Positions 1 to 64,000 of a stretch of 64,000 nt of DNA are shown one piece after another (within the stretch, counting starts at the first letter, position 1; every line of letters begins with the position of its first letter). The notes under the pieces are model-generated. The model had not been told where the DNA came from. It ran no database searches and worked only from the letters and a program-made list of their open reading frames with translations. This DNA is from Magnetococcales bacterium WMHbinv6 (lineage in GTDB: Bacteria > Pseudomonadota > Magnetococcia > Magnetococcales > Magnetaquicoccaceae), in NCBI GenBank assembly GCA_002753135.1, contig PDZV01000001.1, positions 1 through 64,000 of the forward strand, in the 5' to 3' direction. The position numbers were made by a program, and so were the translations under genes.

Positions 1-1
1 C

Positions 2-543
2 TGGGCGGGTGAGGTGGTGCGACTGGTGGGTATTGTGGTCCACCGCTTTTTGCATCGGATCATCGGCGATGGTCTGGCTGCCTGGAGTCCGCAACGGGTC
101 GAGGCCAGAGAGGTGGCCTATCGCGCCCATCTGGACCGTTTGGGGGTGCCGGAAGCGGAGATGGCGCGGCGGTCAAAATGGTGCGCGAGGGGTTGCGCAA
201 TACCCTGCAGGATGCACAGGGCCGTTGGATTCTCGACGACACCCGCCATCGGGAGCCTCGCAGCGAATATGCCCTGACTGGCATGGTGCAGGGACGGTGG
301 CAACATTTGGTTTTGGATCGCACCTTTATTGACAGGGATGGCGTGCGCTGGATCATCGATTTTAAAACCAGTTGGCATGCCGGTTGGGACAAGGAAACGT
401 TTTTTGCCAACGAGCAGCAGCGCTATCAGGCGCAACTGGCCCGTTACGCCGAGTTGATGCGTGTCATCTCCGACCATCCGATCCGTTTGGGGCTCTATTT
501 TCCGCTCCATTGCGGTTGGCGCAGTTGGTCATGGCCGGATTGA
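2..543 (+). pseudogene. AddA/UvrD-like helicase-nuclease, C-terminal end, frameshifted
   Basis: Only the tail of the gene lies in the window. Frame 2 (from base 2 to about 170) reads into a conserved stretch beginning GIVVHRFLHRI; the sequence then continues in frame 1 from about base 169 to the stop at 541-543, so a single-base shift lies near 165-178. The frame 1 part contains WIIDFKTS and a following QRYQAQLARYAELM, the core (D, then K) and trailing helix of the PD-(D/E)XK nuclease domain found at the end of AddA-type double-strand-break repair nucleases. It ends LGLYFPLHCGW, close to the usual family end, so only the reading frame seems damaged. A sequencing or assembly error is an alternative to real decay. 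The following 240 bases hold no gene. Confidence 0.6.
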
Positions 544-786
544 TTCGTTATTACAAGACAACGACTAATCATCGCGTTGTGGAACGCCTGTTTTTTTGGT
601 TGCGGCTATGCCGCGCTATGCCTGAGTGCCGATCAAGTCAACCGTTTAATTCCTTTCTGCAGGCATGGGCCGACGTGGAGTCATGGATCGGTTCTCGATT
701 CGGTGCGGTCTGTAAAGTGTCGTTGATCGGTCTGATATCAACGTAACGGTGGTGACTTGTGAAAGTAGAACTGATATTATCGCCCC

Positions 787-1785
787 ATGAATGAGATCGC
801 TCAACCCCATGATCGCTTGTTCAAGGCACTGATGTCCCATCCAGAGACAGCGGGTGCCTTTCTGCGGGAGAGTCTGCCGCCGGAGGTGTCTCGACTGCTT
901 GTGCCCGAGCCACCGCAATTGGTTGAAGGTTCCTTTATCGAGGAGCGGTTGCGGCCCTATTACTCGGATCGCCTATTCCAGACCAAGACGATCAGCGACA
1001 AGCTGCTGTTGCTTTATGCCCTGGTGGAGCACAAGAGCTATGAGGACGAGCGGGTGGGCTGGCAGTTCCACCGGGGTATGTATGCCTGTATGGAACAGGC
1101 AGTTCGTGAGGATGCGCAGTGGCGACAGTTGCCGGCCGTGTTGCCGCTGCTGCTTTACCATGGCCAGAAGGAATGGCGGATTCCCAACGAATTCATGTTC
1201 CTGGTTGATGCAGATGAAGCCCTGCACCCGTGGCTGTTGAACTTCCGCTTTCCGGTGGTGGACCTTGGACCGATTCCGGATAAACGACTGTCACGAGATG
1301 CTCGTTTGCGAGCCGGCTTGATGGCGTTGAAATACGGGACTCGCGATCCTCAGACGCAGATGGATGCTCTGGAAGACATCACTGCTGCGTTGGTGGATGC
1401 CCCGGAAATTTTGCTGTCAGTGCTGCTGTATCTGTTGACGACATTCCCGAATCTGGATGAAAAGCATGTGCGGCAGGTTATACGCCGTATCAACCCGCAG
1501 GAGGAAGCTGAAATGATGTCACAATTTGCGCAAGAGATATTGGCCAAAGGTAAGTCGGAGTGGGCTGCGATGGTGCGCCAGGAAGGCCGCCAGGAAGGCG
1601 AGCAGATCGGTGAGCAAAAAGGCGAAGCCAAGATCCTGACCCGCCAACTTCAGCGCCGCTTTGGCAACCTTCCCGAATGGGCTAGCGACAAGATTGCCAA
1701 AGCTGAGTTGTCAACCCTGGAGGAGTGGAGCCTCCGCATTCTGGATGCTCCGACCCTGGAGAGCGTGCTGGCGGACCCGTCCTGA
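787..1785 (+). CDS. Rpn-family PD-(D/E)XK nuclease/transposase-like protein with DUF4351 tail
   Basis: A 332-residue Rpn (recombination-promoting nuclease, YhgA-like) protein. The N-terminal half shows the family signature DRLFKALMSHPE, then YYSDRLFQ and LVEHKSYED, which supply the D and E-x-K of the PD-(D/E)XK active site. A Gln/Glu/Gly-rich linker (about 258-280) leads to a C-terminal DUF4351 domain (about 282-332, LTRQLQRRFG). Rpn proteins cut DNA and promote recA-independent recombination, and are often found in many copies. The ATG lies only six bases after a TATTAT -10-like box (775-780) with a weak -35-like GTGACT (752-757), and I see no Shine-Dalgarno, so a leaderless message is possible. 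The next gene is a broken relative. Confidence 0.8.
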   Translation: MNEIAQPHDRLFKALMSHPETAGAFLRESLPPEVSRLLVPEPPQLVEGSFIEERLRPYYSDRLFQTKTISDKLLLLYALVEHKSYEDERVGWQFHRGMYACMEQAVREDAQWRQLPAVLPLLLYHGQKEWRIPNEFMFLVDADEALHPWLLNFRFPVVDLGPIPDKRLSRDARLRAGLMALKYGTRDPQTQMDALEDITAALVDAPEILLSVLLYLLTTFPNLDEKHVRQVIRRINPQEEAEMMSQFAQEILAKGKSEWAAMVRQEGRQEGEQIGEQKGEAKILTRQLQRRFGNLPEWASDKIAKAELSTLEEWSLRILDAPTLESVLADPS

Positions 1786-1943
1786 CACCCGCGACATTCC
1801 GCATCAGGGGTTGTCGAATGTCCCGGATCCGGTGGATGGGAGAGGGGGACTGAGGCTGAGTGGTGTGCACAAAAAGAATTGACAAATAGTCACAGAAAAT
1901 GATAGAGAGTATGGGAAAACGTTACGTTGAAGCTATTGGTTGT
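1636..1943 (+). repeat. Direct repeat copy A (DUF4351 tail plus downstream DNA)
   Basis: Copy A covers the DUF4351-coding end of the intact Rpn gene and about 160 bases beyond its stop. It matches copy B at 2308-2616, offset about 672 bases, with small gaps. The match continues past both stop codons (shared GACACC, CATC and CCGGTGGA blocks and the ATTGACA...AGTCACAGA block), so this is a DNA duplication and not only protein similarity. Confidence 0.75.
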
Positions 1944-2457
1944 CGAAGGGCGTTTTTCCGAGGAGGAGTTGAAGGGCCTGCAGTCTCTGACGGCGATTTT
2001 CTTCCGAATCGGACATCCAGACAGTCCGGCGTCGATTCTGGAGGCCAGTCGCGATTTGGTGGAGTGGTTCGCCAGACACCCGGATGGGCCTCCGGTGAAG
2101 CGATTGTTCCGCGAATTGTTGGCCGTTGGGTTGGAGCGGTTCAGCGGGCCGCACTCTCCGCCGCGCATTCCCGAAGAACTTGAGGAGGTGGTGAATATGT
2201 TGGCGACACACGTAGAAAAATGGTCGAGGGATATTGAGCAAAAGGGTTGGCAGGCAGGTATCCAGGCCGGTGAGCAGAAAGGCCGCCAGGAGGAGGGGGT
2301 ATCAATGCTAACCCGTCAGCTCCAACGCCGTTTCGGCAGCCTTCCCGAGTGGGCTAGCCAGAAGATCGCTGATGCTGATTTGTCCACTTTGGAGGAGTGG
2401 AGTCTCCGTATCCTGGATGCTCCGACCCTGGAGAGTGTGCTGGCAGATCCGTCGTGA
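1927..2457 (+). pseudogene. Rpn-family protein with DUF4351, lacking the nuclease core
   Basis: This reading frame encodes about 176 residues that match the middle and end of an Rpn protein: KLLVVEGRFSEEELKGL, a helical middle part, a Gln/Glu-rich linker and a DUF4351 tail almost the same as the neighbour's. The N-terminal third with the PD-(D/E)XK residues is absent. An in-frame TAG at 1903-1905 closes the frame upstream and the only start available is TTG at 1927, with no convincing ribosome site. I therefore read it as a decapitated copy. The middle part belongs to a different Rpn subgroup from the upstream gene, so it is not a simple tandem copy of it. Confidence 0.7.
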
Positions 2458-2616
2458 CACCTGCGACATCCCGACATCAGGGATTGCCGGATAACCCTGA
2501 TCCGGTGGACGGATGGATGACATGTGACGCTTGGGTGGGGGCGATCAAAAATTGACAGACAGTCACAGAGAATGTCAGAGAATGTCAGAGAGCGTTCTGT
2601 TAGAGCCATCGGTTGG
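2308..2616 (+). repeat. Direct repeat copy B (DUF4351 tail plus downstream DNA)
   Basis: Second copy of the repeat described at 1636-1943. After the stop at 2455-2457 it keeps matching copy A through the AGTCACAGA block and up to the TTGG-containing segment near 2611, where similarity ends just before the tmRNA-like fragment. Confidence 0.75.
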
Positions 2617-2622
2617 GAAACA

Positions 2623-2640
2623 GGAGTTGAACCCGCGTCC
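2623..2640 (-). other. 18-nt tmRNA T-arm-like fragment (possible attachment-site relic)
   Basis: Read on the minus strand these bases are GGACGCGGGTTCAACTCC, which as far as I recall is the T-arm at the 3' end of proteobacterial tmRNA (ssrA). What follows on that strand (TGTTTCCC) no longer matches a CCA-ending acceptor stem, and no tmRNA body precedes it. Integrases often use this part of ssrA, so the fragment could be the far attachment site of a lost island. An 18-nt match is short, so confidence is low. Confidence 0.3.
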
Positions 2641-2693
2641 ACAGCCACCTCATCGGACTCCGGTGAAAAGTTTAACGATACTGGAAAAACCAT

Positions 2694-3098
2694 TTAATAC
2701 TGGAAGGATGCACAATTCAATACCGTTTGGATAACCAAGATGCCGTCAAACCGTTCTCTTACTGCACCGCAGCAAAATGGTAGAGAATTTTCCGAAATGC
2801 GTATCGTCTCCTCCTGCAAAAGTGTTTCAACTAACACTCTGTACGACTCCACGCTGGAAACCTCATGTGCCAGAGTCGTACCAGGCTTCATCTTGTGTAC
2901 GGCTCTGGTTGTTTCTTCCGGTTCTGGCAAGGCTGCATCCTTCTCAAGCCAGCCGTGACTTTCAGCCAACTGTCTGTCTTTCCTGACTGTTACGCGATGA
3001 AACCCCATCTGCCGACCAATGGCTCGTTCCGTTTGCCCCAACCTCAACCGCCGAACCAATTCCTTGATGTCAAACACGGTCTTTCCCTTTCCTGCCAT
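2694..3098 (-). pseudogene. IS21-family transposase IstA, N-terminal remnant
   Basis: The first ~95 residues are IstA-like: a helix-turn-helix with TERAIGRQMGFHRVTVRK, a charged linker, and SSVESYRVLVETLLQE, the usual lead-in to the second helix-turn-helix. IstA is normally about 400-500 residues with a DDE core. Here similarity stops near base 2810 and the rest (to 2694) is unrelated sequence in the same frame, so only the head survives. No istB is present. The start at 3098 is followed by typical IstA sequence. Confidence 0.7.
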
Positions 3099-3250
3099 GA
3101 TGTTGTCTCCTGGAAAGAAGAGTCAATTCCAAGAGAACAGATTGAATCATGAGCCGGATTAAGGAAAGTCAGATCTGGTACACTATGCCCGATCATCGGT
3201 GGTACACAATGGGTGAACATCAAGTGGTACAGTATGGGCGGCTACTGACA
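2805..3250 (-). mobile_element. IS21-family element, left-end remnant
   Basis: Upstream of the istA remnant three short repeats of the form GGTACAnnATG stand at about 3177, 3201 and 3226, spaced by 24-25 bases, as in the multi-repeat ends of IS21 elements. The outermost bases read TGTCAGTAGCC on the minus strand, giving a TG terminus at 3250. The other end is missing, so the element was cut by deletion or another insertion near 2805. The 135 bases between its end and the next gene contain a TTGACA (3343-3348) but no clear -10. Confidence 0.6.
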
Positions 3251-3385
3251 GGTTTTAATTTCCGGCAAGGGGGCGTGCCTCAAAAATCAAATCACACACT
3301 TTGCACGACCTGTTTTTCTGTGTGATCGTGCCGCACACAATCTCTTGACAAGCGGAAGCAGATTGCGGAATCTCACTTTTTTTTC

Positions 3386-5797
3386 ATGACAAGGACTGTT
3401 TTGATGCCCTATTCCCAGCAAAAAGAGTCCAGCCGCTGGATGACCAAGCGTTATCTCTTGGCCTTGACGGTAATCGCCTTGCTGGCCTGTTCGGCCTATT
3501 TTGCTTTAAGCCTGGTGATTGCCCAGCAAGAGAGTACCGGTGCGGTGGTCAATATCAGCGGTCGGCAGCGGATGTTGTCGCAACGTTCCACTCTGTTTGT
3601 GCAGCGGATGCTGCTTTCCCATACGCTTGAAGAGTATACCCTCTCCCGCGATGCCTTGCTCAAGGCGACCGATCGGATCGAAGAATCGCACTATGGATTG
3701 ACCAAAGGCAGTGAGGCGTTGGGGCTGCCGAGCAGCATGAGCCGTCAGGTTCAGGCCATGTATTTTGCCGGAGATGATCCCCTGGACAGCCGCATGCGCA
3801 CCTTTATTGCCTCCCTGCGGCAGGTGTTGGAGACCCCTTTCGGCTCGTTACATACAGAATTGCCTTATGTTCACTATATCTTAACCACGGCACCCGGCCC
3901 GCTGTTGACCTCTTTGGATGCCATGGTCTGGCAGTATCAACGGGAAGGGGAGGCGGTGATCAAAAATCTGCACCGCATGGAAACCGCCGTGCTGCTGTTG
4001 ACCCTGTTGGCTTTGGGGTTGGAAGTGTTGCTTATTTTTCGACCCATGGTACAACAGGTGGTGCAGCAGATTGGGCAACTGCATGAGATTACCGAAAATC
4101 TCAATTGCGAAGTCCATGAAAGGACGGCAGCGCAACAGGCGTTGCAGGCCATTCGTGATGCCTTGGAGGAGCGGGTCAGCGAACGAACAGCCGCCTTGAC
4201 TTACGAAATTCAGGAGCGGGAAAAAATAGAACGCTCTCTGCGCGAAAGCGAACAACGGTTTCGTGCCGTTGCCGAGTCGGCCAGCGAAGGGATCGTCACC
4301 ATTGATGGGGAGGGACAAATCGTCACCTGGAACAGAGGGGCGGCGACCATTTTTCACCACACAGAGGCGGAGATGATCGGCACCTGCGCAGAACGGTTGA
4401 TGCCGGAGCGGTATCGGCATGCCCATCGCGCCGGTATCGCACGTCTCAAAAGCGGAGAAGCCACCCGCATCATCGGTTCTACCCAGGAGTTTTATGGTTT
4501 GCGCAAGGATGGGCAGGAGATGCCGCTGGAGTTGTCCATTGCCGCCTGGTTTGCCGGAGAGCAGCCTTTTTATACTGGAATCATTCGGGATATTTCTGAG
4601 CGCAAAAAAAACGAAGCGGCTTTGCATGCCGCCAAAGAGCAGGCCGAAGCGGCCACGCGCGCCAAAAGCCTTTTTCTGGCGACCATGAGCCATGAAATTC
4701 GCACGCCGATCAATGCCTTGTTGGGGATGGGAGAGTTGTTGCTGGAGACCTCCTTGAGCGAAGAACAGCGCCATTTTCTGGAAGTATCCAATCAGTCCGG
4801 GGCCGCCCTGTTGGCGTTGATCAATGATATTCTTGATCTCTCCAAAATTGAGGCGGGGCAGTTGGACATGGAGTGCATCCCCTTTGATCTGCGCAATCTG
4901 CTTTTCGGGACCATCGAGATCATGAATCTGCTGGCCAAAGATCGGGGCAACCAGTTGCAGTTGCACTGGCAGGAGTCGTTGCCGCAGTGGGTGATCGGCG
5001 ATCCGGGGCGATTGCGGCAGGTGTTGTTGAATTTGCTCAACAACGCCATCAAATTTACCCAGCAGGGGATGGTGACGGTTACGGTGCAGGCGGGAGAAGG
5101 GGAGAATATTCATTTTTCGGTTGCCGATACCGGGGTCGGTATTGCTCCAGAGAAGTGGGAGGCGATCTTTTTGCCTTTCAATCAGGCCGATATTTCCGTG
5201 ACCCGCACCTTTGGCGGCACCGGTTTGGGGTTGACCATCTGCCGTCAAATCATTCAACACGCCGGTGGCCAAATTGCTGTTGAGAGTCGACTTGGGGAGG
5301 GAAGCCGTTTTTATTTCCACTGGCCCTTGCCGACCATCGATCGGCAGTCAGTCACCGGTGTGCTGCCCGAACAGACCAGCTTGCGTCGTCCTGCCTGTGT
5401 CGATGCGGCGTCACCCAGGCTGTTATTGGTGGAAGATTCCGAAGAGAATCAAATTTTGATGCGGGCCTACCTGCGCAAAGGTCGATTCCAACTGGAGGTG
5501 GTCTGCAACGGTGCCGAGGCAGTCGAACGCATGCGGGGGGGTGGTTTTGATCTGATTTTGATGGATATACAAATGCCGGTCATGGATGGCTATACCGCCA
5601 CACGTCTCATTCGCGAATGGGAGCAGAGCCTGGCCGTGCCGCAAAGGGTGCCGATCATCGCTGTGACGGCGGATGCCATGAAAGAGTCTTTGGATCGTGC
5701 CATCCAGGCCGGGTGCGATCAATGTTTGACCAAGCCCATCTCGAAAAAAAGATTGTTGGAAGTGTTGGCGACCTATTTTCCCGCACAAGAGGGTTAG
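3386..5797 (+). CDS. Hybrid sensor histidine kinase (PilJ-PAS-HisKA-HATPase-REC)
   Basis: An 803-residue membrane hybrid kinase. Order: transmembrane helix about 24-46; a periplasmic PilJ-type (type IV pili methyl-accepting N-terminal) domain with NISGRQRMLSQRS; a second helix near 200-220; a coiled coil; a PAS domain about 290-400 (EGIVTIDGEGQIVTWN); HisKA with SHEIRTPINALLG and phospho-acceptor His436; HATPase with NLLNNAIKFT and GTGLGLTIC; and a C-terminal receiver with DIQMPVMDG, phospho-acceptor Asp727, and TKPIS. It passes phosphate from His to its own receiver and probably to a separate phosphotransfer protein that is not in the window. In-frame ATGs at 3386, 3404 and 3437 make the exact start uncertain; none has a strong ribosome site. 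The next gene is convergent. Confidence 0.88.
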   Translation: MTRTVLMPYSQQKESSRWMTKRYLLALTVIALLACSAYFALSLVIAQQESTGAVVNISGRQRMLSQRSTLFVQRMLLSHTLEEYTLSRDALLKATDRIEESHYGLTKGSEALGLPSSMSRQVQAMYFAGDDPLDSRMRTFIASLRQVLETPFGSLHTELPYVHYILTTAPGPLLTSLDAMVWQYQREGEAVIKNLHRMETAVLLLTLLALGLEVLLIFRPMVQQVVQQIGQLHEITENLNCEVHERTAAQQALQAIRDALEERVSERTAALTYEIQEREKIERSLRESEQRFRAVAESASEGIVTIDGEGQIVTWNRGAATIFHHTEAEMIGTCAERLMPERYRHAHRAGIARLKSGEATRIIGSTQEFYGLRKDGQEMPLELSIAAWFAGEQPFYTGIIRDISERKKNEAALHAAKEQAEAATRAKSLFLATMSHEIRTPINALLGMGELLLETSLSEEQRHFLEVSNQSGAALLALINDILDLSKIEAGQLDMECIPFDLRNLLFGTIEIMNLLAKDRGNQLQLHWQESLPQWVIGDPGRLRQVLLNLLNNAIKFTQQGMVTVTVQAGEGENIHFSVADTGVGIAPEKWEAIFLPFNQADISVTRTFGGTGLGLTICRQIIQHAGGQIAVESRLGEGSRFYFHWPLPTIDRQSVTGVLPEQTSLRRPACVDAASPRLLLVEDSEENQILMRAYLRKGRFQLEVVCNGAEAVERMRGGGFDLILMDIQMPVMDGYTATRLIREWEQSLAVPQRVPIIAVTADAMKESLDRAIQAGCDQCLTKPISKKRLLEVLATYFPAQEG

Positions 5798-5831
5798 GCC
5801 GTGCTGACATTTGGCCTTGCCGCATGAGATT

Positions 5832-7313
5832 TTAATAACGGTTACTGTTGGCGATCCACTCGCGTACTTTTTCGTAGAGCAAGGCCCGCTGATTGCGGCT
5901 ACGATCCTGACTGATCCAATCCAGCAGTTCGTTGAGCAGCTCACTCATCCAGGCTCCCTGTGGTTGACGAACCAGATCGAGAATTTCCCCACCGGTAATG
6001 GCCAGATCTTTGGCATGGGGGCGTTGTTTGGCATGTTGCAGGGTCCGGTAGCGGGTCAGCACCCGGTACAGTTGTCGATCCAAGCCGGGAACGGTGCTGC
6101 TGGGAGCGGTGCTGGAGGTGGTTTGCTGCTCTTGCTCTTTGCTGTGCGCCACCTGCAAAGCGTGGATAAGGCGGAACAGACCCGGGACGGGAACTTCCTG
6201 ACTCATCAACCGGGTCAGGGTGCGATCGGTTGGGGTCAGGGATATTTCCATATGGTGCAGCAGTTGAAAAATATGTTGCTGACGACGTTGCGAAAAACGA
6301 AATTTTTTTAAAATTTCCTGAATACGTCGGGTGGAAAGATCATGCAGGGCGGAACGGGTGTGTCCCTTTTCCCGGGCGATACAGTTGAGTTCACCCATGG
6401 CGTAAAGCAGGGCTGTCCAGCGCAGATCGTGCCAGGGAATCACCTCATCGGCTTCCGGTTCGCTGATTTCGCTCATGACCTGAATGGCGCGGCGGCAGCG
6501 ATAGGCGGGGGTTTCACCGCTTTCGCAGATGGGTGGTGAGGTCATGTCACCAAACATTTCCTGCGCCAGGGGCGAGAAAAAAAAGTGCTGGACAATCTGC
6601 TGGCGTGTTTCTCCGCCGAAGGAGAGGGAAAAAAAACGGTCCAATTCGGCGCGCAGCTTTTTTTTTGGGACTGACTCCAGAGAAAACTCTTCGGCAATGT
6701 GGCGCTCCTCCGGGTCGCTACTGCCGTCGAGTTGCAGCAGAAAACGGAAGAAACGCAAGGCCCGCAGCGGATCACTTTCCAGAGAGTCGCGGCCATTGAC
6801 CAGACGGATATGCCGTGCGGCCAGATCCTGTTGACCATGAAACGGATCCAGCAACGGTCCGTCTGGCCAGGCGTAGGCCATGGCGTTGACCGTCAGATCG
6901 CGATGCAGGAGATCTTCTTCGATGGTAGCCGGGTGGTCCGGGCGATAGCGGCAGGTGGCAATTTCGATGTGGGACAGGGGCATGGCAAAGTTGAAAACTT
7001 CCTCCTGCTCCTCTTGCGAAGCCTGCTCGTTGCCTTTTTTCAGTGGCAGGATCAAACTGCTGTAACCGGCGGTCCAAATTTTGTGGTGTTTGGTGTTGAG
7101 GGTCAGGAAGGAGCCTCCCCCTTCCCGCAGCAGATCAAAGCATTCCGCCATGGGGCGCTGTACCAGGAGATTGAGTTCGTAGGCCAGGGGTTTGTTGTCG
7201 AGCATATTGCGCACGGTACCCCCGACCAGATAGATCGGACCGATCAATTTGTTGAGTCTATCCAGCAGGGATTTGATAGAAGGGGCAAACAGGTCATGGA
7301 AGTTGCTGGTCAT
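5832..7313 (-). CDS. CCA-adding enzyme/poly(A) polymerase family protein with altered active site
   Basis: A 493-residue protein of the class II nucleotidyltransferase family (tRNA CCA-adding enzyme/poly(A) polymerase). It keeps YLVGGTVRN (about 28-36), HIEIATCRYRP, HRDLTVNAMAY (about 137-147) and the SDPLRALRFFRF block of the RNA-binding neck. However, the strand that should carry the metal-binding D-x-D reads YELNLLV, giving Glu46 and Asn48, and the G-x-VRD aspartate is also Asn. It is therefore likely inactive or altered. The frame is open far upstream, but the ATG at 7313 has a good AGGAG-type ribosome site 8 bases before it. That start lies inside the divergent mtaB, overlapping its start by 18 bases. 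Confidence 0.75.
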   Translation of the reverse strand: MTSNFHDLFAPSIKSLLDRLNKLIGPIYLVGGTVRNMLDNKPLAYELNLLVQRPMAECFDLLREGGGSFLTLNTKHHKIWTAGYSSLILPLKKGNEQASQEEQEEVFNFAMPLSHIEIATCRYRPDHPATIEEDLLHRDLTVNAMAYAWPDGPLLDPFHGQQDLAARHIRLVNGRDSLESDPLRALRFFRFLLQLDGSSDPEERHIAEEFSLESVPKKKLRAELDRFFSLSFGGETRQQIVQHFFFSPLAQEMFGDMTSPPICESGETPAYRCRRAIQVMSEISEPEADEVIPWHDLRWTALLYAMGELNCIAREKGHTRSALHDLSTRRIQEILKKFRFSQRRQQHIFQLLHHMEISLTPTDRTLTRLMSQEVPVPGLFRLIHALQVAHSKEQEQQTTSSTAPSSTVPGLDRQLYRVLTRYRTLQHAKQRPHAKDLAITGGEILDLVRQPQGAWMSELLNELLDWISQDRSRNQRALLYEKVREWIANSNRY

Positions 7314-8639
7314 TCTACCTCTCCTGCCCGGTATTTTACGGTTTTGACCATGGGTTGCCGGGTCAATCAAGTGGAAACGGAACGGCTGTCGCACACAGGG
7401 GCACGCTACGGCTATTATCCGACGGCGGAAGAGCAGCCACCGGATTTGATCATTATTAACACGTGTTCGGTGACTTCGGAAAGTGATCGTCAAGCACGGC
7501 AGTTGATTCGCCGTCTGGCGCGGGAGCATCCCCAGGCCGGATTGGTGGTCACCGGTTGTTATGCCCAGGCGCAATCGGCAGAGCTGGCGGCGATGGATGG
7601 GGTGGTTCTGGTGGTCGGCAACGCGGAAAAAGAGCGTCTGTGGGAGCATTTGCCGTTGCTGTCGCCACGACAGGATAGTGCTGGTATCGAGGCAACAGGT
7701 CAGTGGGCCTCGCTGCAGGAGGTGGCGCTGGTCGACCATTTTGCCGAACGCAGCCGGGCCTTTTTGCAGGTGCAGGATGGGTGTGACCGACGCTGCACCT
7801 TTTGTACGATTCCGGCCTTGCGGGGGGCGAGTCGCTCTTTCAGCCCCGACTATGTCCTGGCCCAGGCGGCACGCTACCAACAAAACGGCTACCGCGAACT
7901 GGTGCTGACCGGCATCAATATGGGCTCTTATGGCCGGGACCGGCAGCCGCCGACCGCGCTGGCCGAACTGGTCAGCCGTTTGTTGGCGGCGCGGGGGGAG
8001 AGTCGGATTCGTCTCTCTTCGCTGGATCCGTTGGACCTGGATGAGGCGTTGCTGCAACAGTTTATGCCGGGTTCGGGATTATGTCCCTATGTGCATTTAT
8101 CGATCCAGGCCGGGGATGAGCGCATCCTCAAACGTATGGGACGTGGCTACGGTCGGGATCTGGTGGCCGAGAAGGTGGCCCGTCTGCGTTCCATCTGCCC
8201 GGAGGTGGTTTTGGGGGCTGACGTGATTGCCGGTTTTCCCACCGAAAGCCCGGCAGCCTTCGGCCAGACCTTGGCGCTGTTGCAGGAGATTGGGGTCACC
8301 TTTTTGCATGTTTTTCGCTATTCCGATCGACCGGGCACCCCGGCCTCGGCGATACCGGCCCGTTTTCGGGTTGCCGAGCGGGAGATCAAACGGCGTGCCG
8401 AAACCCTGCGCCAATGGGCCGCCTCCCGCCTGCCCGCCATCGCAGCACAACGGATCGGCAGCCAGGAAGAGGTGTTGGTGGAAAGCTGCCGTGACGGCCT
8501 CGCCCGTGGCAAAAGCGGCGGCTTTTTGCCGGTGCGGATGGTGGATGACGGTCGGGTGCGTGTCGGCTGGCTTTACAGGGTTAATATTTCGGGTTATGAT
8601 TCAAATTACCAAGAGTTAGTTGGTACCTTGTGCACCTGA
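7296..8639 (+). CDS. mtaB: tRNA t6A37 methylthiotransferase MtaB
   Basis: A 447-residue radical-SAM methylthiotransferase that converts t6A to ms2t6A at position 37 of tRNAs reading ANN codons. The N-terminal UPF0004 domain has three cluster cysteines (Cys21 in TMGCRVNQ, Cys57 in NTCSVTSESD, Cys88 in VTGCYAQ). The radical-SAM motif GCDRRCTFCTIP gives Cys163, Cys167 and Cys170 (C-x3-C-x2-C). A short TRAM-like tail ends the protein. NTCSVT followed by an ESD-type sequence, and the absence of the RimO signature, point to the MtaB branch. I chose ATG 7296 because AGAAGGGG lies about 10 bases before it; the long open frame upstream is antisense to the neighbouring gene. Its first 18 bases overlap the start of the divergent CCA-like gene. 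Confidence 0.88.
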   Translation: MEVAGHSTSPARYFTVLTMGCRVNQVETERLSHTGARYGYYPTAEEQPPDLIIINTCSVTSESDRQARQLIRRLAREHPQAGLVVTGCYAQAQSAELAAMDGVVLVVGNAEKERLWEHLPLLSPRQDSAGIEATGQWASLQEVALVDHFAERSRAFLQVQDGCDRRCTFCTIPALRGASRSFSPDYVLAQAARYQQNGYRELVLTGINMGSYGRDRQPPTALAELVSRLLAARGESRIRLSSLDPLDLDEALLQQFMPGSGLCPYVHLSIQAGDERILKRMGRGYGRDLVAEKVARLRSICPEVVLGADVIAGFPTESPAAFGQTLALLQEIGVTFLHVFRYSDRPGTPASAIPARFRVAEREIKRRAETLRQWAASRLPAIAAQRIGSQEEVLVESCRDGLARGKSGGFLPVRMVDDGRVRVGWLYRVNISGYDSNYQELVGTLCT

Positions 8640-8688
8640 TCGCTCCGATTATTGTTGCGGATGCCGTGTTTCGTTAGGAAACAACAAG

Positions 8689-9141
8689 ATGATTCCGAGA
8701 CGCGACTCGTTTAACCCAAAAAGACGCCTGCGTCCTGCACCTCAAAACAGCAGCGAGCGGAGGCACCTTGACGATTTGTCGCAACGGGTTGATTACGGCG
8801 GTAACCCAGAACATAAACGCAATCCAGGCGATTTTGCGCTTACACCGGCCAACACGCCAAGACCTGACAAGTCTTTGTGCGACAGTGCAGAGATTTTTAC
8901 CCGGTCGCAGGCAATCAAACTGCTTCAGACAGGCATACGCAAGGGGCTGATCAGTGTGCGGGAAAGAGAGGGGTGGCCGCAAAATGTTTGGGCAGTCACG
9001 CTACAGGGGGTACCCTTGGAAGCCCAGTTGGAGAATGTTGCCCAGTTGGAGAATGTTGCACGAGGGGTATACCATGGCTATCCTATGCCGGATGCAGATC
9101 CCTTTCGGCAAGAGGTGTTGCAACGGTGGCAACAACCATGA
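8689..9141 (+). CDS. Uncharacterised small protein (first gene of a coupled pair)
   Basis: A 150-residue soluble protein with no signal peptide or membrane helix. Residues 36-49 read YGGNPEHKRNPGDF, followed by a Pro-rich PANTPRPDKSLCD, a helix, GWPQNVWAV and a YHGYPMPDADPF end. I recognise these as conserved blocks of an uncharacterised family that travels with IrrE-like proteins, but know no function for it. The basic N-terminus suggests contact with nucleic acid. Start: ATG 8689 with AGGAAA nine bases upstream. The stop overlaps the next ATG as ATGA, so the two are translated together. A perfect 18-bp tandem duplication (9022-9057) repeats QLENVA inside the protein. Confidence 0.7.
   Translation: MIPRRDSFNPKRRLRPAPQNSSERRHLDDLSQRVDYGGNPEHKRNPGDFALTPANTPRPDKSLCDSAEIFTRSQAIKLLQTGIRKGLISVREREGWPQNVWAVTLQGVPLEAQLENVAQLENVARGVYHGYPMPDADPFRQEVLQRWQQP
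9022..9057 (+). repeat. Two perfect 18-bp tandem units inside a coding region
   Basis: The unit GCCCAGTTGGAGAATGTT occurs at 9022-9039 and again at 9040-9057 without a mismatch. It adds six residues (AQLENV) in frame, so the protein stays intact. Perfect identity suggests a recent slippage event. Confidence 0.9.
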
Positions 9142-10454
9142 GTGGATCCTTTTCTCTTGTTCCAGAATGGGAACCGACGCAGCACGGTCCTGACGAGGTC
9201 AGACAGACATCCGGCTTCCTGCGTATCAGCATAGGTAACCGCCTGGTCACGCAGGTGGTGGATGATTGGGCTAGATCGGTTCGCGATACCGTTCGGGTCT
9301 CCTGTTATCCACTGGCTCTCTGGTTCGCCTCCTCCTGGTGGCGACTTTGTTGGGAGCAAGCCCCGAATCCTGAACGAAGCACCGATTGGGCCCTGTCACA
9401 TGAGATGCACGGTGCTGGGCATGGTTTTCTTTGGCCTGTCATGCGTTTTGAGTCGGATGGTGAGAGGGTCAGCATCATCTGCAGGGCATCCACTACAGGC
9501 AGCAATGAGCCTGTTCGTTATTTGACCTCCTGCCGTGAATCCATTCCCGTCGAAGCCTTCATGGAGGCGGTTACCACGTTTATTCATACGGTTCTGGCGC
9601 GTTTGGAGATTGTGGGCATTCAAAATACCGAATTGCACACCCTTTGGCGAGAAGTGAACGCCGAACGCGGAGAGCGGCAGAGTACCTTTTATCGCAAGTT
9701 GGAAGCCTTTTTGGGCTTTGATCCAGACGATGCTCCTGAAGTGGTTGCCAGCAAACTGCTGCAGTTATCGCCAGAGGCTGGCGAGGCTGCGATTGCGGAG
9801 ATCGCTGTCGCCTGCGCTGGTCGTTCCCCATCCTTAATGCTGAGTGATATAGAAAAAAGTATATTTTCTCGCGGTGTTGCCGGAGATCTTTCCTGCATTC
9901 CCGTTTTGACCCAGCGTGGTTCGTATCAGCCAAGCAATGATCTGCCTCGAAACCGGGGCAGAGCCATGGCGCAGACATTACGCGCTGCTTTGGATAACAG
10001 AATGGATCCCATTGCGGACCAACGCCTCTGCGACCTTTTTGGTTTGAGATTACAGGATTTGAACAGTGCAGATGCGCCAATGGATAATACGCCTTGGGGG
10101 CTGGCCATCCGGCAGATCGAGGGTAATCATGTGCATCTGCTCTTTCGGCGTAAACACTTGACGGGTCGACGCTTTGAGATGGCCCGCTGGCTGGGTGATA
10201 TGCTGGCGGCACCGCTTCCTGACCGTTGGTTGCCAGCAACCGACGCGAAGAGCGCTCGTCAGCAAATGCAACGTGCGTTTGCCGCCGAGTTGCTTGCCCC
10301 GATCGAGGCCTTGCAATCCTTTTTGGGAGATGAGCCCAGCGACGAGGAGCGCATTGAGGAATCGGCACACTATTTTGGTGTCTCTCCCCTGATGGTCAAG
10401 AGTCATCTGGCCAATCATGGCCTGCTTTCTCCAGAGGCAGTAGAGATCTATTGA
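9138..10454 (+). CDS. IrrE/ImmA-like protein without a HExxH motif (second gene of a coupled pair)
   Basis: A 438-residue protein starting in the ATGA overlap with the upstream gene. The C-terminal third resembles the ImmA/IrrE peptidase fold: RFEMARWLGD (near residue 345), then ARQQMQRAFAAELLAP, and ESAHYFGVSPLMVKSHLANHGLL, the usual helical end of IrrE proteins. The zinc motif HExxH is not there; the matching helix reads RFEMAR, so metallopeptidase activity is doubtful. The N-terminal two thirds are specific to this family (blocks GFLWPVMRFESDGE and VRYLTS) and I know no function for them. IrrE-like proteins often act as the regulatory or antitoxin half of toxin and phage-defence pairs, which makes that the leading guess here. 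Confidence 0.65.
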   Translation: MSGSFSLVPEWEPTQHGPDEVRQTSGFLRISIGNRLVTQVVDDWARSVRDTVRVSCYPLALWFASSWWRLCWEQAPNPERSTDWALSHEMHGAGHGFLWPVMRFESDGERVSIICRASTTGSNEPVRYLTSCRESIPVEAFMEAVTTFIHTVLARLEIVGIQNTELHTLWREVNAERGERQSTFYRKLEAFLGFDPDDAPEVVASKLLQLSPEAGEAAIAEIAVACAGRSPSLMLSDIEKSIFSRGVAGDLSCIPVLTQRGSYQPSNDLPRNRGRAMAQTLRAALDNRMDPIADQRLCDLFGLRLQDLNSADAPMDNTPWGLAIRQIEGNHVHLLFRRKHLTGRRFEMARWLGDMLAAPLPDRWLPATDAKSARQQMQRAFAAELLAPIEALQSFLGDEPSDEERIEESAHYFGVSPLMVKSHLANHGLLSPEAVEIY

Positions 10455-10494
10455 TCGTGTTCCTTGCGCCATCGTGCGCGGCAAGTCGTGACGA

Positions 10495-13400
10495 CTACCC
10501 CTGCCGCCACCGCTCCAGATAAAGATAAATCACCGGCGTAAGATAGAGAGTCAAAAACTGCGACAGCAGCAGACCGCCGACCACGGCGAGCCCTAAGGGT
10601 TGGCGGGCTTCGGCACCGTAGCCGCTGCCGATGGCAATGGGCAGGGTGCCCATCAGGGCGGCCATGGTGGTCATCATGATCGGGCGGAAACGGATCAGGG
10701 CCGCCTCGACGATGGCCTCTTCGGCTGGCACCTGCTCCTGCCGCTGTTTTTCCAGGGCAAAATCAATCATCATGATGGCGTTTTTCTTGACGATACCCAC
10801 CAGCATGATCACCCCGACGAAGGCATAAAAGCTCAAATCCACTTTGAACAGCCACAAGGTCAGCAAGGCCCCCACCCCGGCGGAAGGGAGACCGGAGAGA
10901 ATGGTGAGCGGGTGGCGGAAACTTTCATAGAGAATTCCCAACACAATATAGACCACAACCAGGGCGATCAGGAGCAGTTGTCCCATCCCTTGCCAGGAAG
11001 ATGCAAAGGCCTGCGCGGCCCCCTGCAGGCTGCCGACCAGCCCGATCGGCGGTTGCAGGCTCTCATGGGCGCGGCGGATAAATTCGACGGCGTGGCTTAA
11101 GGCATAACCGGGTGCCAGATTGAAGGAGAGGGTCGCCGAGGGCATTTGCCCTAAATGGTTGACGGTCAAACTGTCCCGTTTTTGTTCGATGCTGACCACG
11201 GTGGAGAGGGGTACCAAACCGTTATTGTGGCCGCGCACGTAGAGGCGGTTGATATCCTCTGGATGGTTTTGCGCCTCGCGGGTCACCTCCAGAATCACCG
11301 CATACTGATTGGCGGCACCGTAGATGGTGGAAATTTGCCGGGCACCATAGGCAGCTCCCAATGCCTCTTCTACCAGGGCGACGCTGACGCCAAGGGCGGT
11401 GCATTTATCCCGGTCGATGCGCACCATCAGGGTGGGGGTGTTGAGCGACAGATTGCTGGTCACATCCTGGATGCCGCTCTCTTTTTTCAGTTGCTGCACA
11501 AAGCGATCGGTCCACAGATAGAGTTGATCCAGATCGGTATGCTGCAGGGCATACTGGTACTGGGCAGAGGTCAATTGGCCACCGATACGGATCGGCGGCG
11601 GCAATTGCAGAAACGATTTGAAGCCGGTCACCGTGGCCAGTTTCTGGCGCAGTCTGCGCATGATGGTATCGGCGCTCTCCTGTCGTTCACCCAGGGGTTT
11701 CAGGCGCATAAAGAGGCGACCAGAGTTGCTGGTCGATTTGGGACCACCCGGGCCGACAAAAGACATGTAGGATGCCATGGCCGGTTCCTGTTCAACAATG
11801 GCGGCAACCGCTTGTTGATGGGCCACCATCGAGGCAAAAGAGGCATCTTCCGGCCCTTCGTTGAAGATGACAATCTGCCCGGAGTCGCCGTTGGGGATAA
11901 AATCCCGGGGCAAAATGCCATAGAGACAGGCGGTGCCAAGCAGACTGAGCAACAGAGAGAAGACGACCCAGCGCCGATGCTGCAGGGCAAAACGCAGAGA
12001 ACTTTGATAAGCGGCGAGCAGGCGGTTGAAGCCCTCTTCCAGCCAGGCGAAAAAGTGGTCGAGCCGACGGGGCGGCTGTTCGCCTGTTGCACGGCTCTGC
12101 TGAGGGCGCAACAGGCGGCTGCAGAGCATCGGGGTCAGGGTCAGGGAGACAAAGCCGGAGACCAGAATGGCGACACAGATGGTCAGGGAAAATTCATGCA
12201 GCAGGCGACCCATGATGCCACCCATGAAGAGCAGCGGAATGAAGACCGCCACCAGAGAGAGGGTCATCGAGAGAATGGTGAAGCCGATCTCCCGCGAGCC
12301 GATCAACGAGGCCTCCCAGGGGTTTTTGCCCTGCTCCAAATGGCGCATGATATTTTCCAGCATGACGATGGCGTCATCGACCACAAAGCCGACCGAGAGG
12401 GTCAAGGCGAGCAGGGAGAGATTGTTGAGGCTGAAGCCGAGCAGGCGCATGGCGGCAAAGGTGCCGACCACCGAAAGAATCATCGCCAGACCCGGTACCA
12501 GGGTGGAAGAGAGGTTGCGCAAGAAAAGAAAGATCACCAGCACCACCAGCAGGGCCGCCAGCAGCAGGGAGTATTGCACCTCGGCCACCGAGGCACGGAT
12601 GGAGATGGTACGGTCGTAGAGAATTTCCAGATGGATCGAAGCGGGCAGCGAACTCATAAAGCTGGGCAGCATCTGGCGGATGGCATCGACGGTGGCCACG
12701 GCGTTGGTGCCCGGTTGTCGTTGCACGGCGAGAACAATGCCCCGATGGGAGCGGAACCATCCGGCCACTTTATCGTTTTCCACGCCATCGACGGCGTCGG
12801 CCACCTCATGCAGACGTACCGGGGAGCCGTTGCGGTAGGCGATGGCGATGGGTTGATAGGCGGCGGCATTTTCCAGTTTGCCGTCGGCCTGAATGGGATA
12901 GGTGCGCAGCGGTCCGTCGAGACGCCCGGTGGGCAGATTGACGTTGGCCCCCTGAATGGCGCTTTGCAGATCGGCCAGGGTCAGCCCCATGGCGGCCAGT
13001 TTATCCGGCTTGGCGCGGATGCGGACGGCATATTTTTGTGAGCCGAAGACCTGCACCTGGGCCACGCCCGGAATGGTGGAGAGCCGTTGTCCCAGTTTGC
13101 TCTCGGCAAATTCGTTGACCTCTGGCAAAGGGAGGGTCAGCGAGTAGAGAGCGACATAAAAAATGGGCAGATCAGCCGGATTGGTTTTGCGGAAGGAGGG
13201 GGGTGAGGTCAAATCGGGTGGCAGTTTGCGCATGGCGGCGGCGATGGCCGATTGCACATCCTGGGCGGCAGCGTCAATGTTGCGGTCGAGCAGAAACTGC
13301 AGGGTGATCCGGGTGTTGCCCTGGGCACTGACCGAGGTCATGCTGTCCAGACCGGCAATACCGGCAAATTGGGCCTCCAGAGGGGTGGCAACGGCGGTGG

Positions 13401-13578
13401 CCATGGTCTCCGGGGTGGCACCGGCAAAGTCGGCGTTGACCTGAATGGTGGGAAAATCGACGTTGGGCAGTTCGCTCATCGGCAAATCTTGGTAAGCGAC
13501 GGCACCAAAGAAAAAAATACCGAGCATGACCAGAATGGTCATCACCGGACGACGAATGCACAGTTCAGGCAGATTCAT
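10495..13578 (-). CDS. RND efflux transporter, HAE1 (AcrB/MdtB) family
   Basis: A 1027-residue inner-membrane proton-driven exporter of the AcrB type, of usual length. It begins MNLPELCIRRPVMTILVML, the canonical first helix. The TM4 proton-relay acids are in VGFVVDDAIVMLENI, and TM10 has GIVKKNAIMMIDFAL with the partner lysine. Two large periplasmic loops (about 35-335 and 560-865) form the porter domain. It would work with the adaptor encoded just upstream (4-base ATGA overlap, 13575-13578) and an outer-membrane TolC-like channel that is not in this window. The substrate cannot be told from sequence; MdtB/MdtC-like porters move bile salts, novobiocin and metals. Confidence 0.93.
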   Translation of the reverse strand: MNLPELCIRRPVMTILVMLGIFFFGAVAYQDLPMSELPNVDFPTIQVNADFAGATPETMATAVATPLEAQFAGIAGLDSMTSVSAQGNTRITLQFLLDRNIDAAAQDVQSAIAAAMRKLPPDLTSPPSFRKTNPADLPIFYVALYSLTLPLPEVNEFAESKLGQRLSTIPGVAQVQVFGSQKYAVRIRAKPDKLAAMGLTLADLQSAIQGANVNLPTGRLDGPLRTYPIQADGKLENAAAYQPIAIAYRNGSPVRLHEVADAVDGVENDKVAGWFRSHRGIVLAVQRQPGTNAVATVDAIRQMLPSFMSSLPASIHLEILYDRTISIRASVAEVQYSLLLAALLVVLVIFLFLRNLSSTLVPGLAMILSVVGTFAAMRLLGFSLNNLSLLALTLSVGFVVDDAIVMLENIMRHLEQGKNPWEASLIGSREIGFTILSMTLSLVAVFIPLLFMGGIMGRLLHEFSLTICVAILVSGFVSLTLTPMLCSRLLRPQQSRATGEQPPRRLDHFFAWLEEGFNRLLAAYQSSLRFALQHRRWVVFSLLLSLLGTACLYGILPRDFIPNGDSGQIVIFNEGPEDASFASMVAHQQAVAAIVEQEPAMASYMSFVGPGGPKSTSNSGRLFMRLKPLGERQESADTIMRRLRQKLATVTGFKSFLQLPPPIRIGGQLTSAQYQYALQHTDLDQLYLWTDRFVQQLKKESGIQDVTSNLSLNTPTLMVRIDRDKCTALGVSVALVEEALGAAYGARQISTIYGAANQYAVILEVTREAQNHPEDINRLYVRGHNNGLVPLSTVVSIEQKRDSLTVNHLGQMPSATLSFNLAPGYALSHAVEFIRRAHESLQPPIGLVGSLQGAAQAFASSWQGMGQLLLIALVVVYIVLGILYESFRHPLTILSGLPSAGVGALLTLWLFKVDLSFYAFVGVIMLVGIVKKNAIMMIDFALEKQRQEQVPAEEAIVEAALIRFRPIMMTTMAALMGTLPIAIGSGYGAEARQPLGLAVVGGLLLSQFLTLYLTPVIYLYLERWRQG

Positions 13579-14732
13579 GGTTGGCCACTCTCGCGAATCA
13601 CCGCTTTTGCCCCGGCGAAAAGGCGTACATGGCCATCGATCACCACCCGATCACCGGCTTGCAGTTCGCCGCTGACCGCCGATTCGCCGTGGTGGGCGGT
13701 GAGAATGGTTACCGGGCGATTGACGGCGGTATCGTTGCCATCGATCACAAAGAGAAAAAAGCCCTGCTGACCCTGTTGGATGGCGGCACTGGGTACCACC
13801 AGGGTCTGTTCCAGGGTGTGCAAGGTGATGGCAACCCGCACATATTGACCGGGCAGCAGGCTGGCGGAACGATTATCGGTACGGGCTTTGACCGTCAAGG
13901 TGCCGGTGGCGGCATCGACGCTGTTGTTGATAAAGGTCAGGACTCCTTCGGCGATCGGGGATTCTTGATCGGGCAGGCGGATGGTGACCGGGGTATTGCC
14001 TTGTTGCAGTCGTTGGCGCAAGGGGGTCAAATATTTTTCGGCGACGGCAAAGCGAATATCAACCGGTTGAATCTGCCCAATGGTGACCAGTCCACCTTCA
14101 TTGTTTTTGACCAGATTGCCGGGGTGGACCAGCAGGGCACCGGCGAGACCGTCCAGAGGTGATTCGATGGTGGCAAAACCAAGTTGCAAGCGGGCCTGTT
14201 CGACCAGGGCTTTATCGGCGTCGACGGTAGCAGTGAGGGTGGCGACGGCGGCTTGATAGCTTTCCCATTGTCCTTTGGAGGTGACATCCTGTTTGACCAG
14301 GTCGGTATAGCGCCTCAAATCGATGCGGGCTTTTTCCAATAAAGCCTGATCTTTTGCCAGGTTGGCCTGTGCCTGTTGCAGTTGGGCGGCAAGGATGCGA
14401 TCGTCCAGGGTGAAGAGTCGTTGCCCTTTTTGCACCATTTTACCCTCCTCAAACCAGGCCTGCATGATCTGGCCATCGAGGCGGGATTTGATGGTCACAG
14501 TGGCTGGTGATTCCACGGTGGCGATGGTTTCCAGCAGAACAGGGAAGGCGCGGGGCGACAGGGTGATCACTTTGACTGGCACAGGTGCGTTGCTTTTGCT
14601 GGCACTGGCCGGCGGCGCACCGCTCAGGGAGCGCCACAACGGTTCCCACCGCGCCCGCTCCTGATAGCCGAAATAAGCGGCAACAAAAATTGCCAGCCAC
14701 AAGATCATGGTTCGTCCAAACATGCCGTACAC
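13575..14732 (-). CDS. RND efflux periplasmic adaptor (membrane fusion protein)
   Basis: A 385-residue membrane fusion protein. It has an N-terminal signal-anchor (FGRTMILWLAIFVAAYFGY), a split lipoyl domain (VTIKSRLDGQIMQAWFEEGKM and TIESPLDGLAGA), a helical hairpin between them, then beta-barrel and membrane-proximal domains. It would bridge the RND pump encoded next to it and an outer-membrane channel. Translation starts at ATG 14732, or three codons later at 14723. The stop overlaps the pump start by four bases, so they form one operon reading leftward. No local regulator gene is present. Confidence 0.9.
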   Translation of the reverse strand: MYGMFGRTMILWLAIFVAAYFGYQERARWEPLWRSLSGAPPASASKSNAPVPVKVITLSPRAFPVLLETIATVESPATVTIKSRLDGQIMQAWFEEGKMVQKGQRLFTLDDRILAAQLQQAQANLAKDQALLEKARIDLRRYTDLVKQDVTSKGQWESYQAAVATLTATVDADKALVEQARLQLGFATIESPLDGLAGALLVHPGNLVKNNEGGLVTIGQIQPVDIRFAVAEKYLTPLRQRLQQGNTPVTIRLPDQESPIAEGVLTFINNSVDAATGTLTVKARTDNRSASLLPGQYVRVAITLHTLEQTLVVPSAAIQQGQQGFFLFVIDGNDTAVNRPVTILTAHHGESAVSGELQAGDRVVIDGHVRLFAGAKAVIRESGQP

Positions 14733-15384
14733 GCTCCTGCAGGGTTTCGAGGCAAAAAGAGCAGAATAACGGTATCAGGCGATCTGGACCAGGATTGTCG
14801 CGGGACAATGGCGTTCAGCGGATGGGGGAGAGGCAATTTTCTCCTCCTCCATGCGGGTGACATCGACCTGTACGTGTAGCAAGGATGAGCTTTCGCTTCC
14901 ACAGGGTTGGTTTTTTCCCTGTGCCGATCTCCCAATTCTATTTCCTGTGTTGACTTCCGGTGCCAACCACTCCATACCATGGCAGAGGATCGTGAGTGGT
15001 GCGGTTGGATCACTTTGAACGGAAACAACATGAATAACGCACTGGAATTTTTTGGCAATATAAATTATTATTTTTTGATGCCTGCTGGGCGAAACGGTGA
15101 CCTGTGGTTGTTTGTCGACCGGACTCTGTGCCGATTTTTTTTAGGGCAACCATGTTGACACGGGATACGTCATCACAGCCGCCGGATGTGAATGACGTGT
15201 TGACATGTTTGGGTGTGCGGTCATCCTGGCGCTGCGGTGTACACAAATACCGTGCCACAGCCCACGCCACAGCGGGGGCAACCGCTTTTGCCCTGTTTCT
15301 TGGATATTTGCAAGGTGCAAGAGACGATCATCACCTGACACTGGCCGAAAAACAGGTTGCACGGGATAAGAAGGAGCCATAACC
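14733..15384. other. Intergenic region at the left edge of the defence island
   Basis: These 650 bases hold no convincing gene. They contain the left copy of a duplicated transglutaminase-gene tail (14813-14886), an AT-rich patch (about 15050-15080), and two TTGACA boxes (near 15154 and 15200) without a good partner -10. A small plus-strand frame (15152-15382) is open but lacks recognisable features. The segment ends in an AAGGAG ribosome site for the AIPR gene. Confidence 0.6.
14813..14886 (-). repeat. Left copy of duplicated transglutaminase gene tail
   Basis: This piece matches 19686-19760, the coding end of the transglutaminase gene, at roughly 85% with an identical core of about 30 bases. 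Read on the minus strand it still encodes HVQVDVTRMEEEK, the same residues as the end of the 19690 gene, though no gene is attached to it. The two copies stand either side of the AIPR/ATPase/HNH/BREX-relic segment in the same orientation. Confidence 0.75.
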
Positions 15385-17079
15385 ATGAACATCAACGCCG
15401 CCATCGTCGATCAAAGATTGGCCGCCGTCCGCGATGAGATTCGCCAGATAGCAGGCGAAGAATGGAAGATAAACGACGAAAACAGATTGAAATCGTTGGC
15501 TTTTGTCTTGCTGCTGGTGCGCACCATGTTGGATCTCGACAATGAGGAGGCCCTGGATTGTCTCACCGAAGGGGGCGGTGATGTTGGCGTGGATGCCTTA
15601 CATCTTGGCGAGGTGAGGGATGGTGAGTTTACGGTTTCGCTCTTTCAGGCCAAGTACAAACAATCCATGGAGGTCAACGCCAACTACCCGGAAGAGGGTG
15701 TCAAGGCACTGATCCATGCCATCCGCTACCTGTTTGATCCCTCAACGGTTCTGGAATTTGTCAACGAACAGCTTAAAGCCAAAATCGAAGAGGTGCGTTC
15801 GCTGATTCGCGATGGTTACATCCCCCAGGTGCGTGCCCTGGCCTGCAACAACGGCTTACCATGGAACAACGCTGCCGAGGAAGAGATCAACCGCGCAGGC
15901 TTTGGCAACCAGGTAAGCTGGGAATACATCAATCATGACCGCCTGGTCACGATTTGGCAGGCGGCCAGACCGGTCAACGACACCTTGCGCATGAGTGGCA
16001 AGGCGATGGTGGAGGAGTTCAATTTCAGTCGGGTACTGGTTGGTCGCATGGCCGTGGCAGAGGTGGCCTCCCTGATCGAACGCCATGGCGAACGCCTTCT
16101 GGAACGCAATATCCGCCGCTATCTGGGATTGCAGGGCAACCGGGTCAACGAGGGTATCCGCGCCACCCTGCGCAGTGGCGAGAGTGGAAATTTCTATTTT
16201 TACAACAACGGTATCACACTGATCTGTGAAAAATTCTCCTACAATGCACTGCAGGCAGGTGATTATCAGGTCAAGGTGGACAACCTGCAAATCATCAATG
16301 GTGGCCAAACCTGCATGACCATTTTCAAGGCCTCGAAAGGGACTTTTTTTCCTCTACCTTCCGACGCTTATGTGCTGATCCGTTTGTACCAACTGGAGAG
16401 TGATAACGAAGATCTGGTGCGACGGATCACCTTTGCCACCAACAGTCAAAACCCGGTAGACCTGCGTGATTTGCGCGCCAACGATGATCGGCAACGCCGT
16501 TTGCAAACCGATATAGAACAGTTGGGCTACACTTATCACCGCAAGCGGGCTGACCACTCACTGAAAGCAACAGACATCACCGCCGGGGTGGCCGCTGAGG
16601 CCATTCTTTCCGTCTGGCGGCTGCGCCCGCATCAGGCCAAATTTTTTGCCAGGGAACATTTCGGCAAACTCTACGACATCATTTTTACCGATGATCTGAC
16701 CGGGGCGCAAACCATTCTGGCCGTCCGCATCTACCGCATCAGCGAAAATCGACGCCGACGCCCGCAAAACACAGATCCGGCCTTTGTGCGCTACGCCTCC
16801 TGCTTCCTGGCCATGCGGATGGGGATGTACCTGTTGCGTGATCTGCAAATCGAGCTGAAAGGACTGAATCATAAGACCTTCTCAAAGGCTCAACAGTTGC
16901 TTGATAGCAACGCAGAAAATTATCTCCAGAATGCCATTCAGGATATTGGCAAGGGGTTGTCTTATCTCTATGACAATCCTGACTCTCTTTCTCTGCAACA
17001 ACTCGCTGCCACCTTTCGCCGTGGCGATTTGATCGTCAAATCGAACGAAGAACTCATGAAGATTCTTGCCGACTTGTAA
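15385..17079 (+). CDS. AIPR-family (abortive infection phage resistance) protein
   Basis: A 564-residue cytoplasmic protein. Residues about 61-92 contain EGGGDVGVDAL and, after a beta strand, FQAKYK, which fits a PD-(D/E)XK nuclease core (Asp70, Gln88-Ala-Lys90) with Gln in place of Glu. The AIPR domain follows: a SGNFYFYNNGITLIC block (about 268-282) and QIINGGQTCMTIF (about 305-317). AIPR proteins were named from a lactococcal abortive-infection gene and are common in phage-defence loci and next to restriction genes. The ATG has AAGGAG eight bases upstream. It is first in a rightward set with the ATPase and HNH genes; the 54-base gap to the ATPase suggests one transcript. Confidence 0.82.
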   Translation: MNINAAIVDQRLAAVRDEIRQIAGEEWKINDENRLKSLAFVLLLVRTMLDLDNEEALDCLTEGGGDVGVDALHLGEVRDGEFTVSLFQAKYKQSMEVNANYPEEGVKALIHAIRYLFDPSTVLEFVNEQLKAKIEEVRSLIRDGYIPQVRALACNNGLPWNNAAEEEINRAGFGNQVSWEYINHDRLVTIWQAARPVNDTLRMSGKAMVEEFNFSRVLVGRMAVAEVASLIERHGERLLERNIRRYLGLQGNRVNEGIRATLRSGESGNFYFYNNGITLICEKFSYNALQAGDYQVKVDNLQIINGGQTCMTIFKASKGTFFPLPSDAYVLIRLYQLESDNEDLVRRITFATNSQNPVDLRDLRANDDRQRRLQTDIEQLGYTYHRKRADHSLKATDITAGVAAEAILSVWRLRPHQAKFFAREHFGKLYDIIFTDDLTGAQTILAVRIYRISENRRRRPQNTDPAFVRYASCFLAMRMGMYLLRDLQIELKGLNHKTFSKAQQLLDSNAENYLQNAIQDIGKGLSYLYDNPDSLSLQQLAATFRRGDLIVKSNEELMKILADL

Positions 17080-17133
17080 TAAACTGCGGATGGTTGTTGA
17101 TCTGCCTTGCAAGGGAAAAGGATTCGTCAAAGC

Positions 17134-18495
17134 ATGCTTAAAGAATTGATTCTGGAAAACATTGGTCCCGCCCCAGCCATGGAACTGCCGTTCGGCAAGC
17201 GGATAAATCTGCTGACCGGTGACAATGGGTTGGGTAAAACCTTTTTGTTGGATATTGCCTGGTGGGCTTTGACGCAAAGTTGGCCTGCCGAGGTCAACAG
17301 AAAGCTCTCCAGTGGCATGATGGCCAAACCAGACGACAACAGCGATGCCAGAAGTGGGATCAAGTTTTCCTTGTCAGGGAAGGATGAGTTGGTCGAATGG
17401 GATTATTACTTTGACCGGAAGAATCAGAAGTGGACTGGCCGCTATCGTTTGGTCGAGAAAGATCAGCAGTGGAGTGAGGGTCATCTCGCACCCTACCCCG
17501 GTTTGGTTATTTACGCCCAGGCGGATGGAGGTCTCGCAATATGGGATTCACAGCGAAACCTCCCTGACTGGCGAGATTTATTTTTTGGTAACAATAATCC
17601 CCACAACCGCCCTCCTGCATTCGTATTCAGTCCCGACGAAATCTGGAATGGTTTGCAGGACAGTACAGGCAAACGGTTGTGCAACGGTTTGATTGCCGAC
17701 TGGGCAGGATGGCAAAAGGAACAAGGGGTAACCATCAGGGCGTTGGAAAATATTCTGACCACGCTCTCCCCTTCTCAGGATGAATTGCTGAGGCTTGGCC
17801 AGTTAACCCGCATCAGCTTGTCGGATGTACGGGATATACCCACGCTGCGCATGCCGTATGGACAAGAGGTACCGGTCCTGCACGCCTCCTCCGGGATTCG
17901 ACGCATTCTATCCCTCTGTTATCTGCTGGTCTGGGCCTGGCAGGAACACAGTCTGGCCTGCAAACTGCTCGGAACCCCCAAGGCCACGCAACTTGTTTTT
18001 CTGATCGATGAAATCGAAGCCCATCTGCACCCGAAATGGCAACGCAGCATCCTTCGTTCTCTGTTGGAGATGGCCAAGTTGATCGGCACATGGCTTCCTG
18101 ATGCCCAGGTTCAATTCATTATCGCAACCCACTCTCCCCTGATTCTTGCCTCCATGGAACCCTTTTTTGATTCAACCATGGACAAATGGTTTGATATTGA
18201 TCTGCTTTCCTTCCACGATTCCCCCCCTCGGGTGCAACTGACAGAACAGGTGTTCCTGCGCAGGGGAGATGCCAGCAACTGGCTGACCAGCAATGCCTTT
18301 GATTTGAAGAGTGGCGGCCTCTCTCTGGAAGCCGAACAGGCTTTGGAAGAGGCCTCTGCACTGCTGAACGGCGGACAAGTCGATATTGCACAAGTGAGAG
18401 AGGTCGAGCAGAAATTGTTTTCGGTATTAAGTGACACCGATCCGTTCTGGATTCGCTGGCGTTATCTTCTGGAGAAAAAAGGGCTGCAACCATGA
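17134..18495 (+). CDS. PtuA-like AAA ATPase (SMC/OLD type)
   Basis: A 453-residue ATPase of the SMC/OLD-like AAA_15/21 group. It opens MLKELILENIGPAPAMEL, then Walker A GDNGLGKTF (about 29-37), a short insert, a signature-like HASSGIRRILSL, Walker B FLIDEIEAHLHPKW (about 289-302) and a His switch IIATHSPLIL (about 329-338). No TOPRIM domain is seen. This matches PtuA of the Septu defence system, whose partner PtuB is an HNH nuclease, and such a gene follows directly with a 4-base overlap. The frame is open from TTG 17107, but ATG 17134 with AAGGA before it gives the standard family start. It probably senses phage and licenses the HNH partner. Confidence 0.8.
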   Translation: MLKELILENIGPAPAMELPFGKRINLLTGDNGLGKTFLLDIAWWALTQSWPAEVNRKLSSGMMAKPDDNSDARSGIKFSLSGKDELVEWDYYFDRKNQKWTGRYRLVEKDQQWSEGHLAPYPGLVIYAQADGGLAIWDSQRNLPDWRDLFFGNNNPHNRPPAFVFSPDEIWNGLQDSTGKRLCNGLIADWAGWQKEQGVTIRALENILTTLSPSQDELLRLGQLTRISLSDVRDIPTLRMPYGQEVPVLHASSGIRRILSLCYLLVWAWQEHSLACKLLGTPKATQLVFLIDEIEAHLHPKWQRSILRSLLEMAKLIGTWLPDAQVQFIIATHSPLILASMEPFFDSTMDKWFDIDLLSFHDSPPRVQLTEQVFLRRGDASNWLTSNAFDLKSGGLSLEAEQALEEASALLNGGQVDIAQVREVEQKLFSVLSDTDPFWIRWRYLLEKKGLQP

Positions 18496-19094
18496 TCCCT
18501 GTTGCTCCTCAAGCAGAACCGGCACGGTTTGACGACGACGTGCGGAAAAAAGGTTTGGCCTATTTGCAGAGAGAAGGATTGGCACTGGATCAACCGCTGC
18601 CAAAAGGGAAAGAAATTACACCCTACTGGCAGGCATGCCTGGATGATCTGTACACATCCTACCAAGGTGTTTGCGCCTATTTGGCCGTCTATTTTGAAAG
18701 AGGCACTGGGGCCGCTTCGGTGGATCACTTTATTGCCAAATCCCGGCTGGCAGGCCTCTCCTACGAATGGAGCAACTACCGTCTGGCCTGTCTCGCAATG
18801 AACCGCAATAAAAACAACTTTGAGGATGTGTTGGACCCCTTCACGTTGGCAAGCGATTGGTTTTATTTGGATCTGCTGCTGGGGAAAATCTTTCCCAACC
18901 CGGTTCTTTCTTCAGCAGATCAGGAAAAAGTGAATCATACCATCAACCGGTTGGGACTGAATGATCCCATGCACCAGAAAATGCGTATCCGACATTATGA
19001 GGAATATAAAAGCGGAGAGTTCACAGCTGATCATTTCAGAAAAAAATCCCCCTTCGTCTGGCGTGAAGCGCGCCGCCAGGGGTTGTTATCGTGA
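18492..19094 (+). CDS. PtuB-like HNH endonuclease
   Basis: A 200-residue protein whose start overlaps the ATPase stop as ATGA. The HNH fold is visible as SVDHFIAKS (His79), YEWSNYRLAC (Asn95) and AMNRNKNNF (Asn104, Lys107), with a helical tail. Length, layout and position after an SMC-like ATPase match PtuB of Septu systems and the HNH effector of retron-Ec78. It is expected to cut nucleic acid when the ATPase complex is triggered. The usual metal-site cysteine pairs around the HNH are not evident. Immediately after the stop come broken BREX pieces, so the 3' end of this operon marks an old junction. Confidence 0.75.
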   Translation: MIPVAPQAEPARFDDDVRKKGLAYLQREGLALDQPLPKGKEITPYWQACLDDLYTSYQGVCAYLAVYFERGTGAASVDHFIAKSRLAGLSYEWSNYRLACLAMNRNKNNFEDVLDPFTLASDWFYLDLLLGKIFPNPVLSSADQEKVNHTINRLGLNDPMHQKMRIRHYEEYKSGEFTADHFRKKSPFVWREARRQGLLS

Positions 19095-19227
19095 ATACGG
19101 CCAGGAAGGATTTCTTTCTCTGGTACGGGAGAGCGAGGCCTTGTCTGGTCGCAAGCCCTCTTTCGAGGTGATCGGTCAGGGTGTCAAGCTGACCATTTTT
19201 GCCGGAGCCCCCCATACGGATTATTGA
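19077..19227 (+). pseudogene. C-terminal fragment of an unrecognised protein
   Basis: An open stretch in the frame ending at 19225-19227 encodes REYGQEGFLSLVRESEALSG and ends KLTIFAGAP-type sequence. It has the look of a natural protein tail but no start or upstream part; it emerges from the end of the HNH gene. It may be the end of a gene that once stood before pglZ (an AlbA-2/RNA-binding-type ATPase sits there in some BREX loci), which is a guess from context only. Confidence 0.35.
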
Positions 19228-19417
19228 TCGCCTGCTCCAGGCGATCCGTTCCGCTGCCACCCATAGTCTGGAGGCCATGGCACCACCGGAGTGTATTCTC
19301 TGGCCGGACAAGGACCGTCAGTGGGAGCCGATCATTCCCCGCCTGCTGACGGAACTGCCCGAATTGTTGGTATTGGGCCACTACGAAGCGGACAAACGGA
19401 GCGGTCCGGCCATCTGG
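19199..19417 (+). pseudogene. BREX pglZ, N-terminal fragment
   Basis: The translated stretch contains CILWPDKDRQWEPIIPRL, then LPELLVLGHYEADKRSGPAIWL, which I recognise as the opening segment of a PglZ-domain (alkaline-phosphatase fold) protein of BREX phage-defence systems. PglZ proteins are several hundred residues long; here the match breaks off right after GPAIWL near 19417. What follows belongs to a different BREX gene in another frame. Identification rests on remembered family sequence and should be checked. Confidence 0.5.
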
Positions 19418-19592
19418 CTGCCGCCATGTCACCTTGGCCGAAATCGCCGTCGAAAAAGGTGCCACGGCCCTGCTCATGCCAGTCTCTTGTCGGCGTCCCC
19501 TGATCGATCTGTCGGATGAGATGGCCACCAAAGTGGATATTCAATTTTATGCCGATGCGCGTGATGCGCTGCTCAAATCGATCATGGATTGA
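19418..19592 (+). pseudogene. BREX brxL (Lon-like), C-terminal fragment
   Basis: From about 19425 in the third frame the translation reads VTLAEIAVEKGATALLMPVS, then LSDEMATKVDIQFYADARDA, stopping at 19590-19592. This matches the end of BrxL, the Lon-related AAA protein of BREX. The join to the pglZ head at about 19418 is direct, consistent with one deletion that removed the rest of pglZ and most of brxL. In BREX types 1 and 4 pglZ and brxL are neighbours in this order, which supports the reading. Confidence 0.55.
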
Positions 19593-19685
19593 ATCACTCG
19601 GATGGCTGTTGCGGTCTGTGCGCTACCCTGACGTCCAGGGGCTAAATCGCCTCATGCCGTTTTGCCAAAAAAGTTTCGCCTGAAA

Positions 19686-19760
19686 GGGTTCAGCGGATGA
19701 GGGGGGAGGAATTTTTCTCCTCCTCCATGCGGGTGACATCGACCTGCACGTGCAGCGAAG
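19686..19760 (-). repeat. Right copy of duplicated transglutaminase gene tail
   Basis: The last ~70 coding bases of the transglutaminase gene (19690 onward) are repeated at 14813-14886 in the same orientation, 4.9 kb to the left. This copy is attached to the intact gene; the left copy is an orphan. The pair brackets the defence island. Confidence 0.75.
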
Positions 19761-20595
19761 AGTGGCTGCCACCGCCGATGACCACCCCTTTGAGGGGGGG
19801 GACATCGGAATAGTCTCGCCCCCAGGCGATGGTGATGTGTTGCCAGCCAGGCAGCAGGTTGTTGGTCGGGTCCAGATCGATCCAACCCGCGTCGGGCAGC
19901 AGGGTGGCAAACCAGGCGTGCGAGGCGTCCACTCCGGTCAATCGGGGTTGGCCGGGCGGGGGGATGGTCTCCAGATAACCGCTGACATAACGGGCTGCCA
20001 GGCCGAGAGAGCGCAGAGCCCCGATGGCGATATGGGCAAAATCCTGGCACACCCCTTGCCGCTTGCGCAGCGTCTCTTCCAGGGGGGTGCTGATGGTGGT
20101 CACCTCCGGCAGATAGGTAAACTCCTGGTGAATGCGCCCCATCAAATGGCTGACCGCTTCCAGAAAGGGGCGTCCCGGTGAAAAGGAGGGGGCGGCATAG
20201 TTGGCCAGGGCGGGTGATTGCCGGACCAGAGGTGAGTTGAGCAAAAACTGTTGTGCCAGCAACAGTTCCGGGTCGCGACTCTGCTGCAGGCAGTCGCGCA
20301 CCTCTTCCCAGGGACGATCGGCAGCGGTCGGCAGTGGCAGAGGGTGTCGTTCTACATGGTTGACGGCAGTGACCGACAAGGTGCGATGCGGTTCCAGCAC
20401 TTCAAAATAGTGGACCCGGTTATCAAAAACATCCCGCCGCTCCTGCAGGATGGCCGGAGCCGGTTCAATGTGCCAGTCAAAATAGAGGGGAGTTTGCGTA
20501 AGTGTCGGGCGAGGCTGCAGCCAGGTCAGGTTATGGCTGATGGAGACCGCTTCGGCAAAGGTGTAGCTGGTGGTGTGACGAATGCGGTATTTCAT
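19690..20595 (-). CDS. Transglutaminase-like protein (bacterial transglutaminase N plus core)
   Basis: A 301-residue protein with an N-terminal beta domain (MKYRIRHTTSYTFAEAV, bacterial transglutaminase-like N-terminal) and a transglutaminase/protease core. The catalytic triad is visible as Cys in RQGVCQDFAHIAIGALR, His in VDASHAWFATLLP and Asp in GWIDLDPTN. No signal peptide. It is the last gene of a leftward operon whose start overlaps the stop of the ATP-grasp/alpha-E gene by four bases. Members of this family occur with circularly permuted ATP-grasp and alpha-E proteins in a predicted peptide synthesis/modification system, where they may cleave or crosslink the product. Its last 70 bases are duplicated at 14.8 kb. 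Confidence 0.88.
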   Translation of the reverse strand: MKYRIRHTTSYTFAEAVSISHNLTWLQPRPTLTQTPLYFDWHIEPAPAILQERRDVFDNRVHYFEVLEPHRTLSVTAVNHVERHPLPLPTAADRPWEEVRDCLQQSRDPELLLAQQFLLNSPLVRQSPALANYAAPSFSPGRPFLEAVSHLMGRIHQEFTYLPEVTTISTPLEETLRKRQGVCQDFAHIAIGALRSLGLAARYVSGYLETIPPPGQPRLTGVDASHAWFATLLPDAGWIDLDPTNNLLPGWQHITIAWGRDYSDVPPLKGVVIGGGSHSSLHVQVDVTRMEEEKNSSPLIR

Positions 20596-23150
20596 GGTTC
20601 ACGAGGCTCTCCCGCCAAGGATCGGGAAGAGGAGTGCTGAAAGAAGGTGTGGGCCAACTCCATGGAAAAGAGAGGCAACAGCCCCTGAAACCGTTCCAGC
20701 AGCGCCGCCAGATTGCTGTAGGTTCCCGCCTCACCGACCATGCCGAGCAGATCGGGTTCGGACATGCGCAGGGTGTTGAAACTGTCCAGTGCGATGCGTC
20801 CGCACGGGGTGCGATGCGGTGGCGTCGGGCGGCGATAGGGAAGCGCGGTGACATGCTCGTTGACCAGCGCCAGTTGGCTGGCCAGACTGCGCGGATTGGC
20901 TTCATCAAGCAGGATCAATTCCAGAAAAGGTTTGATGGCCAGATGGGTGCGGTAGCGGCGGCGGTAGGTGATGCTGCTGTCGCTGACGCCAAGCAGGGCG
21001 TCGAGCAGAAAACGTTCCCCCTCTGCCGAAAGAGGCCGGATCAGGGTGGTGCGCAGCAGTTCCACCTGAAAAATGGCCCGTTCGAGCCGCCTGCCCAGGT
21101 CGAGAAAACGCCAGCCAAGGCCACGAGTCATATTTTCCTGCGCCAGTCCGGCCAGGGCAGCAAAGGCGGTGACCAGATTTTCCATATCACCGACCATGTC
21201 GGCGGTCTGTTTGTGGCGTAGCAGATTTTGCTGCTGGGCCATCAATTGGTTGAGTACCCGCCAGGTATCGTTGGAGAGGCGCTCCCGTACCCGATGCGCG
21301 GCCAGCAGCAGGGAACGGATGGAGGAAAAGAGAGTGCCGGCGCGCTCATGACTGAGAATCAAGGCGCGCAGCTCCTCTTCTGGATGACGCAGACGTTGTT
21401 CGCAACCTTCACCGACAAAGCCCGGTTCGCTGGCGGTTACCTGGGTCAGCGCGGCATAGAGCAGGCGGATGGCCTCGCTCTCGGCATGTTCGTTCTGTTC
21501 TGTTCCTTCCGGACGTGGCAAAAGCAAAAGCAGGCGCAGCAGGCGCAAGGTATATTCGCCGCGTTCGGCGTAGCGTCCGACCCAAAAAAGATTTTCCGCC
21601 ATGCGGCTGGAAATGTCGCCGCTGAAAAAAGAGGGCTCGGAGAGCCGTTCCATCGGCAGGCGGTTGGTGCGGGTGATGATCGGGTTGTGCGACAGTACCC
21701 AGACATCCTTGGTGATGCCGGTTGGGTCATCAAAAGCATGAATCTGCGCCGGTTCGCTGACGATGCGGGCCAGCCCGCCGGGCATGACCTCGACGCCGAG
21801 GCGTCCGGCGGTGACAAAGGTGCGCAACAGCATGTGGCCGGGGCGTGCGCCCATGGCGGTCATCACCGGCAGGGTGGAGGGAATGAGGGGCGGATAAGCG
21901 ATCCACTCGTGGGGAAAGTCGAGAATTTCCTGTTGCAACTGTTGCCGGGTCATTTGGGCCGGTTTCAGGGTCGGGCGGTTGGGGTGGGGACGTTGTTGCA
22001 GTACCCACTGTTCCAGCGTATCCAGCACTTCGCTGCGGGCGACCGGGTCGCCGCACCAGCGGGTAGGGGTGACCGCCAGGCGTGGTGCTTCACCGAGAAA
22101 ATGGTGGCACAGGGCAGGAAAATAGCCAAGAAGAGCGCGATTTTCCAGAACAGAGGCCCCCGGATGGTTGATCACGGCTGCCCGTTCCCCCTGCACCGCC
22201 TGCACCAGACCGGCGACGCCCAAAAAGCCGTTTTCGTTCAACTCCAGGGGGTCGCACTGCAGATCGTTGAGCATGCGCCACACCACATCGACCGGGTGCA
22301 GACCGTCCAGGGTTTTGATATGCAGCCGTCCGTTACGCACGGTCAGATCTTCACCCTGCACCAGCGTCAGCCCCAGATAGTTGGCCAGAAAGGCGTGTTC
22401 AAAATAAATTTTGTCGCCCGGACCGGGTGAGAGCAGCACCACCTGCGGATCCTCTTTCAGCAGCGGGCTGGCATCATTGAGATGGGCACGCAAGGCGGAA
22501 AAAAAGGGCAACAGCAGCCGCACACGATTTTCATTGAGCGGTTGGCGCAGCAGACGAAAAAGAATTTGCCGGTTTTCCAGCGCATACCCGGCCCCGGCGG
22601 GGGTTTGCAGATAATCGCCCACCACCTGGAACCCCCCTTCCGGGTTGCGCACCAGATCGACGGCCCACCAGGGGAGCAGGGCACCCCGGGGATGGGGCAA
22701 ACCGTGGCAGGCGCGCAGATAGCCGGGATCGGAAAAAAGCAGCGTCGGCGGCAGAATACCGTGGCGCAATGTCTCCTGTTTGCCATAGAGGTCGGCCAGC
22801 AGCAGCTCCAGCACCCGATGGCGCTGTTTGAGCCCCTGTTCCAGGGTGAGCCACTGTTGCTCGGCGATAAGCAGCGGCATCAGGTCCAGTTCCCAGGCCC
22901 GGCTTTCGCTGCCATCGCTTTGAAACAGATTGAAGGTGAGACCGTTTTCCCGCAGCAGATGGCGTGCCTGTTGGCGCAGGGATTCCAGGCGCTGTTCACC
23001 CAACTGATTGAGGTGGTTGAGCAGCGGGGACCATTCCGGGCGAATCTCCCCGTTGGGAAGGAGAATTTCGTCATGACCGGGCGGGGGCGTATAGCCCCGC
23101 AACAGTTCCCAACGGGAAAGGAGAGATGCCTGTACGTTCATGGACACCAT
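20592..23150 (-). CDS. Circularly permuted ATP-grasp and alpha-E domain fusion protein
   Basis: An 852-residue fusion. Residues about 1-490 form a circularly permuted ATP-grasp (DUF404/DUF407) with FNLFQSDGSESRAWELDLMP, LLADLYGKQETL, NPEGGFQVVGDYLQTPAG and VVLLSPGPGDKIYFEHAFLA. Residues about 520-850 form the alpha-E (DUF403) helical domain, beginning ISSRMAENLFWVGRYAERGE. The second operon encodes these two parts as separate genes, so this is a natural fusion. ATP-grasp enzymes join a carboxylate to an amine using ATP; in this system the substrate is unknown. The start codon overlaps the upstream stop as TAATG; Met4 at 23141 is an alternative start. Confidence 0.88.
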   Translation of the reverse strand: MVSMNVQASLLSRWELLRGYTPPPGHDEILLPNGEIRPEWSPLLNHLNQLGEQRLESLRQQARHLLRENGLTFNLFQSDGSESRAWELDLMPLLIAEQQWLTLEQGLKQRHRVLELLLADLYGKQETLRHGILPPTLLFSDPGYLRACHGLPHPRGALLPWWAVDLVRNPEGGFQVVGDYLQTPAGAGYALENRQILFRLLRQPLNENRVRLLLPFFSALRAHLNDASPLLKEDPQVVLLSPGPGDKIYFEHAFLANYLGLTLVQGEDLTVRNGRLHIKTLDGLHPVDVVWRMLNDLQCDPLELNENGFLGVAGLVQAVQGERAAVINHPGASVLENRALLGYFPALCHHFLGEAPRLAVTPTRWCGDPVARSEVLDTLEQWVLQQRPHPNRPTLKPAQMTRQQLQQEILDFPHEWIAYPPLIPSTLPVMTAMGARPGHMLLRTFVTAGRLGVEVMPGGLARIVSEPAQIHAFDDPTGITKDVWVLSHNPIITRTNRLPMERLSEPSFFSGDISSRMAENLFWVGRYAERGEYTLRLLRLLLLLPRPEGTEQNEHAESEAIRLLYAALTQVTASEPGFVGEGCEQRLRHPEEELRALILSHERAGTLFSSIRSLLLAAHRVRERLSNDTWRVLNQLMAQQQNLLRHKQTADMVGDMENLVTAFAALAGLAQENMTRGLGWRFLDLGRRLERAIFQVELLRTTLIRPLSAEGERFLLDALLGVSDSSITYRRRYRTHLAIKPFLELILLDEANPRSLASQLALVNEHVTALPYRRPTPPHRTPCGRIALDSFNTLRMSEPDLLGMVGEAGTYSNLAALLERFQGLLPLFSMELAHTFFQHSSSRSLAGEPREP

Positions 23151-26100
23151 TAGAAACCGGGGGTTCGCCGCATGTCAAGGGTATGGGGGTATTCTCCGGC
23201 AGCTTCCTCTGCGGGCGGTTGGCAAGGGGTGGGCAGGGGACCGTGTGGCAAAAAGCGGGCAAGCTGCCGCCACTCGGGAGGGGGTTGTATGGTGCCGGGG
23301 CTATGGCCGAACTCGTTGAAGCGAATCCAGCGCCGTGCTTCCGCCTCGTAGCTGTTGACCGGCAGATATTCGTGGTTGCGACCGCCGGGGTGGGCCGAGT
23401 GATAGGTGCAGCCGCCCAGAGAGCGCTGATTCCAGCTGTCGATCAGATCAAAGACCAGCGGCGTATGGATGCCGATGGTCGGGTGCAGGGCAGAGGGGGG
23501 TTGCCAGGCGCGGAAGCGGACCCCGGCCACCTGTTCGTCGAGGGTGCCGGTGGGACGCAGAGGTACACGGCGACCGTTGCAGGCCAGCACATGGCGTCCT
23601 TCGGTCATGCCGGTCACCCGTACCTGCAGCCGTTCCAGCGAGGAGTCGACAAAACGGGCCGTTCCTTGCCGGGTCAACTCTTCCCCCAGCACCGGCCAGG
23701 GTTCGATGGCCATGCGCAATTCGATCTGAACGTCGCCCAGGGTGACGGTGCCGTAGCGGGGAAAACGAAATTCGACAAACGGCTCAAGCCAGGCATCCTG
23801 GAAAGGAATACCAGCCCGACGCAAGGCCGCGGTGACCTCGCGCACGTCGCGACCGACATAATGGGGTAACAGAAAACGGTCGTGCAGTTCGGTATGCCAG
23901 CGCACCAGCGGCCCCTGGTAAGGGGTTTGCCAGCACCAGGCGATCAGTGAGCGGATCAACAACATTTGTACCAGGCTCATACGGGCATGCGGCGGCATTT
24001 CAAAGGCGCGCAGTTCCAACAGACCGAGACGTCCGGCGGTTCCTTCCGGCGAGTAGAGTTTGTCGATACAAAATTCGGCACGATGGGTGTTGCCGGTCAG
24101 ATCGACCAGCAGATGGCGCAGCAGGCGGTCCACCAGCCAGGGGGCTTTGACTTCGCCGGCGGGCATCTGCTGGAAGGCAATTTCCAGTTCGTAGAGCGCT
24201 TCCGGGCGGGCTTCGTCCACGCGGGGTGCCTGGCTGGTGGGGCCGATGAACTGCCCGGAAAAGAGGTAGGAGAGCCCCGGATGGTGTTGCCACAGGGTGA
24301 TCAGACTGCGCAACAGATCGGGACGGCGCAAAAAGGGGCTGTCGGCAGGGGTGGCCGCGCCCAGCACCAGATGGTTGCCGCCGCCGGTGCCGGTATGGCG
24401 TCCGTCGAGCATAAATTTTTCGCTGGTCAGACGGGCGAGACGGGCCTCTTCGTAGAGGGCCAGGGTGTTGCGCTCCAGCGTGGACCAATCGGCGACGGGA
24501 TGAATATTGACCTCGATGACACCCGGATCCGGGGTGACCAGCAGACGCTGCAGGCGCAAATCATGGGGCGGTTCATACCCCTCCAGGCGCACGCTTATCT
24601 CTAACGCCTCGGCCACCTCCTCGATGGCGGCAACCAGGGTCAGATACTGTTCCAGAAGGCCCAGCGGGGGCAAAAACAGGTGCAGAATGGCTTCACGCAC
24701 TTCGGCGCAAAGGGCGCTGCGGATAACCGGGGTAACCGTTGGCTCCGTTTTGCCGTTTTGCCGGGAGGCATGCAGTTGGGCGGTGGTGGGCAGGGGGGGT
24801 GCCTCGGCAAACAGGGAGCGTTCGCTCCACAGGTGCCGGAGATCGGGGGCCTGCAGCGGCAGACCGTCGAGCGGCAGACGCCAACCCATGGCTGAGTCGC
24901 CGGGCAGCAGAAAAATCTGTTGCCGACGCAAGGGCCAGAGGGAAGATTGCCAACCCTGATCGGTACAGGTCAGGGGCAACAGATACCCGGTCGGTTGCCC
25001 GATGCCCCGCTGCAGCAGGTTGGCCAACCGTTGCCGATCCAGGGAATCCTCCGCATCGGCCTGGGCTGGATCCAGATCGGGGGGCAGGCGCATCTCCTGC
25101 CATAGATGGTAGAACGGATCTTCGTAGGCCGCCTGCACAGGCCAGGCAGGCAGTTGCAGTTGGCCGGCAAGCCGTTCCAGAAACCGTTTGCCATCCTCTG
25201 CACTGACCTTTTGTGCGTTGGCCAGCCAGGCCAGTCTTTGCGGGTTGCGCCAGATCGGTTGCCCGTCGCGACGCCAGAAGCAGGCATAACGCCAGCGCGG
25301 CAGCGGTTCGCCGGGATACCATTTGCCCTGGCCCAGTTGCAGCACGCCACCGGGGGCGAAACGGTGCCAAAGGCGTTCGGTCAGGCCACGGGCCAGATGG
25401 CGTTTGTGGGGGCCGTCGGCGGCAAAATCCCATTCCGGGCGTTGGCTCTCTTCGATGGCGATAAAGGTGGGTTCGCCGCCCATGGTCAGGCGGACATCCT
25501 GTTGTTGCAGCTTTTCGTCCACCAGTTGACCCACCGCCTGGATAATGGCCCAGTCGGTTTCCGTATAGGGTTTGGTGACCCGGGGATATTCGTGGATGCG
25601 GCTGACCTGGTTGTGGTAGTGGAAGGTGGTTTCGCACAGATCGGTCACCCCGGTGATCGGGGCCGCACTGCCGGGTTGCGGGGTGCAGGCCAGGGGAATG
25701 TGGCCTTCCCCGGCGAACAGGCCGGAGGTGGGATCCAGACCAACCCATCCGGCACCGGGAATATAGACCTCGGCCCAGGCGTGCAGATCGGTAAAATCCT
25801 CTTTGGGGCCGGAAGGTCCATCGAGCGAGGCCTGATCGGCGGTCAACTGCACCAGATAACCGGAGACAAAACGGGCTGCCAAACCAAGATGCCGCAAAAT
25901 TTCCACCAACAACCAGGCCGAATCGCGGCAGGATCCGGTGCGACAGCGCAAGGTCTCCTCACAACTCTGCACGCCGGGTTGCAGGCGGATGGTATAGCCG
26001 ATGGCCCGCCACAGCCGTTGATTGAGGTCGACAAGAAAGGTGACGGTATTGATCGGTTGCCGGGGAATGGTCGCCAGCCACGCCTGCAGCAGTGGCCCGG

Positions 26101-26467
26101 CCTTCTCTGCTTCCAGATAAGGGGCCAACTCTTTGGCCAGGCTCTCCTCGTAGGGGAAAGGAAAAATTTCCGCCTCCTCTTCGACAAAAAAATCGAACGG
26201 ATTGATCACGGTCATGTCAGCGATCACTTCCACTTCAATCTGCAGAGAACGACACCTTTCCGGAAAGACCACCCGGGCCAGAGTGTTGCCAAAGGGATCT
26301 TGTTGCCAGTTGATGAAATGGCCCTCCGGTTCAATTTTCAGCGAGTAGGCGCGGATGGGCGTGCGGCAATGGACCGCGGGACGCAAACGGATGGTTTGTG
26401 GTCCCAGAGCCACGGAACGATCATAGTCGTAGCGGGTCAAATGGTGGATGGCAACGCGAATGGTCAT
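23150..26467 (-). CDS. Transglutaminase-DUF2126 protein
   Basis: An 1105-residue protein of usual length for this family. The N-terminal ~280 residues are a bacterial transglutaminase: N-terminal beta domain (MTIRVAIHHLTRYDYDR) and core with CRTGSCRDSAWLLVEILR (Cys), DLHAWAEVYIPGAGWVGLDP (His and Asp). The remainder is DUF2126, a large C-terminal region with VRLTMGGEPTFIAIE and HTGTGGGNHLVLG motifs and distant amidoligase character. It is first in a leftward three-gene operon with the ATP-grasp/alpha-E fusion and the small transglutaminase. The 350-bp gap to the divergent ATP-grasp gene must hold both promoters, but I see no strong boxes. Confidence 0.9.
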   Translation of the reverse strand: MTIRVAIHHLTRYDYDRSVALGPQTIRLRPAVHCRTPIRAYSLKIEPEGHFINWQQDPFGNTLARVVFPERCRSLQIEVEVIADMTVINPFDFFVEEEAEIFPFPYEESLAKELAPYLEAEKAGPLLQAWLATIPRQPINTVTFLVDLNQRLWRAIGYTIRLQPGVQSCEETLRCRTGSCRDSAWLLVEILRHLGLAARFVSGYLVQLTADQASLDGPSGPKEDFTDLHAWAEVYIPGAGWVGLDPTSGLFAGEGHIPLACTPQPGSAAPITGVTDLCETTFHYHNQVSRIHEYPRVTKPYTETDWAIIQAVGQLVDEKLQQQDVRLTMGGEPTFIAIEESQRPEWDFAADGPHKRHLARGLTERLWHRFAPGGVLQLGQGKWYPGEPLPRWRYACFWRRDGQPIWRNPQRLAWLANAQKVSAEDGKRFLERLAGQLQLPAWPVQAAYEDPFYHLWQEMRLPPDLDPAQADAEDSLDRQRLANLLQRGIGQPTGYLLPLTCTDQGWQSSLWPLRRQQIFLLPGDSAMGWRLPLDGLPLQAPDLRHLWSERSLFAEAPPLPTTAQLHASRQNGKTEPTVTPVIRSALCAEVREAILHLFLPPLGLLEQYLTLVAAIEEVAEALEISVRLEGYEPPHDLRLQRLLVTPDPGVIEVNIHPVADWSTLERNTLALYEEARLARLTSEKFMLDGRHTGTGGGNHLVLGAATPADSPFLRRPDLLRSLITLWQHHPGLSYLFSGQFIGPTSQAPRVDEARPEALYELEIAFQQMPAGEVKAPWLVDRLLRHLLVDLTGNTHRAEFCIDKLYSPEGTAGRLGLLELRAFEMPPHARMSLVQMLLIRSLIAWCWQTPYQGPLVRWHTELHDRFLLPHYVGRDVREVTAALRRAGIPFQDAWLEPFVEFRFPRYGTVTLGDVQIELRMAIEPWPVLGEELTRQGTARFVDSSLERLQVRVTGMTEGRHVLACNGRRVPLRPTGTLDEQVAGVRFRAWQPPSALHPTIGIHTPLVFDLIDSWNQRSLGGCTYHSAHPGGRNHEYLPVNSYEAEARRWIRFNEFGHSPGTIQPPPEWRQLARFLPHGPLPTPCQPPAEEAAGEYPHTLDMRRTPGF

Positions 26468-26815
26468 GATCAGTACCGCTTGCAGAAAAGTGGAAAAGAG
26501 TCAACCGTCATCTGCTTGAGGGCAAAAATGACGCCAATCCGAAAGGTTGGGCGCTGTGGTAGGTTTTTGTGTTTTCCTGGCTACTCAGTGCTGAGCATTT
26601 ATGCAATCGCTGCATGATATTTGAGCTGGTTGCCCGAAAAAAGGGCAGACAGTGCTGTGGTCAAGGGCGATTCAGAGCTGTTATTGCTTCGTTAATGCGC
26701 TAGTATGGAAAAAAAATATGTGAATAGAGTGTGTTATCCGAATGGCACAATGGTTGCGGTTTTGAGATATGTCAATGATTTGCTTGGCATGCACACGAGT
26801 CGGGGAGAGAACACG

Positions 26816-28267
26816 GTGAGTACAGCCTGGGAGTATTATCCTTTTACCAACGGTTTTGATGAACTATTGAGTACTTCGTTGACGCCACGTGCCGGTGCGG
26901 AAGGGTTGTATCGCTATTTATCGCGCCTGGACCGGGAAGAGCTGTTGTTGCGGCAACAGGCGGCAGATTCGACGATCATCAATCAGGGGATTACCTTTAC
27001 CGTCTATTCGCAAGGGGACAACATCGACCGGGCCTGGCCTTTCGACATTATTCCGCGTGTGATCACCGCCAGCGAGTGGGACCGGGTGGAACGGGGGTTG
27101 GTGCAACGTTTGGCGGCGCTCAATCTGTTTATTGGTGATTTGTATGGTGCGCAGCGGATCATCAAGGATGGGGTGTTTCCGGCAGAGGTGTTGGCGCAGT
27201 CGCGTAATTTTCGTAGCCAGTGTGTGGGCATGCGACCGGCTTATGGGGTCTGGGCGCACATTTGCGGCAGCGATCTGGTGCGGGATCGGGATGGGGGGTT
27301 TCATATTCTGGAGGACAATTTGCGCGTTCCCTCCGGTGTCTCCTACATGCTGGAAAACCGCATGGTGACCAAGCGGGTGTTGCCGGAGCTGTTTTCCATG
27401 CAGCGGGTGCGCCCGATGGATGATTATCCGGCCCGTTTGTACGATACGCTGGCTGAACTGGCAACACCGGTGCGCGACACACCACGGGTGGTGTTGCTGA
27501 CCCCTGGTATTTTCAATTCTGCTTATTTTGAGCATGTCTATCTGGCGCAACGGATGGGGGTGGAGTTGGTGGAGGGGCGGGATCTGCTGGTCGGCGATGA
27601 TGATCGGGTCTACATGAAGACCATTTTTGGCCTGCAACCGGTGGATGTGATCTATCGCCGTTTGGATGATCTGTTTTTGGATCCAGAGGTTTTTCATCCC
27701 GATTCCATGTTGGGGGTGCCTGGGTTGATGCGTTCCTGGTGTCGGGGCAAGGTGATACTGGTCAACGCGCCGGGAGCCGGGGTGGCCGATGACAAGGTGG
27801 TCTATGCCTATGTGCCGGAGGTGATCCGCTATTATCTGGGCGAGGAGGCGATACTGCCCAATGTGCCGACCTGGAAATGTCTCAATCCGGAAGAGTTATC
27901 CTATGTATTGGCCCATTTGCCAGAGCTGGTGGTCAAACCGGCCAATGAGTCGGGTGGTTATGGCATGTTGATCGGTCCCAAGTCGACCAAGGCGGAACAG
28001 GAGGAGATGGCGGCACGAATTCGCGAAGATCCGCGCAACTATATTGCCCAACCGGTGGTGGATCTCTCCACGGTGCCGACCTTGACCGAGGAGGGGGAGT
28101 TGCAACCGCGTCATGTCGATCTGCGGCCATTCATTTTACAAGGCAAAGAAAGTTACGTGACGGCAGGCGGCTTAACACGGGTGGCGTTGCGCAAAGGATC
28201 TCTGGTGGTCAACTCCTCGCAGGGAGGGGGCAGCAAAGATACCTGGATTGTGGCGAAGGAGAATTGA
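26816..28267 (+). CDS. Circularly permuted ATP-grasp protein (DUF404/DUF407)
   Basis: A 483-residue stand-alone circularly permuted ATP-grasp protein. Conserved blocks: QGITFTVYSQGDNIDRAWPF, LFIGDLYGAQRII, RDGGFHILEDNLRVPSG, VVLLTPGIFNSAYFEHVYLA and VVKPANESGGYGMLIGP, the last carrying the ATP-binding lysine and glycine loop. The frame is open to ATG 26705, but GTG 26816 has GGGGAGAG seven to ten bases before it and gives the normal family length, so I prefer it. It is followed after one base by an alpha-E gene, mirroring the two halves of the leftward fusion protein. Confidence 0.87.
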   Translation: MSTAWEYYPFTNGFDELLSTSLTPRAGAEGLYRYLSRLDREELLLRQQAADSTIINQGITFTVYSQGDNIDRAWPFDIIPRVITASEWDRVERGLVQRLAALNLFIGDLYGAQRIIKDGVFPAEVLAQSRNFRSQCVGMRPAYGVWAHICGSDLVRDRDGGFHILEDNLRVPSGVSYMLENRMVTKRVLPELFSMQRVRPMDDYPARLYDTLAELATPVRDTPRVVLLTPGIFNSAYFEHVYLAQRMGVELVEGRDLLVGDDDRVYMKTIFGLQPVDVIYRRLDDLFLDPEVFHPDSMLGVPGLMRSWCRGKVILVNAPGAGVADDKVVYAYVPEVIRYYLGEEAILPNVPTWKCLNPEELSYVLAHLPELVVKPANESGGYGMLIGPKSTKAEQEEMAARIREDPRNYIAQPVVDLSTVPTLTEEGELQPRHVDLRPFILQGKESYVTAGGLTRVALRKGSLVVNSSQGGGSKDTWIVAKEN

Positions 28268-28268
28268 G

Positions 28269-29183
28269 ATGCTCTCGCGGGTGGCAGAAAACATCTACTG
28301 GATGGGTCGTTATTTGGAGCGGGCAGAAAACACGGCCCGTCTGGTCAACGTCACCAGCAATTTGCTCTTGGATCAACCGGGGTTGGGTGAGGAGTATGGC
28401 TGGAACCGTTTGATCACCATCACCGGTTGTGCGGCGGCCTATGCGCAGCGTGACGAGCGGATGGAAGAGTCGGATCGGGTAAAATGGTTGTTGATTTCCG
28501 GGGAAAATCTCTCTTCGTTGCTCTCTTCGGTCAACTTTGCCCGAGAAAATTTGCGCTGCATGCGGGCCATTTTTCCGCAGGAGTGTTGGGAGAGCATCAA
28601 CGATTTATCGATTTTTTTGCGCGACCAGGGCGAGAGTGGCATTGCCTCGGCGCAGCGGGTCACCTTTTTGGCTGAGGTGATCCGTCATTGCCAGACGGTG
28701 GTGGGCATCATGATCGGGACGCAGTCGCGGGGGGCGGCCTTCCATTTTTTCCGCATGGGTCAGCATATGGAACGGGCGGACATGTGTACCCGCATTCTGG
28801 ACGTGGAGCCGGTCCTCTGGCAAACCGGCATCGGTCGGGACACTTTATGGCTGAGCCTGCTCCGTTCGGTCTCCGGCGAACACATGTACCGCCACCATGT
28901 CAACCCGCGCATCAACGGGGTGCAGGTGGTCACCTTTTTATTGAAAGACCGCTCGTTTCCCCGTTCCTTCAACTACTGTCTGCGCGAAGTCAACCGCTGC
29001 CTGCGCATTCTGGACAACAACGCCCTCTGTGAACAACTGATCCAGCGCACCGAACGCATCGTCGAAAAACGGGAAATTGCCAGTTTGCTCGAGGAGGGGC
29101 CAAGCCTGTTCATGGACGATCTGCAACGGGAACTCAAACATCTGCACGATTTGATCGCCGGGATCTATTTTTTGAAGCAGTAG
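28269..29183 (+). CDS. Alpha-E domain protein (DUF403)
   Basis: A 304-residue, almost wholly helical protein. It opens MLSRVAENIYWMGRYLERAE, the hallmark of the alpha-E family, with a second E-rich repeat near the middle (FRMGQHMERADMCTRILD). In the predicted peptide-modification system it accompanies the ATP-grasp protein, perhaps as a substrate or cofactor holder; the biochemical role is not known. ATG 28269 is separated by a single base from the preceding stop, so the two genes are co-transcribed and probably coupled. No transglutaminase gene follows in this operon; the ones in the divergent operon may serve both. Confidence 0.87.
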   Translation: MLSRVAENIYWMGRYLERAENTARLVNVTSNLLLDQPGLGEEYGWNRLITITGCAAAYAQRDERMEESDRVKWLLISGENLSSLLSSVNFARENLRCMRAIFPQECWESINDLSIFLRDQGESGIASAQRVTFLAEVIRHCQTVVGIMIGTQSRGAAFHFFRMGQHMERADMCTRILDVEPVLWQTGIGRDTLWLSLLRSVSGEHMYRHHVNPRINGVQVVTFLLKDRSFPRSFNYCLREVNRCLRILDNNALCEQLIQRTERIVEKREIASLLEEGPSLFMDDLQRELKHLHDLIAGIYFLKQ

Positions 29184-29238
29184 GTTGAGAGGCTGCTATG
29201 GAAGAATGATAGTGCTTCGTTTAATATGAGATTCTGTA

Positions 29239-29267
29239 TTGACTTTTTTTAAGGATGGTGGTATTAA
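29239..29267 (+). promoter_or_regulatory. Near-consensus sigma-70 promoter before vapD
   Basis: TTGACT at 29239-29244 and TATTAA at 29262-29267 are separated by exactly 17 bases. Initiation near 29274 would leave about 70 bases of leader before the vapD start at 29348. It is one of the best promoter matches in the window. Confidence 0.7.
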
Positions 29268-29347
29268 CTTCCGCATCCTTGCGTGTAATTTGCTTGCTTT
29301 TGCCGAGGCAAGGCTTTCAAGGTACATCTTTCGTTGAGGGTCCAGGC

Positions 29348-29629
29348 ATGTATGCCATCGCTTTCGATCTTGACACTGAGTTGCTGCAAAAGAGTTACCA
29401 ATCTGCATCCTGGAATAACGCCTACAGTGAGATCCGCAAGGCGTTAGAAACACAAGGGTTCAATTGGCAACAAGGGAGTGTCTACTTCGGAGGTGCAGAT
29501 ATGACAGCGGTCAAGTGTGTGATTGCTGTCCAGAAGGTGAGTCAGCAATTTCAGTGGTTTAAGGTGTGTGTGCGAGATATTCGGATGCTTCGGATTGAGG
29601 AAGTGAATGATTTGTCTCCTGCGCTGTGA
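29348..29629 (+). CDS. vapD: VapD-family endoribonuclease (Cas2-like fold)
   Basis: A 93-residue protein with the VapD signature throughout: MYAIAFDLDTELLQ, SWNNAYSEIRKALETQGF, QQGSVYFGG, and a VRDIRMLRIEEVNDL end. VapD proteins have the ferredoxin-like Cas2 fold, and the Haemophilus and Helicobacter members cut RNA and act as toxins or persistence factors. The Asp residues of FDLD are the expected catalytic acids. The start at 29348 follows GAGGGT; the in-frame ATG at 29255 lies between the promoter boxes and cannot be used from that promoter. No VapX-type antitoxin gene is visible on either side, so it appears to be an orphan. Confidence 0.85.
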   Translation: MYAIAFDLDTELLQKSYQSASWNNAYSEIRKALETQGFNWQQGSVYFGGADMTAVKCVIAVQKVSQQFQWFKVCVRDIRMLRIEEVNDLSPAL

Positions 29630-29753
29630 CCATTTCGTCTCGTCAATAAGATAATTTATCTTTCAGATGTTCAAAATTCCACGGACTGTTTGCAAAAAAC
29701 GATTCTGGCGTGTCTGATATTGAGAGATATCAGTCGAGTTCGCTGTGTGTTTG

Positions 29754-30101
29754 TCAAGATACATCGGGAAAAGTTGCATTGGGACAAAACGCATACTCCC
29801 GCTCCACCCTGGCAACGCGCACGCTGTAGCGGGTGTACCATTGGTTGCGGCCCAGTTCTTGGGCGAGGAGGTGTTCGCTCTGTTGTTTCCAGGCCAGGGC
29901 GTCGGTTTCCTGTTGCCAGTAGGAGACGGTGATGCCGAAGCCGTCTCGTTTGCGCACGCTTTCGACGCCCAAAAAGCCGCTCTGCTGTTGTACCAGTTGC
30001 ATCATCCGTTCGGCCATGGCCTGATAGCCGTGATCGCCCGGGGTGCGCAGGGAGGAAAAAATAATGGCGTAGTAGGGTGGTTCCGGGGTGTCGATAAACA
30101 T
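29754..30101 (-). CDS. Antibiotic biosynthesis monooxygenase-fold protein
   Basis: A 115-residue protein with the dimeric alpha/beta ABM fold: YYAIIFSSLRTPGDHGYQAMAERMM, a loop, GFLGVESVRKRDGFGITVSYW and QQSEHLLAQELGR. Members include YqjZ-like proteins and heme-degrading enzymes; the specific activity cannot be told because the fold is shared widely. It lies 18 bases downstream of the dinG stop on the same strand, so it is probably the second gene of that transcript. The 120 bases separating it from the convergent vapD contain nothing recognisable. Confidence 0.75.
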   Translation of the reverse strand: MFIDTPEPPYYAIIFSSLRTPGDHGYQAMAERMMQLVQQQSGFLGVESVRKRDGFGITVSYWQQETDALAWKQQSEHLLAQELGRNQWYTRYSVRVARVEREYAFCPNATFPDVS

Positions 30102-30119
30102 GTTTTGCTCCGTGGCTGA

Positions 30120-32060
30120 TCAAGAGGTGGCAAAAAAATCGGCCACATCCTGGTGGCGGCGGACGATGCGGGCCGGAGGCAGGGCGCTTAACAGTTGACG
30201 GCCATAGGGTTTTTGTGTCAGGCGAATGTCGAGAATGGCCATGCCGCCCCGGTCGCTGCTGCGGCGCAGCAGGCGACCCAAACCCTGTTTCAGCGACAAA
30301 ATCGCCTTGGGGATATACATCTCCTGAAAGGGATTGCGCCGGTTGATCTCCAGCCAGCGGCTGCGGGCTGCCACCAGCGGATCTGCCGGTGAGACAAAGG
30401 GCAGACGGTCGATGATCACCATCGACAGGGCATCGCCCGGCACATCCACCCCTTCCCAAAAACTGGCCAACCCCAACAATACCGAATCGTTTTCTCTGCG
30501 GAATCGTTCCAGCAACGCCCCTTTGGCCATCTCTCCCTGCACCAGCAACGGATAGGGGGTCTTGCCGCGCAGCCCCTGCCAGACCCGTTCCAACATCCGT
30601 TGACTGGTGAACAGACAGAGGCTGCGCCCGCGGGCGGCCTGCAGCAGGGTGCTGATTTCTGCCGTCAGCGCGGCGGGAAACTGGGCATCGTCCGGTTCCG
30701 GCATCTGTTCCGGCAGATAGAGGATGGCTTGTTGCCGATAGTCAAAGACCAGGGGCAGCTGTTCGCAGAGGGTTTGGCTGCTCTCCAGGCCCAGTTGATC
30801 GAGAAAAAAGGCAAAACCGTTGTCCCGGCTGCCGGTGGCCAGGGTTGCTGAGGTGAAAATGGCTGACTTGGTGCGGGGATAGAGCAATTCGCGCAGGGTG
30901 GGGCCGGTCTCCAGGGGCGAGGCGGTGAGAAAAATGGACCGTTCGCGGGTTTCGTACCAGTAGACGCGGGAAGGATCTTCACTGCTGCGGATGCGTCCGG
31001 CGGTATCGATCAGTTCGGTGGCCCGGCGGCCACAGTTGGCCAGGCCAACGCTGCGTTCGCGATGGGGTTCCAGCACTTTCAGCAGATGGTGCAGGGCGGC
31101 CTCCACCTGCAGCAGGGCCTGGCCGGGGGGATTGTTCCGTTCCAGATCGCTGGCCGAAAGCCCTTCGCGGCGGTTTTCCGTGGGAAAAGCGTCGCGCAGT
31201 TGTTGTCCGGCAACCTCCAGATCCGGCAGCGCCAGCAGCAGGGCTGGATCGTCGGCACCGATGTCATAGGCTTCGCGGTTGCAATCGCGGGCCAGTTCGC
31301 GCAGTTGCAGGTTGCTCAAGCTCCAGCCGAAAAATTGGGTGACCACGTCGGGGATGCGATGGGCCTCGTCAAAAACCACCACGCCGTGATCGGGCAGCAG
31401 TTCACCAAAGCCGCCCTCACGCAAAGCCAGATCGGCGAAAAAAAGATGGTGGTTGACCACCACCATTTGTGCCTTGCGCGCCCGTTCGCGGATGAGGGTG
31501 AGATGACAGGTTTCGTAATGGGGGCAGCGGCGACCGGTGCAATGGTTGCCACCGGCGTTGATGTCGGCCCAAAAGAGCAGATTGTCGGGCAGGTCGAGCA
31601 ACTCTTCCCGGTCGCCGCTTTCGGTGGTGTCGGCCCAGGCGATGACCTGATCGGCCCATTGCCGTTCGCTGGGCAGGATGCTGCCTGCTATCTGCCGGAA
31701 GGCGCTGAAACGGTGACGACAGAGATAATTGCCGCGTCCTTTGAGCAGGGTTGCCGAAAAGGGTCGATCGACCACCTGGCGCAACAGAGGGATATCTTTG
31801 CTGAAGATCTGTTCCTGCAAGGCTTTGGTGGCGGTGGAGACGATCAACGATTGCCCCATGGCCAACAGGGGGAGCAGATAGGCCAAGGTTTTGCCGGTGC
31901 CGGTGGGTGCCTCGACGATCAAGGGCTGTTCGGCTTGAACCGCCTCCATTACCCGCTCGGCCATCCGACTTTGCACCAGGCGGGGTTCGTAGGCGGCGAT
32001 ATGGCGGGCCAACGGGCTTTGCGCACCGAACAGGGCGTGAATCTGGTCTTTGCTGTGCAT
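30120..32060 (-). CDS. dinG: DinG/YoaA-family ATP-dependent DNA helicase
   Basis: A 646-residue XPD-like superfamily 2 helicase. Walker A is EAPTGTGKTLAYLLPLL, motif II VVFDEAHRIPD, motif V/VI SFWEGVDVPGD and KQGLGRLLRRSSDRG. A four-cysteine iron-sulfur domain lies between motifs I and II (Cys in YLCRHRF, then CTGRRCPHYETC). DinG/YoaA enzymes unwind 5'-to-3' and deal with R-loops and stalled forks. The frame is open to ATG 32129, but that codon lies in the -35 box of a strong minus-strand promoter, so I start at MHSKDQIHALFG (32060), which also matches family starts. dnaE is divergent from it. Confidence 0.9.
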   Translation of the reverse strand: MHSKDQIHALFGAQSPLARHIAAYEPRLVQSRMAERVMEAVQAEQPLIVEAPTGTGKTLAYLLPLLAMGQSLIVSTATKALQEQIFSKDIPLLRQVVDRPFSATLLKGRGNYLCRHRFSAFRQIAGSILPSERQWADQVIAWADTTESGDREELLDLPDNLLFWADINAGGNHCTGRRCPHYETCHLTLIRERARKAQMVVVNHHLFFADLALREGGFGELLPDHGVVVFDEAHRIPDVVTQFFGWSLSNLQLRELARDCNREAYDIGADDPALLLALPDLEVAGQQLRDAFPTENRREGLSASDLERNNPPGQALLQVEAALHHLLKVLEPHRERSVGLANCGRRATELIDTAGRIRSSEDPSRVYWYETRERSIFLTASPLETGPTLRELLYPRTKSAIFTSATLATGSRDNGFAFFLDQLGLESSQTLCEQLPLVFDYRQQAILYLPEQMPEPDDAQFPAALTAEISTLLQAARGRSLCLFTSQRMLERVWQGLRGKTPYPLLVQGEMAKGALLERFRRENDSVLLGLASFWEGVDVPGDALSMVIIDRLPFVSPADPLVAARSRWLEINRRNPFQEMYIPKAILSLKQGLGRLLRRSSDRGGMAILDIRLTQKPYGRQLLSALPPARIVRRHQDVADFFATS

Positions 32061-32099
32061 GCCGAGTGAATTGCCTTGACAATTGTAATTAAAAACAAC

Positions 32100-32129
32100 A
32101 TTATAATCCGAGTTTTGCGGCATCGTCAA
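32100..32129 (-). promoter_or_regulatory. Sigma-70 promoter of dinG
   Basis: On the minus strand TTGACG (32129-32124) and a perfect TATAAT (32105-32100) are separated by 18 bases, with a start point expected near 32093. The promoter serves the leftward dinG gene and rules out the ATG at 32129 as its start. Confidence 0.75.
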
Positions 32130-32244
32130 CCGCCCTTAAGCCGCTTGCCGTGCAGCAGACGATCATCGTTCCCATCCGAACCACCTGCTTTTCCTGCCGA
32201 TGAAGCTTTTTCGTCAGGAGAAAAATTGCCAGGCTTGTGCCTCC

Positions 32245-35200
32245 ATGTCCACGTTACCTTTCGTTCATTTGCATGTCCATTCCGGCTATTCGCTGTTGAC
32301 CTCCAGCGCCCGGGTCGAAGCCTTGATTCAACGGGCCAAGGGGTTGCGTATGCCCGCCCTGGCTTTGACCGATCAGGGCAATCTGTTTGCGGCGATCCCC
32401 TTTTTTTCCGGTTGCATCAAGGCAGGCATCAAACCGATTCTGGGGGCACAGGTGTATGTGGTGGCTGACCGGCATGATCGTGCGCAGCGCCCGGATCAGG
32501 AGGTGCGCGATCAACTGATTCTGCTCTGTCGCAATGGCGAGGGGTGGCAGAATTTATTGCGTCTGGTCTCGCTGGGCCATCTGCAGGGCAGTCATGACAA
32601 ACCGCGTATCGATCTGGCCTTGCTGCGCGAACATCATCGGGGGTTGTTGGCCCTCTCTGCCGGTTTGAAAGGGGAGATCGGACGTTTGTTGCACAGCGGA
32701 CGGCAGGAGCAGGCCGAGCAGGTGGCGCTTGCCTTGCGCGATCTGTTTGCCGAGCAGGATGGGCAGGGGCGCACGATTCCGGGCTTTTTTCTTGAGCTGC
32801 AGCGCCATGGTTTGCCGGGAGAGGAGGCGGTCAATCAGGGGATGATTCGCCTCGGGCAGCAGCATGATATTCCTTTGTTGGCCAGCAACGATATTCATTT
32901 CATCCATCCAGAGGAGCATCGGGCCCAGGATGCCTTATTGTGTGTCGGTTTGGGCCATACCCTGTTTGCCGAAAAGCGGCCTCGTTTTACTGAGCGGCAC
33001 GGCTTTTTGACCCCGGAAGAGATGGCGGAACGGTTTGCCGATCTGCCGGAGGCGTTGGCCAACACGCTCTATGTGGCAGAGCGTTGCAATGTACAGTTGG
33101 AGTTGGGTAAAACGGTGCTGCCCGATTATCAGCCCCCGGCGGGGGAGGATTTGGACAGCTGTTTGCGGCGCGAGGCAGAGGAGGGGTTGCAGCGTTGTCT
33201 GCGCGAGGTTGTTTTGCCGCAGACGGCGGCAGCACAGCAGGAGGAGGTGGCCCATCATTACCGGGAGCGGTTGGCCTATGAGCTGGAAGTGATTCTGCAA
33301 ATGGGTTTTTCCGGCTATTTTTTGATCGTCTCCGATTTTATTCGCTGGGCCAAGCGCAACGACATTCCGGTAGGGCCGGGACGTGGTTCGGGGGCCGGTT
33401 CGCTGGTGGCCTGGGCCTTGGAGATCACCGATCTGGACCCCATCCGCTATCAACTGCTTTTTGAACGTTTTCTCAACCCGGAACGGGTTTCGATGCCGGA
33501 TTTTGACGTGGACTTCTGCATGGACAACCGGGAACGGGTGATCCACTACGTGCGCGACAAATATGGTGCCGACCGGGTGGCGCAGATTATCACCTTTGGC
33601 ACCCTGCAGGCGCGGGCGGTCATCCGCGATGTGGGGCGGGTGTTGGAGTTTCCTTATGGACGGGTGGACCGCATTGCCAAACTGATTCCTTCCACCTTGG
33701 GTATTACCTTGGCAGAGGCGATTGAGCAGGAGCCACAACTGCGGCAGTTGATGGAGGATGAGGAGGATGTCAAAGATCTGTTGACCCTGGCCATGGCCCT
33801 GGAGGGGTTGCCCCGATCGGCGGGTACCCATGCCGCCGGGGTGGTGATGGCCAACGGTCCTTTGACCGATATGGTACCACTCTATCGCGACCCGCGTTCG
33901 GAAATGCCGGTCACCCAGTTCAATATGGGGGATGTGGAGAAAGCAGGACTGGTCAAATTTGACTTTCTCGGTTTGAAAACCCTGACAGTCATTGCCGATG
34001 TGTTGCGTCTGGTCAATCTGCGCCGGGCCAAGCAAGGTGAAGAGGCGTTGCATATCAACCGCATCGATCTGGAGGATCGACAGACCTTCCGACTGCTCAA
34101 GGAGGGGCAGACCCGGGGCATCTTTCAGTTGGAATCGTCGGGCATGCGGGAGATCTTGAAAAAGCTGGCCCCGGACAGTTTTGAAGAGATTATTGCCTTG
34201 GTGGCGCTCTATCGTCCTGGCCCGTTGGGATCGGGCATGGTGGACGACTTTATCAACCGCAAGCACAAACGGGTGGAGGTGAGTTATCCCCTGCCGATGT
34301 TGGAGCCCATTCTGCAAGAGACCTTCGGGGTGATTCTCTATCAGGAACAGGTGATGAAAATTGCCCAGGTGATGGCCGGTTATACGCTGGGTGGTGCCGA
34401 CCTGCTGCGGCGGGCGATGGGCAAAAAAAAGCTGCAGGAGATGTTGTCGCAGCGGGAAATTTTTCTGGAAGGGGCAACAGGCAACGGCGTCTCTGCCGAG
34501 CGGGCAGGCTTTGTTTTTGATTTGATGGAAAAATTTGCTGGATACGGCTTCAACAAATCCCATTCAGCCGCCTATGCCCTGATCTCCTATCAGACGGCCT
34601 GGTTGAAGGCCCACTATCCGGTCGAGTTTATGGCCGCTACCCTGACCTGTGACATGTTGAACAGCGACAAAGTGGCCCTGTTTATCCATGAATGTCGGGA
34701 GATGCGCATTTTGGTCCTGCCGCCGGATATCAACCTCTCGGCGGCGGCGTTTACCACCGAAAAGCGTGCCGACGGCAAAGGATTGGCGATTCGTTACGGT
34801 TTGGCGGCGATCAAAAATGTCGGCGAGGGGGCGGTGGCGGCCTTGCTCAAGGTGCGGGAACATTCAGGGCCGTTTGCCTCTTTGTTTGAGTTGTGCCGCC
34901 GGGTGGCTGGGTTGAACCGGCGGATGATGGAGCAGTTGATCAAGGCCGGTGCCTGCGATGGCTTGGGACGCAATCGGGCCACTTTGCTGGATCAATTGCC
35001 GGCGGCCATCAGTCGGGGCAGTCGCAAGCAGGAGTCGATGGCCTTGGGTTTTCGTGATCTTTTCGCCGAACGGGATGAGGAGGAGCCTGCGCCGGTGGCA
35101 GAATTTTCCGATTCCCTCAAGCTGCTCTACGAAAAAGAGGCCTTGGGATTTTATGTCACCGGCCATCCCATGGACCAGTATCGCCACGAGTTGCAGGGGT

Positions 35201-35850
35201 ATGGATTGAAAACCATTGCCGAAGTGAAAATTTTCGGTTCATATAGCCTGGCAGACGAAGAACCCGGCAACTATTACGCGGCCCAGCGCGGCAGTGATGA
35301 GGGTGCTGTGCGGGTGGCCGGGATGGTAAGCAGTCGCAAGCTGCATCGCACCCGCAAGGGGGATCGCATGGCTTTTCTCACCTTGGAGGATGCCGATGGA
35401 CAGTTGGAGATTACCGTATTTTCCGATCTGTTCCAGAGCCGTATGGCCCTGCTCGAAGAGATAGCCGTGGTCGGCGAGGGGGGTGTGGCCGCTGCCGGTG
35501 GGCGGGTGTTGATTTTTGCCGGCAAGCTGGAGCGGGGGGATGATGAGGTCAAGATGTTGGCAGAAGAGATTCTTGACCTGGATGAGTGGCGGCAGCAACA
35601 ATGCCGGGCGTTGCTGTTGCAGACGCCGTTGCTGCTGTTGAATGAGGCGGTGTTGACGCAGTTGCAAGGGTTGTTGGCGGCCCATCAGGGGGGCAGTTGC
35701 CGGGTGGAGTGGCAGGTGACCACCGAAGAGGCGGTGACAACGTTGCAAATGGCGCGTGGGTATGATGTGCTGCCGTCGCAGACCTTGTTGGAAGGAGCCA
35801 GACGCTTGCTGGGTCCGGACGGGGCACATTTTCGCGGCTTTTTGGCCTGA
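32245..35850 (+). CDS. dnaE: DNA polymerase III alpha subunit
   Basis: The replicative polymerase catalytic subunit, about 1201 residues. The N-terminal PHP domain begins FVHLHVHSGYSLL. The palm has the catalytic acids in PDFDVDFCMDNRE (418-430; Asp419, Asp421, Asp423) after GPGRGSGAGSLVAW. Finger region, tandem HhH and a C-terminal OB domain (RVAGMVSSRKLHRTRKG) follow; the length is normal for DnaE1. The frame is open from ATG 32200 (15 more residues), but family members start close to the PHP motif, so ATG 32245 is preferred; neither has a strong ribosome site. accA follows after 18 bases, a pairing common in proteobacteria. Confidence 0.95.
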   Translation: MSTLPFVHLHVHSGYSLLTSSARVEALIQRAKGLRMPALALTDQGNLFAAIPFFSGCIKAGIKPILGAQVYVVADRHDRAQRPDQEVRDQLILLCRNGEGWQNLLRLVSLGHLQGSHDKPRIDLALLREHHRGLLALSAGLKGEIGRLLHSGRQEQAEQVALALRDLFAEQDGQGRTIPGFFLELQRHGLPGEEAVNQGMIRLGQQHDIPLLASNDIHFIHPEEHRAQDALLCVGLGHTLFAEKRPRFTERHGFLTPEEMAERFADLPEALANTLYVAERCNVQLELGKTVLPDYQPPAGEDLDSCLRREAEEGLQRCLREVVLPQTAAAQQEEVAHHYRERLAYELEVILQMGFSGYFLIVSDFIRWAKRNDIPVGPGRGSGAGSLVAWALEITDLDPIRYQLLFERFLNPERVSMPDFDVDFCMDNRERVIHYVRDKYGADRVAQIITFGTLQARAVIRDVGRVLEFPYGRVDRIAKLIPSTLGITLAEAIEQEPQLRQLMEDEEDVKDLLTLAMALEGLPRSAGTHAAGVVMANGPLTDMVPLYRDPRSEMPVTQFNMGDVEKAGLVKFDFLGLKTLTVIADVLRLVNLRRAKQGEEALHINRIDLEDRQTFRLLKEGQTRGIFQLESSGMREILKKLAPDSFEEIIALVALYRPGPLGSGMVDDFINRKHKRVEVSYPLPMLEPILQETFGVILYQEQVMKIAQVMAGYTLGGADLLRRAMGKKKLQEMLSQREIFLEGATGNGVSAERAGFVFDLMEKFAGYGFNKSHSAAYALISYQTAWLKAHYPVEFMAATLTCDMLNSDKVALFIHECREMRILVLPPDINLSAAAFTTEKRADGKGLAIRYGLAAIKNVGEGAVAALLKVREHSGPFASLFELCRRVAGLNRRMMEQLIKAGACDGLGRNRATLLDQLPAAISRGSRKQESMALGFRDLFAERDEEEPAPVAEFSDSLKLLYEKEALGFYVTGHPMDQYRHELQGYGLKTIAEVKIFGSYSLADEEPGNYYAAQRGSDEGAVRVAGMVSSRKLHRTRKGDRMAFLTLEDADGQLEITVFSDLFQSRMALLEEIAVVGEGGVAAAGGRVLIFAGKLERGDDEVKMLAEEILDLDEWRQQQCRALLLQTPLLLLNEAVLTQLQGLLAAHQGGSCRVEWQVTTEEAVTTLQMARGYDVLPSQTLLEGARRLLGPDGAHFRGFLA

Positions 35851-35868
35851 CAGCCAGTTGGTGGATCG

Positions 35869-36858
35869 ATGAACAATCATTTATCACGCACGTTTTTGGA
35901 TTTTGAACGCCCTATCGGCGAACTGATGGCCAAGATTGATGAGTTGCGGCTGCTTTCCGACCGGTCTGATATTAATATTTCCAACGAGATCAATCGTTTG
36001 GAGGATGAGGCGCGCAACTTGACCACGCGCATTTTTGCCAAGTTGACCGCCTGGCAAAAGACCTTGTTGTCGCGCCATCCGGACCGGCCCTATTCGACCG
36101 ACTATCTGCAGCGGGTTTTTACCGGTTTTCGCGAGCTGCATGGTGACCGTCATTTTGGCGATGATCGGGCGATCATGGGTGGTTTGGCGGCCATCGACGG
36201 CATTGAAGTGATGGTGATCTGCCAGGAAAAGGGGCGGGGCACCAAGGAGCGGGTGTTGTACAACTTCGGCATGCCGAGGCCGGAGGGATACCGCAAGGCG
36301 TTGCGTTTGATGAAGCTGGCGGAAAAATTTCAGCTGCCTGTCGTTACCCTGATCGACACCCCGGGGGCCTATCCGGGCAAAGAGGCGGAGGAGCGCGGCC
36401 AGTCGGAGGCCATTGCCCGCAATTTGAAAGAGATGGTCACCCTGCGCACACCGATTGTCAGCGTGGTGATCGGTGAGGGTGGTTCCGGCGGTGCCTTGGC
36501 CCTGGGGGTCGGCAACCGGGTGTTGATGATGCAGTATGCCATTTATTCGGTCATCTCCCCGGAGGGGTGTGCCTCCATCCTATGGAAAGATTCGGCCAAA
36601 GCCGAGCTGGCGGCAGAGGCGATGCGCATCACCGCCGAGGAGATCATGGAACTGGGTCTGATCGATGGCATTATTCCCGAACCGATCGGCGGCGCACACC
36701 GCAACATTGAAGTGGCCGCCGAAAACGTCCGCACCCACGTGCTGCGCCATCTGCGCGATCTGGGCAAAAAAACGCCCGAACAGTTGACCGAGGAGCGGTT
36801 CAAAAAATTTATGGCCATGGGGGTGGTGCTGGGGGGGGATCACAAGCCGGGGGGGTAA
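35869..36858 (+). CDS. accA: Acetyl-CoA carboxylase carboxyltransferase alpha subunit
   Basis: A 329-residue AccA of standard length. It pairs with AccD to move the carboxyl group from biotin to acetyl-CoA, giving malonyl-CoA, the first step of fatty acid synthesis. Markers: a coiled N-terminus (FERPIGELMAKIDELR), ELHGDRHFGDDRAIMGGLA, NFGMPRPEGYRKALRLMK, PVVTLIDTPGAYPGKEAEERGQ split over the active site, and VIGEGGSGGALALGVGN forming the oxyanion holes. It is second in the dnaE-accA transcript. Twenty bases past its stop an hsdS tail begins, so accA marks the left border of the second defence island. Confidence 0.96.
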   Translation: MNNHLSRTFLDFERPIGELMAKIDELRLLSDRSDINISNEINRLEDEARNLTTRIFAKLTAWQKTLLSRHPDRPYSTDYLQRVFTGFRELHGDRHFGDDRAIMGGLAAIDGIEVMVICQEKGRGTKERVLYNFGMPRPEGYRKALRLMKLAEKFQLPVVTLIDTPGAYPGKEAEERGQSEAIARNLKEMVTLRTPIVSVVIGEGGSGGALALGVGNRVLMMQYAIYSVISPEGCASILWKDSAKAELAAEAMRITAEEIMELGLIDGIIPEPIGGAHRNIEVAAENVRTHVLRHLRDLGKKTPEQLTEERFKKFMAMGVVLGGDHKPGG

Positions 36859-36879
36859 TGCCAAGTTGCAAGCGAACGG

Positions 36880-37020
36880 ATGACTGCGTTTATGACGACA
36901 TTGGAACGGCAAATCGAACAAGAACTCATCGCCCAGACGCAAAAAATCGCACTGTTGAAACGCCACAAGAAGGGGTTAATGCAGCAACTTTTTCCGGTGC
37001 TTAATGAGATATCAGCATGA
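36880..37020 (+). pseudogene. Type I restriction specificity subunit HsdS, C-terminal fragment
   Basis: A 46-residue frame reads IEQELIAQTQKIALLKRHKK and ends GLMQQLFPVLNEISA, the typical last helix and tail of HsdS (DNA-recognition subunit of type I restriction enzymes). The ~350 residues of target recognition domains are missing. The stop overlaps the start of the next gene by four bases (ATGA), which suggests the original operon order hsdS-rhuM has been preserved at this joint. Confidence 0.65.
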
Positions 37021-37541
37021 CGCAGCTTGTTCTGTACACCAGCGAAGATGGCCAGGCCCAGGTGCAGTTGCGGGCTGAGCGGGGCACGGTTTGGCTGACG
37101 CAATTGGAGATGGCGGAACTCTTCGATGCCAGCAAGCAGAACATTTCACTGCACCTGAAGAATATCTATCAAGAGGGTGAGTTGGAGTCTGCCGCAACTG
37201 TCAAGGAATCCTTGACAGTTCAAACCGAGGGCGGACGTGAGGTGCGCCGCCCGCTCATGCTCTACAATCTGGAGGCCATCCTGGCGGTGGGCTACCGTGT
37301 GCGTTCGCCGCGTGGGGTGCAGTTTCGCCGCTGGGCCAGCACCGTGCTGGTGGAATATCTGCGCAAAGGCTTCGTCATGGATGACGAGCGGCTGAAAAAT
37401 CCCGATGGTCGCCCAGACTATTTGTACTACGACCAGCCGCGCCAGGCGCAGGAGGCACAAGCGGCAGATGCACAGGATGAGGCCGAATTGCAGGCGTTGG
37501 AGAGCAGAATCAAGCAGCGCAAAAGAACGGGGATATTGTGA
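37017..37541 (+). pseudogene. RhuM-family protein, truncated
   Basis: The first ~135 residues match the RhuM family: VWLTQLEMAELFDASKQNIS, HLKNIYQEGELE, LMLYNLEAILAVGYRVRSP and WASTVLVEYLRKGFVMDDER. Full RhuM proteins have about 330 residues (see 40648-41652); here the match ends at NPDGRPDYL, and the remaining ~40 residues are unrelated and Gln/Ala-rich. RhuM genes accompany type I and III restriction systems and their role is unclear. The C-terminal half was probably lost when the adjacent transposase fragment arrived. It may still be translated. Confidence 0.6.
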
Positions 37542-37677
37542 AGCCAAGCGACAGCGCCGCCGCGATCATCGGGAACGAATTCCCATCGAAGGCAAGTTTG
37601 GATAAGGCAAGAACCGTCACGGTCTGGCAAAGATCCAGGCCAAGCTGGCCGCGACCTCCGAGTCCTGGATTCGGGCT
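37540..37677 (+). pseudogene. IS5/IS1182-type transposase, C-terminal fragment
   Basis: Read in the frame that stops at 37605, the sequence gives AKRQRRRDHRERIPIEGKFG and, past a TAA, GKNRHGLAKIQAKLAATSES then WIRAV. This resembles the last segment of IS5/IS1182-group transposases (RxxREEGKFGxGKxxYGLxxIxAKL). The TAA replaces the glutamine codon expected after KFG, and no upstream transposase core is present. The fragment lies between the truncated rhuM and the end of res. Confidence 0.6.
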
Positions 37678-37687
37678 GTTTCCCCCT

Positions 37688-40651
37688 CTACATCAAAATT
37701 TCCTCAACCCGTGTGGCGACCAGATAGCGGGCCGGATTGGGGTCGCTGGCCAGGGCGTGGAAGTGGGCTTTGCCGCAGGCGATTTTTGCCTTTTCTTTGT
37801 CGCGCAGATCGTCAATAAAGAGTTGTCCGCCTGCTTGGCCCTTGGTTTCGACCACCAGGTACACTTTTTCTTCTCCGTTCTTGTCCACCAGAACAGCCCA
37901 GTCTGGCCTGTAGGCACCCAGTGGGGTGGGGACTTCAAACCAGCTCGGCAGTTTGGCGTAGAGGCGCACGGCCTCGTTTTTTTCCAGTTGTTCGGCAAAT
38001 TGTCGTTCCACCCCGGCGGAATCATAGAGAACATGCTCATAGACCGATTTTTTGGTGTCCATGAGCATCTCCCGGAGATAGCCTGACAGCTCTTCCTGCG
38101 CAAAAAGTTCCTGGGCGTAAAAATGGTCTGCACCGATGCGCTGGTAACGGATGCCGTCGACCAAAGCCAGGCGTTTGGCACGATTGATCGCTTCCGAGGC
38201 GATTTCGATAAATTGTTGCGGATTGCGGGCAAAATCGTCCAGTCGCTTGCTGTCGAGCAGAATCTGCACCAGGCTGCGCCGGGTCAGTTGGGTGTTGTCC
38301 TGCAATACAGAAAGCAGATCGGGCAGTTCGAGGTCGCGTTCGTCCAGGGAGGTAGTTGTGGCAACGGCGGTTTCTGTGGCGTTGACCCCGCCTTTGCTGA
38401 TGACAATATCGGCCTTGCGCACCTGCAGTCGGGCTCTGCTGACCGCTGGCGCGTTGTGGATGGCCTGCGCGCAATCGGCCAATAATTTGTCGTTATCGAA
38501 GACAACCCGATAGGTGGTTTTGTGTTTGATGCGATCCCATAGCGCCCGAAACGCGGCACTCTCCAGAATTGCCTGACGGCTTTTGACCGTGATGCGTTCA
38601 TCGGCATTTCTGACGGGCAGCCGACCGGACAATTTTTTGAGAATTTCCTGCAGTTGTGGCCATTGGGCGGCATACGCTGCCGGGACGATCAGCCTCTCTT
38701 CCTGCAAGGCCAGGCGCAAGCTCTGCTGAATTTTGCCTTTGCTGTCCAGATAACCGTTTTGCTGCAGATGATCCCAGAGACGTTGCGAATTTTCCACCCC
38801 CAGCGGTGTGCTGTTTCCCTGCGCGTCACGCACCGGCACGGCGGCAAATTGATGTGGCACTACCACATCGAAGCGGATGCCGGACTCTTCTTCGATCTCC
38901 TGTTGCAGGGTTTCGGCAAACTGTTCGTAGCTTTCGTTGGCGACCACGGTCAAGGTGTTGAGTTCGAAGCCTCGTTGCCGTTGTCCGGATTGATCGACGC
39001 ACAGCCGCAAGCCGCGCCCGATCGATTGCCGCCTGGCCAATGCGCTGCCCATGTCCCGCAGCACACAGATCTGAAACACATTGGGGTTGTCCCACCCTTC
39101 CCGCAAGGCGGAATGGGAAAAGATGAATTTCAGAGGGGTCTCCAAACTGAGCAGACGTTCTTTTTCTTTCATGATCAGGGTGTAGGCCCGTTGGGCGTTG
39201 TCGCGGTTGACCTGGTTGTTTTCCGCCGTATCGCTCCAGCGTCGGTTTTTGTCGACAGAAAAATAGCCGTTGTGGACCTCTTCGCTCAGGGTGACGGTAT
39301 CCACTTCCCGAAACAGGGAGTGATAATCGGGATGGCGCATCATGCGGCGATACTCTTCCTCAAACATGCGGGCATATTTGCCTTTGACCGCCTGGCCATC
39401 GGCATCATAAGAGCGGTAGTGGGCAACCGCATCGATGAAGAAGAGCGACAGCACCTTGATGCCCAGTGGCCGGAGCCGTTTTTCTTTATCCAAATGTTCC
39501 TTGATGGTACGGCGAATCATCATGCGTTTTATTTCGTCCTGGTCCACATCACCGAAGGATTCACCAGGACGGAGAAATTGCTCGGCACCAGGAAGGCTGA
39601 GTTCGAGAAACGTATCCCCTTTGGCGGTGCGAATTTCGCCAATGCGGTGACCGGCGTAGAGTGCCCGACCGCTTTTTTGTTCCAGATCATCACCGCTGCA
39701 GAGTGTCACCGTTTTTCGTTGCACACTCTTGCCTTGCAAGAGATCCATTTCCACCTGGGCTTCGATGCGTCCCCGCTTGTTGCTGACCGAGAGCAAACGG
39801 AGGTAGGGTTTGTTGTGGCCCCCGGTCGCTTCCACGGAGGCCACTTCGATCTGTTTGACCAGACGTTGTTCAAAGGCATCCACCGCATCGAGGCGGTAGA
39901 TCCTATGGTATTCCTCTTTGTGGGTTGCCGAATAGCGCAGAGTGCAGAGCGGGTGCATCTCCGCCAGGGCCTCATTGCCTTTGCCAGTTTGTCCGCCACT
40001 CACGCTTTGTGGTTCATCCACCACCAGGATGGGGCGGGTTGCCCGCACCAGATCAATCGGTTTTTCGCCGCCGGTTCGTTCACTCTCTTTGTAGAGGTTA
40101 TTGATATCCTGTTTGTTGATGGCCCCGACGGTAACGATCATGATTTGGATATGGGAATTGGTGGCAAAATTGCGAATCTGGCCTGGGATGCTGGAATCGT
40201 AGAGAAAATATTCAAAAGGGGTGTTGGCGTAGAGTCCCCGGAAATGTTCTGCCATGATTTGCAGTGATTTATACACCCCCTCTTTGATGGCCACTGAGGG
40301 GACAACGATGACAAATTTGCTGAAGCCATAGCGTTTGTGCAGTTCAAACAGGGTGCGCAGGTAGACGTAGGTCTTGCCGGTACCGGTCTCCATTTCCACG
40401 GTGAAATCCATCGATTGGAGCTTTTTGGCCGGTTCCAGACCATGGGCGAGTTGAATGGCCTGCAGGTTGCTGAGCAGGGTATCATCCAGCAGTTTTAGAC
40501 GGTTACCTATGCCTAACTCGTTAAACAGCTCTTTCTTTGGGTGGGTGACCGTAAATTCGGTTCGTCCTCACTCCTGTCCCTTGAACAGGGCACACACCGC
40601 CTCGATGGCGGCCAGTTGATAATCCAGATCGGGTTCAAAGTGCAGTTTCAT
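37688..40651 (-). pseudogene. res: Type III restriction enzyme Res subunit with an in-frame TGA
   Basis: The natural start is ATG 40651 (MKLHFEPDLDYQLAAIEAV), overlapping the rhuM stop. Codon 28 (40570-40568) is TGA; after it the frame continues GRTEFTV and on through a full Res. Motifs: Walker A METGTGKTY, motif II VVDEPQS, motif VI RQSIGRGLR, and a C-terminal PD-(D/E)XK nuclease with YRPDWAVL then VVETKGQ. The family reads GQExCRTEF here, so TGA replaces an ordinary residue. An internal start at ATG 40411 would give a 907-residue protein lacking the Q-tip region but keeping Walker A. Alternatives are readthrough, a sequencing error, or true inactivation, leaving an orphan methyltransferase. 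Confidence 0.8.
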
Positions 40652-41652
40652 GCTTTTTTCTCTGCTTTGGGCAGTTGTTTGACCATTTGATCAAAATCCG
40701 ACAGATAGGATTGATCGCGATTGACGCGGAATTTCTCAAACTCTTGTTCGGCATGGCTTTGTGCCACTTGGGCAGAGACGAAACCGGCATGGTGCAGAAT
40801 ATCGCGGTCGTTCAGGGTCAAAAAGCCATCCAGTTTGTTGATCCAATCCTGCATGCTCATGGCGATGCGTCGTTGGCACTGTCCTTCGGCGAAGATCAGG
40901 TATTGTTCCGCCAGATTGTTGAGTGCCCGCAGTTCGTCTTCTGTCAGATAGTTTTTGGCGACGGTTGCATCCGTTTTGCGTGGCCAGGCCCCTTCCCAGG
41001 TGGTCAGTCCCATGTTGGGCTTGTTGCTGTCGGCCCGTTCACGGATTAATTCTGCCGCCGTGTGGCCATGGATGGCAAAGTGGACTTTGTTTTGTACCGT
41101 GGCAAAAAAGGTTCCGGTCAGCGGATGGTTGCGCTCATAATCGACGCTGGTGGCGTATATATCGGTAATTTTTTGATAGAAACGCCGTTCGCTGGTGCGG
41201 ATATCCTGCAGGCGTCGGCTTAATTCATCGAAATAGTCGGGTGCCTGCCCTGGATTTTTCAGCCGCTGATCATCCAGCACAAAGCCTTTGATCAGGTACT
41301 CTTTGAGTTTGTCGCTGGCCCACTGACGAAAACGCACCCCGGCGGGGCTGCGCACCCGGTAGCCCAGTGCCAGTACCATATCCAGATTGTAGTAGGCCAC
41401 GTCATACTGTTTACCATCTGCAGCAGTTGTTCGGAAAAACCGAACAACTGCCGACTCCTCCAGTTCTCCATCCGCAAGAATATGGGTAATGTGTTCGCTG
41501 ATTGTCGCCTTGGATTTTGCGAACAATTCTGCCAGTTGCTTTTGGTTCAGCCAGAGGGTTTCCTCTTTCAGCAACACCTGCAGGCGGGTCTCTCCCTTTT
41601 CCGTCTGGTAGAGGAGAATTTCCCCATGGGGCGGGGTTTGCTGGTTGGGCAT
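40648..41652 (-). CDS. rhuM: RhuM-family virulence/defence-associated protein
   Basis: A 334-residue full-length RhuM. It opens with a winged-helix-like region (LWLNQKQLAELFAKSKATIS) and the conserved YYNLDMVLALGYRVRSPAG and GFVLDDQRLKN blocks, followed by a helical region with RRFYQKITDIYATS and a Fic/DOC-like HGHTAAELIRERAD. The function is not established; it was first named from a Salmonella island and is often set inside restriction operons. An AAGGAGGAG ribosome site stands seven bases before ATG 41652, arguing against the longer frame from 41772. It lies between mod and res, with its stop overlapping the res start (ATGA). Confidence 0.85.
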   Translation of the reverse strand: MPNQQTPPHGEILLYQTEKGETRLQVLLKEETLWLNQKQLAELFAKSKATISEHITHILADGELEESAVVRFFRTTAADGKQYDVAYYNLDMVLALGYRVRSPAGVRFRQWASDKLKEYLIKGFVLDDQRLKNPGQAPDYFDELSRRLQDIRTSERRFYQKITDIYATSVDYERNHPLTGTFFATVQNKVHFAIHGHTAAELIRERADSNKPNMGLTTWEGAWPRKTDATVAKNYLTEDELRALNNLAEQYLIFAEGQCQRRIAMSMQDWINKLDGFLTLNDRDILHHAGFVSAQVAQSHAEQEFEKFRVNRDQSYLSDFDQMVKQLPKAEKKA

Positions 41653-41662
41653 GTTCTCCTCC

Positions 41663-43549
41663 TTAAATGCTCCGTATCCCGGCCAGTCGTTTGGCAGGGA
41701 TGTTTTGTTCCAGGATGGTGGCCAGATTGGTTTTGGCGACATCATCGGCAAAGCCGCTGTCGCGAAAGACAAACTGAATGGCCACGGCAGGGTCCAGCTC
41801 CTGCCACCAGGCCAGAATGCCTTGCGCCAGAGGTTCCACCTCGTTGCGGCGGATGTGCTGATCCAGGCAGACCATCAAGGCACCCAAACCGATACTGTAG
41901 ACCGTTTTGCCTGCAAAAATTTTCTGATCGATGGGGACGGTCAGTTCCAGTCCCAGTTTCAGCAGCAACTCAAACAGAATATCCTGTTCGGAGCGTCCGT
42001 CCACCAGATGTTCCGTGTGCGCCAACAGAGAGCCTGCCAAATCCTCCCGGAGCGGTTGCCAGGGGCGTATGTTGCTGGTGTCCAGTTTGAAGACGCGGAA
42101 ACCGGTATCGCCGGAAAAAAGAGGGTTTTCTCGTTTGATTTTGGCACCAGCACGGCGGAGACGTTCTTTGCAAAAATCCGCAATTGTTGGATATTCTTGA
42201 TGAGGAATTGGTTCAGGTAGTTGGATGGCAATAAACCTTCTTTTATAACTATCATTATTATTCTGAATCCATACTGCATGAGAAGAAGTGCCAGATCCTG
42301 AGAAGAAATCGAGCATTAAATCATTCTCGTTCGTGGTTTGGTTGATTATTTTAACTATTAATTCTGTAGGTTTAGGAAAAGAAAATAAATTGGAACTCAT
42401 CAGTTCTCTGAGTTCTTCTGTTCCATTTGCAGTGTGAATATCATCAATAATTGATCTGAACGATATAAATTCAGATTGCATTTCTGAGCGGAACTTTTTT
42501 TCTCGAGGCCTGCCTGTCTCTTTCTGAGGAAAAAGAATTCGTTTGTCTCTAATTAGTTCCTGCATCTTTTCTTGTGAGTATCTCCAGCCGGTATCTTCTT
42601 TTGGTGGGAATATCCTTCCATTACCTGGTTCAATTATATCATAATGCAAGTTTGGTCGTTGTTGCTTGTTTGCCAAACCAAGGATACTGCGGCTCATCCA
42701 GTCTCCACGTGGATCGTTATCAGGATTTTCAAATTTAGATTCATCTCGTTCAGTGCCTCTAAAGTTGACTTCAGGAGTTCTGCTATATGCAATGATATAT
42801 TCATGGTCTGTAGAAATATTGGTTATAGCTCTTGTGTCTGTGAATTTTCTAGCTTTCCATACAAATTGTGCAATAAAGTTTTCCTCCCCAAACAGGTCAT
42901 TCATCAGTAGTCTTAAATGAGCTGCTTCGCCATCATCACATGAAATAATACAAAAACCGTTTGATGAAAGAAGAGATCTGGCGATCTTCAACCTCGGATA
43001 CATCATATTCAACCAATCGGTATGAAAGCGCCCGGAAGCCTCAGTGTTGCTGCTAATCTTTCGCCCTTCGCCATCCACCTGCCCGGTCAATTCCAGATAA
43101 TTGCGGATGTTATCGCGGAAATCGTCCGGGTAGACAAAATCCTTGCCGGTATTATAGGGCGGGTCGATGTAGATCAACTTCACCTTGCCGGCATAGCTCT
43201 TTTGCAGCAGTTTCAAAACTTCTAAATTATCTCCTTCGATCATCAAATGTTGCGTGTTGTCCCAATCGACACTCTCTTCCGGGCAGGGGCGCAGGGTGCC
43301 GGTGGAGGGGGTCAGGGCAATTTGCCGAGCCAGGCGCTTGCCATGCCAGTTGAGGCCATATTTTTCCTCGCCATCACTTACCGTGGCATCTCCCACCAAC
43401 CCTTTGAGAACATCCACGTTGACACTCACCCCCTGCGGTCCCTCGGTCAGCAACTCCGGGAACAGGGATTTCAACTTTTCGATATTCTCCGCCAGCAAAT
43501 CAGCACTCTTGCTCAACGGATCATCGGCGGTCATTTTGTGCATGCTCAT
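41663..43549 (-). CDS. mod: Type III restriction-modification methyltransferase Mod
   Basis: A 628-residue beta-class adenine/cytosine-N methyltransferase. Motif IV is YIDPPYNTG (about 127-135); motif I, DFFSGSGTSSHAV, comes later (about 410-422), the order expected for the beta class. The target-recognition region lies between them. In a type III system Mod binds the site, methylates one strand and guides Res. The DNA between about 42180 and 43020 is visibly AT-rich: 42301-42360 contains 18 G/C of 60, whereas both ends of the gene look like the rest of the chromosome. That suggests the recognition part was swapped in from elsewhere. Start ATG 43549, or Met3/Met6 just after. Confidence 0.9.
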   Translation of the reverse strand: MSMHKMTADDPLSKSADLLAENIEKLKSLFPELLTEGPQGVSVNVDVLKGLVGDATVSDGEEKYGLNWHGKRLARQIALTPSTGTLRPCPEESVDWDNTQHLMIEGDNLEVLKLLQKSYAGKVKLIYIDPPYNTGKDFVYPDDFRDNIRNYLELTGQVDGEGRKISSNTEASGRFHTDWLNMMYPRLKIARSLLSSNGFCIISCDDGEAAHLRLLMNDLFGEENFIAQFVWKARKFTDTRAITNISTDHEYIIAYSRTPEVNFRGTERDESKFENPDNDPRGDWMSRSILGLANKQQRPNLHYDIIEPGNGRIFPPKEDTGWRYSQEKMQELIRDKRILFPQKETGRPREKKFRSEMQSEFISFRSIIDDIHTANGTEELRELMSSNLFSFPKPTELIVKIINQTTNENDLMLDFFSGSGTSSHAVWIQNNNDSYKRRFIAIQLPEPIPHQEYPTIADFCKERLRRAGAKIKRENPLFSGDTGFRVFKLDTSNIRPWQPLREDLAGSLLAHTEHLVDGRSEQDILFELLLKLGLELTVPIDQKIFAGKTVYSIGLGALMVCLDQHIRRNEVEPLAQGILAWWQELDPAVAIQFVFRDSGFADDVAKTNLATILEQNIPAKRLAGIRSI

Positions 43550-43870
43550 GGTGGCTCTTGGTTTCTGGTTGGTGTCATCGGGAAGTAGTCAAACAGCTTG
43601 CGCTTGGCCAGCGCTGCAGTAGCACAGCATGTGACAGAATTGCCAGATAGAGCAGGCAGGCCAGGCTGACAAGCAGAAAAAGGCAACAAGCAGTCAACTG
43701 TCACCCGTGGGGGCTTTTTTTCGTCGTGTTTTTCCGGCCATTTTGGGGATGGATTGCAAAATGGGCTCGGTGACAGAGGCGGTGACAACCTATAATGGAC
43801 ATTTTATTGTTTAACTCATAACAAAAATCATTGCAATAGATGGCGGTCAAAATTCGTTCGGTTAAGTGAG
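43550..43870. other. Intergenic region between the XRE gene and mod
   Basis: About 320 bases without a supported gene. A minus-strand frame covers 43546-43788 but has no recognisable content. A run of seven T's at 43719-43725 follows GTGGGGGC without a clean stem. An AT-rich stretch (43790-43850) could hold the mod promoter, but I see no good box pair. Confidence 0.5.
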
Positions 43871-44338
43871 TCATGGTTTTGTCCTGCCTGCCAGAGCCTG
43901 TTGGAACAGTTCCATCGATACCTCCAGCGCCTCGGCGATTTTGCGTGCCGTGCTGAAGTGCGGGTCAATCTTGCCATGTTCAAGACGTGCGATATAGGAT
44001 TGACTGGTTTTTGCTTTTCTTGCCAGTCCAGCCTGGGATAATCCTTTCTGCAAGCGCAATTGGGCGATACCAGGCCGGTCTGCATAAAAAGTGTCAGCAA
44101 CCCGTTTTCTGCCCAAGGCAATGGCTGCCGCACTCTCTGGCGATTGCTTTTCAAACTCGGCGACCAGATCGTCAATATCGATGGATCCGGGCAATGGTTT
44201 TGTGCGCGCAGCAGGGGCCACTTCCACATAAAACACATGCCCTCTGTCCGTCCATGTTTGCAGGTTTGGGCTACACAAATGAGTGGATGGCAATGCCAAG
44301 TTGCTGGTAGGCAGTGAGAATACGTTTGGTGATGGCAT
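43871..44338 (-). CDS. XRE-family transcriptional regulator
   Basis: A 155-residue protein with a C-terminal helix-turn-helix (about 90-150): LRLQKGLSQAGLARKAKTSQ then SYIARLEHGKIDPHFSTARK and IAEALEVSMELFQQAL. The N-terminal ~85 residues include GSIDIDDLVAEFEKQSPESA and are like HigA/antitoxin-type regulators, but no toxin gene accompanies it. A promoter with an inverted repeat between its boxes lies just upstream, which fits self-repression. It is placed between the helicase/DUF4391 pair and mod and is the natural candidate to control the restriction genes. Confidence 0.8.
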   Translation of the reverse strand: MPSPNVFSLPTSNLALPSTHLCSPNLQTWTDRGHVFYVEVAPAARTKPLPGSIDIDDLVAEFEKQSPESAAAIALGRKRVADTFYADRPGIAQLRLQKGLSQAGLARKAKTSQSYIARLEHGKIDPHFSTARKIAEALEVSMELFQQALAGRTKP

Positions 44339-44375
44339 GATCTACTCTGTAGTCGCATGCATGATAAGTGATAAA

Positions 44376-44404
44376 ACGATACCCAATATGGTATTATCCG
44401 TCAA
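44376..44404 (-). promoter_or_regulatory. Promoter with inverted-repeat operator before the XRE gene
   Basis: On the minus strand TTGACG (44404-44399) and TATCGT (44381-44376) are 17 bases apart. The dyad ATACC-N6-GGTAT (44379-44394) falls within the spacer and overlaps the -10 by three bases, the usual place for a repressor to block RNA polymerase. The message would have a leader of about 30 bases before ATG 44338. Confidence 0.5.
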
Positions 44405-44513
44405 GATAATTTACAAAAACTACGTGGAAACAAAGTGTTATGCAAAAATATTCCTGGTGATCTTTATCACAACAGACGCCGTCGCCCGCTAAGATGCAAA
44501 ACCGCCAGCCCGT

Positions 44514-45293
44514 TTACTCCGCCTGTCCGGCGTCGATTTGGCGCAAGCTCTCCAGTACGCCCGCCAAGGTTTTGCGCAGGCTGTCGATTTCCAGATTGAG
44601 TGCTACCCGGCGGTTTAACAGACTCTCCTTGGCGGCCTGGGTGCGCAGGCGGGCCAGTTTTTGTGTCAACGCCTGGTGTCTCTGCAATGCGTTACGCCGC
44701 TGACAGTCTGCCTCCTCGGTCAGCAGCACGGCAGGGTTGCCGGTGAGGCGGGCCGCGGTCAGGGCCAGCAGGCGGATCATCCAGCCGCGATAGAGGGCGT
44801 GCAGATCAGAGGCCTTTTGCCGGGAGATGGCCAGAGAGGATAAAAATTCCCCTTCCAGTCCATCATGACGCAGCAGTTTTTCTGCGATCACCTCACCATC
44901 CAGAACCACCTTGCCAGACTCTCCGAGGGCAAATCGTTTCAGCGCCAGGGAGAGGGTGCAACCCTCGGTGCCGTTGGCCAACAACAGCAACGGGTAAGGA
45001 ATGGCGCGGTGGATCAAGGTCATTAAGCGGCTTTCCCGGCTGTTGGCACGCCACTCTGCCTGGATCACCGCCAATTCCACCACCTCGCGCACGGCATCGC
45101 GGTAGGCCGGAAGGGCGACGGTGCCCGCTTTGATGGCGGCAACCCAGTACAGGGCCTCCACCCCCTCCTGAATCAAGCGCCGGTCTGCCGTCGTTGCTGC
45201 CCCATGCTCCAAGAGCAGTTTTTTGGCAATGCGGCGGTCCAGACGGGCTTCGACGGGCAGCCCCAGGGCGCTGATCAGCAACTCGGCATCCAT
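44514..45293 (-). CDS. DUF4391 domain protein
   Basis: A 259-residue soluble protein with the DUF4391 pattern: MDAELLISALGLP, then VEALYWVAAIKAGTVALPAY, QAEWRANSRESRLM and a C-terminal coiled coil (about 195-255). DUF4391 genes regularly sit next to SNF2-type helicases and type III-like methylase and nuclease genes. No enzymatic motif is visible; the coiled coil points to a structural or adaptor role. The start codon overlaps the helicase stop (45293), so the two are translationally coupled, supporting a complex between the two products. Confidence 0.75.
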   Translation of the reverse strand: MDAELLISALGLPVEARLDRRIAKKLLLEHGAATTADRRLIQEGVEALYWVAAIKAGTVALPAYRDAVREVVELAVIQAEWRANSRESRLMTLIHRAIPYPLLLLANGTEGCTLSLALKRFALGESGKVVLDGEVIAEKLLRHDGLEGEFLSSLAISRQKASDLHALYRGWMIRLLALTAARLTGNPAVLLTEEADCQRRNALQRHQALTQKLARLRTQAAKESLLNRRVALNLEIDSLRKTLAGVLESLRQIDAGQAE

Positions 45294-48200
45294 CAGGCGC
45301 TCTTCTCCTCGTGTGGCAAAACAACCAGCCAGGCCACCACCTCAAAATCATGGACCCCGCAAAACTCCCCCGGCATGGCATGCGTACCACCCGGCGTAAA
45401 CAGGCTGGCCATGGCCCGCTCTTCTGTTTTGCCCAACAGTGAATGGACCCCTTTGGCCAGCAGTTCTTGCCACATTTTCATTTCGCGCCCGTTGCGGGTT
45501 GCCTGATCAAAGCGCAGGCAGGCGGGTGCGTCGATTGTCTCCTGTGACAAAGCCAGCTTGCGCAGCCGATCCAGAATCCGCTTGGCCTGGGTGTGGGGTA
45601 ACAAAATGGAGCCTTGCAGACCAACATGCAGCAAATAGTGCGGGGCAAGCGGATCGTTGCTTCCGGCTTCCAGATGGGTTGCTGCCGCCTCGGCACGCAG
45701 ACAAAAAATGACACCGGGGGGGATCTCTGCTGCAGCAAAACTGTCGGAGGTGGTAACGGCCATGCTGCCCAACGGCAGCGCCTGCAAATCCCACCCGCTG
45801 CGACTACGGAAGTTGGCCAAATCCATGCGGAAATCATGCAAGGTTAAATCGGTGATGGCAATACCGCCTTCGACATCCTCCATGTCGATCACTGCCTCCT
45901 GGAGTTTGAGCAGTTGCTTGCGGCGATACTCCAGGTCATTCATTTGATTCCCGGATTGATATTCAATGACATTTTCCTCGCCGGTGGCAGAGACATCCAG
46001 CAGCACCATGCGCCCGCTGACCCGTTGCTCCAGGTTGATATACTCATCCAGCTCCATGTTTGGCCAAAAATTGACCAGTTGAATGCAGCTGTTGGCAGAA
46101 CCGATCCGGTCGATACGCCCAAACCTTTGAATGATGCGCACCGGGTTCCAATGAATGTCATAATTGACCAGATAATCGCAATCTTGCAGATTTTGTCCCT
46201 CGGAGATGCAATCGGTGGCAATCAGCAGATCCACTTCGCCCTCTTTGGCCAGTTCCGGCGGTCGTTCTTTGGCGCGGGGCGAAAAAGCGGCCAGAATGGC
46301 CCCCAATTGGCTGCCCAAATGGCGCAGCGTGCAGCGGTTGCCATCCGACCCGGTCACCAGCGCGCTTTCCAGGCCAAACTGTTTTTTTATCCAGGGGGCC
46401 AGTGCCTCATACAGATAGAGTGCCGTATCGGCAAAGGCGGTGAAAAGCAAAATTTTGCGGTTGCCGGGATTGATGGGATTATTGAGTTTGTTGTCGATCA
46501 AGGCACGCAGTGCCGCCAGCTTGGCATCCCGTTCTCTGCTGATCCGTTTGGCTTCATGATAGAGCCTGCCCAATTGCAGAAGATCTTCCTCCAGCTCCTG
46601 TTTCCAGCGCCAATGATCCACATCCTGCAGCAAAACCTTTACCTTGCGCCCGATCAGCAGGGTTTCAAAAGTGGGATCATCTATCTCAATATCGGTAATA
46701 TCCAGTGCCTCGACCGTTCCTTTGGCATCATAATTTTTCAGGCATGCCAACATGCTTTCCACATCTTTCACCTGTCGCTCCACGGTCAGCGTAAAGGCAT
46801 AGACCGAACTTTCCATCCGCTTGAGCAGATTGACCCGCAACAGATGCACCATGCTCTCTTCGCGGTCCATTTGACTGAAGGTCGCCGCACCGTTACGGAT
46901 CATGGTATCGTATTTTTGCTGATAAACCGCTTTCTTGTTGCCCAGGACATAGCGCAGCGGGGTGAAGGCCGCCAGATTGAGGCTGCGGATCTGGTTGTTG
47001 ATGTGGCCGATGGGCGGAAAGGCTCCTTTGGCATCGACATCGGTTTTGATGTTGATCGGTTTGAGCCGTTCCGGAAAGGTGCCGGTCTCTGCCGTGCCGT
47101 AATATTTTTCAATGTGCTTGCGGGAGCGGGCGATGGTCAGCATATCCAGCAGCTTGAAATAGTCAAAACCCAGCAGCTCAGTCAGCGTCGCCGAACTGCG
47201 CAAGCCATCGGGCAGTTTCAGCCATTTGTTGAATTGAGCCTGGGCGATGCGGATGGTGTTTTCAATGCTGAAGATGCCATGATCGACAAAGGCGGCATCG
47301 TTGCCTTCGCTGATAAAGGTGATCTGATTTTTCAGATCGGCGAGGCGATTGTTGACCGGCGTGGCAGAGAGCATCAACACCCGCGTGCGCACGCCGGCCT
47401 TGACGATGCGCTGCATCAGTCGTTCATAGCGGCTTTCACGTTCCCGGTGGGTCGGTTTGTTGCGGAAGTTGTGGGACTCGTCGATAACCACCAGATCATA
47501 GTTGCCCCAGTTGACATAGGAGAGATCAATATCACCGGAGTTGCCGCTCTCTCGGGAGAGATCGGTATGGTTGAGAACATCATAATGAAAACGGTCTGCC
47601 GCCAGAATGTTGCGCCGGTCGTTGGCTTTGTACAACGTCCAGTTGTCGCGCAACCGCTTGGGACATAAAACCAGCACCCGGTCGTTGCGCAACTCAAAAT
47701 ATTTGATCACCGCCAACGCCTCAAACGTTTTGCCCAGACCAACGCTGTCGGCGATGATGCAGCCGCCGTAACGATCCAGTTTGTCAATGGCACCAAAGAC
47801 GCCATCTCGCTGAAATTTGAACAGTTTTTTCCAGACAATGGTTTCCCGGATGCCGGTGGCCGACTTGATGATCCGCTCTTCGTCCAGCCCCTCTCCCAGA
47901 TCATGGAACAGATGGTGCAACATCATCCCATAGACCTGCAACGGCGGACGATGGCAGGCAATGGCCGCCATTTGTTGCAGAAGCAACTTTTTGCTACGGT
48001 CGTTTTTGGGTTGAGCCGCCCATAATTGGGCAAACCAGCCGTGATACAACTGCCATTCCGCAAGATTTTCAGCACATTGGATCAGAGCAAACGGCGGGCT
48101 GGGCACCAGCCCCAAACCCTCACCGGCAAACGAACAACTGCCAACAATGGCGCAAGGGTGCGCCGATGCCGCTTGTTCGACCAGAATGGCGGCTTGCGAC

Positions 48201-48511
48201 AGGGGCGAGGTGGTCATACGAATTTCGCCCTTCTCCTGCAACCAGGCCATACACTGGGTGGCAAGCCAGCGGTTTTGCAAACGGTTCCGTAAAGAACGTT
48301 CCGCCGTCGAACCCAGCAGATGAATGTCCACGCCTGCCACCTCCGGCAACAGCAGACGGCAGCTTTTGATCCCTGGCAAAACCCCGCGCAACTCGGCAAA
48401 AGCAAACAGGGAAAAGAGCGGGGAGACCATGCTCAATACACCTCCCTGGCGCAAAGCCACGCGCAGTTCATCGATGACCCGATCATTGCCACTGTTCTGA
48501 ATAAGACGCAT
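45293..48511 (-). CDS. SNF2/SWI2-type helicase with PLD-like N-terminus
   Basis: A 1072-residue superfamily 2 ATPase. The first ~165 residues resemble the phospholipase D-like domain that precedes many bacterial SNF2 proteins (CAIVGSCSFAGEGLG), but no HxK catalytic motif is visible. The motor shows Walker A ADSVGLGKTFEAL, motif II VVIDESHNFRN, motif III LMLSATPVNN, and the C-terminal half with DLLIATDCISEGQNLQDCD and RFGRIDRIGS. Together with DUF4391, Mod and Res it makes up a composite restriction-type island; comparable motors move along DNA to check its state. A 230-base gap with a perfect palindrome separates it from ettA. It is the first gene of the leftward group. Confidence 0.85.
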   Translation of the reverse strand: MRLIQNSGNDRVIDELRVALRQGGVLSMVSPLFSLFAFAELRGVLPGIKSCRLLLPEVAGVDIHLLGSTAERSLRNRLQNRWLATQCMAWLQEKGEIRMTTSPLSQAAILVEQAASAHPCAIVGSCSFAGEGLGLVPSPPFALIQCAENLAEWQLYHGWFAQLWAAQPKNDRSKKLLLQQMAAIACHRPPLQVYGMMLHHLFHDLGEGLDEERIIKSATGIRETIVWKKLFKFQRDGVFGAIDKLDRYGGCIIADSVGLGKTFEALAVIKYFELRNDRVLVLCPKRLRDNWTLYKANDRRNILAADRFHYDVLNHTDLSRESGNSGDIDLSYVNWGNYDLVVIDESHNFRNKPTHRERESRYERLMQRIVKAGVRTRVLMLSATPVNNRLADLKNQITFISEGNDAAFVDHGIFSIENTIRIAQAQFNKWLKLPDGLRSSATLTELLGFDYFKLLDMLTIARSRKHIEKYYGTAETGTFPERLKPINIKTDVDAKGAFPPIGHINNQIRSLNLAAFTPLRYVLGNKKAVYQQKYDTMIRNGAATFSQMDREESMVHLLRVNLLKRMESSVYAFTLTVERQVKDVESMLACLKNYDAKGTVEALDITDIEIDDPTFETLLIGRKVKVLLQDVDHWRWKQELEEDLLQLGRLYHEAKRISRERDAKLAALRALIDNKLNNPINPGNRKILLFTAFADTALYLYEALAPWIKKQFGLESALVTGSDGNRCTLRHLGSQLGAILAAFSPRAKERPPELAKEGEVDLLIATDCISEGQNLQDCDYLVNYDIHWNPVRIIQRFGRIDRIGSANSCIQLVNFWPNMELDEYINLEQRVSGRMVLLDVSATGEENVIEYQSGNQMNDLEYRRKQLLKLQEAVIDMEDVEGGIAITDLTLHDFRMDLANFRSRSGWDLQALPLGSMAVTTSDSFAAAEIPPGVIFCLRAEAAATHLEAGSNDPLAPHYLLHVGLQGSILLPHTQAKRILDRLRKLALSQETIDAPACLRFDQATRNGREMKMWQELLAKGVHSLLGKTEERAMASLFTPGGTHAMPGEFCGVHDFEVVAWLVVLPHEEKSA

Positions 48512-48675
48512 GCGGCTTCCTCATGCAACAAGCACGACGCTTGGGGTTGGTCAATGTGTGGATGGTTTTGCTACGGTGTAGGATCAAGCAAACGGATTGG
48601 TGCAAATAATGACCAATCAGCAAATGGCTGCTGTTTGTATAACTTATGGCAGAAATTCAATTCTGTCAACAATGA

Positions 48676-48710
48676 CCATGACGCGGAAGAGAGGCTCTTC
48701 CGCGTCATGG
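48676..48710 (-). terminator. Perfect 16-bp stem hairpin between ettA and the helicase gene
   Basis: Two 16-base arms (CCATGACGCGGAAGAG and its exact complement) flank a three-base AGG loop. It stands 32 bases past the ettA stop. There is no T-run on the minus strand after the stem, so Rho-independent termination would be atypical; blocking of 3' exonucleases or a protein binding site are alternatives. Confidence 0.55.
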
Positions 48711-48741
48711 AGGGGAATGGTACGTTGGCGGTGTGCAGGGT

Positions 48742-50421
48742 TCAATGGCTCAATTTTTTAAAACGCACCCGGTGGGGTTGATCGGCGTCGGCACCGAGGC
48801 GTTGTTTGCGGTCGGCGGCATATTCCTGGTAGTTGCCTTCAAAAAAGATCACCTGGCCGTCATCCTCAAAGGCGAGAATGTGGGTGGCGATGCGGTCGAG
48901 AAACCAGCGGTCGTGTGAGACCACCACCGCACTGCCGGCAAAGGTGGTGATGGCCGACTCCAGGGCCTGCAGGGTCTCCACGTCCAGATCGTTGGTCGGT
49001 TCGTCGAGCAAGAGCAGGTTGCCGCCGCTTTTGACCACCCGCGCCAGATGGACCCGGTTGCGTTCGCCGCCGGAGAGAACTTTGAGCTTCTTTTGCTGGT
49101 CGGCCCCTTTGAAGTTGAACCAGGAGACGTAGGAGCGGGAGTTGATCTCCCGACCGCCCAGATCCAACAGTTCCAGACCGTCGGAGATCACCTCCCAGAC
49201 GTTTTTCTCCGGGTCCATACCAACGCGGCTTTGGTCGACGTGCGCCAGTTTTACCGTTTCGCCGAGGGTGAGGCTGCCGCTGTCCGCTGTTTCTGCGCCG
49301 GTGATCAGGCGCAGCAAGGTACTCTTGCCGGCTCCGTTACCACCGATCACCCCCATGATGCCGCCACGGGGTAGACGAAAAGAGAGTTTGTCCATCAACA
49401 GACGGTCGCCGTAACCTTTGCTGATCTGCTCGGCTTCAATGACCAGTTCGCCCAAACGGGGGCCGGAAGGGATAAACAGGCTGTTGGTCTCGCGCCGCTG
49501 TTCCCGGGATTGGGCGGCCAACTCTTCATAGGCATGGATGCGGGCCTTGTTTTTGGCCTGCCGGGCCCGGGGGGAGGCGCGGACCCAGCTCAACTCCTCC
49601 TGCAGGCGACGGCGGCGGGAGTCATCCTCCCGTTTTTCCTGGGCCAGACGCTGCTCTTTCTGCTCCAGCCAGGAGGAGTAGTTGCCTTTCCAGGGGATGC
49701 CATGACCACGATCCAGCTCCAGAATCCAACCGGCGACGTTGTCAAGAAAATAACGGTCGTGGGTGACGGCAATCACCGTGCCGGGATAGTTGTGCAAAAA
49801 CAGCTCCAGCCAGGCGACCGAATCGGCGTCCAGATGGTTGGTGGGCTCGTCCAGCAACAACATGTCCGGGGCGGAAAGCAACAGACGACAGAGGGCAACA
49901 CGCCGCTTTTCGCCGCCGGAGAGGGTTTTGACATCGGCATCCCAGGGGGGCAGACGCAGAGCGTCGGCGGCAATTTCCAGCTTGCGATCCAGATTCCAGC
50001 CGTCGACACGGTCGATGGCCTCCTGCAGTTCGCCCTGTTCGCGGATGGTGGCATCCATCTCGTCATCGCTCATCGGTTCGGCAAACTTCAACGAGAGTTC
50101 GTTGTAGCGATCGAGCAGGGCTTTGATCGGTGCAACCCCCTCTTCGACGTTGCCGCGCACCCCTTTGTTGGCATCCAGTTCCGGTTCCTGCGACAAAAAA
50201 CCGGCCCGCAGACCGGTGGCCATTTTCGCCTCGCCGGTAAATTCCTGATCCACCCCGGCCATGATGCGCAGCAAACTGGATTTGCCGGCTCCGTTCAGAC
50301 CCAAAACACCAATTTTGGCCCCGGGCAGAAAGGAGAGAGAGATGTCCTGCAAAATGATCCGCTTCGGGGGGACCACCTTGGTCACCCGGTGCATGGTAAA
50401 GACGTATTGCGGGTTTGCCAT
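48742..50421 (-). CDS. ettA: Energy-dependent translational throttle protein EttA (ABC-F)
   Basis: A 559-residue ABC-F ATPase with no membrane segments. Two ABC domains: Walker A GLNGAGKSSLLR and signature LSGGEKRRVAL with DEPTNHLDADS in the first, and GGNGAGKSTLLR with VLSGGERNRVHLA and DEPTNDLDVET in the second. Between them is the charged P-site tRNA-interaction motif. It begins QYVFTMHRVTKVVPPKRIIL, typical of EttA rather than Uup or ABC-F resistance proteins. EttA binds the ribosomal E site and restrains the first elongation step when ADP is high. It lies eight bases after ilvE and is cotranscribed with it. Confidence 0.95.
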   Translation of the reverse strand: MANPQYVFTMHRVTKVVPPKRIILQDISLSFLPGAKIGVLGLNGAGKSSLLRIMAGVDQEFTGEAKMATGLRAGFLSQEPELDANKGVRGNVEEGVAPIKALLDRYNELSLKFAEPMSDDEMDATIREQGELQEAIDRVDGWNLDRKLEIAADALRLPPWDADVKTLSGGEKRRVALCRLLLSAPDMLLLDEPTNHLDADSVAWLELFLHNYPGTVIAVTHDRYFLDNVAGWILELDRGHGIPWKGNYSSWLEQKEQRLAQEKREDDSRRRRLQEELSWVRASPRARQAKNKARIHAYEELAAQSREQRRETNSLFIPSGPRLGELVIEAEQISKGYGDRLLMDKLSFRLPRGGIMGVIGGNGAGKSTLLRLITGAETADSGSLTLGETVKLAHVDQSRVGMDPEKNVWEVISDGLELLDLGGREINSRSYVSWFNFKGADQQKKLKVLSGGERNRVHLARVVKSGGNLLLLDEPTNDLDVETLQALESAITTFAGSAVVVSHDRWFLDRIATHILAFEDDGQVIFFEGNYQEYAADRKQRLGADADQPHRVRFKKLSH

Positions 50422-50428
50422 CAGCGTG

Positions 50429-51361
50429 TTACTCCACCTTGGTCAGCCAGTGCGCGTAATGGCTGTTACGGCCCTGGACCACGTCAAAAAAACGTTGTTG
50501 AATCGATTTGGTGATCGGACCGGCGGTGCCGATGCCGATCTGCCGCCCGTCCAGTTCACGGATGGGGGTGATTTCGGCGGCGGTGCCGGTGAAAAAGGCC
50601 TCCTGGGCAATCACCACCTCATCACGGGTGAATCGTTGTTCGCGTACCGTGAGTCCGATCTCTTTGGCCAGATGGATCACCGTATCGCGGGTGATGCCAT
50701 CCAGGGCGGAATCGAGGGGCGGGGTCAGCAACACACCGTCATAGCGCAGGATAAAAATGTTTTCCCCGGAGCCTTCGGCCACGTAGCCTTCGGTGTCGAG
50801 CAGCAGCGCCTCATCGAAGCCGCAGGAGAGGGCTTCGGTTTTGGCCAGCACCGAATTGGGATAGTTGCCCACCGATTTGGCGCGGGTCATGGTGACGTTG
50901 GGGTGATGCCGGGTATAGGAGGAGGTTTTGATGCGGATCCCTTTGGCCATCCCCTCTTCGCCAAGGTAGGCACCCCACTCCCAGGCGGCGACGGCAGCAC
51001 GCACCCGGCAGGGAGCCGGGTTGAGTCCCATTCCTTCCGCCCCATAAAAAATGATCGGGCGAATATAACCAGAGCGCAGTTGATTGGCGCGGATCACCTC
51101 ACAGCAGGCGGCCTTGATCTCTTCCGGGTTGAAAGGAACCTTCATGTTGAGAATATGGGCCGAGCGATAGAGACGGTCGATATGTTCCTGCAGGCGAAAG
51201 ATGGCCGGACCCTGTTCGGTGGCATAGCAGCGGATGCCTTCAAAGACGCCAAATCCGTAGTGCAGGGTATGGGTCAAGACATGTACCTTGGCTTGCCGCC
51301 AATCCAACCATTGGCCGTCCAGCCAAATTTTGCCATCCCGATCTTCCATGGATTTGCTCAT
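50429..51361 (-). CDS. ilvE: Branched-chain amino acid aminotransferase
   Basis: A 310-residue fold-type IV PLP aminotransferase that interconverts Leu, Ile and Val with their 2-oxo acids using 2-oxoglutarate. Markers: [57 protein letters not shown] with the PLP-lysine region, [16 protein letters not shown] and [18 protein letters not shown]. Length is normal. Two Met codons (51361 and 51349) can start it. The gene leads a two-gene leftward operon with ettA, and shares a 240-base divergent region with the unknown gene at 51603. Confidence 0.95.
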
Positions 51362-51513
51362 CTTCTACTCTCCCCGGTGGGTCCGTCAGTAATGGCAGCG
51401 TGGTGGTGCGGGTGGGTTCCGCCGGTGCCGCTGCCGACCAAGCAACTTACACTAATTTATTAATAAAATATCAAACGGTTCGACAATAAAATCCTGCCGG
51501 TTCGCCGGTAATT

Positions 51514-51530
51514 TGGTATCAAGTTTGCTG
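51514..51530 (+). promoter_or_regulatory. Possible sigma-54 (-24/-12) promoter
   Basis: TTGGTATCAAGTTTGCTG has GG at 51515-51516 and GC at 51527-51528, exactly ten bases between them, the fixed spacing of sigma-54 promoters (consensus TGGCAC-N5-TTGCW). It lies about 70 bases before the gene at 51603, in the right orientation. A single site of this kind can arise by chance. Confidence 0.45.
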
Positions 51531-51602
51531 AGGTAACCGGCAAGTGACTCTCCCCGCCCAGGTGCGGCGGAGGGTACGACTCTAACCAGGAGACTACGAG
51601 CA

Positions 51603-52058
51603 ATGAACCAGACCCCAACCTACCCGACGTTGCGGCTGACCGCGCCGCTTGCCAATTGGCCCGACCAGAGCGGTGTCATCCTCCTCAGTGTGACCGATGA
51701 GGAGGTCTACGCTGCCGAAGGTTCGCTGCCATCACGCTTCCAGGAGATATTAGAACAGCATGCCCGACAAAAAGGCAACCAAGTATCGGCACGATCGACA
51801 GCGGAAGGTGAAGGTATATCTTCCTTGAACGAATTTGGCAATGCCTCCCTTGCGGAATTGCAGCGCTTATTGCAGGAAACGGTGGAACCGTTGACCGGGA
51901 ATCATCTGCCGGGCTACTCATTGCAACTGTCATTGCGGGGCCGCATGGCCAAACAGTGCCTGGGTCAAACCGTGAGCGGCCAAGAGGTCGCCTCCTACCC
52001 GCGTTGCAATGCCTTGCTCCGTCGTTATGCGCAGTGGCAACAGACGATGGTCTGTTAA
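51603..52058 (+). CDS. Uncharacterised 151-residue protein
   Basis: I do not recognise this protein. It is 151 residues long, without signal peptide or membrane helix. The first half is a beta-type segment (LRLTAPLANWPDQSGVILLS), followed by a charged region and a helix (LAELQRLLQETVEPLTG). A good ribosome site (AGGAG, spaced by about ten bases) and the surrounding coding texture support it as real. It follows a possible sigma-54 promoter, and a second small gene comes after only 33 bases, so the two probably form one transcript ending at the terminator near 52.6 kb. Confidence 0.6.
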   Translation: MNQTPTYPTLRLTAPLANWPDQSGVILLSVTDEEVYAAEGSLPSRFQEILEQHARQKGNQVSARSTAEGEGISSLNEFGNASLAELQRLLQETVEPLTGNHLPGYSLQLSLRGRMAKQCLGQTVSGQEVASYPRCNALLRRYAQWQQTMVC

Positions 52059-52091
52059 GGCTGGTGTTCCTTGAAACCCGGACAGTATCAC

Positions 52092-52478
52092 ATGAACATT
52101 TCTTATGGTCACTCCTCGCTGGGAATCAACGATCTGTTGAATCGTCTGGTCAAAAAGGCCAAAAGCGAGCGGTTGGAGGCGGCGCTGCCACTGATTACGG
52201 CACTGCGCATCTCCTTTGCCCCGGAGCGCCGTTTGCCGGGGGTTCCGCTCGGTGTTTTGACAGTGACGGAATGGTTCGAGTTGTTGAATCGTTGGGAAGA
52301 GTTGTTGGCTTCGGTCCCGGAGCGGCGTCTGCACTTTATGCGCTCCTTTTTTGTCGAAGTGATCAGCACCATGCCAGCGGGCACACCAACCTCGTTGGCG
52401 CAGGCTCTGCAGGAGTTGCTGGCGATGATGGAGCAGGAAATGGCCCGCAGAGAGGATCAACCAGGGGTGGAGGAGTGA
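52092..52478 (+). CDS. Uncharacterised 128-residue protein
   Basis: A small helical, soluble protein, unrecognised. It begins MNISYGHSSLGINDLLNRLV, has a central SFAPERRLPGVPLGVLTVTEWFE split by a turn, and a Met/Glu-rich end. The reading frame also has TTG at 52071, seven codons earlier; neither start has a strong Shine-Dalgarno. It is followed about 120 bases later by an intrinsic terminator. With the gene at 51603 it makes a small, possibly sigma-54-driven unit. Confidence 0.5.
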   Translation: MNISYGHSSLGINDLLNRLVKKAKSERLEAALPLITALRISFAPERRLPGVPLGVLTVTEWFELLNRWEELLASVPERRLHFMRSFFVEVISTMPAGTPTSLAQALQELLAMMEQEMARREDQPGVEE

Positions 52479-52596
52479 TCATCCCCTGAACGGGCGCGGG
52501 GATGGAAAAAATTAATGAAACTCTTCTCGCTGTGCATCGATGGTTTTGGCGGGAGAAAAATGCTGCTATAAAGGGGGTAAGGGTAACTTCGGACAA

Positions 52597-52628
52597 AACG
52601 GGCTGGCGGGATCAGCGCCCGTTTTTTT
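52597..52628 (+). terminator. Rho-independent terminator
   Basis: A seven-base stem AACGGGC (52597-52603) pairs with GCCCGTT (52617-52623), with a 13-base loop that can pair further, and runs into seven T's. It ends the transcript of the two small genes at 51603-52478, 29 bases before the next gene. Confidence 0.75.
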
Positions 52629-52656
52629 CGGCAAGTGATAATTTCTCTCAAGAGAG

Positions 52657-53943
52657 ATGGCAGCGGTGATCAGGTTTCCAGCAGGCCGCAAGACAGAGGC
52701 TAACCGTTCTGAAATAGAGCCTTTTTTTACGGTGCGCAGCCATGGTTTGCAGTGGCGGGCTTTGCGCGTGGCGTTGGCCAAAGGGGAGGGGGTTATTCTC
52801 CTGACCGGACCGGAAGGGGTGGGCAAAAGCCAGCTGTTGTTGCGTTTGCGTGGCCTGTTGCCGGAAAGCTGGGATATGGCCCTGGTCAGCAATGCCGGGC
52901 AGGCGCAGGCCTCTTTTACCCAGGCGATTTGTGCCGCCATCGGCGTCGATGTGGCCGGTCCGGAAGAGTGGTCGATGACCGTCGACGAGGTGCTGGATGC
53001 GGTGGCAAGCCGGGTGGAATTTGGTCGCAACGTGTTGCTGGTGGTCGACGACGCCCAGGATATTACGCAGGAAAATTTAAACATCATCAACAGTTTGTTG
53101 CTTTTTTCCGCCAGTCATGGTTCGGCTTTGCAGCTGCTTTTTTCCGGTCGTCCCGAACTGTTGCACTTTTTGGAACATCCGGCTTTTCAATTGATACGCA
53201 ATGCCACGATTGCTTCGCTGGCGCTTACCCCTTTGACCCGGTTGGAAATGCGCGAATATGTTCGTTATCAAACCCGGCGCATGCTGGGTCTGGTACCACG
53301 TGTTACCTGGCCAGCCTGGATGGAGTTGTATGCCGCCAGTCACGGTATTCCACGCACGATAGACCGTCTGTTGCATGAAATTCTTTTTTTGCATCCCAAC
53401 ATGCCATCGCGATTTTTGACGGGTTACGCGGTGCGTCAGGGTCGCATGGCCATGGATGCGGAATATCATCCGGTTCCGGGCCGTCGCGTTGCCCCCTGGC
53501 TGGCGGGTTTGGTGCCGTTGTCGCTGGTGTTGCTGCTGACGCTGCCCGCGCCCCTCCTGCCGAGCCTGACGCTCCCCTCTATTGCCACAATATCCGCGTT
53601 GAGCGGTTGGCAATGGCCCGCCTGGCCCTGGCAGAAAACGGCACAACCGGACCCTGCTGCGTCGACAACCCCTGCTGCCGTTTTTTCAACAGCACCACCA
53701 CCCCACTCTGGTACCGTAACGCCATCCCAGCCTGCCGCAACAGCGTCAGCCAAGGCGGCAGAAGTACCCCCTGCCGTGCAGGGGGGGCACCCATCCCCTG
53801 GGGTGGTTTTCTGGGAAGGCACGGTGCAAAAAGAGGAGGCAGAGGGTGTAACGACAATGGTGGGAGGCTCTTCCTTGCCAGTGCCAGAGGCCCGCCCGAT
53901 GAAACGGAATCGAGCAGCAGGGGTAGCAAAAACAGCCCCTTAA
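52657..53943 (+). CDS. ExeA/GspA-like AAA ATPase with membrane anchor and Pro-rich tail
   Basis: A 428-residue protein. Residues about 20-280 form an ExeA/GspA/MshM-type AAA domain: PFFTVRSHGLQWRALRVALA, Walker A LTGPEGVGKSQLL, Walker B VLLVVDDAQDIT, sensor LLFSGRPEL and LTRLEMREYVRYQ. One transmembrane helix follows (about 288-310, VPLSLVLLLTLPAPLLP). The periplasmic tail is a Pro/Ala/Thr-rich low-complexity stretch of ~100 residues without the peptidoglycan-binding domain found in GspA. Relatives help assemble secretin or pilus machines through the cell wall, but no such genes are nearby. A terminator directly precedes it, so it should have its own promoter. Confidence 0.75.
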   Translation: MAAVIRFPAGRKTEANRSEIEPFFTVRSHGLQWRALRVALAKGEGVILLTGPEGVGKSQLLLRLRGLLPESWDMALVSNAGQAQASFTQAICAAIGVDVAGPEEWSMTVDEVLDAVASRVEFGRNVLLVVDDAQDITQENLNIINSLLLFSASHGSALQLLFSGRPELLHFLEHPAFQLIRNATIASLALTPLTRLEMREYVRYQTRRMLGLVPRVTWPAWMELYAASHGIPRTIDRLLHEILFLHPNMPSRFLTGYAVRQGRMAMDAEYHPVPGRRVAPWLAGLVPLSLVLLLTLPAPLLPSLTLPSIATISALSGWQWPAWPWQKTAQPDPAASTTPAAVFSTAPPPHSGTVTPSQPAATASAKAAEVPPAVQGGHPSPGVVFWEGTVQKEEAEGVTTMVGGSSLPVPEARPMKRNRAAGVAKTAP

Positions 53944-53945
53944 GC

Positions 53946-53966
53946 TGACTCGCTTGCACCGAGTCA
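53946..53966. terminator. Hairpin between convergent genes
   Basis: TGACTCG (53946-53952) and CGAGTCA (53960-53966) form a seven-base stem with a seven-base loop, three bases past one stop and 30 before the other. There is only a loose T-rich run after it, so it may serve both convergent genes weakly. Confidence 0.4.
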
Positions 53967-53995
53967 TGCTCTTGTTATTGTTTCGCGCTGCAGAA

Positions 53996-55411
53996 TCAGC
54001 CCGGCGGCTGCGGGGCAGGGGTGTTGACGGCGGGCGGGGTGGGCAGGAAGGGAAGGGTGCCCAAGGGGGTCAGGTGTTCTTGCAGTTGACGCCAGGGATG
54101 GAGCGGGCTGACCGTCTTGCTGGGGGATGTATTGAGTTTATCCTCCTGCAGGGCCAGCAACGCATGCAACTGTTGGCTGACCGTCTCCTGTTCCGGGAAA
54201 GAACCGGCGGGCAGTTTGCCAGCCCATTCGGCGGCATCGCGCAGATTGCGGATGGCTGCCGAGAGTTTGCCCAGCGTTTTCATCGCTTTGGCCTGACTGA
54301 TTTGCCCTCGGGCGATGCCGGCGGGCAGCTCGCGATGACGAAAAATCGCCAAAGCACGATTGTAGAGATCAATCGCCGGATCCGGCTGATTTTCCAGGCG
54401 TAAATTATCGGCCAAGGCCAGAATGGCCTCGGCTGTTTTTTCATGTTCCTGGCCGTAGCGCTCTTCCATCAAACTGAGCGTCCGGCTCAAAACAGGGCGG
54501 CTGAGGTTGGCTTTGGCCATTTTTTGGTAGGCAAAAGCCAGTCGTTGCAGAATCGGCAGCAGGTCGGGATGGTGGGTGCCCCGCATGTTTTCCGAGATGG
54601 CCAAGGCACTTTTCAACAGCTCCACCGCTTGCGCATACTCCTCCTCTTCGATCAACAAGGTTGCCAACGAATACAACACGTCGGCGCGGGCGCTGTGATA
54701 GGGGCCGCTGCTCTCCAGAAGAATTTCTTTCGACTGTTGGAATAATGACGCTGCACTCTCCTTGTGACCATTTTTTAACTGGAACTTGCCTTGGTGTGCC
54801 AAAATTATGGCGTCTCCTGGTGAGTCCATGGTCAAGGCCTGTTCCTGAATATCATAAATGCGCTGTTGCAGGCGATCCGCCTCGCTGTTGTTCTCCATGC
54901 TGCGCTGCAGGATGAGCAGTTGTTGCAGAAGCGGAATGGTCAGCAAAGGGGTAGAGTGGTTGCTCTCATCGGCGATGGTCAAGGCCTGTTCCAGAGTTTG
55001 TTTGGCCTGGGCCAAATGGTTTTGAGCCTGTTGCAGGGTGGCCAATTGGCTCAGTGGAGCCACCAGCAAAATATCGAACGGACCGAACAAAATTTCCATC
55101 TGTTTCAGCAGCACCGCTTGTGTCTCTTCGGCTTGCGCCAGCTGCTGTTGCTGCTTTTGAAAGGCAGAGAGTCGCTCCAGACTCCAGATCAAGCGCAAAG
55201 AGGGGCGGGGAGTGTGATGTTGCGCAAGCAGTTGGCGGTAGAGCGCGGCAGAGGCATGAAAATCCTGCTCGCTGTAGGCGGAGAGCGTTTGGCGAATAAA
55301 ATCATCCCACGGTTCCGGGGCGGCACGTTCCGCAGCGTGCAGAGCGCTTGCAACAACAAAGAGTACCCACAGCAGGCACCAGAACGGCAAGGGGCGGATT
55401 GTGGCGATCAT
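53996..55411 (-). CDS. Secreted TPR-repeat protein
   Basis: A 471-residue protein with a signal peptide at its start (PLPFWCLLWVLFVVASALHA, probable cleavage after about residue 27). The body is made of helical TPR-type repeats, for example NHLAQAKQTLEQALTIADES, EYAQAVELLKSALAISENM and DPAIDLYNRALAIFRHRE. Such proteins act as scaffolds, here in the periplasm. The frame runs seven codons further up to 55432, but ATG 55411 puts the signal peptide at the N-terminus. It faces the ExeA-like gene; both may contribute to one envelope function, though that is a guess. A long hairpin element lies right upstream. Confidence 0.75.
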   Translation of the reverse strand: MIATIRPLPFWCLLWVLFVVASALHAAERAAPEPWDDFIRQTLSAYSEQDFHASAALYRQLLAQHHTPRPSLRLIWSLERLSAFQKQQQQLAQAEETQAVLLKQMEILFGPFDILLVAPLSQLATLQQAQNHLAQAKQTLEQALTIADESNHSTPLLTIPLLQQLLILQRSMENNSEADRLQQRIYDIQEQALTMDSPGDAIILAHQGKFQLKNGHKESAASLFQQSKEILLESSGPYHSARADVLYSLATLLIEEEEYAQAVELLKSALAISENMRGTHHPDLLPILQRLAFAYQKMAKANLSRPVLSRTLSLMEERYGQEHEKTAEAILALADNLRLENQPDPAIDLYNRALAIFRHRELPAGIARGQISQAKAMKTLGKLSAAIRNLRDAAEWAGKLPAGSFPEQETVSQQLHALLALQEDKLNTSPSKTVSPLHPWRQLQEHLTPLGTLPFLPTPPAVNTPAPQPPG

Positions 55412-55448
55412 GTCAGGGGCAACAGACTGCAAAAACCTGTTGGCTCAG

Positions 55449-55604
55449 GAGCCTGGCGAAAATAACTTGTGCAGATTGCGCCGGATTGTGCTTCTCCTGC
55501 CAGGCGCAAAAACGTGCGCATACTTTCAGTATGTAAACGTTTTTGCAACGACGCAGAAGGAGCAAAAGACAGGCAAGATGTCCAAGTTGTTTTTGCCAGG
55601 CTCC
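55449..55604. repeat. ~156-bp imperfect palindrome (MITE-like hairpin element)
   Basis: The two arms (55449-55525 and 55529-55604) are inverted copies of each other. Outer ends match over GGAGCCTGGC-AAAA-AACTTG with two mismatches, and the centre folds as CATACT-TTC-AGTATG flanked by matching AAAAACG tracts; the middles have diverged. No gene is inside. This is the build of a non-autonomous transposable element (MITE) or a large intergenic hairpin. It separates the secG terminator from the TPR gene start. Confidence 0.7.
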
Positions 55605-55610
55605 CTAGGC

Positions 55611-55651
55611 AAAAAACCCGTTTCCGGTCGTCTGTTTCTGCCGGAAACGGG
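55611..55651 (-). terminator. Rho-independent terminator of secG
   Basis: An 11-base perfect stem (CCCGTTTCCGG with CCGGAAACGGG, 55617-55627 and 55641-55651) with a 13-base loop is followed on the minus strand by six T's. It lies 18 bases after the secG stop. Confidence 0.85.
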
Positions 55652-55669
55652 CCTTGTGGTCTATCGGGG

Positions 55670-56053
55670 TTATTTATCCGTCGGGCTGGCCGGAACGGTT
55701 GGGTAGGCATTGGATTCGCTGGCTTTGCTGGACTCTTTGGCTGGCATCGGTGAGGCCGGTTCGCTGGCTTCGCTGCTCGGTTTGCTGATGGGCGGCGCAT
55801 TTTCCATCACTGAGATGTTGGCCCCTTTTTGCGTGGAGACAAAGGCCAAGGTCAGGCTGGTGATCATGAAAACGGTTGCCAGAGCAGCGGTCACTTTGCC
55901 GAGAAAACTGCCGGAGCCTCGGGCGCCAAAAACGCTTTGCGAGCTGCCGCCGAAGGCGGCACCCATATCGGCCCCGCTGCCCTTTTGCAACAGGACGATA
56001 AAAATCAGGGCCAGTGAGACCAGAACATGTACGACGGTAATGATAAGCGTCAT
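55670..56053 (-). CDS. secG: Preprotein translocase subunit SecG
   Basis: A 127-residue inner-membrane protein with two helices: LIITVVHVLVSLALIFIVLLQ (split by no charge) near the start and LGKVTAALATVFMITSLTLA further on, with the SecG marker QKGSGADMGAAFGG between them. The tail beyond residue 85 is Pro/Ser/Ala/Glu-rich, as in many proteobacterial SecG proteins. SecG supports SecYE during SecA-driven export. It lies 24 bases downstream of tpiA, and a strong terminator follows; a tpiA-secG pair is a common arrangement. Confidence 0.93.
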   Translation of the reverse strand: MTLIITVVHVLVSLALIFIVLLQKGSGADMGAAFGGSSQSVFGARGSGSFLGKVTAALATVFMITSLTLAFVSTQKGANISVMENAPPISKPSSEASEPASPMPAKESSKASESNAYPTVPASPTDK

Positions 56054-56077
56054 GGTAAACCTGTAATGACAATGTAT

Positions 56078-56854
56078 TTAGCGATGGTTGGACAGGGCGG
56101 CGATGATGGCCAGAAAGGAGTCGGCTTTCAGAGAAGCACCACCGATCAAACCACCGTCCACATCCGGCAAAGAAAAAATATCTGCCGCGTTCCCGGGTGT
56201 CACCGACCCACCATACAGAATTCGCCAGCCAGAGGCAATGGTTGAGCCGATTTCTTCTTGTAATAATTGCCGGATGAAGGCATGGACCTCTTGAATTTGT
56301 TCCGTTTGCGCGTTTTGACCGGTGCCGATGGCCCAGACCGGTTCGTAGGCCAAAATCCAGGAGTCGGGCGGTTGCGGATGGTTGGCCATATGCGGCAGCA
56401 GAGGCTGCAGCTGATGGCGGATAACTGTCAGGGTCTCTTTTTCCTGCCGTTGTTGCAGGGTTTCGCCCAGACAGACGATGGGGGTCAACCCCGCTTGCAG
56501 GGCCAGGTCCGCTTTGTCGGCGACGAGGGTATCGCTTTCATGGAAGAGGGTGCGCCGTTCCGAATGGCCGAGAATGACCGCCCGACAGCCCAGATCGCGC
56601 AGCATGCTGGCGGAGACTTCGCCGGTGCAGGGACCGTTCTGCCGGTCGGCATGGTTTTGTCCGCCAATCTGGATGGCTGTTCCCTGTACCAGGCCATGAA
56701 CCAACTCCAGATAGGGGAAAGGGGGGCAGAGCAGCACTTCACCGGCCAATGTGCTGGCGTTGATGCCGTCGCGAATGGCGCTGGTCAGTTGCACGGCAAA
56801 AGCACGAGTGCCGTTCATTTTCCAATTGCCGACTACCATGGGTTGTCGTGGCAT
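56078..56854 (-). CDS. tpiA: Triose-phosphate isomerase
   Basis: A 258-residue TIM-barrel enzyme interconverting dihydroxyacetone phosphate and glyceraldehyde 3-phosphate. The catalytic lysine is in VGNWKMNG, the histidine in VILGHSERR, and the glutamate in LAYEPVWAIGTG. The phosphate-binding end has ILYGGSVTPGNAADIF and GGLIGGASL. It heads the tpiA-secG transcript. The 313-base region shared with divergent xseB has no strong promoter boxes that I can see. Confidence 0.96.
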   Translation of the reverse strand: MPRQPMVVGNWKMNGTRAFAVQLTSAIRDGINASTLAGEVLLCPPFPYLELVHGLVQGTAIQIGGQNHADRQNGPCTGEVSASMLRDLGCRAVILGHSERRTLFHESDTLVADKADLALQAGLTPIVCLGETLQQRQEKETLTVIRHQLQPLLPHMANHPQPPDSWILAYEPVWAIGTGQNAQTEQIQEVHAFIRQLLQEEIGSTIASGWRILYGGSVTPGNAADIFSLPDVDGGLIGGASLKADSFLAIIAALSNHR

Positions 56855-57167
56855 GGGCGGTTTCTCCCTGGGCGGAAATCCGGGTAACTTTTTTCTGAAT
56901 GTACTGTCATTCCATTAAAAAAGTCCAGCGTTGCCATGCGCTCTCTCCGACAGGAGAAGCCGCAGAGGGTTGCCGACAGGTGGCTCAATCGGGCAGGCAG
57001 TGGCGAGGAACATTGCCGGTCGGGATGGGTTCTGATAAATTTCTTTAAATAGTCGATGCACAGGCAGGCTTGCCCGCGAAATGGCAGCGCCTCCCGTCGC
57101 ACAAAACAGGGCAGTCGAACAAGTGCTTTTTTATCTTTACCAACTCGCAGCAGGCGGGAGTGGTCAC
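56855..57167. other. Divergent intergenic region between tpiA and xseB
   Basis: The 313 bases should contain promoters in both directions. I see AT-rich patches (56889-56930 and 57037-57050) but no clear -35/-10 pair, no repeat and no RNA gene. A frame in line with xseB is open from 57081, but its translation is unlike the family. Confidence 0.5.
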
Positions 57168-57395
57168 GTGGCACAAGTGAGTTTTGAGCAGGCATTATCC
57201 CGTTTGGAGGAGGTGACCGAACGGTTGGAACGGGGAGATCTCCCCCTGGAAGAGGGGTTGGCGTTGTTTGAAGAGGGAATGAGTCTGTCGCGACAGTGTC
57301 AGGATCGTTTGGACATGGCCGAAAAACGGATTACCACCTTGACGACAACCCTGGCCCTGGATGGAATGGTTGCAGAAGAGGGACAATCGGCATGA
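57168..57395 (+). CDS. xseB: Exodeoxyribonuclease VII small subunit
   Basis: A 75-residue helical protein: SFEQALSRLEEVTERLERGD, then LPLEEGLALFEEGMSLSRQC, the XseB family pattern. It binds XseA to form exonuclease VII, which degrades single-stranded DNA. GTG 57168 with GCGGGAG nine bases before it gives the normal length; a longer frame from 57081 adds 29 atypical residues. The stop overlaps the ispA start (ATGA), as in many proteobacteria. xseA is not in the window. Confidence 0.9.
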   Translation: MAQVSFEQALSRLEEVTERLERGDLPLEEGLALFEEGMSLSRQCQDRLDMAEKRITTLTTTLALDGMVAEEGQSA

Positions 57396-58306
57396 GCATG
57401 GCGCTTTCTGAAGAAAATTCGCTGGCTTTGCAAGACTATTTAGCCACTCGCCGCGAGTGGGTGGAAAGGGCGTTGGCCGAATTGCCGGTGTGGCAACAAG
57501 GCGCGTCGGATCGTCTGGTCGAGGCAATGCGTTACAGTTTGCTCGATGGCGGCAAACGTCTGCGCCCGATCCTGCTCCTGGCCAGTGCCGAGGCTTTAGG
57601 GGCCAATGCGCAGCCTTTTCTGCCCTTTGCCTGTGCCCTGGAGTGTATCCATACCTACTCACTGATCCATGACGATTTGCCGGCCATGGATGATGATGCC
57701 CTGCGCCGTGGTCGTGCCACCTGTCACAAGCAGTTTGACGAAGCAACGGCCATTCTTGCCGGTGACGCCTTGTTGACCCTGGCCTTTGAATTGGTTGCCC
57801 AACCGGTTGCCGAGGTGGATCCTGCCGTCTCTTTGCAGTTGATTGCCCTGTTGGCACGTGCGGCAGGCATGGCGGGGATGGTTGGCGGGCAAATGTTGGA
57901 TATGGTCTCGGAAAAACAGGAGATCTCCTTGTCGCAGCTGCGCAAGCTGCACGCCTGCAAAACCGGGGCATTGATCCAGGCCTCCTGTATCACCGGGGCC
58001 TGGCTTGCAGGGGGAGCAATGGTGTTTCGGGATCGGTTTGCCGAGTATGGTTCCGCCATCGGCCTGGCTTTTCAGATTACCGACGATATTTTGGATGAGA
58101 CCGGCGACAGCCGTTTGCTGGGCAAGGCAACCGGTCAGGACCAGCAGAGCAGCAAAGCGACCTATCCACGCCTGATGGGCTTGCCACAAGCCCGCCGTGA
58201 AGCCGAAATTCAGATCGAACGGGCGGAAGAGTCGTTGAGCGGATTGGGTACGGCAGCGGATCCGTTACGCTGGCTGGCCCGTTATATTTTGACCCGCAAC
58301 CAGTGA
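57392..58306 (+). CDS. ispA: Farnesyl/geranylgeranyl diphosphate synthase (IspA family)
   Basis: A 304-residue short-chain trans-prenyl diphosphate synthase that condenses isopentenyl and dimethylallyl units to C10-C15. The first Asp-rich motif is SLIHDDLPAMDDDALRRG and the second FQITDDILDETGD; KRLRPILLLAS near residue 60 binds diphosphate. Translation begins in the overlap with xseB (ATG 57392), so the longer frame upstream is not used. It is followed by dxs after 12 bases; the two supply isoprenoid precursors for quinones and undecaprenyl carriers. Confidence 0.94.
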   Translation: MSMALSEENSLALQDYLATRREWVERALAELPVWQQGASDRLVEAMRYSLLDGGKRLRPILLLASAEALGANAQPFLPFACALECIHTYSLIHDDLPAMDDDALRRGRATCHKQFDEATAILAGDALLTLAFELVAQPVAEVDPAVSLQLIALLARAAGMAGMVGGQMLDMVSEKQEISLSQLRKLHACKTGALIQASCITGAWLAGGAMVFRDRFAEYGSAIGLAFQITDDILDETGDSRLLGKATGQDQQSSKATYPRLMGLPQARREAEIQIERAEESLSGLGTAADPLRWLARYILTRNQ

Positions 58307-58318
58307 GTCGGAGCGACC

Positions 58319-60187
58319 ATGGCGGCGAAATTTGCACAAATCGATGATCCACGGGCGTTGCGCGCTTTGCCTGAAGAGGAGTTGCCGCAACTGGCGGAGT
58401 GGGTGCGCACGCTGACCATCGATACCGTTGCCAAAACCGGTGGCCATTTGGGTGCCAGCCTGGGCGTGGTGGAACTGACCATCGCCCTGCACTACATTTT
58501 TGATACCCCGGATGATCGTTTGATCTGGGATGTGGGCCATCAATCCTATCCGCACAAAATATTGACCGGTCGGCGTGAACAGATGCACACCTTGCGGCAG
58601 CGGCACGGTTTGTCCGGGTTTACCAAACGGTCGGAGAGCGTTTACGATCCTTTCGGGGCTGGACACTCCTCAACCTCCATCTCTGCCGCCATGGGGATGG
58701 CGATGGCCAATCACCATTTGGGCAACGAGCGCAAAGCGATTGCCGTGATCGGTGACGGTGCCATGTCGGCGGGTATGGCCTTTGAGGCGCTGAACAACGC
58801 CGGGCGCTACAAAGAGGATCTCAATCTGCTGGTGATCCTCAATGACAACGAAATGTCCATTTCGCCCAATGTGGGGGCATTGTCCTCCTATTTGAGCCGT
58901 ATTTTGAGCGGTCGGGTCTATACCCGCCTCAAAGATGGCACCGGCAAAGTGTTGGGCAAAATTTCCACGCCCCTGCTGGGGGCGGCGCGTCGGGCGGAAG
59001 AGCATATGAAAGGCATCTTGACGCCGGGCATGCTCTTCGAGGAGTTGGGGCTGGACTATTTCGGGCCGATCAACGGCCACGATTTTGGTCAACTGCTGCC
59101 CACATTGCGCAATATCAAAGCGTTGCGTGGCCCGGTGCTGCTGCATGTGGTGACACAAAAAGGCAAGGGCTATGCCCCTGCCGAAGCCAACCCCTGTACC
59201 TATCACGGTGTGCCCCCCTTTGACCGGCAAACCGGTGCCATCCCCAAAGACAACAGCACCCCAAGCTATACCTCGGTCTTTTCCGAAACCTTGCTGGAGT
59301 TGGCGCGCAAACAGGGCCACATCATGGCCATTACCGCCGCCATGCCGGAAGGGACCGGATTGTCAGAATTTCAAAAACATTTTCCCGACCGTTTTTTTGA
59401 TGTCGGCATTGCTGAACAGCATGCGGTGACCTTTGCCGCCGGTTTGGCCTGCGAAGGATATTTGCCGGTGGTGGCCATCTATGACACCTTTTTGCAACGC
59501 GCTTACGATCAGCTGATTCATGATGTGGTGTTGCAGCATTTGCCGGTGATTTTTATCCTCGATCGGGCGGGATTGGTGGGGGCAGATGGTCCGACCCATG
59601 CCGGGAGCATGGACTTGACCTTTTTGCGCGCGGTGCCGGATTTGATCATCATGGCTCCGAGCGATGAAAACGAATTGCGTTCTGCCTTGACCACGGCGGT
59701 CGGTTTGGGCAAACCGGTGGCCATTCGTTATCCCAAAGGCAATGTGTTGGGCCTGCCGCGCCGCCCTGCCGAGCTGTTGCCGGTGGGGGTCGGTCGCTCT
59801 TTGCGCCAGGGGGATAAGGTTGCCTTGGCGGCGGTGGGAACGATGGTCTATCCCGCTTTGCAGGCAGCGGAACGTCTGGCGGCAGAGGGCATTTCGGTCG
59901 AGGTGTGTGATTTTCGCTACGTCAAGCCGTTGGATGGCCAACTGTTGCGCCAGGCGGCCCGTCTCCCCTATCTGGCGACCTTGGAAGAGAATACAGTCTG
60001 TGGCGGTTTTGGTGCGGCGGTTCTGGAATTTTTGGCCCGGGATGGCCTGCTGGATGGCGGACGCCAGGTGCGCAGCTGGGGCTTGCCGGACAGTTTTGTG
60101 CCGCATGGCAGTCAAAGCGGTCTGTTGGCCGAATTGCAACTGGATGCCGAGGGGATCGCCGAACGGGTGCGACAGTGGGTCAAGTAG
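58319..60187 (+). CDS. dxs: 1-deoxy-D-xylulose-5-phosphate synthase
   Basis: A 622-residue thiamine-diphosphate enzyme that joins pyruvate and glyceraldehyde 3-phosphate in the first step of the MEP isoprenoid pathway. Markers: KTGGHLGASLGVVELTIALH, DVGHQSYPHKILTGRR, the thiamine motif VIGDGAMSAGMAFEALN with NDNEMSISPN, GIAEQHAVTFAAGLA in the pyrimidine domain, and a transketolase C-terminal domain. Length is normal. It ends inside the tlyA start region, overlapping by 13 bases. Confidence 0.96.
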   Translation: MAAKFAQIDDPRALRALPEEELPQLAEWVRTLTIDTVAKTGGHLGASLGVVELTIALHYIFDTPDDRLIWDVGHQSYPHKILTGRREQMHTLRQRHGLSGFTKRSESVYDPFGAGHSSTSISAAMGMAMANHHLGNERKAIAVIGDGAMSAGMAFEALNNAGRYKEDLNLLVILNDNEMSISPNVGALSSYLSRILSGRVYTRLKDGTGKVLGKISTPLLGAARRAEEHMKGILTPGMLFEELGLDYFGPINGHDFGQLLPTLRNIKALRGPVLLHVVTQKGKGYAPAEANPCTYHGVPPFDRQTGAIPKDNSTPSYTSVFSETLLELARKQGHIMAITAAMPEGTGLSEFQKHFPDRFFDVGIAEQHAVTFAAGLACEGYLPVVAIYDTFLQRAYDQLIHDVVLQHLPVIFILDRAGLVGADGPTHAGSMDLTFLRAVPDLIIMAPSDENELRSALTTAVGLGKPVAIRYPKGNVLGLPRRPAELLPVGVGRSLRQGDKVALAAVGTMVYPALQAAERLAAEGISVEVCDFRYVKPLDGQLLRQAARLPYLATLEENTVCGGFGAAVLEFLARDGLLDGGRQVRSWGLPDSFVPHGSQSGLLAELQLDAEGIAERVRQWVK

Positions 60188-60930
60188 ACGCGGCCAACGA
60201 ACGGATCCGCCTGGATGCGTTACTGCTGCAACGAGAGTTGGTCGATTCTTTGGCCCAGGCGGTGGCGCTGATCATGGATGGCCAGGTGTTGGTGGACGAA
60301 CGCAAAGTGAGCAAACCGGGCACCATCGTCAAGCAGCAGGTGGCCTTGCGTCTGTTGCAGCAGCCGATGCCCTGGGTGTCGCGGGGGGGCTTTAAACTGG
60401 CCCATGCCCTGGATACCTTTGCGTTGACGGTGCAGGGGATGGTCTGTCTCGATGTGGGGGCGGCAACCGGCGGTTTTACCGATGTTTTGTTGCAACGGGG
60501 GGCAGCACGGGTCTATGCCCTGGATGTGGGCTATGGCCAATTGGCCTGGAAACTGGTGCAGGATGGGCGGGTGGTGGTGATGGACCGCTGCCACATCAGC
60601 CGTATAACCCCGGAGCAGTTGCCGCAGGCGGTGGATTGCTTGACCATGGATGTCAGTTTTATCGGTCTGGAGCAGGCCCTGCCGCCCGCCGTGGCCTGTT
60701 TGCGCGGCGGCGGGCAGGGGGTGGTGTTGATCAAACCCCAATTTGAGCTGACCCGGGCCGAGGTGACACCCGGCGGGGTGATCCACGATCCGGCGCTGCA
60801 GCAGGAGGCGGTGGCCCGCTTTCACCGCCTGGCTGACCGCCTGGGCTTGCCGGTGGCTGGTACTACCCCCTCGCCGATTCTTGGCCCGAAGGGCAATTGT
60901 CAGTATCTGGCCTGCTTCCGCAAACCGTGA
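60175..60930 (+). CDS. tlyA: TlyA-family rRNA 2'-O-methyltransferase
   Basis: A 251-residue protein with an N-terminal S4 RNA-binding domain (IRLDALLLQRELVDS to about residue 65) and an FtsJ/RrmJ-like methyltransferase: SAM motif CLDVGAATGGFTDVLLQRG, then VYALDVGYGQL, and DVSFIGLEQALP and VVLIKPQFEL. Mycobacterial TlyA methylates 16S C1409 and 23S C1920 and also acts as a haemolysin; the rRNA role is expected here. It starts at GTG 60175, inside dxs. Its stop abuts the stop of the convergent mutL with no intergenic base. Confidence 0.88.
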   Translation: MGQVDAANERIRLDALLLQRELVDSLAQAVALIMDGQVLVDERKVSKPGTIVKQQVALRLLQQPMPWVSRGGFKLAHALDTFALTVQGMVCLDVGAATGGFTDVLLQRGAARVYALDVGYGQLAWKLVQDGRVVVMDRCHISRITPEQLPQAVDCLTMDVSFIGLEQALPPAVACLRGGGQGVVLIKPQFELTRAEVTPGGVIHDPALQQEAVARFHRLADRLGLPVAGTTPSPILGPKGNCQYLACFRKP

Positions 60931-62829
60931 TCAACTGCGGCGGCCAAACGGTTTGGCCAGCTCGGTCAGAGGGATGCTGACATAGGTGGGGCGGCCATGG
61001 CTGCACTGTCCGGCAAAGTCGGTTGCCTCCATTTGGCGCAACAGGGCATTCATCTCCGGCAAACTCAGTTGCCGGTGGGCCCGCACCGAGCTGTGACAGG
61101 CCATGCGGGCCAAAATCGGCTCCAGATGAGCGGCAATGCCGCTGCTGCGGCCAAACTGTTGCAAATCCTGGAACAAATCCAACACCAAACCGCGAATATC
61201 CCCTTCTGCCAATACCGCCGGAACCTCGCGCACGGCAAAGGCCTGCGGACCAAACGGCTCCACCAGCACCCCTAATCTTTGCATCGCCTCCAGATGGACG
61301 CTCATTTGTTCCGCTTCGCTGGCCGACAGTTCGATCACCACCGGCAGCAGCAACCGTTGTCGAGGCAGGGTTCGTGCTGCCATGGTCTCCTTGAGCTGCT
61401 GGTAGACGATCCGTTCATGGGCGGCGTGCTGATCGACCCAGACAATGCCGGTGGCGGTTTGCGCCAGAATATAGGTACCATGTACCTGGGCCACCGCTTG
61501 ACCGAGGGGCAAATCGTGTTGTTCGGAGGGAAAGAGCGTCGGGGGCGGTGGTACAGGATCCAGCAACGGGGCAGAAGGAGAGCTGTGGCGCACGACTGCG
61601 CTGGGCCAGCTGCTGCTTTCGGCGACTTTGGGGAAAAAATCGGTTGTTTTTCGGCTGCTCACAGTCGAGGCCGGGCGAACGGCGTCGCGGGCAGGCCAAT
61701 GCACCGGTTGTGAAACAGCGGCAGGCAAGACGGCCCGCACCGGGTCTGCCTCATCCGGATCGTTCTGTGCGGCAGATGGCTGGCTGGGCAGGGCCTGGTA
61801 GGTGCGGCTGCCCAAGGTGGCCAAGGCTCCTTCGACGGCGCGGCGCACACAGCCGTAGACAAACTGGGCCTGTTGGAAACGGACCTCTTGTTTGCTGGGA
61901 TGCACGTTGACATCGACCGTATGCGCCGGCACCGCGATAAACAGGGCCAAGGCCGGATAACGGTTGGTGGCGATCAAATCCCGGTAGGCGTCGCGCAGGG
62001 CGGCAATGATCACCTTGTCGCGAATCCAGCGCTGGTTGACAAACAGATGCATACTGCGGGCATTGCTGCGATGCAGGGTCGGCAAGCCCAGCCAGCCGAG
62101 GACCCTGACATCCTCCTGTTCGCTGTTCACCTCCAGACAATTGTCCACAAAATCGGCACCAAAAACGGCAGAGAGACGTTGGGCCAACAGATATTCACTG
62201 TTGCCGGGACGAATATCCAACGTCATTTTGCCGTTGTTGGTCAGGGTGAAATGGCAGTGCGGATAGGCCAGGGCCAACCGTTGCACCAGTTCGGTGATGT
62301 GTTGGGCTTCGGTGTTGTCGGAGCTGAGAAATTTCAGGCGGGCCGGGGTGTTGTAGAACAGATTGCGCACCACAATGCGGCTGCCGACCGGCATGACCAG
62401 CCGTTGCTGCTGTTGCAACTGCCCGCCGTGCAGCACGAGGCGGATGCCATCGCTTTGCGCGGCGCTGCGGCTGTGCAACTCCAGGTGCGAAACCGAGGCG
62501 ATGGAAGGCAATGCTTCGCCGCGAAAACCCAAGGTGTGGATGGCAAACAGATCCTCAAGGGAGGCAATTTTTGAGGTGGCATGTCGTTCCAAGGCCAACA
62601 GGGCCTGATCGTCATCCATGCCATGCCCGTTATCGACGATCTGCAGCAGCCGTCTGCCACCCTGTTCGATGGTGACCTCGATGCGCTCGGCGGCGGCGTC
62701 CAGGCTGTTTTCAATCAGCTCTTTGGCCACCGAGGCGGGTCGTTCCACCACCTCCCCGGCGGCAATCTGGTTGGCAAGCTGTTCGGGCAGGCGACGGATG
62801 GGACGCTGAAGCGGCGGCAGGGTGGACAT
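60931..62829 (-). CDS. mutL: DNA mismatch repair protein MutL
   Basis: A 632-residue MutL. The N-terminal GHKL ATPase shows AAGEVVERPASVAKELIENS, DNGHGMDDDQ, TLGFRGEALPSI and VGSRIVVRNLFYNTPAR. A long linker is followed by the dimerisation/endonuclease domain. Endonuclease-type MutL proteins have DQHA-x2-E-x4-E; here it reads DQHAAHERIVYQ, so the last Glu is Gln, while MACHSSVRA and QCSHGRPT motifs are kept. Whether it still nicks DNA is uncertain. Two adjacent Met codons (62832, 62829) may start it. It is four to seven bases after the DNA glycosylase gene and is cotranscribed with it. Confidence 0.94.
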   Translation of the reverse strand: MSTLPPLQRPIRRLPEQLANQIAAGEVVERPASVAKELIENSLDAAAERIEVTIEQGGRRLLQIVDNGHGMDDDQALLALERHATSKIASLEDLFAIHTLGFRGEALPSIASVSHLELHSRSAAQSDGIRLVLHGGQLQQQQRLVMPVGSRIVVRNLFYNTPARLKFLSSDNTEAQHITELVQRLALAYPHCHFTLTNNGKMTLDIRPGNSEYLLAQRLSAVFGADFVDNCLEVNSEQEDVRVLGWLGLPTLHRSNARSMHLFVNQRWIRDKVIIAALRDAYRDLIATNRYPALALFIAVPAHTVDVNVHPSKQEVRFQQAQFVYGCVRRAVEGALATLGSRTYQALPSQPSAAQNDPDEADPVRAVLPAAVSQPVHWPARDAVRPASTVSSRKTTDFFPKVAESSSWPSAVVRHSSPSAPLLDPVPPPPTLFPSEQHDLPLGQAVAQVHGTYILAQTATGIVWVDQHAAHERIVYQQLKETMAARTLPRQRLLLPVVIELSASEAEQMSVHLEAMQRLGVLVEPFGPQAFAVREVPAVLAEGDIRGLVLDLFQDLQQFGRSSGIAAHLEPILARMACHSSVRAHRQLSLPEMNALLRQMEATDFAGQCSHGRPTYVSIPLTELAKPFGRRS

Positions 62830-62835
62830 CAACGA

Positions 62836-63471
62836 TTACCTTTCATACGCCGGGCAAAAGAGGAGCGGGCAGCCGATGCAGACGGGTTGTTTGCGGCAAT
62901 GGTTTTTGCCATGTTCAACGATCAGGGCATGCAGCTCTCCCAAGAGATCCGGATCGGCGGGCAGGGCGCGATGCACCAGTTGTTGTATGCTATCATAGTC
63001 GCTTGCGGTGGTACACCATCCCAGGCGGCTAAACAGACGTTTGGCGTAGGCATCGACGACAAAGAGAGGGCGGTGTGCCCCGTAGCAGAGAATGGCGTCG
63101 GCGGTCTCTTTGCCGATGCCGGGCACAGCCAGCAGTTGTTGGCGCAGCGACAGGGTGTCGAGTTGGAACAACGCCTCCGTTTGATCGTCATAAGCGGCCA
63201 TAAAATCGGCCAAGGCTTTGAGCCGTTGCTGTTTGACCCGAAAAAAGCCCACCGGGCGCAGTCGTTGCCACCAGGCTGCAGCGGGCAGTTGGCGGAGAGG
63301 GGCCATGGCGAGCAATTGCTCTTGCTTGAGTCGGGCTATGACCTGCGCCACCTGTTGCCAGGAGGTGTTTTGCACCAGAATGGCCCCGATCATCATCTCT
63401 TCCACCGAGTGGGCAGGCCACCAGTGTTGTGGTCCGTAGGCGGCAATCAGGGTGTCGAACAGACGGCGCAT
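62836..63471 (-). CDS. Endonuclease III-like DNA glycosylase (HhH-GPD, 4Fe-4S)
   Basis: A 211-residue HhH-GPD protein. The helix-hairpin-helix reads LLAVPGIGKETADAILCYG and the catalytic aspartate is in LFVVDAYAKRLF. The iron-sulfur cluster is formed by CRKQPVCIGCPLLFC (C-x5-C-x2-C-x4-C). EMMIGAILVQNTSWQQV near the start and KETAD in place of Nth's RKTAN put it nearer the MagIII/HP0602 group of 3-methyladenine glycosylases than true Nth. It removes damaged bases. It is the first gene of a leftward pair with mutL, both in DNA repair. Confidence 0.85.
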   Translation of the reverse strand: MRRLFDTLIAAYGPQHWWPAHSVEEMMIGAILVQNTSWQQVAQVIARLKQEQLLAMAPLRQLPAAAWWQRLRPVGFFRVKQQRLKALADFMAAYDDQTEALFQLDTLSLRQQLLAVPGIGKETADAILCYGAHRPLFVVDAYAKRLFSRLGWCTTASDYDSIQQLVHRALPADPDLLGELHALIVEHGKNHCRKQPVCIGCPLLFCPAYER

Positions 63472-63494
63472 GGCCCCTCTCCGGGGGTGGATGG

Positions 63495-63523
63495 TTGTAC
63501 TTGTGGTTGGCGCATATTATAGT
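63495..63523 (+). promoter_or_regulatory. Possible sigma-70 promoter of cysM
   Basis: TTGTAC (63495-63500) and TATAGT (63518-63523) are separated by 17 bases, leaving a leader of about 35 bases before the cysM start at 63564. Both boxes deviate from consensus by one or two bases. Confidence 0.4.
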
Positions 63524-63563
63524 CCGAGGCAGAGAGGGTTTGCACTGGAGGAGGAATAAAGGG

Positions 63564-64000
63564 ATGTCCACACTGGAAGAGTGTATCGGCAATACGCCGA
63601 TGGTAGAGTTGAGCCGGATTGGGGCAAGCTGCCCCGGGGTGCAGATTTTGGCCAAGCTGGAGGGGAACAATCCTGCCGGATCGGTCAAGGATCGAGCGGC
63701 GCACAGCATGTTCATGGGGGCTTTGGCCTCCGGTCGCTTGCAGGAGGGGCAGCGGATTATCGAGCCCACCAGTGGCAATACCGGCATTGCCTTGGCGATG
63801 ATGGCCGCCCGCTTGAAAATTCCGATCACCCTGGTGATGCCGGAATCAATGTCGGTGGAGCGGCGGGCGGTGATGGCTGCCTACGGGGCGGATTTGGAAT
63901 TGACTTCGGATGAGACCGGCATGGAGGGGGCGATCGATCGGGCCTGGGAGATGGTGCGGGCCGGAGAGGGGATTATTTTTGACCAATTTTCCAACGATGA
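63564..64000 (+). CDS. cysM: Cysteine synthase (CysM-type), 5' part
   Basis: The first 145 residues of an O-acetylserine sulfhydrylase; the window ends inside the gene. It begins MSTLEECIGNTPMVELSRIG, the PLP lysine lies in GNNPAGSVKDRAAHSM, and the phosphate/substrate loop is PTSGNTGIALAMMAA. The LEGNNPAGSVKDR wording is closer to CysM than CysK. It makes cysteine from O-acetylserine and sulfide (CysM can also use thiosulfate). A strong GGAGGAGG ribosome site lies about ten bases before ATG 63564. The gene is divergent from the glycosylase-mutL pair. Confidence 0.92.
   Translation, partial: MSTLEECIGNTPMVELSRIGASCPGVQILAKLEGNNPAGSVKDRAAHSMFMGALASGRLQEGQRIIEPTSGNTGIALAMMAARLKIPITLVMPESMSVERRAVMAAYGADLELTSDETGMEGAIDRAWEMVRAGEGIIFDQFSND

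What the first reader, a model, noticed from the sequence alone, without database searches (positions are those of the whole stretch)
8689..10454. Translationally coupled, uncharacterised gene pair with an IrrE-like second protein
Two genes overlapping by ATGA encode a 150-residue protein with the block YGGNPEHKRNPGDF and a 438-residue protein whose last third resembles ImmA/IrrE but lacks HExxH. Neither has a function I can name. The tight coupling, the small first product and the IrrE-like second one resemble toxin-antitoxin or phage-defence modules, and defence loci lie close by. This is the best candidate in the window for an undescribed system.
Basis: partly seen in the sequence, partly recalled or inferred. 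Interest (0 to 1): 0.75.

Follow-up and report, generated by a model that had tools for sequence, protein, structure and literature searches.

The report
Probable new bacterial toxin–antitoxin gene pair
Two overlapping genes travel together as a mobile cassette across at least ten bacterial phyla and look like a toxin of no known family held in check by a protein built on a dead protease, so they are probably an undescribed variant of a known anti-virus toxin–antitoxin design.

Summary
In detail: window 8689-9141 (150 aa, P1) and 9138-10454 (438 aa, P2) overlap by ATGA, and P2's C-terminal domain has the IrrE/CapP fold without HExxH. The pair is a real, widespread module. In six-frame searches every genome with P1 has P2 next to it, and full-length P2 is nearly always preceded by P1 or its wreck. 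It is patchy, sits at unrelated loci in relatives, occurs on plasmids, and in a sister genome the mtaB/RND junction that holds it is empty. P1 matches no family and no solved fold. P2 matches RosmerTA antitoxin models (RmrA), but all 84 aligned copies have replaced the three zinc ligands, mostly by Arg, Asp/Glu and Gln. P1 is repeatedly destroyed beside intact P2 (at least 12 changes on the tree), while the reverse was seen once, the pattern expected if P1 is the toxin and P2 the antitoxin. Best reading: a RosmerTA-like toxin-antitoxin cassette with a new toxin family and a pseudo-peptidase antitoxin. Toxicity, neutralisation and phage defence are inferred, not shown. The window's own P1 carries an 18-bp tandem duplication in its conserved EAQLEN motif and may be damaged.

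The parts
8689..9141 (+). P1, 150 aa: proposed toxin; no known family
   Evidence: Conserved with P2 across phyla; invariant in 64 homologues: Y36, G38, K43, P53, K61, L63, C64, D65, G82, P97, W101, Y128, H129, P132. AF2 pLDDT 85.7, pTM 0.81; no PDB or viral fold match.
9022..9057 (+). Perfect 18-bp tandem duplication inside P1 (EAQLENVA-QLENVA), not seen in the aligned homologues
   Evidence: the 6-residue insert is visible against the homologues. It may damage this copy.
9138..10454 (+). P2, 438 aa: proposed antitoxin; unique N-terminal domain plus IrrE/RmrA/CapP-like pseudo-peptidase domain
9138..9857 (+). P2 N-terminal domain (about residues 1-240), with conserved SWWRLxWE, AHExxxAGxGFxWP and RxLEAxLGFDPDE blocks and no PDB fold match
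   Evidence: Alignments; fold search. Most of it exists alone on an Acidithiobacillus plasmid, so it is probably a separable module.
10146..10398 (+). Degenerate M78 (IrrE-like) site, about residues 337-420: R350, D354, Q375 in place of the H, H, E zinc ligands
   Evidence: R350 84/84, D/E354 82/84, Q375 84/84, no HExxH in any member; Pfam M78 hit. The ligand equivalence is my own alignment to the HExxH...E pattern.
9138..9141 (+). ATGA stop/start overlap (translational coupling)
   Evidence: close spacing or overlap is conserved in most homologues.
8640..10494 (+). Cassette between convergent mtaB and RND genes; the same junction is empty in sister genome G002
   Evidence: locus L182.

Best explanation
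A mobile two-gene toxin-antitoxin cassette related to RosmerTA. P1 is the toxin, most likely a small intracellular enzyme of a new family. P2 is the antitoxin and sensor. It is proposed to bind P1 directly and hold it inactive, with its unique N-terminal domain and/or the former peptidase pocket forming the binding or sensing surface. A trigger, most plausibly phage or another invading element, would loosen the complex and free P1 to stop growth of the infected cell. Shown here by computation: the obligatory pairing, mobility, loss of the zinc site, relation to RmrA/CapP/IrrE, and preferential decay of P1. Inferred: toxicity of P1, neutralisation by P2, direct binding, the trigger and the phage-defence role. 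The chemistry of P1 is unknown.
For: (1) Pairing: in 399 genomes of the phylum sample all 16 genomes with P1 also have P2 adjacent, and all 15 with full-length P2 have P1 or its remnants. 7 of 392 genomes in another order have P1, all beside P2. 76 of the 80 best of 290 relatives in the genome collection have P1 directly upstream. Deeply diverged plasmid copies are still paired. P1 and P2 distances correlate, r=0.76, 0 of 2000 permutations as high. (2) Mobility: patchy presence, at least ten phyla, plasmids, unrelated loci in relatives, an empty site in G002, a second lineage within the window's own family (G013), no conserved third gene. (3) Polarity: about 15 loci have a frameshifted, stopped, truncated or missing P1 beside full-length P2, needing at least 12 changes on the P2 tree for the 14 such rows in it. 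One locus shows the reverse (G521). In genomes scanned with both queries or with P1 alone it is 6 against 1 although P2 is three times longer (binomial P=0.0015). P1 is also better conserved than P2, mean identity 53% against 39%. (4) Kinship: 39 of 84 P2 proteins hit PADLOC RmrA, best 1.2e-7, and 25 hit capP. RmrA is a tested antitoxin with an ImmA domain, paired with diverse toxins, in phage-defence TA systems (PMC10440598). (5) Some neighbours are defence genes: dptFGH and restriction genes on plasmids; BrxD, OloB, JetD, AbiLi, SngB and methyltransferases among 115 nearest genes. (6) A read-through fusion of a natural same-frame pair (L066) folds with pLDDT 91.3 and pTM 0.83, high for 588 residues unless P1 is placed on P2.
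Against: No experiment. No catalytic motif of a known toxin in P1 and no fold match, so toxicity is inferred from decay patterns only. Most P1 lesions were found in loci collected through P2, which favours intact P2; the less biased subset is small. Some lesions in draft assemblies may be sequencing errors. The interface was not measured: no PAE or coordinates were available and the chains were tethered. The pair was not found in phages or viral contigs, unlike some RosmerTA systems. Defence neighbours were counted without a background control.
Confidence: 0.7

Rival explanations
1. P2 is the effector and P1 a small regulator or inhibitor of it (antitoxin-first reading, as in most type II operons).
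For: The small first gene and large second gene match the usual antitoxin-toxin size order; P2 has two domains.
Against: P1 is lost repeatedly while P2 stays intact, which would be lethal if P2 were the toxin; P1 is more conserved than P2; P2's only recognisable domain is a dead peptidase related to RmrA antitoxins.
Confidence: 0.1
2. A phage-defence or regulatory complex that is not a toxin-antitoxin system: both subunits are needed for one activity, and P2 senses a ligand through its altered pocket.
For: Strict co-occurrence, conserved substituted pocket (R350, D/E354, Q375), defence neighbours.
Against: If both were needed, P2 should decay as fast as P1 once P1 is lost; instead P2 stays open in about 15 loci.
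Confidence: 0.15
3. An ordinary cellular gene pair with a housekeeping role unrelated to conflict.
For: Long-lived, well-conserved proteins, mostly on chromosomes.
Against: Absent from most close relatives, at different loci where present, empty site, found on plasmids, frequent decay of P1.
Confidence: 0.05

Closest known systems
RosmerTA (RmrT toxin + RmrA antitoxin with ImmA/M78 domain)
   Same: Two adjacent genes; the M78-like protein is the (proposed) antitoxin; toxin-first order occurs (58% of ImmA/Rosmer antitoxins, PMC10440598); toxins are diverse and unrelated; P2 homologues hit PADLOC RmrA models.
   Different: P2's zinc ligands are lost in every aligned member, so it should not act as a zinc protease; it carries a unique ~240-residue N-terminal domain instead of the small HTH reported as frequent in that group; P1 matches no PADLOC model convincingly; RmrA similarity is partial and weak (best 1.2e-7).
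CapP (CBASS-associated M78 peptidase) and IrrE/PprI
   Same: Same predicted fold of the C-terminal domain (7t5t, 3dti).
   Different: Those are active HExxH peptidases (from general knowledge: they cleave a repressor protein). P2 has no HExxH, and no repressor gene is conserved beside it.
COG2856-Xre pairs of Makarova et al. 2009 (PMC2701414)
   Same: M78-like protein in a mobile TA-like two-gene operon.
   Different: There the partner or fused domain is an Xre HTH and the peptidase has HExxH; here the partner is P1, which matches no known domain.

Membership tests
RosmerTA | Antitoxin with ImmA/M78 domain related to RmrA | tested here: met
   39 of 84 P2 homologues hit RmrA models, best 1.2e-7; the window's own P2 does not hit RmrA, so met for the family and only weakly.
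RosmerTA | Intact peptidase (HExxH) site in the antitoxin | tested here: not met
   No HExxH in 84 members; H, H, E replaced by R, D/E, Q. The RosmerTA source text calls the domain a protease; whether every RmrA keeps the motif was not tested.
RosmerTA | Partner matches a known RmrT toxin | tested here: not met
   No PADLOC match for P1 or its homologues beyond chance, best E=0.013 and not to RmrT; toxins are diverse in that group, so this is weak evidence against membership.
RosmerTA | Toxicity neutralised by the antitoxin; phage protection | not testable with these tools
   Needs experiment.
Type II toxin-antitoxin module | Two adjacent or overlapping genes, strictly co-occurring and horizontally mobile | tested here: met
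Type II toxin-antitoxin module | Antitoxin tolerates loss of the toxin, not the reverse | tested here: met
   with collection bias noted.
Type II toxin-antitoxin module | Direct protein-protein neutralisation | tested here: inconclusive
   Tethered AF2 model pTM 0.83, no PAE available.
Active IrrE/ImmA (M78) peptidase | HExxH plus third ligand Glu | tested here: not met

The most novel reading that the evidence does not exclude
P1 is the founding member of a new toxin family with a new fold and chemistry, and P2 is a new class of antitoxin in which a dead IrrE-type peptidase pocket was rebuilt (Arg, Asp/Glu, Gln) into a ligand sensor that arms the toxin on infection.
Probability: 0.3. Interest if true: 0.8.

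Novelty: new variant of a known kind. Interest (0 to 1): 0.6.

Why it matters
It defines a pair of protein families present in at least ten bacterial phyla; P1 and the N-terminal part of P2 have no name in Pfam, NCBIfam, PHROGs or PADLOC. It gives a specific, testable prediction of which gene is the toxin. It also poses a clean question: how an ImmA-type antitoxin can control its toxin when the protease has been dead throughout the family, although protease action is the mechanism suggested for its living relatives.

Tried and rejected
Pfam, NCBIfam, PHROGs and PADLOC on P1 gave only chance hits. PDB sequence profiles gave none for P2 and only chance hits for P1; PDB and viral fold searches for P1 gave none (low-scoring R.PabI rows were rejected as noise). 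Phage and viral-contig searches found no relatives. An unpaired fused alignment (A5) was mis-aligned and discarded, and A7 was slightly shifted; A6 was used. A conserved third gene was sought and not found. Integration next to tRNA genes was considered because of G029 and G004, but it is not general. G021's P1 hit (E=3.5e-4) was rejected: it did not recur with the broader profile. Loci L044, L052, L076, L097, L115 and L169 were flagged automatically as P1-damaged, but on reading look intact, or are cut by Ns or use another start, and were not counted.

Full report
What is there. Window 8689-9141 and 9138-10454 are two open frames overlapping by ATGA, 150 and 438 codons, between mtaB (ends 8639) and a convergent RND pump gene (ends 10495). 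The genome (G000, 3.84 Mb, 80 contigs) belongs with genomes whose named relatives are Magnetococcales MAGs.

The pair is real and obligatory. P2 relatives at 46-61% identity (one at 33%) occur in other Magnetococcales genomes, and every full-length one is preceded by P1 or its remains. A scan of genome contigs gave 290 relatives. The best 80 span Pseudomonadota, Acidobacteriota, Cyanobacteriota, Planctomycetota, Chloroflexota, Spirochaetota, Armatimonadota, Thermodesulfobacteriota, Myxococcota and Hydrogenedentota, and 76 of 80 have P1 directly upstream. Of the other four, one is cut by the contig edge with a P1 tail visible, one is a deletion remnant, and two lack P1. Independent six-frame searches for P1 and for P2 in the same 399 genomes agree: 16 of 16 genomes with P1 have P2 beside it, and 15 of 15 full-length P2 have P1 or remnants. 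In another order 7 of 392 genomes have P1, all beside P2. Very diverged plasmid copies in Agrobacterium and Tistrella keep the pairing. P1 and P2 distances correlate (r=0.76, 0 of 2000 permutations).

It moves as a two-gene unit. Presence is patchy even within the genus. No flanking gene of the window recurs beside the pair in the other Magnetococcales (only a distant histidine-kinase homologue in one). No third gene is widely shared across 84 loci. In G002, a same-genus genome without the pair, mtaB and the RND gene lie convergent with under 100 bp between the protein matches; in the window the cassette sits in exactly that junction. P2 of G013, in the window's own family, groups with Acidobacteria and desulfobacteria, not with its relatives. 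Copies lie on plasmids, some conjugative. None was found in phage records or viral contigs.

What P2 is. The C-terminal part hits Peptidase_M78 (39 of 84 members) and PADLOC RmrA and capP models (39 and 25 of 84 members, best 1.2e-7 and 3e-5). The predicted structure, from a natural same-frame pair in Methylobacter (L066, TAA-ATG read through so both proteins fold in one model), matches CapP (7t5t) and IrrE (3dti) with Foldseek probability 1.00, though the E-values are weak (0.017, 0.038). The zinc site is gone in all members: the HELGH positions read R-x-x-G/A-D/E and the third ligand is Gln, with R350 and Q375 invariant in 84 of 84. Such strict conservation of the replacements suggests a reused pocket rather than drift (inference). 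The N-terminal ~240 residues match nothing solved.

What P1 is. No family in Pfam, NCBIfam, PHROGs or PADLOC; AF2 model pLDDT 85.7, alpha+beta, with no fold match in PDB or viral structures. Fourteen positions are invariant in 64 copies, a pattern that suits an enzyme (inference).

Which is the toxin. Reading all loci, P1 is frameshifted, stopped, truncated or absent beside full-length P2 in about 15 loci: G009, G010 (C-terminus), G018 (an insertion), G029, G687, L049, L051, L062, L082, L100, L106, L109, L114, with no P1 found in L067 and L099. G004 is a further P1 frameshift, but its P2 is cut by the contig end. The 14 such rows in the P2 tree need at least 12 changes. The reverse, P2 stopped beside intact P1, was seen once (G521). 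Most loci were collected through P2, which biases this; in genomes scanned with both queries or with P1 alone the count is 6 to 1 (G004 included), against an expectation of about 1 to 3 from gene lengths (P=0.0015). A Rhizobium plasmid has a broken P1 and no P2 detected. This polarity, with P1 more conserved than P2 (53% against 39%), is what a toxin (P1) and antitoxin (P2) would give. The window's own P1 has a perfect 18-bp tandem duplication in the conserved EAQLEN motif, absent from the aligned relatives, and may itself be impaired.

Mechanism. Commitment: P2 binds and holds P1; a trigger releases it; P1 stops growth. The tethered model (pLDDT 91.3, pTM 0.83) is compatible with a docked complex, since an unplaced P1 should pull pTM down, but no PAE or coordinates were available and the tether biases it. 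The phage link rests on RosmerTA kinship (PMC10440598) and on neighbours, without a background control.

Verdict. It is best filed as works-like-RosmerTA, not as a proven member: the RmrA-like domain is present, but an intact protease site is absent and the toxin is new.

Noticed in passing
window 15385-17079 (+): AbiU-like protein (PADLOC AbiU, E=2.5e-44), about 5 kb downstream of the pair.
   Followed up: partly
window 40648-50421 (-): Defence-like cluster: PDC-S05 type protein (probably RhuM), type III methyltransferase (E=1.5e-214), HKD+SNF2 helicase (E=4e-116) and a mad3-like protein.
   Followed up: partly
L036 (genome G029) about 8480-10230: The truncated P1/P2 copy is bracketed by tRNA-Asp and tRNA-Val genes, and the surviving 3' part of P1 begins close to the tRNA-Val gene. 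Not general in other loci.
   Followed up: partly
L165 (Acidithiobacillus caldus plasmid pTcM1) 5091-5579: A stand-alone copy of part of the P2 N-terminal domain (model positions 21-175) without the pseudo-peptidase domain or P1, between an ISL3 transposase and an N-6 DNA methylase.
   Followed up: no
L166 (Massilia sp. H6 plasmid) 1-9317: Pair sits directly after dptFGH phosphorothioation-dependent restriction genes; P1 is annotated there only as an 80-codon fragment although the full frame is open.
   Followed up: no
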